From Fibrobacterota bacterium (lineage in GTDB: Bacteria; Fibrobacterota; Chitinivibrionia; Chitinivibrionales; FEN-1185): a stretch of 64,000 nt of DNA. The translations under genes and the position numbers were made by a program. Shown one piece after another: positions 1 through 64,000 of the stretch; positions within the stretch are counted from its first letter, which is position 1; each line of letters starts with the position of its first letter. The DNA is taken from the NCBI GenBank assembly GCA_003165595.1, contig PLWQ01000039.1, positions 1 to 64,000 on the forward strand, written 5' to 3'. A model generated the notes under the pieces. It did no database searches. It was not told where the DNA came from and saw only the letters and a list, made by a program, of their open reading frames with translations.

Positions 1-415
1 AATAAACCGAATGTCAAAGAACCGGCTGCTCTGCCTGTGTGCTAAGCAGCTACACGAAGTGTCTCATTACTATTGACAGGTTCCGCTATGCAAGCCGGAC
101 AATACTGTCTTCCGCTGTCTGGCGTTGGGTTGTCAGCCGGAAAATACGTGCTCGTATTCCACTGCGGTTCGCACGTCATAACGCGCGGAATTCTTTTCCT
201 GCGATAACAGGGGACCATACGGCCTCTGTTCCGACACCCCGTTTCTGCAGACTCACCGCGATACAGGATTGCTGTGGCCGACGTTGAATACTCGGCCATT
301 CCATCGGGATGTTATGAACTGCCGGTTCATTCACTAAGAAGCTTCGGATGGACTTCGCTGCGCCTAGAACAGCGTCCGGGAAAGCCGGAAGAAGAAAGTG
401 GCACATCCAAGAAGA
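1..415. other. intergenic, no gene recognised
   Basis: Short open frames on both strands overlap each other here. None has a credible ribosome binding site, signal peptide or recognisable domain, so nothing is called. Confidence 0.5.
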
Positions 416-450
416 AACGGCGCTCCGGGTATCCCCGGGCGCCGTTTTTC
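416..450. terminator. bidirectional hairpin terminator
   Basis: A GC-rich stem (AACGGCGC-CCGGG pairing with CCCGG-GCGCCGTT) is followed by TTTTTC on the plus strand and by TTTCTTCTT on the minus strand. It sits just beyond the stop of the minus-strand lipoprotein gene. Confidence 0.7.
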
Positions 451-471
451 GTTGGTGCGCAGCCAAGGTCC

Positions 472-1554
472 TTACTTGACAATCCGTATTGCCTGCGAAA
501 GCACCCTGCCCGCTGACTCAAGTCGGATCACGTAGGTGCCGGTCCCGACCGCTTCGCCCGACGAAGTCGTATGGTCCCACACGATCGGCCTGCTCTGCCC
601 CGACCCTGCCTGGAAGAGCCTGATTGTCTTTCCGGCGGCGTTGCAGATTGAAATGCGGCCTCCTTCGCGGTCACCCACGTTAATTACCGTTGTTGCAGCC
701 GGCCCGGCTCCGACCGTGAGCAGACCGTGCTGGCTGCGGGCGGAAGGCTGGAGAATCACCGGGTTGTTGCTGTTGACGTTGATTGCCGCATAGGCCATGT
801 CGCCGATGTCATAGTCGAGAAGGGGCGTTACAGCTGGCGGCAGGCTGTCGGTCTTGGTGAAGTAATAGAGATTGAAGGAGCTCTGGACCGGGCCAACCGC
901 AATGCGCGCGAAGCAGACGATGGGGACGGTTTTGACCCAGATTGTCTTGATGGACCCGAACAAGAATTTTTCGGATGATGTAAGCGTACTCGTGTCTATG
1001 GGCAGAGAGCTCACCGGGAACGAGGTGTCCATGGCGGTCCCGGCCGGGATATTGATGTTGATTTTTGCGCCATAGGAAACCCACTGACCGACGCTGTCGA
1101 CCGCGACCTGGATGGAATCCATGCTGAAACCGTGCGCCTTGAGCGTTTTGTGGACAAAAAAGCTTTTCCACGTGGGGTCGGCCGCCATGGCCGACTCTCG
1201 CGCCGTATAAGCGGCAAGCGAGTCTTGCAGCAAGGTGAGGAGAAGCGCCGAATCGGCCGCGATGCCGGCGATCTGGTTGAGCCTGAGCCCGTTTGCAACG
1301 TAGTAATCCGAAGAAATTACGGACCACCCGGCAGGAAGGCCGTAGACCACGTGGAGGCTGTCGCGTTTGTAAGCCGCCGATGTAGTGGGTGTTGTGGAGA
1401 TAATAACGTACACGTCGCTGAGCACTACAGGTATCGTGTCGCCGGGTTTTGCCGCCGAAGGCTGAGACACGAGCTGGGCGCGGTCGGCGCTGCAACCGAC
1501 AAGAAGACTCAGAATTCCAGCGATAACAAGCATTCTTACGTAGCCCTTTTTCAT
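472..1554 (-). CDS. secreted lipoprotein with C-terminal FlgD-like domain, function unknown
   Basis: About 360 residues. I chose the ATG at 1554 because GGGAGG lies 7 bases upstream and the product then begins MKKGYVRMLVIAG with a lipobox ending VGC (cysteine near residue 21). The mature part is Ser/Thr/Asp-rich beta-type sequence with no family I recognise. The last 70 residues (GGRISICNAAGKTIRLF, then GTYVIRLES and SQAIRIVK) have the FlgD-Ig/T9SS-type-A-like pattern seen in many other exported proteins of this window. It is probably exported and lipid-anchored. It stands alone between a bidirectional terminator and asd, so context gives no function. Confidence 0.8.
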   Translation of the reverse strand: MKKGYVRMLVIAGILSLLVGCSADRAQLVSQPSAAKPGDTIPVVLSDVYVIISTTPTTSAAYKRDSLHVVYGLPAGWSVISSDYYVANGLRLNQIAGIAADSALLLTLLQDSLAAYTARESAMAADPTWKSFFVHKTLKAHGFSMDSIQVAVDSVGQWVSYGAKININIPAGTAMDTSFPVSSLPIDTSTLTSSEKFLFGSIKTIWVKTVPIVCFARIAVGPVQSSFNLYYFTKTDSLPPAVTPLLDYDIGDMAYAAINVNSNNPVILQPSARSQHGLLTVGAGPAATTVINVGDREGGRISICNAAGKTIRLFQAGSGQSRPIVWDHTTSSGEAVGTGTYVIRLESAGRVLSQAIRIVK

Positions 1555-1682
1555 GCTGCCTCCCGGCAATGAGTGACGAAAATCTTGCACGGACGCTACG
1601 CTGAGCGCAACCGCGACCCTTCATAAGATACCACCAAAAGGGGGAAATATCAACCGAAATAAGGTCGAATTCGTCTGTCGGA

Positions 1683-1711
1683 AAACAAAAAAGGAGGACA
1701 AACCGTCCTCC
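1683..1711 (-). terminator. terminator of asd
   Basis: GGAGGAC pairs with GTCCTCC around a 5-nt loop. On the minus strand it is followed by TTTTTTGTTTT, a classic rho-independent terminator about 28 bases after the asd stop. Confidence 0.85.
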
Positions 1712-1738
1712 CTTTCATTAAGGATCGCGGGGAGAAAA

Positions 1739-2854
1739 TCAGCGGGCGAACTTGAGCACGATTTTCAGGATTCTCCGTATCGGCTCCGCCGCGCCCCACA
1801 AGAGCTGGTCGCCAACGGTGAACGCGGTAAGATATTTTGGTCCGATAATCATTTTTCGCATGCGGCCGATGGGAACCGCAAGCCTCCCGGACACTGCCGT
1901 GGGTGTGAGCTCAGCAAGCGTAGCTTCTTTCGTATTTGGAACGACTTTTACCCACTCGTGAGCTCCGGCGATCAACCCCTCGATGTCGGCCAGCGGCACG
2001 TCCTTCTTGAGCTTGATCGTAAGGCCCTGGCTATGGCAGCGCATGGAGCTCACACGCACGCATTCCCCGTCGACCGGGATGGGCTTTTTGGTGCCGAGAA
2101 TCTTGTTGGTTTCGGCGCATCCTTTCCATTCCTCGCGCGTCTGGCCGTTTTCCATGGGTTTGTCGATCCAGGGAATGAGGCTTGCCGCAAGGGGCGCGCC
2201 GAAATTTTCAACCGGCATTTTCCCGGAGCGCAACTCGCTCGTTATGAGCGCCTCGTACTCGAGGGCCGTTGCCGCTGGATTGCCGAGCAGCGGACCTGCG
2301 GCATTTGACAGGTGCGCCATTTGCTTGACAAGCTCGATCATATTCTTTGCACCCGCGCCCGACGCAGCCTGATAGGTCATGGAGGAGATCCATTCGACCA
2401 GGTTCTTCTGGAACAGCCCGGACAGCGCCATGAGCATGAGGCTCACGGTGCAGTTGCCGCCGATATAATCCTTGACGCCCCCCTTGAGCGCCTTTTTGAT
2501 TACCTTGAGATTAACGGGGTCGAGGACGATAACGCTGTTGTCCTTCTGGCGAAGGGCCGAGGCAGCGTCGATCCAATAGCCTTTGAAACCCTGGCCGCGA
2601 AGCGCCGGATACACGTCGTTGGTGTAGTCGCCGCCCTGGCAGGTAACCACGACATCCATCTGGGAAAGTTTCGCTAGGTCGCGGGCGTCAACGAGAGGCG
2701 GGGCCGAAAGCCCGACGTCGGGAGCGGCGCCGCCGACATTGCTCGTGGTGAAAAACAGCGGCTCGAACCCTTTGAAATCGCCTTCCGCTCTCATGCGTTC
2801 CATGAGAACCGAACCGACCATGCCGCGCCAGCCGACAAATCCTACTTTGAGCAT
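1739..2854 (-). CDS. asd: aspartate-semialdehyde dehydrogenase
   Basis: Converts L-aspartyl-4-phosphate to aspartate semialdehyde with NADPH, the branch point to lysine/diaminopimelate, threonine and methionine; cytosolic. About 371 residues, the normal length. The N-terminal nucleotide-binding loop reads [18 protein letters not shown] and the active-site cysteine lies in [13 protein letters not shown], both as in the long enterobacterial (E. coli-type) Asd. [20 protein letters not shown] and [20 protein letters not shown] are further family signatures. I start at the ATG at 2854 (MLKVGFVG, preceded by a GGAG-type site); the longer frame adds ten unrelated residues. No lysine, threonine or methionine pathway gene is adjacent. 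It is monocistronic, with its own terminator downstream. Confidence 0.97.
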
Positions 2855-3005
2855 AGCAGAAACTCCGGGAGAAGTAAAACACAACCATCTGTTAATACGG
2901 TTATAAAAATACTATAGTAAAATAATTTACGACAAAAAACGCGGATACAACGGATACGATAATTTGAAAGCGCATGATGCAATGGTTTTCACCGGCAAAA
3001 ACCGT

Positions 3006-3965
3006 CTACAGTTTTCTCAGGAAAAAGCAAACCTGGTCCCCGTCTTTTTGTGCGTTCAATTCCTGTGCCCGCAGGTCAAACCGTGCAATGTCCCCGCTGC
3101 TGAACAGTGATTTGCCGGGATTGACGGAATAGGAGTTTTCCGCTGTGAGCCAGATGTTCTTTTCGTATTGCTCGGAACCCCAGAACTGGAATCCGGTTGA
3201 GTCGAAAAGAATGTCGGCTATTTCAAAACCGTTGTTTCGAACCAGCATTTCAAAACTGGAGAGCGTGTGCAGGACACGGTGGCGGGGCGCGTCCAGCTGC
3301 ACCCAGTTCGCGCCGTAATGCCGCCAGGCGTAGGTGTCCTTGATGGGAATCCTGATCATGGCAACTCCTTTGGGGTCCAGGACGCGGCCGATTTCCGTTA
3401 AGAACTCATCCTGGTTCCTGATATGCTCCAGCACATGGTTTGACATGACAAAATCAAAGCAGCCGTCTGTTTCCTGAATAGACCTCTTTTCGATTGTGAA
3501 ATTTCTGGCGTACCGTATCGCCTCAGGTATGTTGGGGTCAATACCGAGGAGACAATTGAATCCTTCATTGTAAAATGCGGATAAAATCAGACCATTGCCC
3601 GAGCCGATGTCAAGAATTCGGGAACGGGAATTGAGCCGGGCCAGCCGTATCCACTCGTAAATGCTCGGCGGTTTGCGCAACTTGTTAAGGAAGTTTACGG
3701 CAAATTTGTTTTGTCCGCTGTACAGTTTCAGGCACGCTCTCCGAAAGAGTCTTTTGATTCCTTTGGTAAGGCAGACTTTCGAGGTGAAACTGTAGTAATT
3801 GTCCGGATACAGCGCCCTGGAACCTTCCGGCCGGTCGCGAAGGAGCATCACCCCGCACTGCGGACAGACCGAATACTCGTACTGCGCGAGCGTGCCGAAC
3901 ATCTTTTCAAAGGCGGTGACCACGGCCGGGTCGGCGGTACTTTTACAGATTGGACAAGGATTCAT
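3006..3965 (-). CDS. zinc-ribbon class I SAM-dependent methyltransferase
   Basis: 319 residues. The N-terminus carries two CxxC pairs (MNPCPICKS near residue 4 and SVCPQCGVM near residue 33), a zinc ribbon common in small-molecule and sugar C-methyltransferases. The SAM-binding motif I ILDIGSGNGLIL lies near residue 118, and the post-I region LLGIDPNIPEAIRYA and motif II-like DFVMSNHVLEHI follow. The domain order (zinc ribbon, then Methyltransf_23 fold) is typical of proteins in O-antigen or capsule loci, but no such neighbours are present, so the substrate is unknown. It lies about 120 bases downstream of asd's start with no clear operon link. Confidence 0.88.
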   Translation of the reverse strand: MNPCPICKSTADPAVVTAFEKMFGTLAQYEYSVCPQCGVMLLRDRPEGSRALYPDNYYSFTSKVCLTKGIKRLFRRACLKLYSGQNKFAVNFLNKLRKPPSIYEWIRLARLNSRSRILDIGSGNGLILSAFYNEGFNCLLGIDPNIPEAIRYARNFTIEKRSIQETDGCFDFVMSNHVLEHIRNQDEFLTEIGRVLDPKGVAMIRIPIKDTYAWRHYGANWVQLDAPRHRVLHTLSSFEMLVRNNGFEIADILFDSTGFQFWGSEQYEKNIWLTAENSYSVNPGKSLFSSGDIARFDLRAQELNAQKDGDQVCFFLRKL

Positions 3966-4037
3966 AGGTGGCTCGGAAAACTTACGGGGATTCGGTGCTC
4001 AAGCAAGGCCCCCTCCTGCACGGGGGATTCTTGTACC

Positions 4038-4081
4038 AAAAAAAGCCCGGTCCCTCGCACAGAATGCGGCAGGACCGGGCT
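4038..4081 (-). terminator. terminator of the enolase-like gene
   Basis: AGCCCGGTCC pairs with GGACCGGGCT, and on the minus strand the hairpin runs into TTTTTTT. It lies 40 bases after the enolase-like stop. Confidence 0.85.
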
Positions 4082-4119
4082 GTGCAGAACAATAGGCCCG
4101 AGAAATGCTTTCCCGTGTG

Positions 4120-5637
4120 TTAGCCGTTCACAGCCGGGATCTTGACGCCCTTGGCCAGTCCGCCAAAACCAGCAACCACGGTCCTTATGCCCGCGTCGCG
4201 CATTTCCTCTTCCGCACGGATGAGCGGATTGTAGTTCTGCAGGTTGCGTTCGCCGTTGGGAGCGCCGGCCTTGAGCCATACCCGCTTGCACACCGCACCA
4301 TACAGGAGCGGCATATACGGAAGAAATTCCGACGAGCCTTCTGTTGACCGATGCGAAAAGAACGCGGAAAACCCGCCCGCCTTCATGTTGTTGAGCGCTT
4401 CGTCGAGCGACGAGACGCCCACTTTGGCGAGCTCGGACAAAACGAGGCCCGTATCGCCGCGCGCGTCAAGGAATTTCTTAACGCGGACGGCGTCTGCCAC
4501 GCCGAGAACCACTTCGGTGGCAAGGCAGGTTTCGGTGAACGTACCGGCCTGGTTCAGCTTGATGAGCACGGAGTTTCCGGCCCGATCCTTGCGGTTTTTT
4601 GCCGCAAGGAACGGAATGATGAACCGAAGCTGCGTTACCGCCGCGTCGTCGATGACGATCTGCACTCGGTCGCCGTATTTTTCGTTCATGAGCTTGTGTG
4701 CTATAATATCGCTTTCCGAACCCGGGTCTTCCATGTTCACGAAATTGTCGGCGCTCTTCACAACCGAGTAGTCGAATTCAACAAGCTGTTCGCGCGTCTT
4801 GATGCCCTCGCCGCTGAACCGCATATCGTACAAACCCTTCTGGCGCAATTCGTCGCCCTTCTGGATTTCCGAGAATGCATTGTCGGTGCCGATTGCATAG
4901 TCCTTATCGGAAAGTCCGAGCTGGCCCGCGCATTCCTTGATGCGAGTGAGGCCTTCAAAATTGTCTTTGACCGGGAAAACGAATCCGCGCTCCTTGGCGG
5001 TTCCGGTGGGCAGCTTGTCGCGCACAAGGTTCTTTTCGAACTGCCGGAAAAACTTTGTGGCGGTGACGAAAACGTCCTTGATGGATTTATCCTTCATGGC
5101 AAAGAAGAACATTTCCTGAATGTCCTGCTTGGTGCCCGGAACATGCTCGCCGCCGCACACCATGTTAAAGGCGATATTGGGCATGGTGAAGGACTTCATT
5201 CCTTTGGGCGCGAGAACCTGCCAGGCCTTGAAACCCGAGGCCTTGAGCAGGGTCTGGAACAATACGGTGGACGATGCAAGGCACGCATTGCCGCCCCATA
5301 CTTTTTTATTGGGACCCGCGCCTTTGACGAGGGAGAGGTCGAACTCTTCGCACGCCTTGATGATGTCGGCGGGCGTCTTGATAACAACTTTCTTGGGCAA
5401 CAGCGGCACGATGTTCTTTTGGATGGACTTGATGGCCTTGTCGTTGTCTATGTAAATGGCCTCGTTCTCGCCGTCGGATGTTCCCTTGGCAATGCCGTTT
5501 CTCTCTTCGATGGTCCAATTGTCTTTGCCCCGCGTCACGCGGGCCGTCATCACGCCTTCCAGGGTAAAATTGGCATACGACGAAAGAATTTCCCTGCCCT
5601 TGAGCGTGAACTTTGTGACTATGGTTTCTTGTGCCAT
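4120..5637 (-). CDS. divergent enolase-superfamily protein (phosphopyruvate hydratase-like)
   Basis: 505 residues from the ATG at 5637 (MAQETIVTKF, preceded by GGAAGGA), longer than ordinary enolase (about 430). True enolases interconvert 2-phosphoglycerate and phosphoenolpyruvate. Enolase landmarks appear in order: GREILSS at the N-terminus, a GTSDGENEA loop, GGNACL, FNMVCGGEH (residues 157-165), TDNAFSEI (D252), NMEDP (E303), VIDDAAVTQ (D330), LIKLNQAGTFTET (K360), SHRSTEGSSEF (residues 428-438) and LKAG (K456) followed by NYNPLIRAEEEM. These positions match the three Mg2+ ligands and the catalytic lysines, but GDEGG is reduced to KERG and SHRSGETED is altered. It may be an active divergent enolase or a paralogue with another substrate; a standard enolase elsewhere in the genome cannot be checked here. 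Confidence 0.85.
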   Translation of the reverse strand: MAQETIVTKFTLKGREILSSYANFTLEGVMTARVTRGKDNWTIEERNGIAKGTSDGENEAIYIDNDKAIKSIQKNIVPLLPKKVVIKTPADIIKACEEFDLSLVKGAGPNKKVWGGNACLASSTVLFQTLLKASGFKAWQVLAPKGMKSFTMPNIAFNMVCGGEHVPGTKQDIQEMFFFAMKDKSIKDVFVTATKFFRQFEKNLVRDKLPTGTAKERGFVFPVKDNFEGLTRIKECAGQLGLSDKDYAIGTDNAFSEIQKGDELRQKGLYDMRFSGEGIKTREQLVEFDYSVVKSADNFVNMEDPGSESDIIAHKLMNEKYGDRVQIVIDDAAVTQLRFIIPFLAAKNRKDRAGNSVLIKLNQAGTFTETCLATEVVLGVADAVRVKKFLDARGDTGLVLSELAKVGVSSLDEALNNMKAGGFSAFFSHRSTEGSSEFLPYMPLLYGAVCKRVWLKAGAPNGERNLQNYNPLIRAEEEMRDAGIRTVVAGFGGLAKGVKIPAVNG

Positions 5638-5778
5638 TGCGACAGTCCTTCCGAAAAATTGTTTATGTGCAGGCAACCGTTTGGAATCGAGGCCGGTATG
5701 AAAGCGACTGCTAAAATACTTCATTTGTATGGCTGGACAAAATCCTTTCGGCTTGAGCCCGGGAGCCGGCAGCCATAT

Positions 5779-5854
5779 GGAATCCCACAGCGAGCGATTA
5801 CAAATAGTTCTTCTTCCATAGGGATGGAAGGATTCCCCCCAGCCTGCTGCGGGG
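5779..5854 (-). repeat. dispersed palindromic repeat, family 1, copy A (shortened)
   Basis: Inverse-oriented match to the copies at 6459 and 44644: CCCCGCAGC...GGGG, then GAATCCTTCCATCCCTATGG, an A/T-rich stretch, TCGCTCGCTGTGGGATTC. It lacks the internal ACCCCGAAGC hairpin. Confidence 0.75.
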
Positions 5855-5918
5855 AATCCTTCAATTTATCGTCCGCCTACCTCGAAAGTCTGCCTGGCCC
5901 AGGCGGACCAATTACCTG

Positions 5919-5947
5919 TTGACCTTTCCCCACGAAAGAAGTATACT
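5919..5947 (+). promoter_or_regulatory. sigma70-type promoter for the DUF2934 gene
   Basis: TTGACC, 17-base spacer, TATACT, ending about 78 bases before the start codon at 6025. The palindrome at 5945-5968 begins inside the -10 element. Confidence 0.7.
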
Positions 5948-5968
5948 TATTTAACTCGTTAAATAAGT
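5945..5968. promoter_or_regulatory. 24-bp inverted repeat, probable operator
   Basis: ACTTATTTAAC and GTTAAATAAGT form perfect 11-bp arms around TC. It overlaps the -10 and the expected transcription start of the promoter at 5919-5947, a typical repressor position. It is not terminator-like, being A/T-rich without a T run. Confidence 0.65.
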
Positions 5969-6024
5969 GCCGGCCAGTCCCAACAACTGGAAAATTCACC
6001 CCCACAATCAATAAGGAGGTCCAT

Positions 6025-6210
6025 ATGGACGCATCACTCAAGAACAGGATCGAGAAACGGGCTTACGAGCTTTTCCTGCATCGCGGCGCACAGCCGGGTC
6101 ACCATTTTGACGACTGGGTAAAGGCCGAGAAGGAAGTCATGGCCGAAATAGCCAAAGAAAAGGCGCCCAAGGCAAAGCCGCCGGTTCAGAATCAGAAGAA
6201 GAAGTACTAA
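6025..6210 (+). CDS. DUF2934 family small protein
   Basis: 61 residues, ATG at 6025 with a strong AAGGAGG site 6 bases upstream. The sequence has the DUF2934 pattern: RIEKRAYELFLHRGAQPGHH, then DDWVKAEKEVMAEI, and a Lys-rich tail ending KKKY. DUF2934 proteins are small, helical and of unknown function, and often stress-associated. The promoter with overlapping palindrome upstream suggests tight transcriptional control. It is not clearly cotranscribed with the radical SAM operon, which begins 366 bases later with its own promoter. Confidence 0.88.
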   Translation: MDASLKNRIEKRAYELFLHRGAQPGHHFDDWVKAEKEVMAEIAKEKAPKAKPPVQNQKKKY

Positions 6211-6421
6211 TCCTCTCCCAGGTCGATCCTAAAGATCCGTTGGCCCCGCCGGCCCGCTGAGCCGCGTTTGGCCGGTGAGAAATTGCGGCGGGGTCGGATA
6301 TTTCCCCGGGCTTTGCCAGACTTCCGAGCTCCTGCCGAAAGCGGCTGCGTGAATGTGGGGTCGGCACCTCAGCAATCCAAAACCGCAATTCGTTTACTGT
6401 ACGGAAAAGCCGAGCAAATTG

Positions 6422-6451
6422 TTGATTGAGCAGCGCAAAAACACCTATATT
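6422..6451 (+). promoter_or_regulatory. promoter of the radical SAM operon
   Basis: TTGATT, 18-base spacer, TATATT inside ACACCTATATT. The same CCTATATT -10 with an 18-base spacer occurs at 27426 and 34113. It lies immediately upstream of repeat copy B. Confidence 0.5.
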
Positions 6452-6458
6452 GAAAGGA

Positions 6459-6568
6459 CCCCGCAGCAAACAGCGGGGAATCCTTCCATCCCTAGGGAAG
6501 AAGAAATATTTTTATTCGCTCGCTAACCCCGAAGCAAGCTTCGGGGAATGCGCTCGCTATGGGATTCA
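6459..6568 (+). repeat. dispersed palindromic repeat, family 1, copy B
   Basis: CCCCGCAGC...GCGGGG hairpin, GAATCCTTCCATCCCTA, an A/T stretch, TCGCTCGCTAACCCCGAAGC with its own hairpin, then GCGCTCGCTATGGGATTCA. It ends 7 bases before the start codon at 6576, so it forms the 5' leader of the operon. Confidence 0.8.
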
Positions 6569-6575
6569 ACCGCAC

Positions 6576-8021
6576 ATGCGCATTCTTCTTTTCTTTCCCC
6601 GGGGATACGACAATACAATCTCGACCGCGTCGGTCGGGACCCTTGCTGCGTCGATGGCGCCATTCGGCATAGCCTCGATTGCGGCGGTCCTTCGAAAGGC
6701 CGGTCACGATGTCCGCATTATCGATGCTACGCTGCGCTTCACCATTGCTAACCGCGAATGGGCCCGCCGCATTACTGCCTGGCAACCGGATATCGTCGGG
6801 TTTTCCGTCATAACGTCGCATTTTTTCGACGCCTATAACGTGTGTCAATTAGTCAAGGAAATCGATCCGAATATCCGGACCGTGTTCGGCGGCGTTCACC
6901 CGTCGTGGGGACGCGAGCGTCTTTTGCGCGACTATCCGGCCATCGATCTGGTAATTGCCGGTGAAGGCGAATTTGCGCTTCGCGACATTGCGGATGGCGT
7001 TCAACCCGATAGCGTTGCGGGAGTTTTTTCCCGAGGTGGCGATGGCAAAATAACGGGCATGGACCGGCCCCAGCTGCGCTCGCTTGACGATCTGCCTTTT
7101 CCAGCCTACGATCTCGTTGAGGGCTTTCCGCGCGCCTATGCGCCGGCGCTCTTCAGCTACCCTCGATTTCCGGCCGCAAGCATCATCTCTTCGCGTGGTT
7201 GCGTTTATCAATGTTCCTATTGCGACCGGTCCGTTTTCGGCAAAAGCTTCCGGTGGAATTCGCCGGAGTATACGGCCGAACTGGCCGGGTTTCTCAACCG
7301 GGATTTCGGGGTGCGGCACATCATGTTCTATGATGACCTTTTTACGCTGAACCGCGACCGGGTGGCCCGGCTTTGCGCCCTTATGCGAGGCATGAAACCT
7401 CGCCTGACCTATAACTGCATCGTGCGGATCGGCCATATCGACGATGATCTCATCGCAGAGCTCAAATCAAGCGGATGCTGGATGGTGCATGTGGGCATCG
7501 AATCCGGCGACCAGGCCATCCTGGATTCATTCAAGGAAAAAATGAGCCTCGACGACATTCGTCGCGACGTCGAGAAATTGCATGCCGCAGGCATCTACGT
7601 CAAGGGGCTCTTTATGATGGGTTTCCCGGGCGAAACCGATTTGTCAATTACCAAAACGATCCGATTCTCGCAGTCGCTGCCGCTGAAAGACGCGAACGTT
7701 ACGGCTTTTACGCCCTTTCCCGGTTCGCCTGTCGCGGGTGACATCGAAAAGCTCGGGACGCTTGACAACGACTGGTCGAAAATGGATTGCGTCAACGTCG
7801 TCTTCGTCCCCAAAGAGATCGAATCGAAGCAGTTGCTCGAACGGCGGTGGCGTGAGTTCGTGATGGGTTTCTACCGCAGACCCGCCATGAACCGCATGTA
7901 CAGACGCATGCTCTGGGAAGCACCCCACAGCTACGGGCGTCTTCTGAGACATGCGCTGTCGTTTATGGGATATCGCAGGGCAATGATCCGAAAACAGCGC
8001 ACACCGAAAAGGGCGCTATAA
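6576..8021 (+). CDS. B12-binding radical SAM protein
   Basis: 481 residues. The start is placed at the ATG at 6576 (MRILLFFPRG) because the earlier frame translates repeat DNA; the ribosome site is weak. Residues 1-150 form a cobalamin-binding Rossmann-like domain (GIASIAAVLRKAGHDVRIID, then FGGVHPS and GEGE). The radical SAM core begins with ISSRGCVYQCSYCDRS, giving the CxxxCxxC cluster ligands C209, C213 and C216; KGLFMMGFPGETD follows near residue 350. This is the class B (BchE/methyltransferase-like) architecture; members methylate unactivated carbons or rearrange rings. It is the first gene of a four-gene operon, 14 bases before the next. The substrate cannot be named. Confidence 0.92.
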   Translation: MRILLFFPRGYDNTISTASVGTLAASMAPFGIASIAAVLRKAGHDVRIIDATLRFTIANREWARRITAWQPDIVGFSVITSHFFDAYNVCQLVKEIDPNIRTVFGGVHPSWGRERLLRDYPAIDLVIAGEGEFALRDIADGVQPDSVAGVFSRGGDGKITGMDRPQLRSLDDLPFPAYDLVEGFPRAYAPALFSYPRFPAASIISSRGCVYQCSYCDRSVFGKSFRWNSPEYTAELAGFLNRDFGVRHIMFYDDLFTLNRDRVARLCALMRGMKPRLTYNCIVRIGHIDDDLIAELKSSGCWMVHVGIESGDQAILDSFKEKMSLDDIRRDVEKLHAAGIYVKGLFMMGFPGETDLSITKTIRFSQSLPLKDANVTAFTPFPGSPVAGDIEKLGTLDNDWSKMDCVNVVFVPKEIESKQLLERRWREFVMGFYRRPAMNRMYRRMLWEAPHSYGRLLRHALSFMGYRRAMIRKQRTPKRAL

Positions 8022-8035
8022 CGAATGGAGACAGA

Positions 8036-9277
8036 GTGAATTTCCTGCTTGTATACCCGCGCTGGCCAAAGCTTGCGCACCAGACCGTATTCAATCTTCC
8101 TCCGCATGGGCCGGTGGTGATGGCCGCGGCGATTCCGCAGTGGGTGACGGTCACCTTTGTCGACGACAATGTTCAGGATGTTCCCTTTGACAAGACCTGG
8201 GACTTCGTGGGAATCTCGGTGATGCTCACGGCGCAATTGCCAAGGGCATTTGAGATATCCGGACGATTCAGAGCGCGCGGTACACCGGTGATTTTCGGCG
8301 GCATCTCCGCGATGCTGCACGCGCCGGAGGTACAGTCCAACACCGACAGCCTCTTCTTCGGCGAAGCGGAGGGACGTCTTGCTCGGGTGTTTGAAGACCG
8401 CAAGAACGGCCGCCTTAAGCCGCTGTACGACTACCGCAACTCCTTTGCACCCATCGAAGACGTCGGGCCTGCCCGGCGCTCCATTCTCGACTACAGCCGT
8501 TATGAACACAAGGGCGTGCGTATGGTGGACCTCTTTCATGCCTCCCGGGGATGCAAGTTCAACTGTTATCCCTGCTGCACGCCGTTTCTCGGGGGACGTC
8601 AGTTTCGTCCGCGACCCATGGAGCGGGTTGCTGAAGAGCTTGCCACCATCGACAACGAACGGCTGTTCGTCGTTGACAATTCACTCGCCCAGGACAAGCA
8701 ATGGGAGCTCACGCTCTTTCGAACCATGGCGCCGTTCAAGAAATCGTTCTGCTGTCATCCGATTGAAGACGACGATGAGGTTCTGGCTGCCGCGGTCGAT
8801 GCGGGCGCCTGGTACGTGTATCAGGCAATTTTCGACACCTCCGATTTCATCCGCGAGCGGATCAGACGGTACAAGAGCTTCGGACTCGGAGTGGAAGGAA
8901 CCATCATTCTGGGATTGGACGATCACGACGAGGATTCAATCAAGCGGCTCGTTGAGTTTCTCCTGGAAATCAATCTTGATCTTGCCGAATTCACCATACT
9001 CACGCCGTTTGCGCACACCGCCGCGCGCGAACAAATGGAAAAAGAAGGGCGGATAACGACGAATGATTTCTCCAAATACAACGCCGGCGAAGTCGTTTAC
9101 AAACCGGCAAAGATAGGGGCAGCAAAGCTGCAAGAGCTGTATCACTGGGCTTGGGAGACGTTCTATGCCGGTGAACCGCAGATGCTCAAAATGGCAAGGC
9201 TGTACAAGAAGGTACTGCGCAAAGGACTCAAAGAAGAAAAGATTAACCGCGGAGCCACGGAGGACGTCGTTGAATAA
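8036..9277 (+). CDS. second B12-binding radical SAM protein
   Basis: 413 residues, GTG start at 8036 with GGAG 7 bases upstream. The N-terminus (MNFLLVYPRWPKLAHQTVFN) is a shortened cobalamin-binding domain with FVGISVMLTAQ and VIFGGISAML. The radical SAM cluster motif is SRGCKFNCYPCC, with C173, C177 and C180 as ligands and an extra cysteine at 181. GTIILGLDDHDED near residue 300 resembles the GxIxGxP/D region of BchE-like enzymes. It is distinct in sequence from its upstream neighbour, so not a simple duplicate. Its end overlaps the next small gene by 8 bases, implying translational coupling. The substrate is unknown; a two-step modification by the pair is an inference. Confidence 0.9.
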   Translation: MNFLLVYPRWPKLAHQTVFNLPPHGPVVMAAAIPQWVTVTFVDDNVQDVPFDKTWDFVGISVMLTAQLPRAFEISGRFRARGTPVIFGGISAMLHAPEVQSNTDSLFFGEAEGRLARVFEDRKNGRLKPLYDYRNSFAPIEDVGPARRSILDYSRYEHKGVRMVDLFHASRGCKFNCYPCCTPFLGGRQFRPRPMERVAEELATIDNERLFVVDNSLAQDKQWELTLFRTMAPFKKSFCCHPIEDDDEVLAAAVDAGAWYVYQAIFDTSDFIRERIRRYKSFGLGVEGTIILGLDDHDEDSIKRLVEFLLEINLDLAEFTILTPFAHTAAREQMEKEGRITTNDFSKYNAGEVVYKPAKIGAAKLQELYHWAWETFYAGEPQMLKMARLYKKVLRKGLKEEKINRGATEDVVE

Positions 9278-9518
9278 AGTGTCGTATTGCATTTTCGTGT
9301 TGTGCTGTTGTGCGGCTGTTTGTTTCGGCAGAAGCCGGGACGCCGCGTACATCGTAAGGCCGGACCTCCAGAAAGCCGTGCTTGGTTTTGAAATCACCCC
9401 GGAAGAAGACCAGGAATTCTGGCTGCGAAGCGAGAAGTCGAAAGTCTGGAAAATTGATTGTGACAATTTACAGTTGAGAATCAGATATTTGAGCGGCATC
9501 AATCGTCACCCAGTTTGA
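9270..9518 (+). CDS. small exported protein, unknown
   Basis: About 82 residues if the TTG at 9270 is the start, chosen because GGAGG lies 6-7 bases upstream; GTG at 9279 is an alternative. The N-terminus (NKVSYCIFVLCCCAAVCFG) is a cysteine-rich hydrophobic signal or anchor segment, followed by an acidic soluble part (EITPEEDQEFWLRSEKS). No family is recognised. It overlaps the preceding radical SAM gene by 8 bases and ends 15 bases before the FAD protein, so it belongs to the operon. A membrane-tethered accessory protein is possible; nothing supports a peptide-precursor role. Confidence 0.55.
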   Translation: MNKVSYCIFVLCCCAAVCFGRSRDAAYIVRPDLQKAVLGFEITPEEDQEFWLRSEKSKVWKIDCDNLQLRIRYLSGINRHPV

Positions 9519-9533
9519 CCCAATCGGTTTCCC

Positions 9534-11123
9534 ATGACTTTACAGCACCTCGACGTTATCGTAGACGGCCTGCTTGTCCCCGTTGAAAAAGATGAACCGG
9601 GGGAATACGCACGCGCCGCCGCTTGCAAACTGGATGTTCCCGAAGCGGACATCTCTATTGTCAAGATCGTCTACAAGTCGCTGGTAGCCAGCGACCCCGA
9701 ACAGTTCTATTATGAACTGTCACTTGTCGTTCGCGTTCCGGCCGCGTACGACAACAAAGCGGGTTTTGTTGCATACCAGGAATCCACAGCACCTGTTCCA
9801 AAAAAGGCGTTACCCGCACCGAGACCGGTTGTTGTCGGTTTCGGCCCGGCCGGGATGTTCGCGGCGCTTTCGCTCGTCGAGCACGGCTGCAAGCCTTTGA
9901 TTTTTGAAAGAGGCAAAACCCTGAACGACCGGCATGTCGATGTCCAGCGATTCATTCACGACAGGATACTTGATCCCGGGAGCAACATTCAGTTCGGCGA
10001 GGGCGGTGCGGGGTTGTATTCCGACGGCAAGCTCTTTTCCAGGCCGAACAATTCCGAAGATGCAAACAAGGTGCTCGACACGTTTGTCCGCTTTGGTGCG
10101 CCGCCTTCAATCAAGTACCTGTACAAACCCCATCTGGGAACCGATGTTTTGTGCACCATAGTGGCCAACATTCGCAACCACATCATTTTGCACGGCGGAG
10201 AAATTCTGTACAACTCGAAAATGACGGATATCCTTGTCCTCAAGGATGCCTGCGCGGGCATTGTCATAAACGGCTCCAGGGAGTACCTCACGTCAAGTAT
10301 TTATCTGGCACTGGGGAACTCTGCGCGGGACACGTTCGAAATGCTCCACAAGAAAGGCATCGTCCTTCAGTCCAAGCCCGTTTCCGTCGGCGTGAGGATT
10401 GAACATCCGGCCCGGACCATCAACCTCATGCGTTACGGCAGCAAGTATCGGGACTTCGCCGGGCTGGGTGCGGCCAGTTATTCCTTTTCATTCACAAACA
10501 GGTCGACGCGGCGCCACGTCTACACCTTCTGCATGTGCCCCGGCGGCGAGGTTGTTAATGCGTCCTCGGAACACGGCATGCTCGCGCTCAACGGCATGAG
10601 TTACTCGGCCAGAAACTCTTTGTTTTCGAATGCCGCCATTCTGGTGACCCTGGACGAGGCGGATTACAAATCAAAGAATCCACTTGCCGGCATCGCGTTT
10701 CAAAGGGACATAGAAAGAAAGGCATTTCTTGCCGGTGGGTCACACTGGGAAACTCCCGGCCAGAACCTGCCGGATTTTCTGCGCGGCAAGCAGTCTGCCG
10801 CGTTGAACCGTAATTCCTGCAAAATGGGTACGCACAGCGCAACCATGGACGCGATATTTCCCGCCTTCATCTGCGAAACGCTTCGCGAGGCTTTTAATGT
10901 ATGGAAAACCGAAAGTCCGCAGTTCGTGACCGGCGAGGCCGTCCTTCTGGGTGCGGAAACCCGGACCTCGTCACCCGTACGCATAAAGCGGCGGAAAACG
11001 TTTGAATCTGTCAACATGCGAAATCTCTACGTGATCGGCGAAGGCTCAGGATACACCGGCGGCATCAATTCCGCCGCCATTGATGCGATACGCGCCGTGG
11101 AGTCGGTGATGACCGGGGCATGA
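9534..11123 (+). CDS. FAD-dependent dehydrogenase, COG2509 type
   Basis: 529 residues. After an N-terminal region of about 95 residues (LQHLDVIVDGLLVPVEKDEP) comes the FAD-binding glycine motif VVVGFGPAGMFAALSL, then FERGKTLNDRHVDVQRF and NIQFGEGGAGLYSDGKL, which are diagnostic of the COG2509 family. The C-terminal FAD motif is NLYVIGEGSGYTGGINSAAI. Family members are uncharacterised flavin oxidoreductases found in many bacteria. As the last gene of the radical SAM operon it could supply a reduction or desaturation step on the same substrate; that is inference. Length is normal and no key glycine is missing. Confidence 0.92.
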   Translation: MTLQHLDVIVDGLLVPVEKDEPGEYARAAACKLDVPEADISIVKIVYKSLVASDPEQFYYELSLVVRVPAAYDNKAGFVAYQESTAPVPKKALPAPRPVVVGFGPAGMFAALSLVEHGCKPLIFERGKTLNDRHVDVQRFIHDRILDPGSNIQFGEGGAGLYSDGKLFSRPNNSEDANKVLDTFVRFGAPPSIKYLYKPHLGTDVLCTIVANIRNHIILHGGEILYNSKMTDILVLKDACAGIVINGSREYLTSSIYLALGNSARDTFEMLHKKGIVLQSKPVSVGVRIEHPARTINLMRYGSKYRDFAGLGAASYSFSFTNRSTRRHVYTFCMCPGGEVVNASSEHGMLALNGMSYSARNSLFSNAAILVTLDEADYKSKNPLAGIAFQRDIERKAFLAGGSHWETPGQNLPDFLRGKQSAALNRNSCKMGTHSATMDAIFPAFICETLREAFNVWKTESPQFVTGEAVLLGAETRTSSPVRIKRRKTFESVNMRNLYVIGEGSGYTGGINSAAIDAIRAVESVMTGA

Positions 11124-11461
11124 GCTTCCTTTCGGCTCAATGTTACTCTCTCTTGCAAAGCAGCTGGGCGCCCCGCTGCTGAAGACATTAAGGTTATTGG
11201 GCGTTCCCCGGCCTTCGGCCGGGTCGGTTCTTCCTCAAGGCTCGGTCGTTGGCCTCGGTACCGCCTGCCGCAATGTACTTCGTACGCGGTCAGGCGGTAC
11301 CGCGCTCTGCGCGCCTTTCGGTCGCCCCTAACGCCGGGCATAGGTTCAATGCCACAGGGGATTGAATCTGAATTCTTAATGACCAATGCAAGATTTGCCG
11401 GGTGTCCTACCGCCATCAGCGCCGCTCCCAACATTCTCGCTTTCTACAAAAACAGCATCTT
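11124..11461. other. intergenic region with a structured element
   Basis: Convergent intergenic space between the COG2509 gene and the GH2 gene. It holds the element at 11198-11336 and otherwise nothing recognisable. Confidence 0.6.
11198..11336. repeat. GGCGTT...AACGCC-bounded palindrome-rich element
   Basis: Outer arms GGGCGTT and CCTAACGCC enclose GGCCTTCGGCC and a perfect 11-bp pair GGTACCGCCTG / CAGGCGGTACC. Similar GGGCGTTCCC...CCTAACGC elements are found between genes of several FCB and spirochaete genomes. The ends resemble integron recombination core sites, but no integrase is present. Confidence 0.5.
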
Positions 11462-14272
11462 CTATCTCGCCACAAAAACCCGTTTCACGATCCGCTGTCC
11501 GTCAACATCGCACCGCACAAAGTAAACGCCGTTGTTGGTTACGGACGCCACGCCCGGCTGCGCGGCCTTCACCGGATGCCAGCCCTCCTTCTGCCGCGAT
11601 GCGGGAATCCGCAGAACCGTCTTTCCAGCTGCGTCAAGTATGTCAAGAGAAACTGTTGCAGCTTGACTGATAAAATACCGTATGATCCCGCCTGCTGTTG
11701 CAATGCGCACAGAGGTAGGCATCGCGCTCGCTGCGGGATGCACCGTCCCGCGAACGGACACCGGGGGCGGCGCCGGAACGGGATACACGGCAAACGACGT
11801 GGTTCCCGTGAGTGATCCCGAGGTCGCGGTGACGGTCACGGTTCCGGGTGTAAACATGGACCGGACTGCCACCTTGCACATGCCGCCTTCCGCCGTAAGC
11901 TCCGGGTCACCGGGCGAATGATAGTTCGCTCCGCCGCCGCCGATCATCTGATCCGCGCCGCCGCGATAATTCCCGGGACCGGAAACGGCGAAGGTGACAT
12001 TGTTGCTTGCCGTGGGGCACCAGTTGCCTTGCGCATCGACGATAGTCGCAAGAACGAACGCCGCGTCCGAGCCGTTTGCCGTGATCCTGAAGGTGTCCCC
12101 TGTTGCCGGATTCACAATAGGCGCAGCCACAGTAAGAAGTATGTGGTCCGGATTTCCGGCTGTAACTTTCTGGTCGGAGCACACCACTGTTCCGTTTGCG
12201 TCCAAGCCCTGGGCCGTAACCGTTCCCCCCACTGTCCCCGGCGCGGTAACGCTCCACGAACACTGATGCGCCAGGAGCGCGGTGCCTGTGCCGGAGTCCG
12301 GATACGGCGTTTGATCGGTGCCCTGCTTAACCCCGTTGATAAGCAGCCGAACCGATGGGCAGTTGCTGAACGCATTCACCGTGACGCCGCCCGAACGGTT
12401 CCAGTGGTGCGCCAGATACACCACGGGCTTCACCGAATACGGAAACCAGCAAGAGGCGTATATTTTGTAAAGCATTTTCGGGATGCGGCTGCCATCCATC
12501 ATGGAGCAGGCGAAGTTCCGGCCCAGACCGCTTTCGCCGGGCGACTCGGCCATGTACCACTGGCACATGCCGAACGCCTTCACGTTCTTGCCGCTTTTCC
12601 AAGTCGACATGTAGTACTGGGCGAAACCGAGCTCATCATCGTAGTTGAACCGCGTCCCCTGTCTGCCCCAGCCTTCGGCGCCGTAACAGGGCTTGCTGGG
12701 CTCCATTCCCTTGAGTCCCACTTCGCAACCGTTAAGAGAGCACGATATCACCTGATCCACGGCCATATCGGACTGGTCGTTGCCCCTGTCGCTTTGCGCG
12801 CGGGGCATGAGCGTGTCCCATTTGACAACCGTATCCCAGAGCGTGACATTGTAATCGTGGTCGATGGGCGCGTTGGCGCATTCCCAGGCGGCGATGCATG
12901 GGTCGTTTCGGTCCCGCACGATCATGTCGCGATGGCATTCGCTCTTGAGCGCCATGTTGTAGGCAGCCTGCGCCGGTGTATAATTAGCTCTTAAGGCCTG
13001 GGTCATAAACGTCCCTTCGTCATCGCCGCTGGGTTGGATGATGCAGACGCCAAACGCATCGCCGGCTTCAACGAATTCGTGCGAGCAGGTGGAATGGCCG
13101 GGCCGCAACCATCGTCCGCCGCAATCGGCGAGTATTTTGGCATCGCGCCACAGTTGTTCCTCCGGTACCGCGGTTCCCAGGGCCGGGTAATCGTACCGTT
13201 GGGCAGCACCCCATAAATAGTGCGGATGGCCGTTGAAAATAGGAAAATTGGTGTCCCACGTGAGCGTCCGGATGCCCAGCGGGCTCGTGAAAACGTCCAC
13301 AGTCGCCCCGCCCACTTTCACAATATGGTACACCTTGTACATATACGGTTTTCCGTAAATACTGGCATTCGGATACCACAGATGCGGATTGCTTACCGTT
13401 CCTGTCTGGTCGAACACGTAACACGCGCCAGCAATGACGGAATGAGAATCTGTGTTCGACAGCACCACGGCGCCGGTTGAGTCCACAACCTTCGTTGTGA
13501 GGGAAACGGTGGCAGCCGCGCCGCTTTCGTTTTGCACATTCGTGAGGATTCGCACCGTGGCCGACGCATCCGACGCCGACATCGTTGCCACGCACGTGCC
13601 CCAGTTATTGACAACGGAAAACACGTTGATGGGAATGTGCACTTTGTCGGTCACGTGCATCCACACGGGCCGAAACAGCCCGCCGTCGCCCTGGCCGAAC
13701 CGGAAATTTTCCGAAAAAAACGGATAGGTGAACCAGCCCGAGCCGGTGGATACCCGGACCGCCAGAACATTGTCGCTGCCGCCGAATTTCACATAGGGTG
13801 TGATGTCCACCACAAACGGCAGGAACCCGATAACGTGCGTGGCCTGCGGGTTTACCGCGCTATTGCCTGGAATAAACGTCTGATTGATGTACACCTGTGC
13901 GCCTATATGAGCGCCTTCGAACTCGATGAAAATCTTTCTCCCCGAATACCCGTTGTCCAAGGTGAAATGTTTCCGGTACCAGCCGGTTTGTCCCTGAAGC
14001 GCGCCCGCGTTTCCGCCCGCATCCATGTTCAGGAAAGTGTTCATGTCGTTCCATGTGTGCGGGATTCCAACCGTGCTCCATGACGCGTCGCTGAAGCTCG
14101 TGTCCTGGGCGTTTATCGGGTCGGATTGGATGAATTTCCAGCCTCCCTGGAATCCGCTCATGTTGATCTTTGCGCGGTTGCTCGGTTCGCCGCTGTAGGC
14201 TTGGGCAAAGCAGGATGAAAAAGCGCCTGTCAATGTGATGACAATAGATACGAGAATGATAAGTGATCGCAT
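11462..14272 (-). CDS. secreted GH2 family glycoside hydrolase with atypical acid/base position
   Basis: 936 residues with a signal peptide (MRSLIILVSIVITLTGAFSS). Domains in order: N-terminal sugar-binding jelly roll (residues 40-210, with VGIPHTWNDMN and GWYRKHFTL), Ig-like domain (215-330), TIM barrel (340-640), Ig-like modules (about 690-845) and a FlgD/T9SS-like C-terminal domain (about 855-936, ending IVKRVFVAR). The nucleophile glutamate is retained (E533 in CYGAEGWG). The acid/base region reads AAWECANAP where most GH2 enzymes have WSLGNE, so the usual glutamate is A468, with a glutamate at 464 instead. It is the last gene of a minus-strand run BNR_4, CTD-only protein, GH3, GH3, GH2. 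Substrate unassigned; beta-galactoside, glucuronide or mannoside are all possible. Confidence 0.9.
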   Translation of the reverse strand: MRSLIILVSIVITLTGAFSSCFAQAYSGEPSNRAKINMSGFQGGWKFIQSDPINAQDTSFSDASWSTVGIPHTWNDMNTFLNMDAGGNAGALQGQTGWYRKHFTLDNGYSGRKIFIEFEGAHIGAQVYINQTFIPGNSAVNPQATHVIGFLPFVVDITPYVKFGGSDNVLAVRVSTGSGWFTYPFFSENFRFGQGDGGLFRPVWMHVTDKVHIPINVFSVVNNWGTCVATMSASDASATVRILTNVQNESGAAATVSLTTKVVDSTGAVVLSNTDSHSVIAGACYVFDQTGTVSNPHLWYPNASIYGKPYMYKVYHIVKVGGATVDVFTSPLGIRTLTWDTNFPIFNGHPHYLWGAAQRYDYPALGTAVPEEQLWRDAKILADCGGRWLRPGHSTCSHEFVEAGDAFGVCIIQPSGDDEGTFMTQALRANYTPAQAAYNMALKSECHRDMIVRDRNDPCIAAWECANAPIDHDYNVTLWDTVVKWDTLMPRAQSDRGNDQSDMAVDQVISCSLNGCEVGLKGMEPSKPCYGAEGWGRQGTRFNYDDELGFAQYYMSTWKSGKNVKAFGMCQWYMAESPGESGLGRNFACSMMDGSRIPKMLYKIYASCWFPYSVKPVVYLAHHWNRSGGVTVNAFSNCPSVRLLINGVKQGTDQTPYPDSGTGTALLAHQCSWSVTAPGTVGGTVTAQGLDANGTVVCSDQKVTAGNPDHILLTVAAPIVNPATGDTFRITANGSDAAFVLATIVDAQGNWCPTASNNVTFAVSGPGNYRGGADQMIGGGGANYHSPGDPELTAEGGMCKVAVRSMFTPGTVTVTATSGSLTGTTSFAVYPVPAPPPVSVRGTVHPAASAMPTSVRIATAGGIIRYFISQAATVSLDILDAAGKTVLRIPASRQKEGWHPVKAAQPGVASVTNNGVYFVRCDVDGQRIVKRVFVAR

Positions 14273-14376
14273 GATCCTCCCTACACTTTTGATAATTTGG
14301 CATGACAGAAATCAAGGAATCCCAAGGTAACAAGCTGCTGCATAACTTCCGTTTCCACTCTTCATTTCTTACCCCC

Positions 14377-14511
14377 GTGTAACCTCTCCCCGCCATTTGC
14401 GATGGCGACCCTCCCCGACGCAGGGAGGGTGGAGGAATAACCGGAAATTCTGCATTTACCCCTCTCTGTGTCGGAGAGGGGTGGACGCTTGGCGGCCGGG
14501 TGAGGTTACAC
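14377..14511. repeat. 135-bp inverted-repeat element
   Basis: Bounded by GTGTAACCTC and GAGGTTACAC and containing nested stems (CTCCC/GGGAG and CCCCTCTC/GAGAGGGG). It lies between the GH3 and GH2 genes and could fold on the transcript. It looks like a non-coding palindromic unit rather than a gene. Confidence 0.7.
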
Positions 14512-14534
14512 GATGCCAAAGAGCAATCATTGGG

Positions 14535-16817
14535 TCAGTAAATCGTAATCGTCCCTCTCTGTCTTATGTCAAGTGACGATGAACCCACAAGCACGTCTAT
14601 CGGCCCCGGCTCCACCACCCACGCAGAGACAGTATCGTCGTAGTATTCCATGTCCTGCTCCGTCAGGTTGAATGTGACGGTCTTGGCTTGCCCGGCAGTA
14701 AGCGGGACGCGCCTGAAGCCGCGAATGTCTTTATATCGCCTGGGCAGGTTGCTCTGTTCGTCGTGCAGATACAGCTGGACAACTTCGTCGCCGTCGCGGG
14801 TGCCGGTATTCTTGACATCAACGGAAACGGAAAACGTATCGCCCGGATACCCGCCGGCGGGTGAAATCTGCAGATTGCTGTATGCGAATGTGGTGTAGGA
14901 GATACCGTGGCCGAAACAGAACAGCGGTTTCATGTTGTGATAGTCGAAATACGGATATCCTCTGCCCTCCCACGCAACCTCGTATGTGTCGCCCTGCGCC
15001 CATTCGGAAAGGGGAATGCCGAATCTCGGAAGCTGTATCGAGTCTGCAGGGAATGTGAGCGGAGTTTTCCCGCCCGGGTTGTAGTCGCCGAAAAGCACTT
15101 CTGCCATTGCAAGGCAATGATCTTCACCTGGATAGAAACTCATTATGATACCCGGCGCCTTAGACCAGTTGCCCGAGTCCGTGGCACTGCCGCCTGTGTA
15201 AAAAACAATGGTCTTTGTCGGGTTTACAGCGAGCACTTTTTTGACAAGCTGGTCCTGCGTATCCGGAAGTGAAACAGCGTCTCTGTCCCAGCCTTCGCCC
15301 AGGTCGTCGGGACCGATGCACACGAGAACATAATCCGCGTTCTGATAATCGGAGGTGACCGTAACATTGGCGCCGCCGATCTGCGTGAGGGCACGCGTTG
15401 GCGGTGTGGTGTGAACCGGGCAGTTCTGGGCGCTGCCGGGAGGGCCGCAGCGCGCTGTGTTGGCCCAGGGACCGACAACGGCAATGGTCACAGGACTAGT
15501 TTTGTCTATAGGGAGAACATTGTTGTCGTTTTTGGCAAGTATCATGGACTCCCGCGTAACGTTCCGCATGTAATTGTACATGTTGGTGTTGAGGATGGAA
15601 TCCTTGAACCTGCTCATAGTGTAGCCCGGTTCAAAACAGCCGGTCTTATACCTGGCCCAGAGCCATCTCCGTGCCTTGTCGTCGAAAAAACCTTGCGAGA
15701 TGATGTTCGGCACCAGGCCCTCAAGCCCGCCGCCCCACGTGTTGGGCGTGCACAGGTCAAGCCCTGCCAATGCCTTTACGGCCGGATCGCTAGTACCGCC
15801 ATTGTCCCAGTCGGTAAGGATAAATCCCTTGAGTCCCCATGAGTTCTTGAGAATGTCGGTCATGGTGTGCTTGTTTTGGGCGTTATGGAGGCCGTTCACG
15901 GAATTGTAGGCAACCATGATGCCTGTGGTGGGGCCTTCATGCGCGGACATGCCGAAGTGGTATGTGTAAAGTTCACGCAGGCTGCGCTCCGACACCAGCA
16001 CGGGGTAGAACCCGCGCGCGCGCTCCACGTTGTTGCAGCAATAATGTTTCTGAGTGACCATAAGGCCGCTTCTGGTATCACCGCGCTCGTCCGCGGCCGC
16101 GAACTTTCCATTAAGGAACGGATCTTCTCCATACGATTCGGCGGTACGCCCCGCCCGGTTGTCACGCACAAGGTTCGACGAGGGTCCAAGCATGATGTTA
16201 TACCCCCATCCCCTGAAACAATATCCTTTATAAACGCCGCCCTGTTCCGCAATGGCCGTATCCCACGTAGCCGCCATGCCCTCGCCGCAAGGAAACCCGC
16301 ACGTGGCGCCGATGCCGTACGGGCCGTCTCGCCAGGCGCAGCCCGGCACGCTGCCCGCGCTTCCGCCGTTGATGATGGTCTGTTTGTCGTTATTGGACAT
16401 TGTGTTTATGAGGTTTTCGATGAAATTGGCGGTGTCACTCCTGCTGGGAACAAGGGAAATTTTCGCCTTATAGGTTCCGGTGGGCGCTGTTGTGAACTGG
16501 CAGGTAAAGTGAATGCTTCTTGTCCCGGGCCAATTAACGGCGCCGATATCGCCTTTTGTCATCGTGAGCGGCACAATATCTCCGGTGCCGTCTTTGACAA
16601 GAGACATCGTAACGTTGAACCGGTCGTAGCTCCAGCCTATTATCCTGTAGCTCACCTTGCCCCTGTACTTGTAAACGCCGCCGGAATTGTCGGTGAGCTT
16701 GAGAAACACGAGCGGCACCTGCACCGTGTCGATGGCCGAGACAATATCGACGGCCGTTGGCTGACCAAAAAGTAAAGACGCGCTCGCAATTAGTATAGCT
16801 AGAAATCGCCAATGCAT
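14535..16817 (-). CDS. secreted GH3 beta-glucosidase-type enzyme
   Basis: 760 residues from the ATG at 16817 (MHWRFLAILIASASLLFGQ, signal peptide; AAGGGGGAAAC upstream); the longer frame runs into repeat DNA. An N-terminal beta module (about 25-130, VFLKLTDNSGGVYKYRGK) not usual in GH3 is followed by the GH3 barrel with QKHYCCNNVE and nucleophile D336 in FILTDWDNGG, the GH3_C domain (about 460-640) and a fibronectin III-like domain (VSVDVKNTGTRDGDEVVQLY). GH3 enzymes release terminal beta-linked sugars from oligosaccharides. It ends without the FlgD-like domain. It is a close paralogue of the gene immediately upstream. Confidence 0.93.
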   Translation of the reverse strand: MHWRFLAILIASASLLFGQPTAVDIVSAIDTVQVPLVFLKLTDNSGGVYKYRGKVSYRIIGWSYDRFNVTMSLVKDGTGDIVPLTMTKGDIGAVNWPGTRSIHFTCQFTTAPTGTYKAKISLVPSRSDTANFIENLINTMSNNDKQTIINGGSAGSVPGCAWRDGPYGIGATCGFPCGEGMAATWDTAIAEQGGVYKGYCFRGWGYNIMLGPSSNLVRDNRAGRTAESYGEDPFLNGKFAAADERGDTRSGLMVTQKHYCCNNVERARGFYPVLVSERSLRELYTYHFGMSAHEGPTTGIMVAYNSVNGLHNAQNKHTMTDILKNSWGLKGFILTDWDNGGTSDPAVKALAGLDLCTPNTWGGGLEGLVPNIISQGFFDDKARRWLWARYKTGCFEPGYTMSRFKDSILNTNMYNYMRNVTRESMILAKNDNNVLPIDKTSPVTIAVVGPWANTARCGPPGSAQNCPVHTTPPTRALTQIGGANVTVTSDYQNADYVLVCIGPDDLGEGWDRDAVSLPDTQDQLVKKVLAVNPTKTIVFYTGGSATDSGNWSKAPGIIMSFYPGEDHCLAMAEVLFGDYNPGGKTPLTFPADSIQLPRFGIPLSEWAQGDTYEVAWEGRGYPYFDYHNMKPLFCFGHGISYTTFAYSNLQISPAGGYPGDTFSVSVDVKNTGTRDGDEVVQLYLHDEQSNLPRRYKDIRGFRRVPLTAGQAKTVTFNLTEQDMEYYDDTVSAWVVEPGPIDVLVGSSSLDIRQRGTITIY

Positions 16818-16867
16818 GTTTCCCCCTTGAGTGTGCTCTTGTCCAAATAAGAAAAGAGAAAGAACAT

Positions 16868-16965
16868 TCACCGCAAAGTCGCAAAGGCCGCAAAGAACAC
16901 GCAAAGTATTTTCTTGTCAATCAACATTCGGATTTCTCTTTGCGTTCTCCGCGCCTTTGCGGTGA
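16868..16965. repeat. CGCAAAG palindromic element between the GH3 genes
   Basis: TCACCGCAAAG at one end and CTTTGCGGTGA at the other, with further GCAAAG/CTTTGC units inside. This resembles the widespread ACCGCAAAGG-type intergenic repeats of many bacterial genomes. Confidence 0.65.
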
Positions 16966-16976
16966 GTCTTTCTTAC

Positions 16977-19253
16977 TTAGTAAATCGTTATTGTCCCGCT
17001 CTGCCGAATGTCGTTGGACGATGCACCCACGAGTACATCTATTGGACCGGGCTCCACAACCCATGCACTGTGCGTATCGTCGTAGTATTCCATATCGCGC
17101 TCGGTGATCCCGAAGGTTACGGTCTTTGTCTGACCCGCGGTGAGCGGGACCCTGGCAAAGCCGCGTAGGTCTTTGTAACGCCGCTGTAAAACGCTCTGTT
17201 CGTCGTGCAGGTACAGCTGCACCACCTCGTCGCCGTCGCGCGCGCCGGTGTTTTTCACATCCACGCTTACGTGGAACGTGTCGCCGGGATATCCTCCCGC
17301 CGGCGAGACCTTAATGTTGCTATATGCGAACGTTGTGTAGCTGAGACCGTGGCCGAAATAGAACAACGGCTTGAAATGGTGATAATCGTAGTATGGATAT
17401 CCCCTGCCTTCCCAGGAGTCTTCGTACTGGTCTTTTGTCAAACCAGTGTTGTCCCACGGAGGCGTGATGCCCCAGCGCGGCAATTGCAGCGAGTCGTGCG
17501 GGAACGTAAAGGGCGTTCTGCCGGCCGGATTGTAGTCGCCGAAAAGAACTTCGGCCATGGCAAGCGTGTGGTCTTCACCCGCAAAAAGCGACATAACGAT
17601 GGCCGGTGCAGTGCTCCACGCGCCCGAATCCACCGTGCTTCCGCCTTCGTAAAACACTATGGTTTTCGACGGCTTGGCAGCCATTGCCTGCGCGCACACC
17701 TGCTGGTCGGAATCGCGCAAGCCGACGATTACCCTATCGAATCCTTCGCCAAGATCGTCGGGTCCGATGCAGGCTATTATGTAGTCGGCATTCTGGATGT
17801 CGCTGGTTACGGTCACGTTTGCGCCGCCGATTTTCTTTATCGCCGCCGCATCGGAAGTATGATGCATTGGGTTCACCTGACTGCTTGCCATTACAAGCCA
17901 CTGCATGTCGCTGGCATACCGACCCACCACAGCGATAGTGACCGGCACCGATCTGTCAATCGGCAGCAGATTGTTGTCGTTCTTGGCAAGGATCACCGCT
18001 TCGCGTGTTGCGCGGCGCATGTAATCGTAGTGCGTTGCGTTGTTGATGGAATCGTGGTAGGTCGACTGGATCGTATAGTTTGGTGCGAAGCATCCGGTTT
18101 TATACCGGGCCCAAATCCAGCGGCGCGCCTTGTCGTCAAAGTAGGCTTGGGAAATTGTGTTCGGAACCAACGCAGCCAGCCCGCCGCCCCAGGTGTTTGG
18201 GCAGGGCAGGTCGAGCCCGGCCAGTGCATTAGCAGGAGCGTTGCCGCCCGCGCCCCAGTCGGAGAGAACGAATCCTTTGAGTCCATAGGAATTTTTGAGA
18301 ATATCGGTCAAGCAGTGCTTGTTCTCTGCGTTTAGGGAACCGTTTACCGATGTGTACGCAGTCATGATTCCGGTTGCTTCACCCTCCACCGCAGCCATGC
18401 CAAAGTGATAGGTATACCGTTCGCGCAGGCTCCGTTCCGAAACCCATGCGGGGTAATAGGCCCGATCACGCTCTTCGTTGTTGCAGCAGTAGTGCTTGAC
18501 GGTTACCATGAGGCCGCTTTTGCTGCATCCGCGGCAGTCAGCGGCACCCATCTTTCCGTTTACATAAGGATCTTCGCCGTAGCTTTCGAACGTGCGCCCA
18601 CCCCGGCCGTCACGAACCAGGTTCATGGTGGTGCCAAGCATAATATTGTTTCCTAACCCCCTAAAATCCTGGCCCTTGTAATACCCTCCTTGTTCGGCAA
18701 TAGCGGTATCGAATGTGGACGCCATTGCCTCACCGCACGGAAACGCATATGCGCCGCGGTCGCCATAAGGACCGTCCATCCACGAAACTGCCGGCACGCC
18801 GCCCGCAGCCCCGCCGTTGATTATGGTTTGCTTGTCGTTGTTGGAAAGACTGTTGACATATCCTTCAACAAACGTAGCCGTGTCGCCCTTGGTGGCGTTT
18901 ACGCTCACCTTTGCCTTGTACGTTCCACTGGGCGGCCCGTTAAACTGGCAGGTAAAAAAGATTCCTTTGGTTCCCCATCTAGTAAACGACCCCAAGCCGT
19001 CGCCCTTTACAGAAGTTAAAGGCACCACGGCGCCGGAACCATCCTGCACAATTGAGAGTGATGCGTTAAACTGGTCGTTGCTCCAACCCACCAACTCGTA
19101 GGTTACCTTGCCGACAAATTTGTACACGTTGTTGGAGTTATCCACAAGCTTGAGAAACACGGGCGTAACGAGCACGGTGTCTATGGTGGAGGCCGGTTGG
19201 GCAAAAAGAAGAGCCGCGCCTGCCAGAAGAACGATGGAGGATTTCCTCAGCAT
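16977..19253 (-). CDS. secreted GH3 beta-glucosidase-type enzyme, tandem paralogue
   Basis: 758 residues, ATG at 19253 preceded by AAAGGGAGAAAACC. Signal peptide MLRKSSIVLLAGAALLFAQ. It has the same architecture as the downstream GH3: unusual N-terminal beta module (VFLKLVDNSNNVYKFVGK), barrel with VKHYCCNNEE, nucleophile D332 in FVLSDWGAGG, GH3_C and fibronectin III-like C-terminus. The pair presumably arose by tandem duplication and has diverged clearly at the protein level. It starts 12 bases after the stop of the CTD-only gene, so both are probably on one transcript. Confidence 0.94.
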   Translation of the reverse strand: MLRKSSIVLLAGAALLFAQPASTIDTVLVTPVFLKLVDNSNNVYKFVGKVTYELVGWSNDQFNASLSIVQDGSGAVVPLTSVKGDGLGSFTRWGTKGIFFTCQFNGPPSGTYKAKVSVNATKGDTATFVEGYVNSLSNNDKQTIINGGAAGGVPAVSWMDGPYGDRGAYAFPCGEAMASTFDTAIAEQGGYYKGQDFRGLGNNIMLGTTMNLVRDGRGGRTFESYGEDPYVNGKMGAADCRGCSKSGLMVTVKHYCCNNEERDRAYYPAWVSERSLRERYTYHFGMAAVEGEATGIMTAYTSVNGSLNAENKHCLTDILKNSYGLKGFVLSDWGAGGNAPANALAGLDLPCPNTWGGGLAALVPNTISQAYFDDKARRWIWARYKTGCFAPNYTIQSTYHDSINNATHYDYMRRATREAVILAKNDNNLLPIDRSVPVTIAVVGRYASDMQWLVMASSQVNPMHHTSDAAAIKKIGGANVTVTSDIQNADYIIACIGPDDLGEGFDRVIVGLRDSDQQVCAQAMAAKPSKTIVFYEGGSTVDSGAWSTAPAIVMSLFAGEDHTLAMAEVLFGDYNPAGRTPFTFPHDSLQLPRWGITPPWDNTGLTKDQYEDSWEGRGYPYYDYHHFKPLFYFGHGLSYTTFAYSNIKVSPAGGYPGDTFHVSVDVKNTGARDGDEVVQLYLHDEQSVLQRRYKDLRGFARVPLTAGQTKTVTFGITERDMEYYDDTHSAWVVEPGPIDVLVGASSNDIRQSGTITIY

Positions 19254-19265
19254 GGTTTTCTCCCT

Positions 19266-19670
19266 TTATCTATACATGGCAAGCTTGAGGTTCTGCCTGT
19301 ACGCGCCGTATGAGATCGATGCGAAGTACACTCCAGCCATCGCTTTTCCAAGATCAACCTGCGTAGCGCCGGTCTTGGCCGAAATGGCCACCTTCTTGAG
19401 GAGCGCTCCGGAAACTGAAAAAATCGAGATGGTCCCTTCGGTCGCCGATCCTGCCATGCTCCATTCCAGGGTAATCTTCCCTTTTTGAAAGGAGCGTCCG
19501 GCCATGCGGAAAAACGAGACCGCTTTTGGGTCGGTGCCATTACCGCGGACCGAGGTCAGGGTCGTGGGGAACGTGAAAGACGCGCTCAGCTTTTCCACAA
19601 CCTGGGCATTGGTCAAGCCCGCGGCACAGAGGATAATGCCAATGAAACCTGCAACTCTACCGGCAATCAT
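19266..19670 (-). CDS. small exported protein consisting mainly of the FlgD/T9SS-like domain
   Basis: 134 residues from the ATG at 19670, chosen because GGAGG stands 5 bases upstream. The signal peptide is MIAGRVAGFIGIILCAAGLTNA. After about 40 residues the whole remainder is the sorting-like beta domain (GTISIFSVSGALLKKVAI, then AGVYFASISYGAYRQNLKL). There is no catalytic or binding domain. It is cotranscribed with GH3 downstream. It may be a stand-alone adhesion or assembly subunit, or the remnant of a larger protein; the good ribosome site and intact signal peptide favour a functional gene. Confidence 0.8.
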   Translation of the reverse strand: MIAGRVAGFIGIILCAAGLTNAQVVEKLSASFTFPTTLTSVRGNGTDPKAVSFFRMAGRSFQKGKITLEWSMAGSATEGTISIFSVSGALLKKVAISAKTGATQVDLGKAMAGVYFASISYGAYRQNLKLAMYR

Positions 19671-19770
19671 TTCGACCTCCTTACATGACAAGTTTGCTTA
19701 ATCGCTCAATATTCGTTTATGTCCGCGTGACGGTTATGCAGCTCCCTAAACTATCACGCAAGATCCTTCT

Positions 19771-19832
19771 GTCGTCCCCGACGCCGATCGGGGATCCATT
19801 TCTTCCTAGAAGAAGTGGATTGGCAAAGCAGC
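19771..19832. repeat. GTC-TCCCCGA intergenic repeat
   Basis: GTCGTCCCCGACGCCGATCG, GGGATCCATTT, TTCTTCCTAGAAGAA and TGGATTGG form nested palindromes. A related copy is at 55262-55315. It belongs to the widespread GTCATCCCCGA-type repeats. Confidence 0.65.
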
Positions 19833-19866
19833 TGTTTTTTTTCCAAGACAGATCCAGTGCGGGACA

Positions 19867-21528
19867 TTATCGCGTAAGAACGATGCTCGTCTTTTGCCGG
19901 CTTTCTCCGTTGTTAAAAACAACGGCATACGCCCCGCCAACAGCATGAATTCGTTCCACAGGAATAGAAGCAGGCCCGGCGCTCATGCGCCTGAGATCGC
20001 TCGAAAAATCGGCTACCAGCAAACCTTTGAGCGAATATATCCGGAGCGACGAAAACCCGGGCTTCACAAGAGTGAATGCGACGCGCGATCCCGCTATCCT
20101 TAATTCCTGGCCCGCTTTGCCGTTTGGAGACACCGAAATTGCCGGGACCACCTTATCGGTCGGATACATTCTCACCGACATGTTATACCCGTCGCCGCTC
20201 ATACTCGTTAAGGTGCCATCGAGCCAGACAAGATTGATGTTCATGCCGTCTATGTGGCCGCGCGGTACGGACGGACGGACATTTTTTGCGGCCGATCCGC
20301 GCGTGATGGCCACCGAGTCCCAGGTGAGGCCGCTGTCGGCGGTGGTCCACTTGTCAAGTTCGAAGTTGGGGTTAACGGTAACAAAATTAGCGGTAGAGAT
20401 CTTTTTGTAATTTGCAAAGGTTGTATCCGCGAGATTGAACGGGGTTGCACTGGGTTTCACGGATTGACGCGACAGGTAAATAATGTTCGGGTTTTCGTGG
20501 TCGAAAGTCATGCCGCCGCAGAATTGCTGCCCCGTAACGCCGTCGTTCGCGCCGCTATTGACAAGCGGCCGCTTGAACCAATAGCTTCCGGTCCACCGTA
20601 AATACCAGTACACATGAATCGCGTTATTGCTGAAGAACATGTCGTAGAGAATAACGGGATTGTCGTTTTTGTCGTAAGCAATGTCCCACACCGTGCCCCC
20701 CGCGCCGTAGGCGCCGGGATATATCACGGTGTCGAGCACTGTATTTACAATAGGCAATTGGGCCATCGTGGCGATAAGCTTTCCGCTTGCCTGGTAAAAC
20801 GAGCCGTTCTTGTATTTCATGTAGTAGGTAGGAACAGTACCCCCAATGGCGCGGTTTTCCCGCTCAACGTCGATATGGATTTCGTCGATGCCGTTGGAAG
20901 CGCATGTGAAATAGGGCTTATACCCGGCCGGGTTGTTCGTATACAAGTGCATTTCGGTGCCCCATGTTTTTCCCCAGTCGTCGCTGGTTCGGAACCAGGG
21001 CTCCTGATTCTGGTCGCGGAAGAAGAGATAGTAACGACCGATAGTGCCTTCATTCTTGAGGAAACAAATGCTCGGGTAACAGGCCCAGGCCAGAATTTTT
21101 ACCGTAAACGTGTCGAGCGCGGAAATGTCTTCAGGCTGTTTGGAAATACACTCACTGACCTGCGTGCCGTCGTGACCCGACTGGAATGTCATGATTCGAC
21201 CGTCCGGCCGCACAATAACGCACGGATGGTTATGGTCGTCGGCCGGGTAATGCCACGGCAGCAGCACCTGGCTGGTGGTTTTAGTGTCGTGATCGTAATA
21301 GCCGAGGTACTGGTTTGTCGTATTGGAGGTCCAGGCGATATAGGTGCGTTTGTGGGTTCCCGCATAGTAAACGGCCTTGGGGTTTCCGTACCAGGTCCAG
21401 ACGCCGTTATCGGTGATTGACGTAAAGGTTTCGCCGGGCTGCGGTATTGTTTGTGCCGCAGGTTGCAGAGGAATCAAACACGACACGGCAAAGAACAGAC
21501 AAGATAAAGCGGTAAGCCTGATGAACAT
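19867..21528 (-). CDS. secreted BNR_4 beta-propeller protein with FlgD-like domain
   Basis: 553 residues from the ATG at 21528 (MFIRLTALSCLFFAVSC; GGAGGT 9 bases upstream). Residues 30-450 have the BNR_4 (PF15892) pattern: VWTWYGNPKAVYYAGTHKRT, DDHNHPCVIVRPDGRIMTF and FRTSDDWGKTWG, a seven-bladed propeller related to ulvan and rhamnogalacturonan lyase families as well as non-enzymatic binders. The C-terminal 80 residues are the sorting-like domain (SSLRIYSLKGLLVADF, then GGAYAVVFNNG). A histidine in DDHNH could be catalytic in lyase-type members. It is the first gene of the minus-strand GH cluster. A paralogue lies at 45056-46711. Lyase versus binding role is undecided. Confidence 0.85.
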   Translation of the reverse strand: MFIRLTALSCLFFAVSCLIPLQPAAQTIPQPGETFTSITDNGVWTWYGNPKAVYYAGTHKRTYIAWTSNTTNQYLGYYDHDTKTTSQVLLPWHYPADDHNHPCVIVRPDGRIMTFQSGHDGTQVSECISKQPEDISALDTFTVKILAWACYPSICFLKNEGTIGRYYLFFRDQNQEPWFRTSDDWGKTWGTEMHLYTNNPAGYKPYFTCASNGIDEIHIDVERENRAIGGTVPTYYMKYKNGSFYQASGKLIATMAQLPIVNTVLDTVIYPGAYGAGGTVWDIAYDKNDNPVILYDMFFSNNAIHVYWYLRWTGSYWFKRPLVNSGANDGVTGQQFCGGMTFDHENPNIIYLSRQSVKPSATPFNLADTTFANYKKISTANFVTVNPNFELDKWTTADSGLTWDSVAITRGSAAKNVRPSVPRGHIDGMNINLVWLDGTLTSMSGDGYNMSVRMYPTDKVVPAISVSPNGKAGQELRIAGSRVAFTLVKPGFSSLRIYSLKGLLVADFSSDLRRMSAGPASIPVERIHAVGGAYAVVFNNGESRQKTSIVLTR

Positions 21529-21733
21529 GATTATTCGCACCTCCGGTTTATGGGTCCCTGCACGCGCTTGTTTTGTCAACGATGGTTTAATCCGCGGGAT
21601 ACGCAAGGGTCGGCTGCCATTGTCGCTGCGGATCACATATTGACAGCTGCAAGATCCCGTTTCACCCGCTATTGGTATAACATAATGGAATGGACTTCTT
21701 TGCGACCTAAATTCATCCGGTTGGGCTCAGATT

Positions 21734-21755
21734 CCGTTACACGTTCATGTAACGG
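21734..21755. promoter_or_regulatory. 8-bp inverted repeat, possible operator
   Basis: CCGTTACA and TGTAACGG with a 6-base loop, between the divergent BNR_4 gene and the duplicated secreted genes. It is not followed by a T run, so an operator is more likely than a terminator. Confidence 0.4.
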
Positions 21756-21954
21756 ATAATGGATTTCGGGGCATCATTTTCCACCGAACGCGTCTACGTG
21801 TGTTTATGTTATTACCCAAGGGCCCTATGCGAACAGTCTCGCAAACGATGATTTTTTTCGCGAATGTGAACGTGCCTTCGCGCACACGGCTCGGCTCAAA
21901 CCGGCACATCCGTCGACCAATCACCTGTTTTTGACCAATAGATTTGGAGGCTTT

Positions 21955-23151
21955 ATGAGAATTCCGAAGCGCCTTTCCCATGAATGGTCTTTGGCGCTCA
22001 CTGCACTGTCTGTGGTGTTTGTACTCTCGGGATCCGTTTTTGCCGCGGGCGGGACCCAGAAGCTGGTGATAGCAAACGACTGCCCCATCGCGCTGTGGAT
22101 CCATTTTACCGAGACGCCGTATACCGCGCCCATCAACGGCGCGGCCGCTAAAAAAATGAATCCTATGGATACGCTGATATACGATTCCCTGCCGAACTTC
22201 GGGTCAGGAAGATGCTGGGCCTATTATCATGATCCTGGTACAAAAACCAGTCAAGGAGCGCCCTTAATTCCGGAAAACGGATTTGTGGAAATGACCGTAA
22301 GCGGCGGAGCCAACGGTGTGCAGAACTACAACATTTCCTGTGTCGACTATGCCACGCTGCCGGTGAAGGTTGTGGGAGCTTCACCATCGTGCATCCCGAC
22401 AATTATTCCCGTTACCTTTAAGGAGATGCAGTACCAGCTCAAACACGGGTGTCCCACACAAGTCAATTTTTTCGACAGCACCTTGGGAATAGGCATATGC
22501 CTTGGTTCTTACGACTACTGCGTACAGCCGGGATACGATACCGGAAACATATACTGCAACAAAATGTGGCTGGGCCACCACCACCACGGTACAGAAGTAT
22601 ACGGCGGTTCGCTTAATCCCGGTTCACCAAACTCACTGTTTGATTCGATTGCCGCATGGCAAAGGGGAACGTTTTACCAGGACGCGGATTCTGCCGATTA
22701 CTGGAAAAAGCCGGAACAAGACTCAACGGGCAAATGGGTAAATCCCTACAACCTCTATGCTAAATGGATACACAAAACCATGAACGCCCAGGTTTACGCA
22801 TTTGCCAACGACGACCATCAGAACCAAAGCGGGTTTCAGGCGTGCACGAACTGCGGGCAGCTGAACATCACATGGTGTCCTTGCGAGAACGGGTGCGCGG
22901 ATGACGTACTGGCGGCAACGAAAGCGGCGAATTTTACGCCTGTCGTGCGCTTGCAAGACGAGAAATTCATACGATATACACTCTTCGCGCCCAACGGGAA
23001 AACAATACGCACCGGCGTCGCCACTTCCATGGAAGAGGTGAGCCGGGCGATTTCAAACAAGTTATCGCTTTCACGGGGTGTGTATTTCATCGCCCTGTAC
23101 GGCAAAGACGGAGCTTTGGCCGCAACCAAAAAAATGCTTGCAACGTGGTAG
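21955..23151 (+). CDS. secreted cysteine-rich thaumatin/GH64-like protein, copy 1
   Basis: 398 residues, ATG at 21955 with TTTGGAGG 5 bases upstream. The signal peptide is about 32 residues. The fold cues are thaumatin/GH64 (beta-1,3-glucanase)-like: KLVIANDCPIALWIHF at the start, FVEMTVSGG, YNISCVDYATLPV and YAFANDDHQNQSGF near the end. More than 15 cysteines suggest disulfides, and MWLGHHHHGTEVYGG is a histidine cluster. The FlgD-like domain (FIRYTLFAPNGKTI, RGVYFIALYG) closes the protein at ATW. Activity is not established; a beta-glucan-binding or -cleaving role is a guess. It is followed 385 bases later by a near copy. Confidence 0.8.
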   Translation: MRIPKRLSHEWSLALTALSVVFVLSGSVFAAGGTQKLVIANDCPIALWIHFTETPYTAPINGAAAKKMNPMDTLIYDSLPNFGSGRCWAYYHDPGTKTSQGAPLIPENGFVEMTVSGGANGVQNYNISCVDYATLPVKVVGASPSCIPTIIPVTFKEMQYQLKHGCPTQVNFFDSTLGIGICLGSYDYCVQPGYDTGNIYCNKMWLGHHHHGTEVYGGSLNPGSPNSLFDSIAAWQRGTFYQDADSADYWKKPEQDSTGKWVNPYNLYAKWIHKTMNAQVYAFANDDHQNQSGFQACTNCGQLNITWCPCENGCADDVLAATKAANFTPVVRLQDEKFIRYTLFAPNGKTIRTGVATSMEEVSRAISNKLSLSRGVYFIALYGKDGALAATKKMLATW

Positions 23152-23235
23152 GATCTTGGAATGCCGGCTGGGCTCCAGAGCGGAATTGCCAAAAACCTGA
23201 AGCCCGGCACCTGTTTTCCCTTTTGCCGGTGCAAG

Positions 23236-23304
23236 AAAACCTCACCCGTTTCTCCCTCCCTTTAGGACTTCCCGGGCACAACCCGGAAGCCCGGGTGAGG
23301 TTTT
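23236..23304 (+). terminator. hairpin terminator after copy 1
   Basis: AAAACCTCACCCG and CGGGTGAGGTTTT form a perfect 13-bp outer stem enclosing CTTCC-CGGG / CCCG-GAAG. The distal arm ends in TTTT. The same structure follows copy 2. Confidence 0.65.
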
Positions 23305-23530
23305 CCCGGCCGGCAAGACTCTGATAAAATCATTTGAAGTGAAGAACCCCGAAGCAAACTTTTGGGTTGGCGCTCGCCAGAAAGTTTGTGCGCACCGATG
23401 CAGGCGATGATTTGCTTACCCAAAGTAAATGTGCGTGCATGAATACGACCCTGCGTTCGCACGGCGGAAAAAAGGACTCGTGATCTCGATAAAGATGCTC
23501 CTGTTTCTAACCGAAAGGATGTAAGCCTTT

Positions 23531-24703
23531 ATGAAATATTCAAGACAAAGCGCACGCCAATTGTCTTTCGCTTTAACCGCACTATCGGTGTTCGCCATCT
23601 CAGCGCCTGCAGGGAATCAGAAAGTGGTGGTAGCCAATGATTGCCCCGTCACGCTATGGATCCATTTTACCGGCAATCCTGCTCCCGATGGCGGAATAAC
23701 CCACAAAATGGTTCCTAACGATACCCTCACTTTCCCTAACTGGCCGGATTTCGGCGCCGGGAGATGCTGGGCCTATTATCTCGATCCCGGCACAAAGACC
23801 AATGGGAGTGCACCGATCATGCCGCAAAATGGGTTTGTGGAAATGACCGTAAGCGGCGGAGCCACCGGTGTGCAGAACTACAACATTTCCTGTGTCGACT
23901 ACACCACGCTGCCGGTGAAGGTTGTGGGTGGTTCCGCTAGTTGTATTCCGACAATTATTCCTGTCACCTTTGCGGAGATGCAATACCAACTCAAACACGG
24001 GTGTCCCACACAGCTCAATTTTTTTGATAGCACCGTGGGATTAGGCATATGCCTTGGTTCTTACGACTACTGCGTTCAGCCTGGATTCGATACCGGAAAC
24101 ATTTACTGCAACAAGATGTGGCTGGGCCACCACCACCACGGTACCGAAGTATACGGCGGTTCGCTTAATCCCGGTTCACCAAACTCACTGTTTGATTCGA
24201 TTGCTGCCTGGCAAAGGGGAACATTTTACCAGGACGCGGATTCCGCCGATTATTGGAAAAAGCCGGAACAAGACTCAACCGGAAAATGGGTAAATCCCTA
24301 CAACCGTTATGCTAAATGGATACACAAAACCATGAACGCCCAGGTTTACGCTTTTGCCAACGACGACCATCAGAACCAGAGCGGTTTTCAGGCGTGCCCG
24401 AACTGCGGGGAGCTCGACATCACCTGGTGCCCATGCGAGCACGGGTGCGCTGATGACGTACTGGCGGCAACGAAAGCGGCGAATTTTACGCCCGTCATGC
24501 GCTTGCAAGACGAGAAATTCATACGATATACACTCTTCGCGCCCAACGGGAAAACAATACGCGCCGGCGTTGCCACTTCAATGGAAGAGGTGAGCCGGGC
24601 CATTTCAAACAAGCTTACTTTGGCACGAGGCGTATATTTTATCGCATTGTACGGAAAAGACGGAGCATTGGCTGCGAGTAAGAGGATGCTTGCGACGTGG
24701 TAG
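23531..24703 (+). CDS. secreted cysteine-rich thaumatin/GH64-like protein, copy 2
   Basis: 390 residues, ATG at 23531 with GAAAGGATG about 9 bases upstream. It is nearly identical to the preceding gene from VEMTVSGGA through the C-terminal FlgD-like domain, including the HHHH motif and the CPNCGELDITWCPCEHGC cysteine cluster. The signal peptide and first 90 residues are more diverged. Flanking DNA on both sides is also duplicated. The two copies probably have the same role at the cell surface or in the medium. Confidence 0.8.
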   Translation: MKYSRQSARQLSFALTALSVFAISAPAGNQKVVVANDCPVTLWIHFTGNPAPDGGITHKMVPNDTLTFPNWPDFGAGRCWAYYLDPGTKTNGSAPIMPQNGFVEMTVSGGATGVQNYNISCVDYTTLPVKVVGGSASCIPTIIPVTFAEMQYQLKHGCPTQLNFFDSTVGLGICLGSYDYCVQPGFDTGNIYCNKMWLGHHHHGTEVYGGSLNPGSPNSLFDSIAAWQRGTFYQDADSADYWKKPEQDSTGKWVNPYNRYAKWIHKTMNAQVYAFANDDHQNQSGFQACPNCGELDITWCPCEHGCADDVLAATKAANFTPVMRLQDEKFIRYTLFAPNGKTIRAGVATSMEEVSRAISNKLTLARGVYFIALYGKDGALAASKRMLATW

Positions 24704-24787
24704 GATGTCGAAATGCCGGCTGGGCTCCAGAGCGGAATTGCCAAAAACCTGAAGCCCGGCGCCTGTTTCCCCTTTTGCCGGTGCTGG

Positions 24788-24856
24788 AAAACCTCACCCG
24801 TTTCTCCCTCCCTTTAGGACTTCCCGGGCACAACCCGGAAGCCCGGGTGAGGTTTT
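24788..24856 (+). terminator. hairpin terminator after copy 2
   Basis: Same 13-bp outer stem and inner stem as at 23236-23304, carried along with the tandem duplication. Confidence 0.65.
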
Positions 24857-24953
24857 CCCGGCCGGCAAGACTCTGATAAAATCATTTGAAGTGAAGAACC
24901 ACGAAGCAAACCGCGGGGTTAGCGCAACCTGTGGGATTCAATTTTGGATTGCT

Positions 24954-25058
24954 GAGCGGGTGAAGCGTGGAAAAAGGAGCGAGAATCGAGAAGTGAGAAT
25001 AAATCAACGCGCCGATTTGTTTCCTACTCGCACCTGGTTCTCCCGGGTGCGCGCACCC
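24954..25058 (+). repeat. dispersed repeat, family 2, copy 1
   Basis: Shares GCGTGGAAAAAGGAGCGA, AATCGAGAAG, GAATAAATCAAC and a final GCGCACCC with the inverse-oriented copy at 37292-37411. Non-coding. Confidence 0.65.
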
Positions 25059-25065
25059 AAGATAT

Positions 25066-25578
25066 CTAGCCCTTCCTTGCCGCCGGTCTCAAATGCTCGG
25101 CAATAAACCATTTGTACCTGATTCCCAATAATACAAAATTCCAGTCTCTTGGCCTGGCAATTGCAAAGTCGGTGAAGTTGAACCTTGACGTATCTGCATT
25201 GAAATTGTCTCTTACTCGTAATTTGATTTGTCTCTTCATTGGATTATGAAAGTCCTTTTCCTGGATGATCTGGCAAAATCTTCTGTTTCGATAGGTATTC
25301 CATAATGCGGATCTTGGATTGAGCGAAACTATTGTAAAGCCGTTTATGCCCGGCAATTTGATATCCCGGTCGTTCATGAAAACCGGGATAGTATCTTTCC
25401 AAACGCGTAGCATCTCTTTGTCTTCTTCCTGAATCCAAACCTTTAATATTTCCGCATACCAGTGTTGTTTGCTGAAGATCGGATACGAATAACTGGTAAA
25501 TACCCTTGTTCCAAAATACCAATGACAAAAGAGGATTACTAGGGACAGTATGATTAAAACAATGTTCTTTTTAGTCAA
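25066..25578 (-). CDS. membrane-anchored hypothetical protein
   Basis: 170 residues from a TTG start (AGAGGA about 6 bases upstream). One N-terminal transmembrane segment (NIVLIILSLVILFCHWYFG) is followed by a basic, aromatic-rich extracytoplasmic domain (RYKWFIAEHLRP at the end). No family is recognised. It is A/T-richer than its neighbours, which may indicate recent acquisition. It stands alone between repeats; its function cannot be inferred. Confidence 0.6.
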   Translation of the reverse strand: MTKKNIVLIILSLVILFCHWYFGTRVFTSYSYPIFSKQHWYAEILKVWIQEEDKEMLRVWKDTIPVFMNDRDIKLPGINGFTIVSLNPRSALWNTYRNRRFCQIIQEKDFHNPMKRQIKLRVRDNFNADTSRFNFTDFAIARPRDWNFVLLGIRYKWFIAEHLRPAARKG

Positions 25579-25628
25579 GGTATCCTCTCAAAGCAATGTC
25601 GCGGGTAAACTGCCTGCCAGCAACAAAC

Positions 25629-25680
25629 AACTACGGCCAAAGGCCGTGGCATTATTTCACCCCTGAAAGGGTTGGAATAA
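25629..25680. repeat. ACGGCC/CCCCTGAAAGGG palindromic repeat
   Basis: TACGGCCAAAGGCCGTGG is followed by TTTCACCCCTGAAAGGGTTGG, two adjacent hairpins of a type seen repeatedly between genes of diverse bacteria. Not a gene. Confidence 0.5.
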
Positions 25681-25701
25681 AGAAAAGCCGCGTCAAGCGG
25701 C
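25676..25701 (-). terminator. terminator of thiM-thiE
   Basis: On the minus strand GCCGC-TTGAC-GCGGC is followed by TTTTCTTTATT, 60 bases beyond the thiE stop. Confidence 0.75.
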
Positions 25702-25760
25702 AGCGACAAAACTCCCAAAGGGATTTCCGCTAATCCTTTGCGCCGGCAATGAGTTGATCG

Positions 25761-26384
25761 CTAACAAGATTTTGTCTTGTTTCTTAATTCCACCGCGGCG
25801 TCCCGAGGATGAATTGCCGAACATATTGCTGACGCAACTGCTATTCCATTTGCGCCGGCCTGCATGACAGCGGCTGCATTATCTTTGTTTATGCCGCCTA
25901 TGGCCACAGCCGGATGTTTGGTCACTGCCATTACCTGGCGAATTCCTTCAAGACCGAAAGGCTTAGCCGTATCGGTCTTGGTGGCTGTATCGAAAACGGG
26001 AGATATGCCGACATAATCCACATCCATCGCATTGGCCTCGCGCACCTGCTCCATATTTTCCACCGAAAGTCCGATGATTTTTTCTTTGCCAAACAGTCGA
26101 CGGGCCATTGCGTAGGGTATGTCGCTTTGTCCGATATGGAGTCCGTCCGCGCCGGCGGCCAGGGCTACATCCAACCGGTCATTGATAATCAGAGGCACCT
26201 GGTGCGGGGCAAGTTTCTGTTTCAGCCTCAGGGCAAGTTCGATAAATTGACGTGTGCTGCAATCCTTCTCGCGCACCTGCACCGCCGTCACGCCTCCTTT
26301 TACGGCTTCTTCGACAATCCATTCAATGTTCCGCCCCAACGAGGCCGGCCGGTCGGTGACCAGATATAACCTCAAATCAAACAT
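25761..26384 (-). CDS. thiE: thiamine-phosphate synthase
   Basis: Couples 4-amino-5-hydroxymethyl-2-methylpyrimidine diphosphate with thiazole phosphate to give thiamine phosphate. 207 residues, normal for ThiE. Family motifs: LYLVTDRP at the N-terminus, VQVREKDCSTRQFIELA, LIINDRLDVALAAGADGLHI, GQSDIPYAMARRL and YVGISPVFDTATKTD with the phosphate-binding AIGGINKDNA. ATG at 26384, 3 bases after the thiM stop, so the two are translationally coupled. With thiM upstream this is a thiazole and pyrimidine salvage/joining operon. Confidence 0.96.
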   Translation of the reverse strand: MFDLRLYLVTDRPASLGRNIEWIVEEAVKGGVTAVQVREKDCSTRQFIELALRLKQKLAPHQVPLIINDRLDVALAAGADGLHIGQSDIPYAMARRLFGKEKIIGLSVENMEQVREANAMDVDYVGISPVFDTATKTDTAKPFGLEGIRQVMAVTKHPAVAIGGINKDNAAAVMQAGANGIAVASAICSAIHPRDAAVELRNKTKSC

Positions 26385-26387
26385 GTC

Positions 26388-27182
26388 TTATCCATTTTGT
26401 GCCCGTTGCGCCAGGACTTCGGGCGTCAGGTTATACAATGCATCCAAAAAGTAAAGTTGCATCGTGCCGGGGCCTTCGGCTTTTTGAGCAGCCAGTTCGC
26501 CAGCAACACCCATAACCGTCATGGCATGTGTAGCAGCCTCCACGAGATCGGAATTTACAGCGGCAAAAGCGCCGACAATGGCGGAGGCAGTGCAACCCAT
26601 GCCGGTTACTTTTGACATGAGCGCCGAACCATTTCTTACCGAGCGAACGATTTTTCCGTCGGTTATAAAATCTTCTTTTCCGCTTATCACAACAATTGCC
26701 CCTGTTTCTCGCGCCAAACGCGTACCAGCGTCCAAAGCCGAGTTGGACGAAATCGTGCTGTCAACTCCTTTCGTGGAGGCGGTTCCTTTCGCCAACGACA
26801 TTATTTCGGAGGCGTTTCCCCGGATAATGGATGGTTTACAAACACTTATTATGGAGGCAGCGACTCGATTCCGATAAGGAGTTGCTCCCGCGCCGACAGG
26901 ATCGAAAACAACGGGAATTCCCTTTTCGCGAGCCGCATTTCCCGCAAGCAGCATCGACTCAACCCATTTTTCGCTCAGCGTTCCCATATTGATTACAAGT
27001 GACAATGCGACGGCAACCATATCCTCGACTTCTTCAATAGCATGCGCCATCACCGGGGAGGCACCAATTGCCAATAGTGCATTGGCCGTACTGTTCATCA
27101 CCACATAATTGGTGATACTGTGTACCAGCGGCGCTTTTTCGCGCACCAGTTTCAGGTCGGCGATCAATTTTGTTTTGTCCAT
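26388..27182 (-). CDS. thiM: hydroxyethylthiazole kinase
   Basis: Phosphorylates 4-methyl-5-(2-hydroxyethyl)thiazole with ATP, giving the thiazole substrate of ThiE. 264 residues from the ATG at 27182 (MDKTKLIADLKLVREKAPLV). Signatures: VHSITNYVVMNSTANALLAI, GASPVMAHAIEEVEDM, VVFDPVGAGATPYR and the catalytic/anion-hole region VTGMGCTASAIVGAFAAV. First gene of the thiM-thiE operon. I searched the leader for a TPP riboswitch (CTGAGA, ACCTGATCTGG cores) and saw none. thiD and thiC are not nearby. Confidence 0.96.
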   Translation of the reverse strand: MDKTKLIADLKLVREKAPLVHSITNYVVMNSTANALLAIGASPVMAHAIEEVEDMVAVALSLVINMGTLSEKWVESMLLAGNAAREKGIPVVFDPVGAGATPYRNRVAASIISVCKPSIIRGNASEIMSLAKGTASTKGVDSTISSNSALDAGTRLARETGAIVVISGKEDFITDGKIVRSVRNGSALMSKVTGMGCTASAIVGAFAAVNSDLVEAATHAMTVMGVAGELAAQKAEGPGTMQLYFLDALYNLTPEVLAQRAQNG

Positions 27183-27285
27183 ATTCGCTTCTATTGCTAA
27201 GGTATGGCTAGTTTGCAAGTGATAAGCCCGTCAACTTCCGAACTGCAAACGAGGTTATTACTCCGGCAACTAAATATACACAATA

Positions 27286-27347
27286 CCGCTCGTCCTGAGC
27301 TTGTCGAAGGATGAGCGTTCATGGTTCGACACGCTCACCACGAACGG
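27286..27347. repeat. double-hairpin intergenic repeat
   Basis: CGCTCGTCCT/AGGATGAGCG and CGTTCATGGT/ACCACGAACG, each around a GTCGA-type loop. This is a familiar CCTGAGCTTGTCGAAGG-type repeat of many environmental genomes. It lies upstream of thiM. Confidence 0.75.
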
Positions 27348-27425
27348 ATATTTGTTCTTACACATATTTAATCGCCGGATGCAATTAGTTCTCACGGAAG
27401 AGAAGATTCCGCAGATTTATAGATT

Positions 27426-27455
27426 TTGACAATGGCTGGCGGGAATACCTATATT
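27426..27455 (+). promoter_or_regulatory. promoter of the jelly-roll lipoprotein gene
   Basis: Consensus TTGACA, 18-base spacer, TATATT in the context CCTATATTT, 136 bases before the start codon at 27591. Confidence 0.6.
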
Positions 27456-27590
27456 TTTGCAAAGCTGTTCGTACTGCCGCGTGCAGAAGCGCGAAAAGAG
27501 GCAAGAATTGAGTGTCTGTAAGGAAATTATCTTCCCAGGTTCACCTGCACTCATAAAGGAAACCGTCTAGCTTTTGGAAAGGAATCCCTG

Positions 27591-28352
27591 ATGATCGACG
27601 CAGCATCACTTCGGACTTTTGGGGGATCGGCCCGGGTATTCTTTTTCGCGGCCGTAGTGCTCTCGGGGCTTCTGGCAAGCTGCAGCAGCCCCAAGAGCGG
27701 GGCCGCGGGCACCGGCTCAACGGGCAATTTGATTGTCAATGGAAACGCCGAAGCGGCGGTAGGTTCCGACGACGGAACGCCCGTTTCGACCCCGAACTGG
27801 GTATCGGCCGGCGAGGCCACCGCAGCCCAATATGCCGTGAATGGATGGCCTGCGCCAACAGACTCTGGTCCGGCGGATCGCGGATTGAACCTTTTTTCCG
27901 GCGGACCGGTCGACTCGGCATCATCGCTCACCCAAACCGTCAACGTGAGCCACTACGCCGGCTCGATCGACAAGAATCATGCCACCTACAAGTTGTCCGG
28001 CTGGCTGGGCGGCTATGCTGACCAGGGAGACAACGCGACGGTGACCGCTACTTTTCAGGACGCGCTGGGCAACCCCCTTGGCACCGGGAGCATCGGTCCG
28101 GTCACGGCGAGCGACCGTTCGAACCAAACGGGGCTTTTGCCGCGGTCATCGGATGGCACTGTGCCGTCGGGAACGCGAAAAGTACTCGTTGTTATCTCCA
28201 TGGTCCGCACCGACGGCACTGCGAACGACGGTTACGCCGACAATCTGTCATTTATATTCAGCGGCATAGACGCAAATTTGCTCGGCGAAGTCGCTCTCAT
28301 CAAGACCGGTTGGCAAACTCCGCTGATGCTTGGCGCACCAACTGCTCCGTAA
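27591..28352 (+). CDS. lipoprotein with jelly-roll (CBM-like) domain
   Basis: 253 residues, ATG at 27591 after GGAAAGGA. The signal peptide ends in a lipobox LLASC (C31). The mature part starts NLIVNGNAEA, the usual opening of secreted carbohydrate-binding jelly rolls, and continues YKLSGWLGGYADQGDNATV and VLVVISMVRTDG with a conserved YADNLSF strand. No catalytic domain. It ends 39 bases before the next gene and probably shares its transcript. A sugar-binding surface lipoprotein is the likely role; the ligand is unknown. Confidence 0.75.
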   Translation: MIDAASLRTFGGSARVFFFAAVVLSGLLASCSSPKSGAAGTGSTGNLIVNGNAEAAVGSDDGTPVSTPNWVSAGEATAAQYAVNGWPAPTDSGPADRGLNLFSGGPVDSASSLTQTVNVSHYAGSIDKNHATYKLSGWLGGYADQGDNATVTATFQDALGNPLGTGSIGPVTASDRSNQTGLLPRSSDGTVPSGTRKVLVVISMVRTDGTANDGYADNLSFIFSGIDANLLGEVALIKTGWQTPLMLGAPTAP

Positions 28353-28391
28353 ACGAAAGCAGCGTTTTTCTTAAGAAGAAGGGGGTCATCT

Positions 28392-30101
28392 ATGCACAAC
28401 ATGAAATTTCCAGAACAATTATTGCTGATGGCAGGCCTTGTTTGTTGCGCCTTCGGCCAGACTGTCATCCAATCGAACATTTCCGGCACTGTAACCGACG
28501 GCCACGGGAATCCGCGCTCCGGAGCAATTGTAGTGTTGCTGAACGCGGGACTCATCGACTCAACTGATGCCGACGGAGATTTCACGCTCGCAGGCGATGT
28601 CGGCGTGAAACAGCGGCTTTCCGCCGCACTTGCGAAAAACGAAGTGGGTGTGCGCGGCGGTAAGCTCTACTTTACGATTCATTATGCAAATACGCCGGTT
28701 GCGGTTGAAATATTCGATTACCGGGGCAGAATGCTTTTCAATATGCCGCCCGTGGATTTTCTGCCCGGCAGCCATTGCATATCAATCGTCTCTCCACAAT
28801 CTCCGGCGATCGCTGTAAGCGCAATCGCCCGGGTCACCATCGGCCGGAATGAAAAGATCCTTCGTTTCCCCGGCTTTGGTTCCGCGTTCGCACAATCCGC
28901 ATCCGTTTCCGGGCAGCCTGCATATCTTGCAAAGACCCAGGCCGTGGTTGACACGCTGCTGGTGTCCGACTACAATTCCCTGACTGTGAGAGTTCCCATC
29001 ACCGATTACACGACGTCCTCGCTGCAGATAGCTGTTCCAAACGACAACCGCACCGATAAGCTGATTCTCAACGACGTCATAAAAGCAGGAAATGGCGACG
29101 GGCTGGTAATGCGATCCACCGACGAACTCTACCGGGCCCCGGGCGGGGATTCGGGCACGACCATGTCGTTTATGGGATTACGATCAATCGAACTGCCCGA
29201 TTTCGTGAATGTCGATTACGTGCAATTTTCAATGCCCAACAGCGCGTATTCCGACCGGATCGTCTATAGCTGGGAGTTTCTTCCGATCAACTGGTCGATC
29301 GACTCGTTTACCATCGTCGTCACTGCTAACGGCCTGGACACCATCGATCCAACCCAGGTGCTGCATCTGCTGTACGGCGCGGACACGGGCAACAAAACCG
29401 ATACGTTTACCATGAACCTGTATCCCGGTGATCTCCACGCGCTTCTTGGCAGATGCAAAACCGCGGTTCCCGGTTTCGATACAATGCCGGTGCACAATTT
29501 CTTCGCGGCAAATGGAATCAATCAATACGTCGATTTGCTTCGCTTGGCATACACCCAGTCGGCTCAGACTGCGTATTACCGATACCTGTGCGTGGTTTTT
29601 TCCACCGCGCAGGCCTGTATTGAGTTGACAAGGGTCCTTCCTTCACATTTGGCAAAGACCAGAGTCCTGCCTTCGCATTTGGCAAAACGAACCGGGGAAT
29701 TCGGCCCGACCACCATTGCGGAGGACCTGCTGAAGGCAATGCTGGCAAGCGTGATCAAAGATATTATTCGCGACCTGCTTGCAAAACCGCCCTCAGGAAT
29801 CGGCGCATTGCTCTGTGAAGGCGCGGACGCGAGCTGGGATGAATGCAAATATCAATATGTACAGTTTCCGGAAACCCCCACGGGCTCCGTGCCGTCCGAT
29901 GCAATAGACAAATGCATGAACATCTGTGCATGGGTGACGCTCGGATGTTTTACGAATATTTGCATGCCCATGAGCCTTGAAGAAGCCGAGGCGGGGGACT
30001 TGAAACAGCAGCTCGCTGCTTTTGATCTGAAGTATTTCGGGGGAGGAACCTTTGGCCCCGGGGGCGTTTTAACAAAGAAGATCCAGAAACGACTGCGGTA
30101 A
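28392..30101 (+). CDS. exported multi-domain protein of a duplicated two-protein module (component A, copy 1)
   Basis: 569 residues, ATG at 28392 after AAGAAGGGGG. Signal peptide (LLLMAGLVCCAFGQ). Residues 30-75 are a carboxypeptidase-regulatory-like beta domain (GTVTDGHGNPRSGAIVVL); residues 90-165 are a FlgD/sorting-like domain, here internal rather than C-terminal (VAVEIFDYRGRMLFNM). The middle is unassigned; the C-terminus is cysteine-bearing (LLCEGADASWDECKY, CMNICAWVTLGCFTNIC) and ends KKIQKRLR. A tandem RVLPSHLAK repeat lies near residue 420. Its paralogue at 60899-62611 shares all of this. No known family. Secreted, function unknown. Confidence 0.8.
   Translation: MHNMKFPEQLLLMAGLVCCAFGQTVIQSNISGTVTDGHGNPRSGAIVVLLNAGLIDSTDADGDFTLAGDVGVKQRLSAALAKNEVGVRGGKLYFTIHYANTPVAVEIFDYRGRMLFNMPPVDFLPGSHCISIVSPQSPAIAVSAIARVTIGRNEKILRFPGFGSAFAQSASVSGQPAYLAKTQAVVDTLLVSDYNSLTVRVPITDYTTSSLQIAVPNDNRTDKLILNDVIKAGNGDGLVMRSTDELYRAPGGDSGTTMSFMGLRSIELPDFVNVDYVQFSMPNSAYSDRIVYSWEFLPINWSIDSFTIVVTANGLDTIDPTQVLHLLYGADTGNKTDTFTMNLYPGDLHALLGRCKTAVPGFDTMPVHNFFAANGINQYVDLLRLAYTQSAQTAYYRYLCVVFSTAQACIELTRVLPSHLAKTRVLPSHLAKRTGEFGPTTIAEDLLKAMLASVIKDIIRDLLAKPPSGIGALLCEGADASWDECKYQYVQFPETPTGSVPSDAIDKCMNICAWVTLGCFTNICMPMSLEEAEAGDLKQQLAAFDLKYFGGGTFGPGGVLTKKIQKRLR
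29630..29683 (+). repeat. 27-bp tandem repeat inside the component A gene
   Basis: Two near-identical units encode RVLPSHLAK twice. The paralogue has degenerate LAK units at the same place, so the repeat number varies between copies. Confidence 0.7.
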
Positions 30102-30143
30102 GTATTGTCTTTCAGCTGCACGGGCTCAGCGATCCAAACGCGT

Positions 30144-30722
30144 ATGCAGTTCGAAATCGTGTCCGCAACTCTTTTTCTGCAAATAGCCTTGCTGGTAGCA
30201 GTCGTCTGCGCCACGGTGTTGATCGTGGCCTTTTCCGTTTTCAACGGCATCTCTCCCATGCCTTCCTCCCGAAAAGCATTGGCAGCGGTCCTGGAATTAA
30301 TAAAGGAAGCCGACACCGGCGGCAGCATTGTTGACCTCGGCTCGGGTTGGGGAACATTGTGTTTCGCTGTTGCGGCCGCATTTCCGGACAGGGAGGTGTG
30401 CGGGTATGAGAATTCCCCTGTTCCCTACATTTATTGTCTTTTGATCAACGCGCTGGTGAGGCGGAGAAATCTGCGATTTGTCCGTCGAAACTTCTATGCA
30501 GTGCCGCTTCACGAGGCCGGCCTGGTGCTCTGCTATTTGTATTCCGGGGCCATGGTAAGGCTTAAATCGAAATTTGAGAACGAACTGCGTGCCGGCACGG
30601 TGGTCGTGAGCAACACCTTTGCCGTGCCGCTCTGGAAACCGCGAGGGGTCGTTGAGTTGAGGGATATGTACCGCTCGAAAACCTATTTGTATGTTACCGG
30701 CAATGCGGCCCGTAACCTATGA
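30144..30722 (+). CDS. membrane-anchored class I methyltransferase
   Basis: 192 residues from the ATG at 30144. One transmembrane helix (LFLQIALLVAVVCATVLIVA) is followed by a short Rossmann methyltransferase with motif I IVDLGSGWGTLCFAVAAA and an acidic post-I end (VCGYENSP). The later LVLCYLYSGAMVRLKSKF is the motif IV/V region. The cytoplasmic domain is compact compared with most family members. The gene sits between the two components of the duplicated module (plus strand, 42 bases after component A) but is missing from the second copy. Substrate unknown. Confidence 0.8.
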   Translation: MQFEIVSATLFLQIALLVAVVCATVLIVAFSVFNGISPMPSSRKALAAVLELIKEADTGGSIVDLGSGWGTLCFAVAAAFPDREVCGYENSPVPYIYCLLINALVRRRNLRFVRRNFYAVPLHEAGLVLCYLYSGAMVRLKSKFENELRAGTVVVSNTFAVPLWKPRGVVELRDMYRSKTYLYVTGNAARNL

Positions 30723-30922
30723 AAAATCTTCGCTTGAAGATTCTGTTCATACGCTGTGAGTCACTGCTGACAAACGGTATGTTGACTAACACGTAATTAG
30801 AGGCACCGGGCAAATTCTGTAGTTGAGTTTTGCGTTAGTTGGACTGGAGGCCGTGGCCGAGCCCGCAAGGAGAACGACCCGAGCGCAGCGAGGGAAACGC
30901 CCAATGCATTATGTTGTTATTG
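30723..30922. other. intergenic, convergent
   Basis: No gene seen. Contains a GC-rich CCGAGCGCAGCGAGGG stretch and no clear terminator. Confidence 0.4.
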
Positions 30923-32179
30923 TCAATTGATCTTCGAGAGATTGTACAGGGTATACTTGACGATCCTCATGAGCTGCGGAAAGGACGCGATGTCCTGGTT
31001 GTGGTAATTGGTCCACAAGAATCGCCCCCTGCCGAGATAATTCTCGATAATAACCCCGCTCTGCGGGCTGCGGTTCTTTATGGCCCCCATCACGCGCGCA
31101 TCCGGAGGCAGATCGGAGAACGTTTCGTATCCTGTCAACATCCTGCCGCCGTTGTCGGTGGACTGCCACGCAATCCGGGTGTATCCGACGTTGGCGGCCA
31201 TTGCGGTGTCGAGGATGATCAGCGTATCGGCAGGCTGCTGGTCGCCGTCGTCGATATTCTGGTAGTACGGGGCGAATATCGACTCCAGGGCGAAATATCC
31301 CCAATGACCTCCGTACACGACCCCGCCCTGCTCAATGTAATGACTCATGGCCACATAAAGTGAGGTACCGCCAAGGTCCGCGGGGATTTCCGGAGCGATG
31401 CAATCGAGGAACACCATGCCGTACTGCACCAGGATGTTGTATGCTTGCACGGTGTCAGAATCGGCGCGCGCGGCAAAGGTGTCGACCGACATGGTGTCGA
31501 ATTTTGTAAACCCGATTGCCGGGAGCAGCACCTCAATTGATTCCGCAGGGGCCTTGAGGACCAGTAGCTTGACGGATGAGTTCTGCGAAAGGCGAAGCAC
31601 GGGTGCCGTGACCGCGGTGTCGCCGGAAGAAATCCGGACCGAACCCTGCGCGCCGAAAATGCCCAGACGCGCGGAAACGGTTCTCGTTCCGGCAAAAGCG
31701 TAGACCACGGCTTTCCCGTAGAAATTCGAAACAGCCGTGTCGGACGCCCCGTCGATCCAGATGCGCACGCCGCCGAAAGGCTGTCCCTGCGGATCGTCGA
31801 CCGTCACGCCCACCGGTACCGTTTGCGCCGGGCCGAGAATTACCGGCGAAAGGACCGTAGCGCTGTCGACGGCGGGAACCGTTTCATCGCGGCTGACAGC
31901 GAGCATCCCGGATTGCGCTTCCAGAACCTGGCTGCCGGACGGCGAGGTGAGGGTCGCCCTGCCGAGGCTGTCGGTGATCACCGTGTCGCTTTGCCCGTCA
32001 AACCAGACCTTGACGCCTTTGCTCGGCTGACCCGCGGAATCGACCACGGTGATCTTTACCGTATATTCCTGCACCTTCGGCGCTGCCGGATTGGGATTTT
32101 TTTTGCCGCATCCGACGATCACGCAGACTGACGCGACAAACGCCACAAGAACCATTGTCAAAGATCGTTGCGTGCTCAC
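30923..32179 (-). CDS. lipoprotein with two regulatory-like domains and a ThuA/GATase-like C-terminus (component B, copy 1)
   Basis: 418 residues from the GTG at 32179, chosen because GGAAGGA lies 6 bases upstream and the signal peptide then fits. The lipobox is VIVGC. Two repeated carboxypeptidase-regulatory-like domains follow (YTVKITVVDSAGQPSKGVKV and VGVTVDDPQGQPFGGVRIWI). The C-terminal half (from about residue 205) has a ThuA/class I amidotransferase-like pattern: VFLDCIAPEI, GGVVYGGHWGYFAL and GRGRFLWTNYHNQD. Its paralogue at 62705-63955 is collinear throughout. It is convergent with component A here. An envelope-bound partner of component A is inferred from the repeated pairing. Confidence 0.8.
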   Translation of the reverse strand: MSTQRSLTMVLVAFVASVCVIVGCGKKNPNPAAPKVQEYTVKITVVDSAGQPSKGVKVWFDGQSDTVITDSLGRATLTSPSGSQVLEAQSGMLAVSRDETVPAVDSATVLSPVILGPAQTVPVGVTVDDPQGQPFGGVRIWIDGASDTAVSNFYGKAVVYAFAGTRTVSARLGIFGAQGSVRISSGDTAVTAPVLRLSQNSSVKLLVLKAPAESIEVLLPAIGFTKFDTMSVDTFAARADSDTVQAYNILVQYGMVFLDCIAPEIPADLGGTSLYVAMSHYIEQGGVVYGGHWGYFALESIFAPYYQNIDDGDQQPADTLIILDTAMAANVGYTRIAWQSTDNGGRMLTGYETFSDLPPDARVMGAIKNRSPQSGVIIENYLGRGRFLWTNYHNQDIASFPQLMRIVKYTLYNLSKIN

Positions 32180-32307
32180 ACTTGTTCCTTCCGCAAAAGT
32201 GTTTGGTACTTCACTTGTTTCCACAAGATCGGCTAGTCTTGTAATGGCTAAAGAATAGCCATCAAAGATACTGCTTTCTTGAAAGGATAAGAACGATTCG
32301 TGTTCGC

Positions 32308-32895
32308 CTAAAGAGCCCTGATTGCAACCTGTGTTACCTCACTAACCTGATTCATGAGTGCTTTGTAGCTATGAGTTGTTCTATTGTTGAGATAAAACAG
32401 GAGAATACCATGCAGCGCCAATTTATGGAACTCCTGTGCCTGCGAAGACGCGCCCTGTGTGTTTTTCTTCCGGTCCACAATAGTCTTCCACCTCTGTTCG
32501 ACAAGAGAATCGAATAGCGCATCAATTGCATTCACGTTGGACTTTGCCGTGGATATCTTGCTTGCCTTCTCCTGGAAGAAAAGGTCAAAAATCCCCGGGT
32601 ATTGGACAAAGAATTTAGTATAGCTGCTGCTTATGGCAATGAGCGCCTTTTCTCCGGAGAGAGCGCTCGGGACTTCCTTTGCCACGAATTCTCTGCATTC
32701 AGCCATGAAATCTTCGACGCAGCTGAAGATCAGATCTCTGATATCCTTGAAATAGTTGTACATCGTCGCATAGGAGTATCCCGCACGCTCCGCAACATTT
32801 CTTGTGCTCACCACCGCAAGCCCCTCACCGCGTATTAACTCTTTTGCGGCGGTAAGGAAATAGCCCTTCATGCGTTCTTCCTGGATTGCTTTCAT
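32308..32895 (-). CDS. TetR family transcriptional regulator
   Basis: 195 residues from the ATG at 32895 (MKAIQEERMKGYFLTAAKEL; GGAG upstream). The TetR helix-turn-helix is VSTRNVAERAGYSYATMYNY, residues about 27-46, followed by the usual F-K/D helix. The ligand domain is all-helical and does not identify an inducer. A promoter (TTGCCT, 17, TATATT) with a 27-bp palindrome over its -10 element lies upstream, so autorepression is likely. Neighbours (component B and small hypothetical proteins) are candidate targets. Confidence 0.92.
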   Translation of the reverse strand: MKAIQEERMKGYFLTAAKELIRGEGLAVVSTRNVAERAGYSYATMYNYFKDIRDLIFSCVEDFMAECREFVAKEVPSALSGEKALIAISSSYTKFFVQYPGIFDLFFQEKASKISTAKSNVNAIDALFDSLVEQRWKTIVDRKKNTQGASSQAQEFHKLALHGILLFYLNNRTTHSYKALMNQVSEVTQVAIRAL

Positions 32896-32931
32896 CCGAA
32901 CTCCACTCAGGTTAAAGGCATTCAGCAAATT

Positions 32932-32969
32932 AACACTATTAATATACTGAATGGTGTTCAACGAGGCAA
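32932..32969 (-). promoter_or_regulatory. TetR gene promoter with overlapping palindrome
   Basis: On the minus strand TTGCCT (32964-32969), 17-base spacer, TATATT (32941-32946). AACACTATT (32932-32940) and AATGGTGTT (32950-32958) are 9-bp arms with one mismatch, centred on the -10. Confidence 0.65.
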
Positions 32970-33266
32970 CACATTGCGCAAATATGTCGAACGCTTGATC
33001 GAGAACGTTGAAGCGTATTTCCGACATGAACCGGCATACATACCGTTGCGCCTATGCCCTGAAAAAACTAGATATTTCGCGTTTCCAAGGCAACTTTTTC
33101 GCTGTCACCAGAAGCTCGGAGAAGGTGTAAACTCGTTGTCGAGGAGTGAGAGTGAAGGCGGCCCGTTGTGGCAGGATATTTGCAGTAACATTTACCAGCA
33201 CGAAGTGATTCGGGACGGAGCGAGGAATTTGTGACCACACCGTAACGTAACGTGAAGGAGGGGGCA

Positions 33267-33440
33267 ATGGAACGAATGGATTCAAGCGAAAGAAGCGAGC
33301 TTCTGAGAGATATCAATGGCGATCAGCGAAACCTTGCGGAGTTGTCCGAGGCGATCATCACTGCGATGGAAACAGTGCTGGGATTCAAGGAAAAACTGCA
33401 GAGCCTTCTATCCGAACAGGAACCGGAAACGGCAGATTGA
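33267..33440 (+). CDS. small hypothetical helical protein
   Basis: 57 residues, ATG at 33267 with a strong AAGGAGGGGG site. MERMDSSERSELLRDINGDQ then AITAMETVLGFKEKLQSLL: a charged amphipathic helix pair with coiled-coil potential and no signal peptide. No family is recognised. It precedes another hypothetical gene by 114 bases. Confidence 0.6.
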   Translation: MERMDSSERSELLRDINGDQRNLAELSEAIITAMETVLGFKEKLQSLLSEQEPETAD

Positions 33441-33554
33441 CAGAGGCCATTGCCCGATCGGGGCGAAACCGCCCGGCTCGGGCACAACTCGAAGAACCGG
33501 GTCCCACATAGGGACAAACCGGCGTCATACATAATGAAATATGAGGAGGTTTCT

Positions 33555-34016
33555 ATGTCAAGTGGTAATGAGCCGGAAAGGATTGTCGATGAACTTCTTG
33601 AGAGACTGAGACTACGGGGCGGAAAGTTGACCCGTGAGGATGTTCAAGGCACTGTTCAAGCAATTGTGGAAAAGGGTGACAGACGATATATCCATCAAAC
33701 AGGAGCATTTTTTGAACTGCTTCGTGAATTTGCAAGGCAAAGGCGCATAGGAGAGATTGCAGAAGCTTGTGCGCTTTATGTCGAGGTCTATCCGGTGACG
33801 TGGGCTTTTGTTTCAAGCAACGTGTCACCAATACTTGTAAATTTCTACTTTCCCTTCCTGGAGGATTTTCCTTACGAAGCTTTTATACAATACACGGCAT
33901 TTTGTGAAGACTGGTCACAACCGATCAGAAACACTTTCAATAATCCTCCTATGTTTCGATTGGCTATCGCAAGGCTGACGGAGGCGGTAAGGCGTTTTGC
34001 AAAAGAAAATCTGTAA
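33555..34016 (+). CDS. hypothetical soluble helical protein
   Basis: 153 residues, ATG at 33555 with GAGGAGG 5 bases upstream. No signal peptide or transmembrane segment. The N-terminal half is charged and helical (DELLERLRLRGGKLTREDVQ); the C-terminal half is aromatic-rich (VNFYFPFLEDFPYEAFIQYT). Not recognised as a known family. It is probably cotranscribed with the small gene upstream. It is A/T-richer than the surrounding GH genes. Confidence 0.65.
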   Translation: MSSGNEPERIVDELLERLRLRGGKLTREDVQGTVQAIVEKGDRRYIHQTGAFFELLREFARQRRIGEIAEACALYVEVYPVTWAFVSSNVSPILVNFYFPFLEDFPYEAFIQYTAFCEDWSQPIRNTFNNPPMFRLAIARLTEAVRRFAKENL

Positions 34017-34112
34017 TGATTTGCCCCAGGCCCGAAACCTCATGTCTGCGACCTGGGGTCGTCCGTTTGTCTTCCAAAGTCGTGGCTAGCCCCAACCTTC
34101 CAACAATCAAAA

Positions 34113-34142
34113 TTGACAATTATGCTTAAAAATGCCTATATT
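34113..34142 (+). promoter_or_regulatory. promoter of the second GH2 gene
   Basis: TTGACA, 18-base spacer, TATATT in the context GCCTATATTT, 158 bases before the ATG at 34300. Same layout as at 27426 and 6422. Confidence 0.6.
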
Positions 34143-34299
34143 TACTTTTGTGGGCTGTTAGTGTGCGCAGGGAAAAACGAGAAAACGGAGGGAAGTTGAG
34201 CGCTTAAACGATGCATTTCTCATGCGCTCACGAGCTTGCGAAAAAGCTTTAGTATATAGAAATATCCGAATCAGTTAAACAAAAAGGGGGAGAAGTTTT

Positions 34300-37095
34300 A
34301 TGTTTAAAGGATTTGCAGCAGCAGTGCTTCTAGTAGTTGCTTTGGCTCTCACTGCCACCAATGCAGCGACTGTTGACCAGGGAAACAGGCTAAAGATCAA
34401 CTTCGGGGCAACGCCGTGGAAGTTTATCAGGGGCGATGCAATCAATGGCCAGGGATTAACAACAAACGATGCGGCGTGGACGACCGTGGGGCTGCCGCAT
34501 ACATGGAACGAAAACGACATCTTCGTCAACATGGCTGCCGGCGGGCCGGCTCCGAACATGGGCGGACTCTCCTGGTACCGGAAACACTTCACCCTCGACC
34601 AGAGCTACTCCACCAGGAAGATTTTCGTTGAGTTCGAGGCGTCGCATATCGGGATGCAGGTGTACATTAATGATAGTTTGATTAAGGGCAACAGCGGGGT
34701 CAATCCCAACGCAACGCATGTGGTGGGATTCCTGCCCGTCATTGTCGACCTTACTCCCTATGTCGTTTTCGGGGGCGCAGACAATGTGCTGGCGGTGCGT
34801 ATCGGAGACGGCGGGTCGTTCTTTTCTTCACCAACGTTTTCATACGATTTCCGTTTCGGCCAGGGCTGCTATGGATTGTGGCGTCCCGTGTGGATGCACA
34901 TCACCGACAAGCTGTATATCCCCGCCAACGTTTACTCTGTTGTCAATAACTGGGGAACCTGCGTCGGCGCAACAGCGGCCAGCGATGCCTCTGCCACGGT
35001 GCGCGTCATGACCCACGTGCAAAATGAGTACAGCACGGCGCAGAATGCGACACTTGTTACGGAGATCGTGGACGCATCAAACGCCGTGGTATCCACTCAG
35101 ACGAGCACGCAGTCCATAGACCCAGGCAAGAGCTATGTGTTCGACCAGAACCACACCGTAGTCAATCCGCACCTGTGGTATCCGGCAGCCAGCACCTATG
35201 GCACACCGTACATGTACAAGGTATATCACATTGTAAAGATCGCCGGCACCACTGTCGACGTGTTCAAGAGCCCGCTGGGCATAAGGACCGTAACATGGGA
35301 CGCCAACGGAATACCGGTTATAAACGGTCATGCGCATCAGATGTGGGGCGTAGGTTCGCGCTACGATTATCCCGCGCTTGCCACCGCCGTTCCCGAAGAA
35401 CAGCAGTGGCGTGACGCCAAGATTTGCGCCGAATATGGCGGCCGGCTCTGGCGTCCCGGCCATTCAACCGGAAGCCCCGAGCTTACGGCAGCCTGCGATG
35501 CATACGGCATCATGCTCATGCAGCCCAGCGGTGATCTCGAAGGGAATTTCGCCACGGCACAAATCACCGCCGGACCCTCGCCGACTTACAAGAAAACACT
35601 CAAGACCGAAGTCCACCGCGACATGATAGTACGCGACCGGAACAACCCTTCGATCCTTTCGTGGGAGGTCAGCAACGGGCCCATCGACAAGACTTTTGAA
35701 CAATATCTGCGCGACAGCATTCAAAAGGTCTGGGACCCCATAAGCTATCACCCGATGTCGGACCGGGGATACGGTGATGCGGCCACGAACAACATTGCCG
35801 AAATATGGTCGTGCTCCGGCCTGGGATGCGGGATCGGATTCAAAAACGGCAATGCAACAACTCCGATATGGGGCGCGGAGGAGTGGGACTATACCCATCG
35901 CACCTATCGCTGGGATTACGACAATGAACTCAGTTTCGCAAGCGTCTTTGTCAATAACTGGTACGGATACCAGCAGGCGAAATGCTTCGGACTGGCGCAC
36001 TGGTATTTTTCCGAGACGCCGGGTGAAACCGGACTCGGCAGAGGGTTCCAGGAAGCCATGTTCGATCAAAACCGCATTCCAAAAATGCTTGCAAAGATCT
36101 ACCAGGCAAACTGGATGCCCTTCGCCGTCAAGCCGGTTGTGAGCCTTGCAAACCACTGGAACCGCTCCGGTGCGGTTCAAGTCAACGCCTTCAGCAATTG
36201 TCCCAAAGTGCGCTTGTCAATCAACGGCACGCAGCAGGGCACCCCGGTTGTTCCCGCTGCAGGCGGCGGCAGCCTCATGCCCTCGCAATGCCAATGGAAC
36301 GTCACGTTTGCAGCCGGAACCCTGCTTGCCGAAGGGCTTGACGCAAACAACAACGTGGTTTGTTCCGATAAGAAGGTTACCGCGGGAAATCCCGACCACA
36401 TTCTCCTCACCGTCGAACCGCCGCTGGTAAAGCCCGACGGCAGCCAATTCCAGATTACCGCCAACGGCTCCGATGCAGCGTTCATTCTTGCAACGGTAGT
36501 CGATGCGCAGGGCAACTGGTGCCCGGAGGACAGCCACAACATCACCTTTGCGGTTTCCGGGCCGGGAACCTACCGGGGCGGCGCGGACGGCGACGTCAAG
36601 CCGGGCGCCATAACGGTCCACGCGCCGGGCGACCCCGAACTTTCCGCACAGGGCGGCATGTGCAAAGTCGCCGTGGTTTCCACCTTTGCAACCGGCACAG
36701 TAACGGTAACCGCGACGTCGGCAGGACTTGGCCAGGGCACAGCCTCCTACAGCGTTGTTGCGCCCGTTATTGAATTGCCGATTTTTGACACTCCGGTAGG
36801 CACGCATCTCGGACTACCGGCGCGCAGCGCACTTCCGGATTGCCGGATCGAGGCTGTCGGTCAAACCATACGGTATTTCATAAGTCAACCTACATATTTG
36901 TCGGTTGAGATTCTCAGCGCCAATGGAAGAATAGTGAAGAAAATCCCCCGCACCCTGCGCGGGGAAGGATGGCACATGGTGTCGCTTGCGGATCCGTCGC
37001 AAAGCGGCGCTACGGGTAATGGTGTTTTTGTCGTACGCCTTACTTCCGATGGCCGAAACCTTGCCGCGAGACGCGTGATACTGATGAGAAATTAG
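34300..37095 (+). CDS. secreted GH2 family glycoside hydrolase, paralogue of 11462-14272
   Basis: 931 residues, ATG at 34300 after AAAGGGGGAGAAG. Signal peptide MFKGFAAAVLLVVALALTA. Same order as its paralogue: sugar-binding jelly roll (VGLPHTWNEND, SWYRKHFTLD), Ig-like domain, TIM barrel, Ig-like modules and FlgD-like C-terminus ending ILMRN. The nucleophile is conserved (E527 in IWGAEEWD). The acid/base segment reads LSWEVSNGP, so the expected glutamate is G460 and a glutamate sits at 456. Likely exo-acting on plant oligosaccharides. It is monocistronic, with its own promoter and a terminator at 37137. Confidence 0.9.
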   Translation: MFKGFAAAVLLVVALALTATNAATVDQGNRLKINFGATPWKFIRGDAINGQGLTTNDAAWTTVGLPHTWNENDIFVNMAAGGPAPNMGGLSWYRKHFTLDQSYSTRKIFVEFEASHIGMQVYINDSLIKGNSGVNPNATHVVGFLPVIVDLTPYVVFGGADNVLAVRIGDGGSFFSSPTFSYDFRFGQGCYGLWRPVWMHITDKLYIPANVYSVVNNWGTCVGATAASDASATVRVMTHVQNEYSTAQNATLVTEIVDASNAVVSTQTSTQSIDPGKSYVFDQNHTVVNPHLWYPAASTYGTPYMYKVYHIVKIAGTTVDVFKSPLGIRTVTWDANGIPVINGHAHQMWGVGSRYDYPALATAVPEEQQWRDAKICAEYGGRLWRPGHSTGSPELTAACDAYGIMLMQPSGDLEGNFATAQITAGPSPTYKKTLKTEVHRDMIVRDRNNPSILSWEVSNGPIDKTFEQYLRDSIQKVWDPISYHPMSDRGYGDAATNNIAEIWSCSGLGCGIGFKNGNATTPIWGAEEWDYTHRTYRWDYDNELSFASVFVNNWYGYQQAKCFGLAHWYFSETPGETGLGRGFQEAMFDQNRIPKMLAKIYQANWMPFAVKPVVSLANHWNRSGAVQVNAFSNCPKVRLSINGTQQGTPVVPAAGGGSLMPSQCQWNVTFAAGTLLAEGLDANNNVVCSDKKVTAGNPDHILLTVEPPLVKPDGSQFQITANGSDAAFILATVVDAQGNWCPEDSHNITFAVSGPGTYRGGADGDVKPGAITVHAPGDPELSAQGGMCKVAVVSTFATGTVTVTATSAGLGQGTASYSVVAPVIELPIFDTPVGTHLGLPARSALPDCRIEAVGQTIRYFISQPTYLSVEILSANGRIVKKIPRTLRGEGWHMVSLADPSQSGATGNGVFVVRLTSDGRNLAARRVILMRN

Positions 37096-37136
37096 GTGTT
37101 CAACCTGATCTAAACGCAAAGGGGGGAAGGCCCATG

Positions 37137-37168
37137 AGCAGGCTGGCTAATGTAAAAGCCAGCCTGCT
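37137..37168 (+). terminator. terminator of the second GH2 gene
   Basis: AGCAGGCTGGCT and AGCCAGCCTGCT form a perfect 12-bp stem with an 8-base loop, followed by TGCATTTTC. Confidence 0.75.
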
Positions 37169-37429
37169 TGCATTTTCTACGGTAGTGCGCGCTCCGGCGT
37201 TAGCCGGTGCCAAGGTGGACAATGGATGCCCGTTTTCGCGGGCATGACGGCGCAGAATGATCGTTAGAGCCAATCAAGAAACACTACATTAGGGTGCACG
37301 CACAAGAGAGAATCAGGTAGCGGGAAGCGAGAAGAAAACAAACAGGCATGTTGATTTATTCTCGCTCCTCGCTTCTCGATTGTCGCTCCTTTTTCCACGC
37401 GGCACCCGCTTAGCAAACCAGAATCATAT
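37169..37429. other. intergenic, repeats only
   Basis: Contains a partial GGATGCCCG-TTTTCGCGGGCATGAC repeat at about 37222-37251 and repeat family 2 copy 2. No gene seen. Confidence 0.6.
37292..37411 (-). repeat. dispersed repeat, family 2, copy 2
   Basis: Inverse-oriented match to 24954-25058, with the same GCGTGGAAAAAGGAGCGA, AATCGAGAAG and GAATAAATCAAC blocks and a GCACCC end. Confidence 0.65.
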
Positions 37430-37463
37430 TTGGAATAAAGAAGGGGCGCCATTGCTGCGCCCC
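37430..37463 (-). terminator. terminator of the ExoI-type GH3 gene
   Basis: GGGGCGC and GCGCCCC with a 7-base loop. On the minus strand it is followed by TTCTTTATTCC. Confidence 0.65.
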
Positions 37464-37496
37464 TGCAACTCCTCAACTCTTTTTACTCATCATCCT

Positions 37497-39839
37497 TTAT
37501 TTATATATCCCTTTCGGCAACTGCTGGCCCGCGGAATTCAGGCCGTAGTCGTACGGGTACAGCGGATCGTAAGTCGCGTCACCCACGTTGATCGGTTCCT
37601 GCGCCGTGTTCCTCGGCCACGACGTCGAAAGCTTGCCGCTGAACTCATAGTTGCCGTACAGCACTTCGGCAATGCCGCCTCCCTCGGTGCCGGGCAGCCA
37701 CGCGGCAACGATCGCATCGCATTTGTCGGCAATGGTGCTTATGTCCATGGGACGACCGGTTATCATGACGCATATCACCTTTTTGCCCGAATTCTTGGCC
37801 GTGGTAACAAGGCTCGCTTCCGGAATGGTCAAATCGGTCCTGTCACCTATCATTTCCGCGTACGGCTGTTCTCCAATGCAGACAACTGCCACGTCGCCGG
37901 TGATGCCGTTGCCGTCTGCGCTGTAGGAAATGTTTGCCACGCCGCCGATGCTTTCAAATCCCTGGCGGATGGTGGTTCCGGGCATTGAGTTCCCTGCCGC
38001 GCCCTGCCAGCCCAGAGTCCAGCCGCCGCATTGCAGCCCTACGTCCTGCGCGTGCGGACCCACAAGGGTGACCTTTGCGGTTTTGGAAATTGGAAGAACG
38101 CCTGCGGATGTTTTAAGCAGGACAAGCGACTTGCGCACCGCCTCGCGGGCAATATCGCGGTGTGCCTGACTTCCGACGGTTGCCGTTACCGAAAGGTCCG
38201 TGGCCAGCGGCGCGGTAAAAAGTCCCATCCGGTACTTGATGCGGAGCAGGCGTTTCACGGCATCATCGACCCGTGCGCCGCTGCCGCTGGTGTACAGGCC
38301 GTTAAACAGGGTCTGCAAATCGCCGATTCCGTCGCTGCTCGCGCCCCTCATCGGGATATCGAGACCTGCTATGATGCAATTGGCCGCGCTTGACGTTCCG
38401 GTAATGTGGCCATCCCAGTCGCCATTGACAAACCCGTCGAATCCCTGGCTCGTCTTGAGCCAGTCGGTAAGCAGCACCTTGTTCTCGTGCATGCGCACGC
38501 CGTTCCAGCTGGAAAACGATGCCATCACCGACGCGGTCCCGGCCTGCACCGCCGCGGTGTAGCCGGGCAGATGGATCGACCGGAGGATTGAATCTACTCC
38601 CGTGGTGTTGCCGCGGTCGACGCCGCCGTCGGTGCCGCCGTCACCGGCAAAGTGCTTGGTGCATGCCGCAACCACGAGCGGATTTGACAAGTCGGACAAC
38701 TGGAACCCGAGCACAGCCGCGCGGGCCATCACGGGCGTCAGGTCGGGCGATTCGGAGAAACCTTCGTACACCCGCCCCCATTTGTCGTTCCTCGGCACCG
38801 CGATGCACGGGCCGAAGGCCAGGTTGACGCCGCCGCCGCGCGCCTCGATTCCCGCGACCCTGAAGCATTTCTGGACAATCACCGGATCAAAGGTGCACCC
38901 CAGTCCGATGTTGTGCGGATTGACTGTTGCACCGTTGCACTTGCCGAACCCGTGGACGATGTCGAAGCCGATGAGCAGAGGAATTTTCTTGGGGGTGGTC
39001 TGGCTTGCGTTCTGGTAGTTGGTGCAGAAGCTCGCCCATTCCGAGGGGTGTCCCGCGCCGCCGCCCGGGCCGTCGGATCCGCCGCCGAAAATCGTACCCA
39101 GAAGCGCGCTCGTCACGAAACTGGAGGCCGGGCAGTCCACCTGAACGAGCTGACCCACTTTCTCAGCCTGGCTGAGCGTGCCCAGCAGCGTGTTCACCTC
39201 GCCTTCTATGTCAATGGGGGTCAGGATGACGTTGCCCACATTCGCCGAATAGGAATCGATCGCGATCTTGACAGGTAAGTATCCTGTTTTGCCGACGCGG
39301 ACCGTGTCGACAGCTGCCAGTTTCTTGGCCACAGCGGTAGAAGCTGCGCCGTATGACGCGGGGCTCACGGCCGCGATACCGTTCCTCCCGCCTGTATTCA
39401 TCAGTTTTTGAAAGGTGGTCTTGTCGCCCACGGTCGTCTTGAGCACATACACGGTGCGGGCAAACGTTGAAGGCAGCTTGATGGAATACATTCCTTTGTC
39501 AAGATACCCTTCAAACAGGGTGCCTGTTTTCCTTCCGTCAAGTCCGTACAGCTCCGCGCGGACAAATCCCGCCGAAAAAACCGGGAATGCCGGCTCATGT
39601 GAGACCGGTCCGGCCACGGCCGTGTTACCCGTGCCGAAATTGCCGTTCGCATCCGAAAAGTCCCACGACAGGCGTTTGGCAATGCTTGTGTAGGTAGCCG
39701 TCGCATTTGCGATGGGCTGGCCGGTTGCGGTCACTGCTTTTCCGGTGACCGTGAAATCGCCGCTCTGGGCGAAGGCAACGGTGAATGCCGCTGCAATCGC
39801 AATCGAAACAGTACAGAACTTGATACCCTTCCTTTTCAT
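37497..39839 (-). CDS. secreted GH3 glucan hydrolase, ExoI-like
   Basis: 780 residues, ATG at 39839 after AAAAGGAG. Signal peptide MKRKGIKFCTVSIAIAAAFT. Residues 28-70 are a carboxypeptidase-regulatory-like domain and 85-150 a FlgD-like domain in N-terminal position (FVRAELYGLDGRKTGTLF). The GH3 part follows: VGQLVQVDCPAS, IPLLIGFDIVHGFGKCNGAT, CTKHFAGDGGTDGG and nucleophile D474 in FVNGDWDGH, then GH3_C (VVCIGEQPYAEMIGDRTDL). This resembles barley-ExoI-type beta-glucan exohydrolases that act on beta-1,3/1,4-glucans. It differs from the two GH3 enzymes at 14.5-19.3 kb in domain order. Confidence 0.92.
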   Translation of the reverse strand: MKRKGIKFCTVSIAIAAAFTVAFAQSGDFTVTGKAVTATGQPIANATATYTSIAKRLSWDFSDANGNFGTGNTAVAGPVSHEPAFPVFSAGFVRAELYGLDGRKTGTLFEGYLDKGMYSIKLPSTFARTVYVLKTTVGDKTTFQKLMNTGGRNGIAAVSPASYGAASTAVAKKLAAVDTVRVGKTGYLPVKIAIDSYSANVGNVILTPIDIEGEVNTLLGTLSQAEKVGQLVQVDCPASSFVTSALLGTIFGGGSDGPGGGAGHPSEWASFCTNYQNASQTTPKKIPLLIGFDIVHGFGKCNGATVNPHNIGLGCTFDPVIVQKCFRVAGIEARGGGVNLAFGPCIAVPRNDKWGRVYEGFSESPDLTPVMARAAVLGFQLSDLSNPLVVAACTKHFAGDGGTDGGVDRGNTTGVDSILRSIHLPGYTAAVQAGTASVMASFSSWNGVRMHENKVLLTDWLKTSQGFDGFVNGDWDGHITGTSSAANCIIAGLDIPMRGASSDGIGDLQTLFNGLYTSGSGARVDDAVKRLLRIKYRMGLFTAPLATDLSVTATVGSQAHRDIAREAVRKSLVLLKTSAGVLPISKTAKVTLVGPHAQDVGLQCGGWTLGWQGAAGNSMPGTTIRQGFESIGGVANISYSADGNGITGDVAVVCIGEQPYAEMIGDRTDLTIPEASLVTTAKNSGKKVICVMITGRPMDISTIADKCDAIVAAWLPGTEGGGIAEVLYGNYEFSGKLSTSWPRNTAQEPINVGDATYDPLYPYDYGLNSAGQQLPKGIYK

Positions 39840-39972
39840 ACAAAACGTCTCCTTTTGAGGTTGTGAGCGAACAGCGAAACAAACGGTGTCCCTGACAACG
39901 AATTAGTGTTATTTGAGGAACAATTGGTTTGGACAGCGGATTCTTTTATGGGAATCCCGGAGCAGCCGGACC

Positions 39973-40014
39973 TTTGAGCAACGGCAAAAGAGAACCATTG
40001 TACCGTTGCTCAAA
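39973..40014. terminator. 12-bp stem-loop after the GH116-like gene
   Basis: TTTGAGCAACGG and CCGTTGCTCAAA with an 18-base loop, then AAAACC on the plus strand. It follows the minus-strand GH116-like stop by 65 bases; the T run is weak in that direction. Confidence 0.45.
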
Positions 40015-40079
40015 AACCGCGGGTAAAGAGTATCCTTGCGTTTTAAGAATGCGCGGCTGCCGCATGCCCGTCCCGCCGC

Positions 40080-43000
40080 CTACTGGACCGTCACGGAAAA
40101 AGCCTTATTCGCAGCCGTCTTGTTTCCGGCCTTGTCAACGGCAACTACGTTCCAGGAATGTACTCCCGCCGGAACGGACGCGGCGAGGTAGGTTGCAAGA
40201 GGCATTCCATAGACGCTGAACTCGTACAGTGAATTGCCCCACGTTGTGCCGCGTTTGATGCAAAAGAGACGAACATATCTGCCGATGGCGTTGAGGCCCT
40301 TGATTGACTCTTTTCCGCCGGCGCTCGTAGTTGTCTGGTACACGGCCTTTCCCGTCCAGCTCAATGTGTCATTTGCAACGTCTATCTCATACGACGAGGC
40401 ATAGGCCGCCTCCCACGAGATCGTTGCGGAATCTATCCGTGACGGTGTGCCGAGGTCTATGCGAAGCCACTGGCTGTCTGCCGCCGAACTTTCCCACCGG
40501 GTCGTGGCATTTCCGTCCACCGCGTTTGTCGCCACATTTCCCTGCGCAACCGACGATCCTGTGGCGGTCTTTCCGAGCGCAATGTTCCCGTACGATGTTG
40601 CGACGGTATCGCAAACCACGTTGGCCACTTTGGCGCCGTCAAGGGAAAACTCGTAATGGTCCATGCCGGTTCCGTTGTCCGTTGCGGTCTGCCAGAAAAA
40701 CGAGACTGCGGGGCCGGAAACCGTACCGTTGTCTGCCGGCGCCGAAAGTGAAAATGCAGACGGCGGGATAGTGTCGGAATACGCGAAGGTCCGCGTTGCC
40801 GACGACGTGCCCTTGTTTACCCAGTTGATTGCCGTAACATACCACGAGAAAGAACCCGGCGTGATAGCGGTGAAGGCATAGAACGTGTCCGTTGTGGACG
40901 CGACCTTGTTGCCGTTTACATACACATCATATTCCTGGATGCCGGATTCCGGGTCCGAGCTTTGGTTCCACACGAGAATGGGCATCGTGCTCTGGACGGT
41001 AGAACCGTTTGCCGGCGTTACGAGGTTGAAGGCCAGCGGCGGGGTGGCATCGTTAAACCCCTGGTCGGCGGCGCCGATGAGGACGCCGGTTGAATCAACC
41101 GTGCCGGTCCAGTTTATCTTGATCCGACGGTCGAACGTGCCGCTTCCGATGCGGGAAAACTGCGCGGTTGCCCCGTTGACCGTGACGCTCACGGTGGTGG
41201 CAGGCAGGAATCTGTCCGAAATGTAAATTGACGAGACTTTTTGCGGTTTGTCGAAACGAACCGTGATGGTCTGGTTCTGGTAGGTGCTCCCGTCTTCCTT
41301 GTAGGAAATCGTGCCGTAATTTCCCGGCATGCAGAACAGCGCATTTTTGAGCTCGTGATTCATCGAGGCGCCCCACTTGTCGGTTGTGGAGGGGAGCTTG
41401 GGTTCGACATACAATGCGTTTGTATACGCATTATACCAGAAACCGATAAGGGAATAATAGTTTCGCCATACCACCGGCATGCTCACGTAGAAACTGTGGC
41501 CGCTCCAGTCGGTGGAAGCAAAATTGTCGCCAAGCCCGTTGTAAACCAGGTAAATTCCGCCGTCGAACACTCTGTTGCGGTTGCCGAAATACCTGTTGTA
41601 AAAGTCCCTTTGTATGGCCCGCCATTCGGCAACATGGTTGGTGTTCAGGAAAGCGGCGCCGAGGTGGCCCATCACGTACGGAACCCATCCTTCCGCCTCA
41701 CCGTCGGAGCCCGAAGCCGCCATGCCAAGGTCGAGCGGGTGCCAGAAGTTGTTGATCAGATAGGAGAGCGTGGTGTTGATCTCGGCATCGGAGAACATCT
41801 GGTCTTCATGAAAGTACAGAGACATCGCCAATCCGGCAAACGGCGTTTCTGCGTTTGAGGCGATGGCGGTTGACGGATTGGCCAGATACCGCCTCTTAAA
41901 GGAGGCGATTCCGGTGGTATATGCCGTTGTAAAGCTGTCCTGCATCCCGGCATCGCCGTAAATTCCGGCCATTTCCGCAATGATCTTGAACGCCGTAAGG
42001 GCAAGTCCGGAATTGTAAAGATCATGGTCCTGCGGGCCCTTGTCGTAGGTTGCCCCGGTACCCTGGAAAGTAAAGGGATACGTTGTATTCCCGTTGTCAA
42101 TGGTTGACAATCTGTACAGCCGTTGCGCAGTTCGCTTGAAATACGGCCAGTAGGTGTCCATCCGCGTCTTGTCGCCGGTTGCGATAAACGATTCGTAAAC
42201 GCCGAAGAGAAATCCGCAATCGAGGTCCGCCCAATTGGGGCCGCCCCAGCCATGATAGCCCGGTGCGTCCCATACGCATGTCTTATGATCGGTTACTTGT
42301 CCGGCGCCGGGAATGAAATCGTGCGAGATCTGGCCGTCGTTATCGCCGCCGACCATTTCGGTACGCGCCCAGAATTCCATTTCGGAGGCGCTAGGCCAGG
42401 AGAACATGGGGCCGTTGATACGCCATATCTCGGAACCGAACGCATGCCACCCCTGGTCCATCTGGCCGAACCATGTATAGATGCCTTCCCATTCGCTGTA
42501 GCGGCCGTCCTTGGTATAGATGCTGCTGTTTGTCCACGTGGTCTGGTCCAGCGTGGTGTTCACGATCCAATCGGGAACATTGGAAGAGCGGAAGCGCTCC
42601 ACGAACTGTACGGCGCGCGATTCCAGGTTGTCGAAACTGTCAAGACACGTCTTGGCAAAGAATTGCGCATTGGTCCCGGAATTTGCATAATAGTAGCCGG
42701 GCGGGTCGTCGGACTCGTACCACGAAAGGACAAATTCGATGTCCTTTTTCTCGCCCGGGCCAAGCGTGACTTTCGCCGCAACCATATTAACCGTACCGGA
42801 CGGAGTATTGTTGAGCGTGCCGGTCGTGAGAAAACCGGCATCGTTTCCCACGCTCACGACCGCCGACGGATCGCCGCTTTTTACAAGGAGCGCCTTCGAC
42901 GGGGCCCCACCCTCTGCGGCAAAACCTTGTCCGGAAACGACCGTCGGCGTAGAACCGGTGGAAATTTGGAATGCGCAGGCCGCATCCACCGGGGTATCCT

Positions 43001-44315
43001 TCGTATTGCGCAACGTCAAGTGGTAAAACGCAACGGGCCAGGTCATTTTCGTCTGGTCTGCAAGGTTGTACGGTGCGAATGCGGTGAGCGTTACCGACAC
43101 GTTGTTCGTCGTGCCGAAATTTGCATATTCCACCGGGAAGATGGCGTCGTCGTCATAACGGGAATTCGCATTATAGGTGCGCTTTACCGCGCTCATTACG
43201 GCCTGAGTCAGAACCGTCGAGCCGCTTTTTGTGTACAGCGAAAATTTCCAATTCTGCTGCTGAACATAATCCTCCTGGCCCGCCGGCGTCTTTGACTGAA
43301 AAGCGAATTGGCCGTTCCACGGGCAAAATTTTACCGCGCCCGCGCCCGCGCCGCCCAGAGGCGCTCCTGTTGTGCCGTCCACGGCCTCCGCAATGGAGAA
43401 GCTTGCGGTGCTGCTGGCCTTGTCGCCTGCCGCAATATGGGCGACGACATTCCATGTATGGGAAGAACCAATGGGTGTTGCGGCAATGGTTGTAACCACG
43501 ACTTCACCGCAGGTGACACTCGCGGGAATGCTGTCGGCCACTTTGTTTCCGTCAACCATTATGGCATAGCCCGTTGCGCCGGCCATGGTATTCCACTCAA
43601 AGATTATCGAGCCGCCCGGAGACTTGAAAACACGCGCTCCGTCCGCGGGATAGGTTATGCTGAAGGGAGCTTTTTGCAGAACAAAATTAAAGGTGCCGGA
43701 ATACGCGCTTATTGCGCTCAGACCCTCGACAAACCCCGACGCGGTTGCGATAAGGGTATCCACCGCGGCTGCACGCTTTGCAGACGCCGGCGCCGCGGAA
43801 TAACCGTGAACGCACACAAGACCGCCTTGCATGCCTGTATATTTATTGACATAGGTAAGCGCATGCGTGGTGGTGACGGCGCCGATCCGCGCTTTTACAA
43901 CATACATTTTTGCCGGGAGATTCGGGCTCACAAGCGGCAGTCGGTATTCGCCAGGAGCGAGCGACGCATTGACAAGATCGACGGCCAGTCTGCCGGTCAG
44001 GTCGTACAACTGTATCCGGACAGGCTGTGCTTTTGCCACAGCAAACGAAAGAGAAAGTCCATGGATGGCCGGAGGTTCGGCGAATGACGGGGCAAGAGAT
44101 ACATGGACGTTCTGTGTGAATGGGATGCTGTAGGAGCCGCTGGTGTCCGTTGAAGTCGTTATGCCTTTCACGACAAGACGCACCGTTGCGCCCGCGATGG
44201 CATTGCCTCCTTCGTCTTTGACTGTTCCCGTAATTGAACCGGCTTGGCCATGGGAAAAGGAGAACAGCCCTGCCATCAAGAAACACAGCATGCGTATACG
44301 ATGCTTTTTGCTCAT
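40080..44315 (-). CDS. secreted multi-domain GH116-like glycoside hydrolase with nested CBM32
   Basis: 1411 residues from the ATG at 44315 (MSKKHRIRMLCFLMAGL; AAAAGGAG upstream). Order: signal peptide; carboxypeptidase-regulatory-like domain (27-70); FlgD-like domain in N-terminal position (VRIQLYDLTGRLAVDL); Fn3-like domain; GBA2_N-like domain (PLGGAGAGAVKFCPWNGQFA); (alpha/alpha)6 GH116-type catalytic domain (YTKDGRYSEWEGIYTW, WADLDCGFLFGVYESFIATG, SDGEAEGWVPYVMGHLG); two Fn3-like domains, the last interrupted by a CBM32/F5-8C domain (GKTATGSSVAQGNVATNAVD). GH116 includes beta-glucosidases, beta-xylosidases and glucosylceramidases. Own promoter upstream. Family assignment is from motif pattern only. 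Confidence 0.82.
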   Translation of the reverse strand: MSKKHRIRMLCFLMAGLFSFSHGQAGSITGTVKDEGGNAIAGATVRLVVKGITTSTDTSGSYSIPFTQNVHVSLAPSFAEPPAIHGLSLSFAVAKAQPVRIQLYDLTGRLAVDLVNASLAPGEYRLPLVSPNLPAKMYVVKARIGAVTTTHALTYVNKYTGMQGGLVCVHGYSAAPASAKRAAAVDTLIATASGFVEGLSAISAYSGTFNFVLQKAPFSITYPADGARVFKSPGGSIIFEWNTMAGATGYAIMVDGNKVADSIPASVTCGEVVVTTIAATPIGSSHTWNVVAHIAAGDKASSTASFSIAEAVDGTTGAPLGGAGAGAVKFCPWNGQFAFQSKTPAGQEDYVQQQNWKFSLYTKSGSTVLTQAVMSAVKRTYNANSRYDDDAIFPVEYANFGTTNNVSVTLTAFAPYNLADQTKMTWPVAFYHLTLRNTKDTPVDAACAFQISTGSTPTVVSGQGFAAEGGAPSKALLVKSGDPSAVVSVGNDAGFLTTGTLNNTPSGTVNMVAAKVTLGPGEKKDIEFVLSWYESDDPPGYYYANSGTNAQFFAKTCLDSFDNLESRAVQFVERFRSSNVPDWIVNTTLDQTTWTNSSIYTKDGRYSEWEGIYTWFGQMDQGWHAFGSEIWRINGPMFSWPSASEMEFWARTEMVGGDNDGQISHDFIPGAGQVTDHKTCVWDAPGYHGWGGPNWADLDCGFLFGVYESFIATGDKTRMDTYWPYFKRTAQRLYRLSTIDNGNTTYPFTFQGTGATYDKGPQDHDLYNSGLALTAFKIIAEMAGIYGDAGMQDSFTTAYTTGIASFKRRYLANPSTAIASNAETPFAGLAMSLYFHEDQMFSDAEINTTLSYLINNFWHPLDLGMAASGSDGEAEGWVPYVMGHLGAAFLNTNHVAEWRAIQRDFYNRYFGNRNRVFDGGIYLVYNGLGDNFASTDWSGHSFYVSMPVVWRNYYSLIGFWYNAYTNALYVEPKLPSTTDKWGASMNHELKNALFCMPGNYGTISYKEDGSTYQNQTITVRFDKPQKVSSIYISDRFLPATTVSVTVNGATAQFSRIGSGTFDRRIKINWTGTVDSTGVLIGAADQGFNDATPPLAFNLVTPANGSTVQSTMPILVWNQSSDPESGIQEYDVYVNGNKVASTTDTFYAFTAITPGSFSWYVTAINWVNKGTSSATRTFAYSDTIPPSAFSLSAPADNGTVSGPAVSFFWQTATDNGTGMDHYEFSLDGAKVANVVCDTVATSYGNIALGKTATGSSVAQGNVATNAVDGNATTRWESSAADSQWLRIDLGTPSRIDSATISWEAAYASSYEIDVANDTLSWTGKAVYQTTTSAGGKESIKGLNAIGRYVRLFCIKRGTTWGNSLYEFSVYGMPLATYLAASVPAGVHSWNVVAVDKAGNKTAANKAFSVTVQ

Positions 44316-44361
44316 TGCATTGCTCCTTTTATCAAAACTTATGCTGATTCGTGCGTGATTA

Positions 44362-44390
44362 ATTATACGCTTAAACACCAATTCGGTCAA
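44362..44390 (-). promoter_or_regulatory. promoter of the GH116-like gene
   Basis: On the minus strand TTGACC (44385-44390), 17-base spacer, TATAAT (44362-44367), about 47 bases before the start codon. Confidence 0.75.
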
Positions 44391-44414
44391 TTGAGAAATA
44401 GGTTTTTCAAACCT

Positions 44415-44594
44415 CTATGACTCTTCATTTTCCGCGATAAGATTCGTTGAATGGTCTTCTGTGTTGAACCAGAAGATCAGTCTGTTGTTTCGCCAGGTAA
44501 AACAATCCGAAAAAGAAGTTTTATAGTCAGGGGGATAAATGGAGCCGTACCGCGTCAATGCCTGCTGAACCATTCTTTCTTCTGTCTCACTCAT
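44415..44594 (-). CDS. small hypothetical protein
   Basis: 59 residues from the ATG at 44594 (MSETEERMVQQALTRYGSIY), preceded by GGGAGCGG. A further in-frame start upstream would run through repeat DNA and is rejected. The sequence is soluble, with a short aromatic core (CFTWRNNRLIFWFN) that looks like a small beta unit. No family is recognised. It sits upstream of the GH116-like gene and downstream of a conserved leader block. Confidence 0.55.
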   Translation of the reverse strand: MSETEERMVQQALTRYGSIYPPDYKTSFSDCFTWRNNRLIFWFNTEDHSTNLIAENEES

Positions 44595-44643
44595 TTTCCG
44601 CTCCCTCTGCCGGTGGACTTTTCGACTCTTCGGCATTGAAAGA

Positions 44644-44755
44644 CCTCGCAGCAAGCTACGAGGAATCCTTCCATCCCTATGGAATGAAAACATACTTATA
44701 GTCGCTCGCTAACCCCGAAGCAGAGCTTCGAGGATTGCGCTCGCTGTGGGATTCA
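44644..44755 (+). repeat. dispersed palindromic repeat, family 1, copy C
   Basis: CCTCGCAGC hairpin, GGAATCCTTCCATCCCTATG, an A/T stretch, TCGCTCGCTAACCCCGAAGC hairpin, then GCGCTCGCTGTGGGATTCA. Full-length like copy B. Confidence 0.8.
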
Positions 44756-44761
44756 CCCATT

Positions 44762-44848
44762 TCCTTCTCTCCATAAATTTACTCCCTCTTGGCTGAAAAA
44801 TCCCGATGGAAGGTAGAATACCGTATACTTATTGTTTACATAATAATG
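44762..44848 (-). promoter_or_regulatory. conserved leader block with TGTTTACAT motif, copy 1
   Basis: About 85 bases similar to 50060-50143. The core TACCGTATACTT-ATTG-TTTACAT at 44819-44841 differs from copy 2 at one position. A second TGTTTACATCATGG is at 44898-44911. Probable promoter or operator; upstream of the small gene at 44594. Confidence 0.55.
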
Positions 44849-44940
44849 TTGATTTTGAATGAGTTACATATTCTTGTTCCTGAAGATAACACTACAATGT
44901 TTACATCATGGACAAACCAGTCGGGAAGCGAGTTCCAGAA

Positions 44941-44985
44941 AATGGAGCAGGGGCGCTGCCATGGTGACAGCGCCCCTGCTCCATT
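44941..44985 (-). terminator. terminator of the BNR_4/CBM operon
   Basis: AATGGAGCAGGGGCGCTG pairs perfectly with CAGCGCCCCTGCTCCATT (18-bp stem, 9-base loop), 70 bases after the BNR_4 stop. Only a short T run follows. Confidence 0.7.
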
Positions 44986-45055
44986 TATGTATAGCCCTGT
45001 TCCGTTGTTTGGTTGAAGAACCCCGAAGCACTACAACTGCCGCTGAGCACCCGGA

Positions 45056-46711
45056 TTATTTCTGAACGACAAAACACTGTGAATAGTAGTTTGCTCCGTC
45101 GAACAGTGTGGCTACATACGCGCCGCACGTAAGCCCCACCCACTTGTACCGCACGGAATTTACGCCCGCCTGCATGCGTCGCACGCCGGCTGTCAGGTCG
45201 GAAACGATCCGGCCCTGCACATTGTAAATTTTGAGCGTTGACGAAGGCGAGGCCGCCAGCGTGAACGACAAGCCATCGGCCAGCAGGTTGAACCCGGTCG
45301 ACTTTGCAGCACGGCGCTCGAAACCGGTCTTGACAGAAGTCGCGCCGGACGCGATTTTCGTCGAATCAAACGTGTACATCTTGACGTCCATGGAAAACGG
45401 TCCGCCCCAGGTAATGTAGGTCCCGTAGTTCCAGACAACGTCGATCTTGTTGCCGGGCGTGTTGCGCGGCACAATGGGACGGCAGTTCTTTGCCGCGGAA
45501 CCGGAAGTAATCTGCCATGTTCTCCAAGTCTTGCCTTTGTCGGCGGTGAGCCAGCGCTCAAGTTCAAAAACGCCGTTGACATGCGTGCTCAGGTACACCA
45601 CGTTGACATTGGCATGGTCCAGAGCCAGCCCGCCGCCAAAGCCCATTTCTGTCCCTTCGCTCATTGGCCCGCCGCTGTTGATGAGGAAATAGTGGTTCCA
45701 CTTGGTCCCATCCCATCGGTAGTAATAGTAGCGATGGTTGGCGCCCGACGGGTCATAAATATCATAGACGAATACCGGATAGCCGGCGGAATCAAGTGCG
45801 ATATCCCAACCCGTGCCGATGGTGCCTTTCAAGCCGTCCGGAGGATTGGCCGGATCGTAAACGGTATCCAGCTGACCAGTCGTGACAGGTGCGGCCTTAT
45901 CCTGGGCTACTGTTGCAATTAGTGTTCCGTTCATTTTGTAGAATCCGCCGTTGTAGTAATACATGAAGTAGGTAGGTTTGGGCGGCGGGTTGTTACGGTT
46001 ATCCCCCTCAATCAACATGTAGAATTTGTCTTTGCCGTTGGAAACGTATTTGCAGTAGGGCCTTATGCCTCCTCCCACAGTGGAGGTACCTCCGAAGAAG
46101 TACCTGACCGCCGCGCTCCACGTTGCGCCGCCGTCGTCGCTGGTCTGGTAATAAGGCATTCCATAGTCGCCTGTTTGCGTTGACGGTCCCCGGAAGAACA
46201 CGTAGAGCCTGTTGCCGTTCGCGCCCTCCGCGCTCAACTGACACACATTAGGATAGGTACATCCAACGTTGACCTTTAATTCCGGTCCCCAGGATGTGAT
46301 GTCCTCCGGATTCGTGGAAGTGCGGGTGAACCAAGCCCCGCCGTTATGCTCGCTGTAAAATGTTATGATGTGGCCGTTGGGCAAAACGTGGACCGTGGTG
46401 GTGTTGTGGTCGTCGAATCCCCAATTGGTTTTGAGGTAGAACGTGTCGATTTCTCCGGTTGCATGATCGTATGAGGCAATTGCCGCCACGCCCGGGTTGC
46501 TTGAACTGCCGAAATAGCCTACATACGTCTTCTCATGCGTTCCCTTGTAATAGACCGCTCTGGAATCCTGGTACCACGTCCAGATGCCTTGCGTTGCCAG
46601 CGTCGAGCAGCTTGCACCGGTTTTCGGGTATTCCGCCGATTGGGCGGAACCGGCGCAAAAGATCGCGACCGCCAATGCTGCAAGCATGAGCGGCTTGACA
46701 TTCCTGACCAT
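45056..46711 (-). CDS. secreted BNR_4 beta-propeller protein, paralogue
   Basis: 551 residues from the ATG at 46711 (MVRNVKPLMLAALAVAIFCA, signal peptide). The BNR_4 propeller spans about 30-460: IWTWYQDSRAVYYKGTHEKT, DDHNTTTVHVLPNGHIITFY and YQTSDDGGATWSAAVR match the paralogue at 19867-21528 blade by blade. The FlgD-like C-terminal domain follows (STLKIYNVQGRIVSDL, CGAYVATLFDG). It is the last gene of a minus-strand run of four exported proteins. A polysaccharide lyase or binding role is possible; no catalytic proof. Confidence 0.85.
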   Translation of the reverse strand: MVRNVKPLMLAALAVAIFCAGSAQSAEYPKTGASCSTLATQGIWTWYQDSRAVYYKGTHEKTYVGYFGSSSNPGVAAIASYDHATGEIDTFYLKTNWGFDDHNTTTVHVLPNGHIITFYSEHNGGAWFTRTSTNPEDITSWGPELKVNVGCTYPNVCQLSAEGANGNRLYVFFRGPSTQTGDYGMPYYQTSDDGGATWSAAVRYFFGGTSTVGGGIRPYCKYVSNGKDKFYMLIEGDNRNNPPPKPTYFMYYYNGGFYKMNGTLIATVAQDKAAPVTTGQLDTVYDPANPPDGLKGTIGTGWDIALDSAGYPVFVYDIYDPSGANHRYYYYRWDGTKWNHYFLINSGGPMSEGTEMGFGGGLALDHANVNVVYLSTHVNGVFELERWLTADKGKTWRTWQITSGSAAKNCRPIVPRNTPGNKIDVVWNYGTYITWGGPFSMDVKMYTFDSTKIASGATSVKTGFERRAAKSTGFNLLADGLSFTLAASPSSTLKIYNVQGRIVSDLTAGVRRMQAGVNSVRYKWVGLTCGAYVATLFDGANYYSQCFVVQK

Positions 46712-46838
46712 AGGTGGTCCTTTCTGTAAATATGTCAAATTATGCTGTTTGACAGTGTACCCTGACCACGTTCGACAGCCGATTCGGTGGCACCTGATTA
46801 TACTCCCAAAAAGCGAGGCTGTCAATGGCCCCTGGTAA

Positions 46839-47876
46839 TCACCATTTTCCCCCGGCAACGGCCGCCTTTATAACAAGGACGGCATCACCTTGTTTCAGGC
46901 GAACGAATGCCACTCCGGGTGCCGGCCGGGTTCGGCACCGGACGGTATTCATGCCGCGTTGGACAGATGTGAGAATTTCCGAACCATATTCCATTCCTAT
47001 CCCATTGAACAAGGTGACCTTGACAGAATTGTTATTCTCAGAGGGAAAAGACAATTGTATGGTCCCATCGTGAAGAACGGTCGCTCCGACCTCTCCCCGC
47101 CGTGCATGCAGCTCGCCGGCTGTCGGAGCCGCAACCGTGGAACTGTCGATAAGCGTAAATCTGTAAAACCAAAGATTGAACGGACCTGCACCGGTAATGT
47201 CGGTCCGAATCAACTGGACTCCCTTTTTCAGACGAATGGTCGCCATGTTTTTTTCGTCCTGATAATAGTGATAAAACCCCGTACTCTTAAAGATGATTGT
47301 ACCTGTTGAAACTGAATCGGTGCCGTTCAAAGAACAAATCGCAATCGAAGGGCTGCCGGTGCGCGACGTCAGCATGAGGTCTATTTGGTAAAGCCCGTCC
47401 TTGGCGACATTCACCGTCGATTTGACCCATTCACCATGATCGATGTAGCCGATGTAAATCCCGTCTTTTGTGGCGTTCATATCGTTATAGATCAAGGTCG
47501 TATCTGACACGGGATTGGCAACAGTGTCGGCGGAATCGGCCGGGTTTTGAAAAACCGAATCTCCGTACACGTCCCAGGCAGGATTGAGAATCCTGTTGAT
47601 GATATGATCCTCGGCGCCCGCGGTTTTGCGGCCGTCGTACTGATAATAATCGCCGGTCATCACGTCCGTCCCGGGATTTTCCCAGGAAATACCCCTGACT
47701 GCGGCAGAATCATATCGCCAGGGAAAAAATCTTCCGGGAATCTGCTGAATTACATTGCGAAACGGCAGTGCCGAATAATTGGGCGGGATCGCGGAAAAGC
47801 ACGGCCCGGATAACAAAACCACTGCCAGCGCCGCCATGGTTACCGCGCTATGGTGCAGGAATCCGATACACTTCAC
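46839..47876 (-). CDS. exported CBM6-like protein with FlgD-like domain
   Basis: 345 residues from the GTG at 47876, preceded by GGAAGGAGG; the ATG 15 bases earlier overlaps that site and is less likely. Signal peptide (AVTMAALAVVLLSGPCFS). Residues 35-245 resemble CBM6-type binding proteins: VIQQIPGRFFPWRYD, YIGYIDHGEWVKSTVNV and NLWFYRFTLI. The tail is FlgD-like (VKVTLFNGIGMEYGS, VAFVRLKQGDAVLVIK). There is no catalytic domain, so it is a free sugar-binding surface or secreted protein. It lies 28 bases after the next CBM6-like gene in one operon. Confidence 0.8.
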   Translation of the reverse strand: MKCIGFLHHSAVTMAALAVVLLSGPCFSAIPPNYSALPFRNVIQQIPGRFFPWRYDSAAVRGISWENPGTDVMTGDYYQYDGRKTAGAEDHIINRILNPAWDVYGDSVFQNPADSADTVANPVSDTTLIYNDMNATKDGIYIGYIDHGEWVKSTVNVAKDGLYQIDLMLTSRTGSPSIAICSLNGTDSVSTGTIIFKSTGFYHYYQDEKNMATIRLKKGVQLIRTDITGAGPFNLWFYRFTLIDSSTVAAPTAGELHARRGEVGATVLHDGTIQLSFPSENNNSVKVTLFNGIGMEYGSEILTSVQRGMNTVRCRTRPAPGVAFVRLKQGDAVLVIKAAVAGGKW

Positions 47877-47904
47877 AACGCCTCCTTCCATTCAAAGAAA
47901 CGGA

Positions 47905-48873
47905 TCAGTGCGCAATGCTGAAAGATTTTGTTGCGCTCAAGCCATTTTGTTCGACGCGGACAAAATGTACTCCCGTTCTCCTGTTGCTCAAATCGAATTT
48001 CTGAACATGGCTGCCTGCGGCCAGATTCATGGTTGTTGCGGGAACCAAAGCCCTGCCCGCGCAATCGAAAACAGAAACGGTTGTCATGCCTGCCTGGGCG
48101 ATCGAATAGGAAACGGACAGGCCTTTTCCATTGACAATAGGCATCACCGCAAACCCTTTTTGCACATGGCTCTGGATTGTTTCCCTTACGGCCGATGCGC
48201 CGCCCTGCAGGATAAAGTTAAGGGCGGCGAAGTTCCAGCCGGCCTCCTGGAAGAACTCAAGATTCATAACATAAAGTCCGGTATCGAGTGTAATCAGATT
48301 TGCTGCCGTGTCCCATTTCCAATCATGCCAGATTTCGTGATCGCCCGGGGGCCTGATGCTCAACGGCTCATTCACAACGGAGTCGGGCGTGAAACCGCTG
48401 AAGGTGACGACAATAAGGTTGGGAGTCGTGGTAACGGATTCATGAAATACCATTTTGTAGTCGCCTGCGGTAGTTACGCGAACGGTATAGTTTTCCCACT
48501 CTCCGGGATGGATCCACCCGAGATGATTATTGACGCCCGGAGGATAGCATGCAGAGTCGACCACGAGAACGTTTCCCGAAACAAAATCCTTTTCGGCCCC
48601 GAAATTTTGTATGGAGACATTTGCGCCCGTGCGACCATTGCGGACCGTGCAATCACCACTGTTGGCGGCATCGGTATAATGATACGCCACCCCATCCGGA
48701 CCTTCGTCGAAATACGATGCAAGTACAAGGCCGGGGATTTGCTGAGGGTGTCCACTTATCGTGTCACCCGTAAAAACCGTTCCGGCATATCCCGGAGGCA
48801 TGGCGGCAAAAAGGTACGACGCGAACAGAAAACTTGCAGCTGCCGTTACAGCAGCTTTTTGGTAAAGACCCAT
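47905..48873 (-). CDS. exported CBM6-like protein with FlgD-like domain
   Basis: 322 residues, ATG at 48873 after AAGGGGGAAA. The signal peptide runs to about residue 23. The binding domain reads HPQQIPGLVLASYFDEGPDG, GWIHPGEWENYTVRV and LNFIL, the CBM6 pattern (GEWxxYTVxV). The C-terminal FlgD-like domain is TTVSVFDCAGRALVPA, then GVHFVRVEQNG. Only distantly similar to its downstream neighbour, so these are two different binding proteins. The ligand cannot be inferred; xylan and beta-glucans are common for CBM6. Confidence 0.82.
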   Translation of the reverse strand: MGLYQKAAVTAAASFLFASYLFAAMPPGYAGTVFTGDTISGHPQQIPGLVLASYFDEGPDGVAYHYTDAANSGDCTVRNGRTGANVSIQNFGAEKDFVSGNVLVVDSACYPPGVNNHLGWIHPGEWENYTVRVTTAGDYKMVFHESVTTTPNLIVVTFSGFTPDSVVNEPLSIRPPGDHEIWHDWKWDTAANLITLDTGLYVMNLEFFQEAGWNFAALNFILQGGASAVRETIQSHVQKGFAVMPIVNGKGLSVSYSIAQAGMTTVSVFDCAGRALVPATTMNLAAGSHVQKFDLSNRRTGVHFVRVEQNGLSATKSFSIAH

Positions 48874-48994
48874 ACTATTTCCCCCTTACAATGTTAAGTC
48901 GCCGAAAGCAAACAGCAGAACGAAGAACGCGGGAATGAACCGGAATGGAGTTTTCATGCGAAACTATAAACTTTCCTCTGCTGGCTTCGAAAGG

Positions 48995-50026
48995 TTATTT
49001 CGCGTCAATAAGACGCATGATCCTTACCGCATTTCCGGAGCGCAGTTCGCAGAAATAAACACCGGTGGGGACCGCACCGCCGGTTACGGCGCCTCGGTCA
49101 AAGGTAACCGACCCGCCGTTTGCGGAAACCGCATGATCGACCGGCTTCCCGTTTGCGGAGTACACCGTGAGTTGCGTCGCGGCGGGAATGTTGACAAACT
49201 GCATGCCGATGTTGCGTCTTGCTAAACAGCGTACTGCGGAAAGTGCGCCCAAAGGTGCAATTCGCTCTGAAGCTCGTGCGGCCCCCGTTGTGCCGGCGCC
49301 GACACCTGTTGCGCCCCAGAAGACGAGGTAGCTTCCGGTTGTTCTCTTGATAAGTTTGACGCTCGTGAGTATTTTTGCCGGATTTGCAGTAAGATTCAGC
49401 CCGTTAATGTTGTGACCGGCAGTCTCGTTTACGGTATTCTGAGGGGTCCACTTGGCAAGATTGGAATCTACAAAGAAGAAGTTTGGTGTAAGCGCTTGTG
49501 CGTAGTCCGGGCACGTGAAATTGGTGGTAACCGGACCATCAGCATAGCTCAAAACAACATCAAGGGACGTTGATCCTTCTGAACTGGTCAACGCTATATA
49601 CACCTTTGAATAATTTCCCTGCGGCACGGAAAAAGTGACCGAGTCTATCCCCGAATAGCTGCCGGATGGAGCTCCAAGATAATGGGTTTGGAATCCCGTG
49701 CTGTCGGTGTTGGAATAATTCAAGATCATGGTTGGATGATTGCCGTTGGCAGGGAATCTTGCGCTGTCGGGCAATGTCAGCACGTCGGTACGGTTGAGAA
49801 ACACGGCAGCGGAATGAGTAATGTATCCGTCACTGCCGCCATTTCCGTCTATTCCTTTTGACCAGGTGTACAACTTTCCGTTGGAAAATGTTGTTACTGC
49901 CCGGGCATTGAGGATCGATTTGACATTGACCTGTATTGTATCGGCACCCAGTGCTACCCCGCACCATGTCAGTGCAATTCCGACAACTGCTGCCGCCAAC
50001 TTATTTACTAAACGTAAAATAGACAT
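48995..50026 (-). CDS. secreted protein with FlgD-like domain, unassigned binding module
   Basis: 343 residues, ATG at 50026 after AAAGGGGAAC. Signal peptide MSILRLVNKLAAAVVGIALT. Residues 28-250 form a beta-rich domain (SVTFSVPQGNYSKVYIALTS, INGLNLTANPAKILTSVKLI) that resembles non-catalytic jelly-roll modules but is not one I can name. The FlgD-like C-terminus is TQLTVYSANGKPVDHA, then GVYFCELRSGNAVRIM. It is first in the run of four exported genes, and a conserved leader block lies upstream. Confidence 0.75.
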   Translation of the reverse strand: MSILRLVNKLAAAVVGIALTWCGVALGADTIQVNVKSILNARAVTTFSNGKLYTWSKGIDGNGGSDGYITHSAAVFLNRTDVLTLPDSARFPANGNHPTMILNYSNTDSTGFQTHYLGAPSGSYSGIDSVTFSVPQGNYSKVYIALTSSEGSTSLDVVLSYADGPVTTNFTCPDYAQALTPNFFFVDSNLAKWTPQNTVNETAGHNINGLNLTANPAKILTSVKLIKRTTGSYLVFWGATGVGAGTTGAARASERIAPLGALSAVRCLARRNIGMQFVNIPAATQLTVYSANGKPVDHAVSANGGSVTFDRGAVTGGAVPTGVYFCELRSGNAVRIMRLIDAK

Positions 50027-50059
50027 TTTCGTTCCCCTTTTGTGCTTACAGGTAATTGG

Positions 50060-50143
50060 CCTTCTCTTTCTTCTCGTAAATTTACCTGTCTTAGGCTAAA
50101 AAGTCCCCGGCCAGGACAAGATACCGTATACTTTTTGTTTACA
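50060..50143 (-). promoter_or_regulatory. conserved leader block with TGTTTACAT motif, copy 2
   Basis: About 85 bases similar to 44762-44848; core at 50122-50144. It sits between the terminator of the lipoprotein operon and the start codon at 50026, the expected promoter position. Confidence 0.6.
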
Positions 50144-50150
50144 TGACCAA

Positions 50151-50186
50151 ACAAAAGGGCGCTCCGTCTTCACGACATCACGCCCT
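50151..50186 (-). terminator. terminator of the TIGR02147-lipoprotein operon
   Basis: AGGGCG and CGCCCT arms; on the minus strand the stem is followed by TTTGTTTGG. Confidence 0.6.
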
Positions 50187-50212
50187 CTTTCGTTACAGTA
50201 TAGATAGCCCTT

Positions 50213-51565
50213 TTACGGCATCTGATTCCCCGGCGATGTCACCGTCATATCGGCCGCGGTAATGCCGAACATATACATGTCGTCCATGTACAATGTATCA
50301 TTTGTCAATGCAAAGAAGGATATTGAAGTTACGCCGCGCGACGCCTTTGCCCATGTCACACCGCGCGCCTCGGTCTGGGAGCCCGGATTCGGCACCAGGT
50401 CGGTATTCTTTATTGAAATCCTTTGCCAATCGGGCGGTATCGTGAATTCGTAAATGAATTCTCCTTCGCCGTATTCCACCGTGTCGGTATGAAACACGAC
50501 CCTGTGGCGTCCCGAACCTTTTGCATAGAAGCTGAATTCGGTCAATTTGGAAAGGTCGTAGTACACACGCGGCGTGCAAATGTCAACGCCGATGCCGCCG
50601 GTGGGAGGTTGTCCCTGGTTGAAGGAGACAAAGATCCGCATGGATGTTCCGCGAAATGCGCCGTCGGTGATCATGCAGCTGTCAAAATTCGAGGGGAACA
50701 CGGCGGGCGAAACAACATGGCCGTTTGCGTTGGGCCGCACGACCCACTGTCCGCTTCCCGCGCCGCCCGGTGACGGCAGATTGCTGTAGATGGCGTTGCG
50801 CGCCACTCCGCCGACAAGAGGGCTCTCGAAATCGTCAAACAGAAGCGCCTGAGCCTGCGCTTCGACCGGCACCACGGTGAAAGTACTGTTGAGCGAACTG
50901 GGATAATAGTTCTCCGCACCCTGAGCCTCCGAAACCGTTTTTGCGAACAGGACGTCGTTTACGAAAGCAGTATCGCCGGGGGCGGCCGATATATCGACGT
51001 GGAGAAAATCTGCGTAGGAGCCGCTGACAAAGGCGATGTCGTACGCCGAACGCGGCGCGGCAAGCAGTGCATAATTTCCCTGGGAGTCGGGATAAAATGT
51101 GCTTCCCATGCCCGGCACCACGATCCGCATGTTCTGCAAATCGGACCTTGTCGAAGAGACAATCCGTCCCTTCACAACAGCTTCGCGATTGACGACAAGA
51201 TCTGCAATCACGGATTCCGAGTCGCTTGCAAGGACGATTTTCTGCAGGATCGCGGACCGTGCATTGGCCGAATCATTGCAATACAGCGCGTAACCACCAG
51301 CCGCGACGCTGTCGAATCGATACGACCCGTTTACACCGGTTTTAACGCTTTTATTTTCCGTAATACTGTCGCCGCGTGCGGTAATTCTAAAAGTACGCAA
51401 ATATAAAGTCACCCCCACCGCAGGATTTCCCAGACCATCACCGACGCTGCCGTAAACCTTGGCATTTCCGGTTGCACTTGAACCTGCCGCCATGATGGGC
51501 GTAGTCCCGCACTCAAAAAAAAGCAGCTGACTTGCCAATAGAATGGCCAGACATAGTTGTTTCAT
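50213..51565 (-). CDS. lipoprotein with regulatory-like domains and CBM11-like domain, partner of TIGR02147 protein
   Basis: 450 residues, ATG at 51565 overlapping the stop of the TIGR02147 gene by 4 bases. The lipobox is FFEC. Residues 35-215 hold two carboxypeptidase-regulatory-like beta domains (YGSVGDGLGNPAVGVTLYL; VVKGRIVSSTRSDLQNMRIV). The C-terminal part (from about 240) is CBM11/CIA30-like: ALLFDDFESPLVGG, SFYAKGSGRHRVVFH, FTIPPDWQRISIKNTDL. It has no FlgD-like domain. Translational coupling to a TIGR02147 regulator is a common arrangement in Fibrobacter-type genomes. A surface sensor or binding protein is likely; ligand unknown. Confidence 0.82.
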   Translation of the reverse strand: MKQLCLAILLASQLLFFECGTTPIMAAGSSATGNAKVYGSVGDGLGNPAVGVTLYLRTFRITARGDSITENKSVKTGVNGSYRFDSVAAGGYALYCNDSANARSAILQKIVLASDSESVIADLVVNREAVVKGRIVSSTRSDLQNMRIVVPGMGSTFYPDSQGNYALLAAPRSAYDIAFVSGSYADFLHVDISAAPGDTAFVNDVLFAKTVSEAQGAENYYPSSLNSTFTVVPVEAQAQALLFDDFESPLVGGVARNAIYSNLPSPGGAGSGQWVVRPNANGHVVSPAVFPSNFDSCMITDGAFRGTSMRIFVSFNQGQPPTGGIGVDICTPRVYYDLSKLTEFSFYAKGSGRHRVVFHTDTVEYGEGEFIYEFTIPPDWQRISIKNTDLVPNPGSQTEARGVTWAKASRGVTSISFFALTNDTLYMDDMYMFGITAADMTVTSPGNQMP

Positions 51566-52407
51566 GATGGGCGATTGTCCTTGGTTCTCGGCGAACGCAT
51601 CAAGGGAAACATCTGCATGTTCAACTGATACACGCTGTCGCTTGCGTCAAGAGAATCAACGATCTTGACGACCCGATCCCGGAACCCTTCTATCTCAGCC
51701 ACAATCATATCATACGCGTCCTTCGTGAGTCCAACGGTAATCCCGGACGCATACCGTTCCTCTACCGGCACATCATCCAGCGACCGCTCGGCAAGACGCA
51801 GCATGACGCGGTTGAAATTTCTCACGACCATCGACTTCACTTCGGAACGCGTGGAGATTGCCTTGTGGGTCTGCTCGTATCTGCCGTTCTTCTGTTTTTT
51901 GAGGAGATCATGGGCAAGGAGCCACGCTACGGCCTTCTGCGCATCGTCCGGGGATATTTCCGGATGAACGCTTTTCGCCACCAGGTCCCAGTCGTCGTTG
52001 TAATCGTGCTGGCAGATCCCCTCACGGATGGCGCTCACGTACCATTTGTCGTAATAATCGAAATGATCATCTTCCATGATGTGCTGGGGAACCTGGTCGG
52101 ACATGGACTTGAGCACACGGTAGTATTCCTGTTTTTCAAGCGAGGATTTTGCTTGATTGAAATAAACGAGGTTGCGGAAAAACACCGCCTCTTTCTCTTT
52201 GAGACCAACGCCTTTGATAAACTTGTCGATTGTTTTACGGCTCAGGTTTCTCTTACCGTCAATGACCATCTTGAGAAGAATGGGAGCATTGACCCCCGCG
52301 CGCAGTGCAAAGAACCGGTAGGAAAAGTATTTCCTGGTCTTCTTCTCATCGTCGTAGAAGTCTTTAAGAAACCGGCGATAGTCAATATATTCGAAGACTG
52401 ACTTCAT
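51562..52407 (-). CDS. TIGR02147 (DUF4423) family protein, probable regulator
   Basis: 281 residues, ATG at 52407. The sequence matches the TIGR02147 family typical of Fibrobacter: SVFEYIDYRRFLKDFYDDEK at the N-terminus, an HTH-like helical region (FALRAGVNAPILLKMVIDGK) and the DUF4423 C-terminal domain (DHFDYYDKWYVSAIREG, DIVAEIEG-type helices). The family is uncharacterised; the N-terminal helices resemble a DNA-binding fold, so a regulator is assumed. It is first in an operon with the lipoprotein at 50213. A TGTTTACAT motif lies 90-110 bases upstream. Confidence 0.88.
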   Translation of the reverse strand: MKSVFEYIDYRRFLKDFYDDEKKTRKYFSYRFFALRAGVNAPILLKMVIDGKRNLSRKTIDKFIKGVGLKEKEAVFFRNLVYFNQAKSSLEKQEYYRVLKSMSDQVPQHIMEDDHFDYYDKWYVSAIREGICQHDYNDDWDLVAKSVHPEISPDDAQKAVAWLLAHDLLKKQKNGRYEQTHKAISTRSEVKSMVVRNFNRVMLRLAERSLDDVPVEERYASGITVGLTKDAYDMIVAEIEGFRDRVVKIVDSLDASDSVYQLNMQMFPLMRSPRTKDNRPS

Positions 52408-52493
52408 AAACAGTGCAATCCTTTTCTAGAGCGCGCATGTGCCCATAATCAATATACCGTAAAAGCACCAGATACCTGCGTGGTAAAAATACA

Positions 52494-52516
52494 ATGCGTA
52501 CACTGTTTGTTTACAT
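52494..52516 (-). promoter_or_regulatory. TGTTTACAT motif, copy 3
   Basis: GCGTACACTG-TTTGTTTACATCA shares the core of the leader blocks at 44819 and 50122, 87 bases from the TIGR02147 start codon. Confidence 0.5.
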
Positions 52517-53111
52517 CATTTCATTTAAAACCAATAAGTTACAATGATTCTATACGAAAGCGAGCCCAAGAATGTTGTTTTGGGTGATTGAACGTTTCTT
52601 ACCATCCGGGCGGGCTGGGCAATGCAAACCGGTGTTCGGGGAGCGGTCGATGTCGAACGAGTCTGCCCGGAACTGTTCAAAACCGTCGCCGGCCAATTCT
52701 ATTGCGTCAAGAGCGGAAACCCCGCGGCCGCATTCTGTGCCGAATTTCACCGTGGGGACGAGGTCGGGGTCGAGGCCGATAATCCTGCACACGGTGGCAT
52801 CGAGCGCTTCGCCGCCCCGAGCGTGCTGCCGAACGCGGGTGAATCGCCGTACCACACGCGCGCGCCGGCTGTCTTGAACAGTTCGCCCACGGCCCTGAAT
52901 ACCGAAGGGTGGGTGTTCACGCATTTGTCAGGAGCTTCGCCCCCTTCGCCTCACACCCTCTCCTGAAGAATCAAATTACCTCCATAAGTAAATCTCTAGT
53001 TGTAACATGTTGATACGGAAGGAAATAATGACAATTGAACTTTTTTTCAATTCCCACCACTAAATATAATGACACGTTTAACCACCCAAAATCAAAACGG
53101 AGGTTCTATCA
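52517..53111. other. intergenic, divergent
   Basis: No convincing gene. Open frames here lack signal peptides, domains and good ribosome sites. A TATAAT hexamer at 53065-53070 is 42 bases before the GH5 start, but no good -35 is found. Confidence 0.4.
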
Positions 53112-54860
53112 ATGAAAAGCAAAAGAAACAAAGTGATTTTACTTACGGCAATTTTGTCACTCATAACCTGCGCAGGTGCCCAAGCCGCGAATATGTGGGC
53201 GGTCGATTCCAGTGGCAACATTACCCTAAATGGCTCGGTCTTCCGCATTAAGGGTGGATCCTGGTTCGGACTCGAAGGAAGGTATGAGCTCTCTACCGAT
53301 GCGAACAACCCGAGTGGCGCCCCGATGGAGTTGTACATGGGCAACGTGTTCTGGGCATCGAGCAACCGCACCATCGCCGGGGATGCAATAGAGATAAAGA
53401 ACATGGGATTTAACTGTATCAGGCTACCGCTTGTCCCCCAGACCCTCGATGACAACGATCCGCAGGGCCTGGACCCGGTCCTGAAAAATACCTCGTCTGT
53501 GCGTATTCAAGGCGCTTTTACAGCACTCAAGACGGTTATCAAGGCATGTTCCGATGCCGGCCTCTACGTCCTCCTCGACATCCACTCCTGCTCCAACTAC
53601 GTGGGCTGGAGAAAAGGCCGTTTGGACGCTCGTCCACCATGGTCAGACGCGAACCGGGATAATTATGACTTCAAACGGGAGGATTGCTCTTGCGCAGCGA
53701 CCGGGAACCCGAGCACCGTCACCCGCATCCAGGCATACGACGTATCAAAGTGGACAGCCAACCTGAAGACACTGGCCGGCCTGGGCTCGTCAATCGGCGT
53801 GGACAATATCATGGGCATCGACATATTCAATGAACCCTGGGACTACAGCTGGAGTGAATGGAAATCGCTCATCGAGCAAGCCTACACTGCCGTCAGCTCC
53901 GTGAATCCCAACATTCTGATCTTCGCCGAGGGGATTGGCGGATCCAACGGCAACCAGGACGGCACTCCCAACACAGTGAACAAGACACCTCACGGTGACA
54001 CCACCTCAAACCCCAACTGGGGAGAGAACCTGTACGAAACGGGCGGCAATCCACCGGCAGTGCCAAAGAGTAAGATAGTGTTTTCGCCGCATTGCTATGG
54101 TCCGTCGGTAGCTACGCAACCCATGTTCGCTGATTGGAATGCCCAGCCGCAGTGCAAGAGCCTCCAGGAAGACGCCTTTGGCGACGCGAAATGCCAAATC
54201 GTGATCGATCCGCCGAAGCTCGAAGTAGGGTGGCAGGAGCACTTCGGGTACCTGCGAGCACTGGGATATGCCGTTTGCATCGGGGAGTTCGGCGGCAATA
54301 TGGATTGGCCCCACAAGGCCGAGACGCGCATGCAGAACCGTTACAACTACATCACCGACACAACGGTTGACCGACAGTGGCAGAACGCCTTTGTAAACTA
54401 TCTGCTCAAGGTGGGCATTTTTGATTCCTTTTACTGGTCGATCAACCCGGAATCCAGCGACACCTACGGTATTTACACCACACCCTACGACCCCGTGACC
54501 AATACGGGTGGCTGGGGTACATGGTCGGGCACGGACTCGAGGAAGCTCGCACTGCTGGCAAAACTCTGGAATGCAACCGGAACAGGTACCATTGCCAACC
54601 ATGGCGCCGTCAGAAGGGTTTCCACGTTCCACGCTTCAAGTGCAGGACAAATTACCTATTCGTTGCCCAAAGCGGAATTTGTTTCGCTCAGGCTCTACAA
54701 TCTTAACGGCCGTTTGCAATCGGAAATAATCGGTCGGCAGCAAGAGGCGGGTATTTATTCCGTAAATCGGCGACAAATGGCGGCCGCCGCGGGTCCCTAC
54801 GTGGCTATCTTTAAGGCCGGTGAATTCTCTAACAAACAAATGGTCTATTTGACAAAATAG
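53112..54860 (+). CDS. secreted GH5 cellulase-type enzyme
   Basis: 582 residues, ATG at 53112 after ACGGAGG. Signal peptide MKSKRNKVILLTAILSLITC. Residues 28-480 form the GH5 barrel: VFRIKGGSWFGLEG, LLDIHSCSNYVG, acid/base E241 in GIDIFNEPWD and nucleophile E392 in VCIGEFGGNMDW. The FlgD-like domain ends the protein (FVSLRLYNLNGRLQSE, then GPYVAIFKAGEFSNKQM). No CBM is attached. Endo-beta-1,4-glucanase activity is the usual role of this GH5 type. It is the only endo-acting candidate in the region. The preceding genes are divergent, so it has its own promoter. Confidence 0.93.
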   Translation: MKSKRNKVILLTAILSLITCAGAQAANMWAVDSSGNITLNGSVFRIKGGSWFGLEGRYELSTDANNPSGAPMELYMGNVFWASSNRTIAGDAIEIKNMGFNCIRLPLVPQTLDDNDPQGLDPVLKNTSSVRIQGAFTALKTVIKACSDAGLYVLLDIHSCSNYVGWRKGRLDARPPWSDANRDNYDFKREDCSCAATGNPSTVTRIQAYDVSKWTANLKTLAGLGSSIGVDNIMGIDIFNEPWDYSWSEWKSLIEQAYTAVSSVNPNILIFAEGIGGSNGNQDGTPNTVNKTPHGDTTSNPNWGENLYETGGNPPAVPKSKIVFSPHCYGPSVATQPMFADWNAQPQCKSLQEDAFGDAKCQIVIDPPKLEVGWQEHFGYLRALGYAVCIGEFGGNMDWPHKAETRMQNRYNYITDTTVDRQWQNAFVNYLLKVGIFDSFYWSINPESSDTYGIYTTPYDPVTNTGGWGTWSGTDSRKLALLAKLWNATGTGTIANHGAVRRVSTFHASSAGQITYSLPKAEFVSLRLYNLNGRLQSEIIGRQQEAGIYSVNRRQMAAAAGPYVAIFKAGEFSNKQMVYLTK

Positions 54861-54971
54861 CTACTGTCATTGAGGAGTGATGAAAATTGGGATAAGGCAG
54901 TTGTTAATAGGCGGCGGATGGTATTCCATCCGTCGCACCAGTAAAGTGTTTCCCGAATGGCTATACTATTT

Positions 54972-55038
54972 GTCATGCTCGTGGAGACGGGCATCCAGTG
55001 GCGATTCCAGGTTGGATTCCCGCTTTCGCGGGAATGAC
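54972..55038. repeat. GTCATGC...GGAATGAC palindromic repeat
   Basis: Ends in TGGATTCCCGC-TTTCGCGGGAATGAC, a very widespread intergenic repeat type. A truncated relative is at about 37222-37251. Confidence 0.7.
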
Positions 55039-55261
55039 AAATGCATGGGTAATTCAGACTCATTGCACTTGTAACAAAAAGGGCTGCCGTGTGGCCGGGG
55101 ATCTGTGATTCCGGGCTCCTCCGTTCGAAGCGGAAGGAAGAACCGCGATCCAAGATTGAAGGCACACGGGTATCTCTGTGTTAGGGCTTCGCCTTCCTGT
55201 TTTTATTACCGGCATCGACCTATCATTTAAGGGCACCTCTATTTATTCGGTAGAGAGTTTT

Positions 55262-55315
55262 GTCATCCCCGACCTGATCGGGATCCATTTGTTCTTCATA
55301 GGGAAAATGGATTGG
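55262..55315. repeat. GTCATCCCCGA intergenic repeat
   Basis: GTCATCCCCGACCTGATCGG, GATCCATTT, a short variable loop and AATGGATTGG. Related to 19771-19832. Confidence 0.65.
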
Positions 55316-55525
55316 AAAACCTCTGCTCGCGTCATATGTATGCTGGTGTAGTCGCGGCAATTCCTGCTGTTCCGGCCTTCCTTTTCGGTGATCGCTCCAT
55401 GAGCCTTTAGCTATTTGTCAAAACGCAAAAGAAGGTGTTCCCATCTCACAATAGCTTCGTAAGGGTTTGGCAGTGGTGCTGCGCACCATCCATTATGTCG
55501 TTTGCCCTTTTACCGCTCACCAAAG

Positions 55526-55550
55526 CCACGGCCTGTGGCCGTGGTTCTTT
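55526..55550 (+). terminator. hairpin with TTCTTT tail
   Basis: CCACGGCC and GGCCGTGG with a 3-base loop, then TTCTTTACTT. It may end transcription from GH5 or attenuate the following gene. Confidence 0.5.
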
Positions 55551-55622
55551 ACTTGGGTTTCGATAGCAGGATATAGTATCTTCACATTATTCAGGTTATC
55601 ACCATCTCCGGGAGGTATGATT

Positions 55623-56462
55623 ATGTCAACATTTTTTTGCAATTCGTTACCGGCCGCTCTTATCGTGATTTGCTCTTTGTCTTTCTGGGGTTGCAACAAA
55701 AATCCGGCGGCTCCAACAAAAGTGGTGTCGACCATAGTCATGAAGGAGATCCCAGCCGGGGCGTTTACCATGGGATCGTCGGATACTGTGGATGATCCTG
55801 GCGCGTATCCGCCTCATCAGGTTACGTTGAGCGCGTTTAAGATGTCGGAGACCGATGTGACACAAGAGCAGTATCTGGCGGTGATGGATACGAACCCGTC
55901 GCACTTTGATACGGGAACAGGTGCATCACTCAGGCCGGTTGAAAACGTGAGCTGGCACGACGCTGTGAAATACTGCAACGCTTTAAGCCTGCTTTCCGGC
56001 TTTACCGCAGTGTATGACACATCAGCGTGGACTGCGGACTTTTCGAAGACCGGATACCGTTTGCCAACGGAAGCGCAATGGGAATACGCGTGTCGTGCAG
56101 GGTCAACTACAGAATACTGGTGGGGGTCTGATACAAATGGCATGGGAGCGCGAACATGGTCGTATTATAACAGCGACAGCACAACACATCCGGTGGCCAC
56201 GAAATTGGCAAATGCTTACGGACTGTACGATATGACGGGGAATGTATGGCAGTGGTGCAATGACTGGTATGGCGATTATACGGCAGGCGCGGAAACCGAT
56301 CCGACCGGCGCTTCAACCGGATCATACCGCGTTCTGCGCGGAGGCTCCTGGTACAACGACGACGGCGGGGGCGGCATCGGCGTCCGTTCCGGGTTCCGTT
56401 ACGTTAGCAACCCTGCCTACGGACACAAAGACCAGGGGTTTCGTGTTGTTCTTCCCCGGTAG
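55623..56462 (+). CDS. lipoprotein with formylglycine-generating-enzyme-like (SUMF1) domain
   Basis: 279 residues from the ATG at 55623, chosen because GGGAGG lies 7 bases upstream; ATG at 55617 is also possible. The lipobox is FWGC. The domain pattern is FGE-sulfatase/SUMF1: IPAGAFTMGSSD, MSETDVTQEQYLAVM, PVENVSWHDAVKYCNALSLL, GYRLPTEAQWEYACRAGS, GNVWQWCNDW and LRGGSWYNDD, ending QGFRVVLPR. Most such bacterial lipoproteins are not true sulfatase activators; the paired catalytic cysteines are not evident here. No sulfatase lies nearby. It is probably a surface C-type-lectin-fold protein. Confidence 0.9.
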   Translation: MSTFFCNSLPAALIVICSLSFWGCNKNPAAPTKVVSTIVMKEIPAGAFTMGSSDTVDDPGAYPPHQVTLSAFKMSETDVTQEQYLAVMDTNPSHFDTGTGASLRPVENVSWHDAVKYCNALSLLSGFTAVYDTSAWTADFSKTGYRLPTEAQWEYACRAGSTTEYWWGSDTNGMGARTWSYYNSDSTTHPVATKLANAYGLYDMTGNVWQWCNDWYGDYTAGAETDPTGASTGSYRVLRGGSWYNDDGGGGIGVRSGFRYVSNPAYGHKDQGFRVVLPR

Positions 56463-56547
56463 AATCGCAACGAATATCCGGGAAAGCCGCAAGCTGAAAA
56501 TGGACCGCCGAACTTAATAGGCCATCATTCAGACGATGGAGGTGCTC

Positions 56548-57114
56548 ATGTTTATTCAAACTGTATCGGAAACAGAGGCTGACGGGAAGCTCCACGAGAT
56601 TTATGAGAACGACCGGAAAACCATGGGATATGTGCCGAATCACGCTAAAGTCTTTAGCCTGCGCCCCGAGGTGTTGGGAGCATGGCGAGCCTTTCAGTCG
56701 AGCATTCGCGGCAACCTGCGATTGAGGCGCTATGAGTTGGTGACGCTGGCTGCGGCAATGGACCTGAAATGCCGTTACTGTCTTCTCGCGCACGGCGCGA
56801 TCTTAAGCAAGAACGGCGTCAGCGTGAATCAGTTGCGCGCGATCCTCAAAGATTTCCATGATGCAGGGTTAGAACGCGCCGAAGTCGCGATTATGGATTT
56901 CGCCCAGAAAATCGTGCGGAGCGCCAGCGAAATAACTCCGGCGGATATCGACGCACTACATGCGCTGGATCTTGAAGACGTCGAGATTCTCGATGTTACC
57001 TTAACGGCAACGATGCGCTGTTTTGCCAGCAAGACATTTGATGCACTCGGGGCGGAGCCGGATGCTGTCTACAGCGAACTCGAGGGCCAGTTGTCCGACC
57101 TGCTTCCCGAGTAG
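56548..57114 (+). CDS. AhpD-like / carboxymuconolactone decarboxylase family protein
   Basis: 188 residues from the ATG at 56548 (MFIQTVSETEADGKLHEIYE; GGAGG 5 bases upstream). The CMD/AhpD redox motif is CRYCLLAHG, near residue 74, the CxxC and histidine of peroxidase-related proteins. All-helical, with no signal peptide, so cytosolic. Family members reduce peroxides with partner thiols or act as decarboxylases. No ahpC is adjacent. It ends in a strong terminator shared with the convergent VOC gene. Confidence 0.9.
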   Translation: MFIQTVSETEADGKLHEIYENDRKTMGYVPNHAKVFSLRPEVLGAWRAFQSSIRGNLRLRRYELVTLAAAMDLKCRYCLLAHGAILSKNGVSVNQLRAILKDFHDAGLERAEVAIMDFAQKIVRSASEITPADIDALHALDLEDVEILDVTLTATMRCFASKTFDALGAEPDAVYSELEGQLSDLLPE

Positions 57115-57213
57115 AACCGACTGCACGGTACCAGCCTTTGTGTCATAAGTATTGAAGTACAACGCGCCTGGACCGCGTTCCACATGCACATAGCCTGGAG
57201 TGTTTCTCGTAAA

Positions 57214-57241
57214 GAACCACGCCCTTTGGGCGTGGTTCTTT
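57214..57241. terminator. bidirectional terminator
   Basis: GAACCACGCCC-TTT-GGGCGTGGTTC, a perfect 11-bp stem, with TTTACT on the plus side and TTTACGAG on the minus side. It lies between convergent genes. Confidence 0.85.
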
Positions 57242-57264
57242 ACTCCTTTACAGCTTCGCCCATC

Positions 57265-57753
57265 TCATACAATCGGGCTATGCTGCTGTATAAGCCATTT
57301 CTCTTCCGCTGTTTTCATCTCTTCCCTTGATAAGATCCGTTTGTTCGTGGCAATGTCCCAGACATGACCATACGGGTCCCTCACTTCGCCGCTGCGGTCT
57401 CCCCAGAAAACATCCTGGATTGTCATCAACACTTCACACCCGGACCGCTTTGCCTTTTCGAAAACGGCATCGCTGTCTTTGACATACAAATACAAACTCG
57501 CCGTTGTAAAGCGTCCGGGACCTTTTGTATACTCCGAACCCATTGTATCAGCCAAAAATATCGTACTGTTGCCGATGCGAAGCCCGGCATGCATCACTTT
57601 GCCGTCTGGCATCGTATCCAGTTCGCCAACCAATTCGGCTCCGAACACTCTTTTGTAAAAATCAACCGCTTCTCTGCAGTTCCCGTCAAACCACAATTGA
57701 GGAGTGATTGAACGTAGCCCCTCGGGGATTGGCTTTGTAGCTCTTCGTGACAT
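57265..57753 (-). CDS. VOC family protein (PhnB/glyoxalase-like)
   Basis: 162 residues from the ATG at 57753 (MSRRATKPIPEGLRSITPQL; AAGGAGGAG upstream). It has the PhnB-like pattern: WFDGNCREAVDFYKRVFGAE, GKVMHAGLRIGNSTIFLAD and a C-terminal WGDRSGEVRDPYGHVWDIAT, with two beta-alpha-beta-beta-beta halves. The VOC superfamily covers metal-dependent isomerases, dioxygenases and resistance proteins; no substrate can be chosen. Cytosolic. Stands alone, convergent with the AhpD-like gene. Confidence 0.92.
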   Translation of the reverse strand: MSRRATKPIPEGLRSITPQLWFDGNCREAVDFYKRVFGAELVGELDTMPDGKVMHAGLRIGNSTIFLADTMGSEYTKGPGRFTTASLYLYVKDSDAVFEKAKRSGCEVLMTIQDVFWGDRSGEVRDPYGHVWDIATNKRILSREEMKTAEEKWLIQQHSPIV

Positions 57754-58013
57754 AAGCTCCTCCTTTGAGCAAGGTTCCAAATGAATGATGTCTCCTTTGG
57801 TTCGCTCGTGATTTGATCTTTTTCCCTATCAGGAATACGAATACGTCTCGCAAAGTATGGCATATTTCTTGCCGCAAAAGTTCAGTTATGGTATGGACTT
57901 TGCACTATAAAACACGCGTGGGCGAGTCTGCCCGAAATGACGGCCGGAAAGAGAGCCCCTGCTTATGAACAGCTTAGGAACGCAATTTGGAACACTTAAC
58001 TTTGGAGGCGACT

Positions 58014-59051
58014 ATGCAGTATCGAAAGCTCGGCAGAACAGGTCTTTACGTTTCAGAATTATGTTTGGGGACTATGACCTTCGGCGGAAAAGGATACTGG
58101 GAGAATATCGGTAAGCTTTCCGCAGCTGATGTCGAAACGATGGTTGGGATGGCCTTTGATTCGGGAATCAATTTTATCGATACGGCGGATGTTTATTCGG
58201 AAGGCGAATCGGAAAGGCTGCTCGGAGGAGCGCTCGCAAAACTTGCCAGGCCGCGAGATCAGGTTATTGTTGCAACAAAGGTTCGCGGCCGCACCGGCCC
58301 GGGAGCAAATCAGGTTGGTCTGAGCCGAAGTCACATTTTTCACGCAGTTGACGCCAGCCTGGCCCGATTGAAGTTGGACTACATCGACCTGTATCAGATC
58401 CATGGCGTTGACGCCGATACGCCGATAGAAGAAACGGTCCGTGCACTTGATGACCTTGTGGACAGCGGCAAGGTACGTTACGTAGGATTTTGCAATCTTC
58501 CTGCCTGGCTGGCCATGAAAGCCATCGCATATGCCGATTTTTATAATCTGGCGCGTTTTGTTAGTGCGCAAATGTACTATTCTATTGCAAGTCGAGACAT
58601 CGAACGTGAAGTGGTTCCTGTGGCCCAGGATCAGGGCCTGGCATTACTTCCATGGAGCCCGCTTGCCGGAGGCCTGCTTTCAGGAAAGTTCGATCTCGAT
58701 AAACCCGGACCTGCCGGCGCGCGGCGGACATCATTCGATTTCCCTCCTGTTAATAAGGAACGCGCAATGGCGGTCCTCAAGGTCATGCGGTCCGTCGCTG
58801 AATCGATGAACATATCTGTTGCGCGCGTTGCGCTTGCCTGGCTCCTGACCCGCCCATTTGTTACCAGTGTAATCATCGGGGCAAAAACCAGTGAGCAGCT
58901 TGCCGATAATCTTTTGTCAACCAGTACGAAGCTCTCGTCCGGCCATATTGAGGACCTTGATGCGGCCAGTGCATTACCTGGGGAATATCCAGGCTGGATG
59001 GTGGACCGGCAGGATCGCGAACGCCGCCCGGCGCCGACCGCCTTGGTTTGA
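58014..59051 (+). CDS. aldo/keto reductase
   Basis: 345 residues from the ATG at 58014 (MQYRKLGRTGLYVSELCLGT; TTTGGAGG upstream). NADPH-dependent oxidoreductase of the AKR superfamily. The catalytic tetrad is visible: D and Y in FIDTADVYSEGESE, K in IVATKVRGRTG and H in DLYQIHGVD. The cofactor phosphate loop is SVIIGAKTSEQLADNL near residue 290. The general class is oxidoreductases of sugars, aldehydes or quinones. No neighbour clarifies the substrate. It is likely monocistronic. Confidence 0.94.
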   Translation: MQYRKLGRTGLYVSELCLGTMTFGGKGYWENIGKLSAADVETMVGMAFDSGINFIDTADVYSEGESERLLGGALAKLARPRDQVIVATKVRGRTGPGANQVGLSRSHIFHAVDASLARLKLDYIDLYQIHGVDADTPIEETVRALDDLVDSGKVRYVGFCNLPAWLAMKAIAYADFYNLARFVSAQMYYSIASRDIEREVVPVAQDQGLALLPWSPLAGGLLSGKFDLDKPGPAGARRTSFDFPPVNKERAMAVLKVMRSVAESMNISVARVALAWLLTRPFVTSVIIGAKTSEQLADNLLSTSTKLSSGHIEDLDAASALPGEYPGWMVDRQDRERRPAPTALV

Positions 59052-59166
59052 ATCATCTGTTGCATTTACTGCGGTGGGGCGCGCGCGTAGCCGGTGCCAG
59101 GCTAAGCGGATATTTCGGTATCTCTTGGCACCGAACCTTTATCTATACGCTAGGCCCGATATTTTC

Positions 59167-59484
59167 CTAATAGTATAGTTTTATTCCAAGAGACGTGTTT
59201 AGAAATGAATATTGCGGCAGATTCGTTACTGTTGTTGCAACATAATTAACTTCATTTTGCGGGAAATAATATTTAAAGGATAAAGGGCTAATAGTAATTG
59301 AGGCTTTCTTAAAAAAGCGAATCTCCGGAATCACTGCTAAATCGAATGACTTCTCCCAAAAAACCAGCCCGTCCACGTATCGGCGGACTCTTGATAGCGT
59401 AAACCCCCCTGAGCCATTAGCAATTAATTCATATCGTCTCCCTGCAGGTTGACAAAAGTGTCTAATTTTCCCGTACACGGTCAC
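59167..59484 (-). pseudogene. possible fragment of an outer-membrane beta-barrel protein
   Basis: About 105 codons with aromatic-rich alternating strands. It ends SLGIKLYY, the terminal aromatic typical of outer-membrane barrels. No signal peptide and only a weak GTG start. It overlaps the end of the decayed CsgG-like gene. It may be the tail of a lost gene. Confidence 0.35.
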
Positions 59485-59825
59485 CTATCTTGAATCCGCT
59501 GCCTGCCTTGATCTTGGCCTTGGCCAATTTGTCTTTCACGTCGGTCACCTCGATTGTCCCTGCTTTTGTTTCCACGGTGCTGAGCGGCAGGTTGGTGTCC
59601 GGATTCAAGCACGATATAGCTGCCCGACTTGACCAATGCCGTTGTAACCTTGTCGGCAATGCCGGCGCCGAGCTGGTCACCGCCCCCCGACTTGTCTTCA
59701 AAGGTCATCACCGCAATGCGCCTCTTGAGGCCGGGATTGTCCTTTGCGGTTGTAGAAAAAACAACTACTGCGAGAACTGCCGCCGAGAGCCAAAGGGGGC
59801 CACGGGATCGCGCTAGTGCAGACAT
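59462..59825 (-). pseudogene. decayed CsgG-like exported protein gene
   Basis: The ATG at 59825 (GGAG upstream) opens a signal-peptide protein whose mature start reads KRRIAVMTFEDKSGGGDQLG and ADKVTTALVKSGSYIVLES, the CsgG/LpoB-like N-terminus. The frame then shifts near 59600 into the sequence NPDTNLPLSTVETKAGTIEV and ends KIGDRVREN. The middle of the domain is missing and the two parts lie in different frames. This indicates an internal deletion plus frameshift, a pseudogene unless assembly error. Confidence 0.65.
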
Positions 59826-59911
59826 GGTTTTCTCCGTTTCAGGTTCCTTCATGAGAGACCGCCATAGGTGTAGAATTCTTGACAATAAGGCAAAGTAAGC
59901 AAGCCCGCGGC

Positions 59912-60646
59912 TCACTCCCACGGCTTGAGTTTGTATTTTGCCGGGACCTCATACGTGCCCGCGGGCGCAACGGATTCCTTCACTTCGCGCACTTCCATCG
60001 TCGAGCGGTTCTCTTTTCCACCGGCCGAGCTTGTCGAAACGGAATACACCACAAACCCCTTGATTTTCGCGTATTCCTTCTGCATTTGGGCGGCCAGGTT
60101 CTTCATGCTTTGCACTTTGAGCAGAAGCGACGAACTGATCTTCTTAACGATCGCCTGATCCACCTTGATGTCCGTTGTCGCCCACAACTCCGACGTCGTC
60201 ACGGTTCCCATCATCTTCATGGTTTGCACATGTTTCGTGCAGTTCCATTTGTTGATGACTTTCGTCTCCGTGGTTGGTTCTATCGTCACCTCCATTTTCA
60301 TCATGTTCGCCATCGCCTCCGGCATCCCCGCAGGCATTTCCTGACTCTGGCCGGACGCGCCGGCGATTTGCGACTGAGAGATTCCCGTATAGGTCTTCTT
60401 CTTGTTGTCGATCAGGTATATGGAATCTTGAGCGATCTTAAGCAGCACAGACTCACTTTCCCCATCCATGCGCACCTTGTCCGCGGCAATCCACAGGGTG
60501 CTGGTCTGCATTTTTGGGTCGCCGTCGGCTTTGCCGTCTTTGATGGCCTGGGTTGTTTGGACCTGGGTTATAGTCATGTCGGCCTGTGCCGCAATTGAAA
60601 GGCCAAGCAGCATTGCCGCGCAACCTCCTGCAAGAAATCCACGCAT
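59912..60646 (-). CDS. DUF4412 domain exported protein
   Basis: 244 residues, ATG at 60646 after GGGAGG. Signal peptide MRGFLAGGCAAMLLGLSIAA. DUF4412-like features: LWIAADKVRMDGESESVL, LIDNKKKTYTGI and NKWNCTKHVQTMKMMGTV with ATTDIKVD. Periplasmic proteins of this kind are of unknown function and have a LolA-like cup fold in some cases. It lies 87 bases upstream of the decayed CsgG-like gene (same strand), with which it may once have formed an operon. Confidence 0.85.
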   Translation of the reverse strand: MRGFLAGGCAAMLLGLSIAAQADMTITQVQTTQAIKDGKADGDPKMQTSTLWIAADKVRMDGESESVLLKIAQDSIYLIDNKKKTYTGISQSQIAGASGQSQEMPAGMPEAMANMMKMEVTIEPTTETKVINKWNCTKHVQTMKMMGTVTTSELWATTDIKVDQAIVKKISSSLLLKVQSMKNLAAQMQKEYAKIKGFVVYSVSTSSAGGKENRSTMEVREVKESVAPAGTYEVPAKYKLKPWE

Positions 60647-60708
60647 GATATCCTCCCGGATAAGGTGATGTTATACGAATTTACTTTCAAGATGATTCTG
60701 AGCATGGG

Positions 60709-60779
60709 TGTCATCGCGAGCGCAGCGCGGCGATCTCATACGGTTGAGATTGCTTCGTCGCGGACTCCTCGCAATGACA
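60709..60779. repeat. TGTCATCGCGAG palindromic repeat
   Basis: TGTCATCGCGAGCGCAGCG ... GAGATTGCTTCGTCGCGG ... CTCGCAATGACA. This is the very common GTCATTGCGAGG-type intergenic repeat of environmental genomes. Confidence 0.8.
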
Positions 60780-60898
60780 TACGGTCAATTTGAACGCAAA
60801 TCCGTATTAGACTACTGAAAGCTATTGTGCAAGCACCACAATATTTGTGCGTAAATATCAATCAATCAAACCGGGCCGCGCAAAGATACTGCGGAAAT

Positions 60899-62611
60899 TT
60901 ACCGTAGTCGTTTCTGGCTCTTCTTTGTTAAAACGCCCCCGGGGCCAAATGTCCCGCCCCCAAAATATTGTTCGTCAAAAATAGCGAGTTGCTTCTTGAT
61001 ATCGCCCGCCTCGACTTCTTCAAGGGTCATCGGCTCGCAAATATTGCTAAAGCATGCCAGCGTTGCCCAGGTACAAATTTTCATGCACTTATCAATTGCC
61101 TCTTGCGGTACGTCGCCATAGAAATCCTTCTTATAGCGTACGTATTCATATTTACATTCATCCCAATTTTGATCCGCGCCCTCACAGAGCAAGGCGTCAA
61201 AACCCGATTCCGGTGGTTTTGCGAGAAGATCCCGGGCAATCTCCCTAAGGACATTTTTAAGCATCGTTTTGAGGAGATCCTCGGCGATGGTGGTAGGGCC
61301 GAATTCCATTATCTTGGCCAACCGCGCGGGGGAAACGGATCTTCCCGCTCTCTTAGCAAGACGCAGGGGAAGGATCTTCTGCATTTCGATACAGGCGTGG
61401 GCGGTTGAAACAACAACGCACAGGTACCGGTAATAGGCCATCTGGACCGAATCGAAATATGCTAAATGAAGAAGATCGTTATAGTTGTTGATTCCGTTTG
61501 CCGCCAGGAAATTATGCACCGGCATCGTATCGAAATCTGGAACAGCCACTTTACACCGGCCGAGAAACGCGTGCAAATCTCCAGGATGCAAATCAAGGGT
61601 AAACGTATCGGAGCTGCCGGTTGTGTCCGCGCCGTACAGCGCGTGGAGAACCTGGTGGGGATTGATGGTGTCGAGCCCGTGGCTGAAGACAACGATGGTA
61701 AACGAGTCGATGGCCCAGTTTATCGGAAGGAACTCGCGACTGTATACTATCCGATGCGGCCAGGGGCCTTTGGGGTTGCTGAATGAGACATAGTCGACAT
61801 CCAGATTGTCGGGTGGTTCAAGTCGCCGTTTTGCATAGAACGACATTGTCGTGCCCGAATCGCCCCCCGGGGCCCGATAGATTTCATCGGTTGATTGCGT
61901 TATTTTCCCCGGGCCTAATGCATAGACATCATTAAGGACCAGCTTGTCGGTGCGATTATCTTTTGTCAATGAAATGGTTTGCGAGGACCCGGTATATTCG
62001 GTAATGGCAGTTCTGGATGTTAGAAAGTCGTAGTCGGACACCAGCAGCGTGTCGACCACTGCCTGGGTTTTTGCGAGAAACCGGGGACCCTGGGGAACCG
62101 ATGGGGATTGAACAGACGGACCGCCGAGATCGGCAAAGCGGAGGATTGTTTCATTCGAGCCTATGGTGATCCGGGCAATGGCAATCAATGCGATGTTCTG
62201 CGAGGAAAGCGTTCCGATTGTAACATAATGGCTGCCGGGCAAAAAATCCGCCGGAGGCATGGAGAAAAGCATTCTCCCGCGACAATTGAACAATTCAATC
62301 TTGACAGGCGTCTTTACATGATGGATAGTGAAGTAAAGCCTGCCATTGCGTATGCCCACTCCGTTATCTGCAGCAGAAGGAGACTGGAGCGGATGTACGC
62401 CCACGGCTCCTTGAAGGGAGAAATGTCCATTGGTGTCGGCAGTGTCCACTAATCCGGCGTTCATCAGCATGACTATCGCTCCGGGGCGCGGATTGCCTTT
62501 GCCGTCGGTTATGGTGCCGGAAATATTCGATTGAATCACCGTCTGACCGGATACCCGGAAAATGATGCACATCATCAAACATAGAATTGCTTTATGTGCA
62601 ATGCCCCTCAT
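60899..62611 (-). CDS. exported multi-domain protein, component A, copy 2
   Basis: 570 residues from the ATG at 62611 (MRGIAHKAILCLMMCIIFRV; AGGAGG 4 bases upstream). Collinear with 28392-30101: regulatory-like domain (SNISGTITDGKGNPRPGAIV), internal FlgD-like domain (VKIELFNCRGRMLFSM), unassigned middle with LVLNDVYALG and a tail with LLCEGADQNWDECKY and CMKICTWATLACFSNIC, ending KKSQKRLR. It differs mainly in the degenerate LAK repeat. It lies 93 bases after component B, on the same strand, so it is probably in an operon. Secreted; function unknown. Confidence 0.8.
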   Translation of the reverse strand: MRGIAHKAILCLMMCIIFRVSGQTVIQSNISGTITDGKGNPRPGAIVMLMNAGLVDTADTNGHFSLQGAVGVHPLQSPSAADNGVGIRNGRLYFTIHHVKTPVKIELFNCRGRMLFSMPPADFLPGSHYVTIGTLSSQNIALIAIARITIGSNETILRFADLGGPSVQSPSVPQGPRFLAKTQAVVDTLLVSDYDFLTSRTAITEYTGSSQTISLTKDNRTDKLVLNDVYALGPGKITQSTDEIYRAPGGDSGTTMSFYAKRRLEPPDNLDVDYVSFSNPKGPWPHRIVYSREFLPINWAIDSFTIVVFSHGLDTINPHQVLHALYGADTTGSSDTFTLDLHPGDLHAFLGRCKVAVPDFDTMPVHNFLAANGINNYNDLLHLAYFDSVQMAYYRYLCVVVSTAHACIEMQKILPLRLAKRAGRSVSPARLAKIMEFGPTTIAEDLLKTMLKNVLREIARDLLAKPPESGFDALLCEGADQNWDECKYEYVRYKKDFYGDVPQEAIDKCMKICTWATLACFSNICEPMTLEEVEAGDIKKQLAIFDEQYFGGGTFGPGGVLTKKSQKRLR

Positions 62612-62704
62612 AACACCTCCTCTTCGATGAAGTCGATCGCGGACGGATTCCTTGTTGTCACAAACGTATGCGATTTTGCTTTCGGTTCCCCAAAACACGC
62701 AGGC

Positions 62705-63955
62705 TTACCGCAGCTCCGCTGCATCATACAACACATATTTCAACAGTTTTATCTGTTCCGAAAACGATGCAATATCCTGACTATGGAAATTGGTCCAGAG
62801 AAACCGGCCCAGGCCGAGGCGGTTTTCGACAATCACCCCGACCTGAGGATGCGCATTCTGGATAACAGCGAGAACTTTTGCGTCGGGAGGAAGGTCGGTG
62901 AATTTTTCGTAGCCGGACAAACCTCTATCATCGGTCGATTGCCAGGCAATCGAAGAATACCCCACATACGACGACAGGGCGGGATCGGTTATAAGGAGAG
63001 TATCATTGGGGGTTAAATCTTGAATATCACCTTGCTGGTAATATCCCGGGAAAAGCTGTTGTAGCCCTCTGAATGCGTAATGACCGCCATAGGCCACGCC
63101 GCCACTCGAAATATATTGGCCTAAAACCGAAAATATATTCGCGTTATATATCCCGTCTTGACCATCGCAATTTAAGAATACCATGGGATAATTTCTGAGG
63201 AAATCGAAACATTTGGCGGAATCGCGATTTGCCAATGCGGTGAGGGAATCGGCCGAGATTGAATCAATAGAGGTGAATCCGATGGTCGGAAGCAAGGTTT
63301 GAATCGTTTCGGCAGGAGTAGTAGCCACCAATACTCTCACCGCCGGATCCAGAACAAGACGAAGTGCCGGCACGGATAGTGCCGTATCGCAAGGGCTCAC
63401 CATGATAGGTATCTGTCCTATAAAAACCCCGAGTCGCGCCTTGAGCAATCTCGAACCGCAGGGTGATTCCAGGGTTGCTTTGCCGGAGGAATCGGATAAA
63501 ACCGTATCTCGGGTGCTATCGATCCACACTCTCACTCCGCCGAAAGGTTTTCCCTGCGGATCGTCCAGTACGGCATGTACCGGCATCATTGTTATGGGGC
63601 CGAAGGTGATAAGGTGCGGGATTGAAACAGAGTCTTGAGATGTTATTGAGACAGTGGCCGTTTTTTGTTCCTGGCCAAATGCAAGCCCGATTGCCTGGGT
63701 CCCGGCAGGCAATTCAAACAGTGCCTTACCCGAGCAATCCGTGGTGACCGTATCACTGTGGCCCGTCGCCCATACTTTAGCGCCCTTGCGCGGTTGATTC
63801 AATGAATCGACGACGGTAATGGTGACGGAATAAGTCTTGGCGGAACCTGGCGGGGAAACCGGATTGGTTTCCTTTTTTCCGCAGCAACCGGCAAATAAAA
63901 AAGAAATGCAGACTAAACCAAATATTGCCAGGAGGGTGAAACGTTTTGTTTTCAA
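62705..63955 (-). CDS. lipoprotein, component B, copy 2
   Basis: 416 residues from a TTG start at 63955 (AAGGAG 8 bases upstream). Lipobox LFAGC. Two regulatory-like repeats (YSVTITVVDSLNQPRKGAKV; VHAVLDDPQGKPFGGVRVWI) and the ThuA/GATase-like C-terminus (VFLNCDGQDGI, GGVAYGGHYAFRGL, LGRFLWTNFHSQD), collinear with 30923-32179. Upstream DNA leaves the window, so the promoter is not visible. With component A downstream it forms the intact version of the module. Confidence 0.82.
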   Translation of the reverse strand: MKTKRFTLLAIFGLVCISFLFAGCCGKKETNPVSPPGSAKTYSVTITVVDSLNQPRKGAKVWATGHSDTVTTDCSGKALFELPAGTQAIGLAFGQEQKTATVSITSQDSVSIPHLITFGPITMMPVHAVLDDPQGKPFGGVRVWIDSTRDTVLSDSSGKATLESPCGSRLLKARLGVFIGQIPIMVSPCDTALSVPALRLVLDPAVRVLVATTPAETIQTLLPTIGFTSIDSISADSLTALANRDSAKCFDFLRNYPMVFLNCDGQDGIYNANIFSVLGQYISSGGVAYGGHYAFRGLQQLFPGYYQQGDIQDLTPNDTLLITDPALSSYVGYSSIAWQSTDDRGLSGYEKFTDLPPDAKVLAVIQNAHPQVGVIVENRLGLGRFLWTNFHSQDIASFSEQIKLLKYVLYDAAELR

Positions 63956-64000
63956 GAGTGAATCTCCTTGTTACTATTTGGAGAAACCGCCGCTCCGGGA

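Follow-up and report, generated by a model that had tools for sequence, protein, structure and literature searches.

The 64,000-nucleotide stretch analysed here (the window), from a 5.4 Mb Fibrobacterota genome, contains two pairs of related genes. Component A (28392..30101, forward strand) is confirmed as an open reading frame encoding an exported protein of 569 residues, and component B (30923..32224, reverse strand) encodes a lipoprotein-like protein of 433 residues. Their paralogues lie at 60899-63955, where A' (60899..62698, reverse strand; the first ATG is at 62611, and the GTG at 62698 is an upstream alternative) is preceded directly upstream on the same strand by B' (62705..63955). The first pair is convergent, with a small methyltransferase-like gene (30105..30722, forward strand) between A and B, and a lipoprotein-like protein of 253 residues, here called protein C, is encoded upstream of A (27591..28352, forward strand). 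A and A' are 65% identical over 564 residues in a pairwise alignment, B and B' are 44% identical over 412 residues, and both alignments run end to end. The genome has exactly two full-length A genes and exactly two B genes. A scan of named genome contigs yielded only two relatives of A. The initial annotation had described two collinear pairs in different arrangements, convergent and same-strand, and both the pairs and their arrangements were recovered. Its statement that the composition corresponds to no named system also holds. No named family accounts for either A or B over the full length of the protein.

The N-terminus of A is signal-like, an FlgD/T9SS-CTD-like stretch lies in its interior, and its tail carries six conserved cysteines, in agreement with the description of A as an exported protein with a cysteine-rich end. 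The internal FlgD-like domain assigned to it is present as a stretch of sequence, but it is not specific to A: it is part of a module of ~215 residues that occurs in ~30 proteins of the genome. In A this N-terminal module occupies approximately residues 24-217 (28461..29042, forward strand), with the T9SS-CTD/FlgD-like domain lying inside a CarboxypepD_reg domain. The first half of PF13620 is located at residues 30-68, and the inserted Ig-like domain covers approximately residues 84-160 (28641..28871, forward strand; approximate boundaries taken from the alignment). The C-terminal domain (approximately residues 240-540; 29109..30011, forward strand) contains the six conserved cysteines and a CFTNIC motif and gave no usable match in Pfam, NCBIfam or PDB sequence searches. 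It is conserved in homologues in two other genomes, G018 and G037, with 23-27% identity, and since other N-terminal domains precede it there, it is a separable unit; in a third genome, G017, it is a fragment.

AlphaFold models of the two proteins, calculated from alignments of five and two sequences, do not allow firm statements about their folds. The model of A is poor (pLDDT of 41.5); when it was submitted to Foldseek, it gave weak fold matches to 8gl8_D (E of 0.009) and 8glk_D (E of 0.045), both of them small chains from T9SS translocon complexes. Single-sequence searches of the PDB gave no useful match.

The N-termini of B and B' are lipobox-like, and each protein carries two CarboxypepD_reg domains, with PF13620 scores (32.8 and 39.8 bits, respectively) that exceed the curated cut-off of 32.3 bits. 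The C-terminal alpha/beta domain of B is not assigned to a family. The lipoprotein start and the two regulatory-like domains proposed for B are thus retained, but its proposed ThuA/GATase-like end is not matched in sequence: searches of Pfam, NCBIfam and PDB sequences with this domain returned no match, ThuA/GATase-like or otherwise. What it may share with ThuA/GATase-like domains is an alternating strand/helix pattern in the weak model (pLDDT of 51.9, falling to ~30 over the last 110 residues). Foldseek matches to the model of B are mostly to Ig/pilin-type and carboxypeptidase-regulatory proteins, chiefly via the CarboxypepD_reg-like region, and there is no ThuA-like fold among the 50 matches listed. 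B' (62708-63955) also shows a weak match to the model of the archaeal S-layer protein SlaB (2.8e-7; 30 bits against a cut-off of 700), and a SlaB structure is among the fold matches of the B model. This likeness probably reflects shared Ig-like or CarboxypepD_reg-like domains.

Each of the two B genes of this genome has an A gene no more than ~1 kb away. By our own rough estimate the chance of such proximity is ~1e-6, and the linkage is therefore a real feature of this genome; its occurrence in both paralogue pairs is a hint of a shared role. The initial annotation had gone further and suggested that A and B work together in the envelope. They could indeed form an envelope complex of a surface protein and a lipoprotein, with the ancestral linkage lost by rearrangement in the same-genus genome G031 and both genes kept, and the presence of A and B in both genomes of the genus fits this proposal, as does the proximity of the genes. 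The comparison between genomes argues against it. Across 168 Fibrobacterota genomes, full B was found in this genome and G031 only, whereas the C-terminal domain of A is found in these two, in G018 and G037 and, as the fragment, in G017; B was not found in the latter three, which belong to the same order, one with Chitinivibrionales MAGs among its members. In G031 the genes are unlinked, with A on contig C60 (36 kb; 9604-11301) and B on contig C39 (27 kb; 20207-21640), at least ~15 kb apart even if the two contigs abut. Every other genome with A, a sample of only four, has A without B within 5 kb, the kind of outcome that the initial annotation had named as counting against its proposal.

The neighbourhood of A in G031 bears on the same question. 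A GH2 gene (34300-37095 in the window) is 84% identical in G031, where it lies ~17 kb downstream of A, and no B is present in the stretch between them; the methyltransferase-like gene does not follow A there. The conserved neighbour of A is instead protein C, within this genus only and in a genus sample of two genomes: C is 67% identical in G031 and lies immediately upstream of A. Protein C was not found outside this genus among the 168 genomes, and it matches no Pfam or NCBIfam family. Beside the A-like gene of G037 there is a lipoprotein (L026:380-1384) that by eye resembles a GH114-type TIM barrel.

The divergences of the two paralogue pairs were compared with those of the orthologues. A and B are each 72% identical between this genome and G031, with a third-position identity of 0.58 in each case. 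The corresponding values are 65% and 0.53 for A and A', and 44% and 0.34 for B and B'. On these sequence distances, the duplication of A is only slightly older than the split between this genome (G000) and G031, while that of B looks much older than the split. Because these divergences disagree, A and B do not have the appearance of a single duplicated unit, and duplication of A and B together as one recent unit was rejected. Under a rough clock the two duplications would be separate events, although faster evolution of B' could also account for the difference. A sliding comparison of identity revealed no gene-conversion patches between A and A'. Taken with the lack of linkage in G031, the occurrence of the A domain without B and the conservation of C as the neighbour of A, the unequal paralogue divergence makes an A-B complex distinctly improbable in our estimation.

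The N-terminal module of A has a much wider distribution than A itself. The first ~210 residues of A, and no other part of the protein, retrieve ~20 other proteins of the genome. An alignment of 18 members gives a common order of signal-like start, first half of CarboxypepD_reg, Ig-like T9SS-CTD-like domain and a segment resembling the second half, over ~215 residues, with the insert at ~85-165 in most members. With a profile built from these 18 members, 30 near-full-length copies were identified in the genome, most of them carried by glycoside hydrolases. The same profile has matches in 165 of the 168 Fibrobacterota genomes, and the weaker of these matches may span one half only. The cargo domains on module proteins include GH30, GH3, GH64, GH116, FGE-sulfatase and an esterase plus Fib_succ_major. 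Two copies are found elsewhere in the window, both on the reverse strand: one at the N-terminus of a GH116-like protein (43671..44300, in the open reading frame 40080-44390) and a weaker one (39231..39821) on a protein of 780 residues that is GH3-like by inspection.

The nested arrangement was examined by removing the insert in silico. In the intact proteins the first half of CarboxypepD_reg (PF13620/PF13715) is matched in 17 of the 18 members; intact A scores 23.1 bits with PF13620, under the curated cut-off. Once the insert is removed, PF13620 aligns across the junction, and eight of ten proteins score better than a control with a shuffled second half. The two without a gain include A, which scores 27.9 bits compared with 28.4 bits for its shuffled control. 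Nesting is well supported by these alignments for the module generally, and for A it is supported by homology. In its first half the module resembles other CarboxypepD_reg domains, including the N-terminal extensions of SusC, and PDB chains of SusC homologues are among the matches of the module profile. The module differs from these domains in being split by the Ig-like insert, and the match of the solved SusC chains is confined to the first part of the profile. Judged by eye, cleavage of the signal peptide at its likely site would leave a glutamine exposed (FGQ|T, SQT, AQT) in ~15 of the 18 module proteins; this resembles the Q-rule of Bacteroidetes, said not to be general in related phyla (PMC5837995).

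The similarity of the insert to type IX sorting domains was assessed against the genome's own complement of such domains. SprA is present with a score over the cut-off, and TIGR04183 has 142 matches in the genome. Among the best 30 of these 142 matches, 29 end 0-21 residues from the stop codon, and the remaining one is inside a nested module. With a local CTD profile built from the 29 C-terminal domains, the insert is detected (E < 0.01) in 28 of the 30 module proteins of this genome and in 18 of 20 module proteins taken from 11 genomes (ten of the 20 are from G031). TIGR04183 itself matches eight of the 18 aligned members at E <= 0.1 (best value 1e-6) and has no significant match in A. With the local profile the insert of A gives an E of 0.35 and that of A' an E of 0.003; judged by these scores, the insert of A is divergent relative to the other module proteins. 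Two PorU-type T9SS sortases were also noted over the cut-off (L113 and L114, on contigs C41 and C14), together with two weaker relatives.

A significant CTD was found at the C-terminus of none of 50 module proteins (the 30 from this genome and the 20 from elsewhere). These 50 are the best-scoring ones and are not independent, as close paralogues and orthologues are among them. Two GH2 proteins of the window, used as positive controls, match the CTD profile at their C-terminal ends. This mutual exclusion suggests that the module replaces the C-terminal tag, yet it fits equally well with another destination for the module proteins. They may stay in the periplasm or leave the cell by a different route, in which case no CTD would be needed. 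The signal-peptide-like N-termini are compatible with such a destination, as is the lack of a C-terminal CTD, but some of the cargo enzymes (GH64 and GH30) act on large polymers and would be better placed outside the cell. This last argument is indirect, and we consider a different destination rather unlikely.

A further explanation is that the module is a mere structural spacer or a substrate-binding unit, and that its likeness to FlgD and to CTDs is generic Ig-fold similarity with no sorting role. The literature lends this some weight: a CTD at the C-terminus is described as a requirement for T9SS cargo (PMC11285876), T9SS signals are elsewhere also described as C-terminal (PMC5837995), and the module is N-terminal. 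The scores of many members below the family cut-off point in the same direction. Set against this, the match between the insert and the CTD profile derived from this genome is specific, and the complete separation of module and C-terminal CTD in the 50 proteins would be unexpected for a neutral spacer. A role as spacer or binding unit seems to us possible, but less likely than not.

We favour, by a modest degree of confidence, a reading in which A and B are lineage-specific envelope proteins, each duplicated near the other, that do not constitute an obligate two-protein system, and in which A opens with a surface targeting or presentation module. The N-terminal module of A, a T9SS-CTD-like Ig domain within a transthyretin-like CarboxypepD_reg domain, is common to many exported glycan-degrading proteins, and would carry the protein to the cell surface or hold it there. 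The cysteine-rich C-terminal domain of A would thereby be exposed to the exterior. B would be anchored separately by its lipid, with the two CarboxypepD_reg domains forming a stalk under the alpha/beta domain, which may bind or act on a glycan. Weighing against this reading are the divergence of the insert of A, the lack of a gain for A over its shuffled control and the poor quality of the models. In this account A and B themselves are of modest importance, as two small lineage-restricted families.

A broader proposal, which we put forward as speculative and consider unlikely, is that the type IX signals of Fibrobacterota include a second form, in which a CTD-like Ig domain nested in an N-terminal CarboxypepD_reg domain would target or anchor dozens of glycan-degrading enzymes in place of the C-terminal tag. 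If the module does sort or anchor proteins, the C-terminal rule for T9SS signals would gain a widespread exception in a phylum known for degrading plant fibre, and searches restricted to C-termini, as made at present, would overlook many surface enzymes. Fibrobacter cellulases have been proposed as T9SS cargo on the basis of their C-terminal domains (PMC6851124).

Compared with the T9SS type A sorting domain (TIGR04183/PF18962), the module is similar in the sequence of its insert, in the company of SprA and PorU-type sortases in the genome and in the weak fold match of the A model; it differs in that the insert is N-terminal, lies within another domain, is followed by a catalytic domain and is not at the protein end. 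A published parallel in the same phylum is the chitinase CHISP_3496 of Chitinispirillum alkaliphilum, for which passages of PMC4814513 give the order signal, ChiC, Por and GH19, with the Por sorting domain ahead of the C-terminal catalytic domain. With this chitinase already reported, a CTD away from the C-terminus is not entirely without precedent; those passages do not describe nesting in a CarboxypepD_reg domain or a recurrent module. A search of open-licence papers turned up no description of a recurrent module nested in this way. Just past the window, an open reading frame of 627 residues (L035; C1:64058-65941) lies upstream of B' in the same orientation and carries a C-terminal T9SS CTD.
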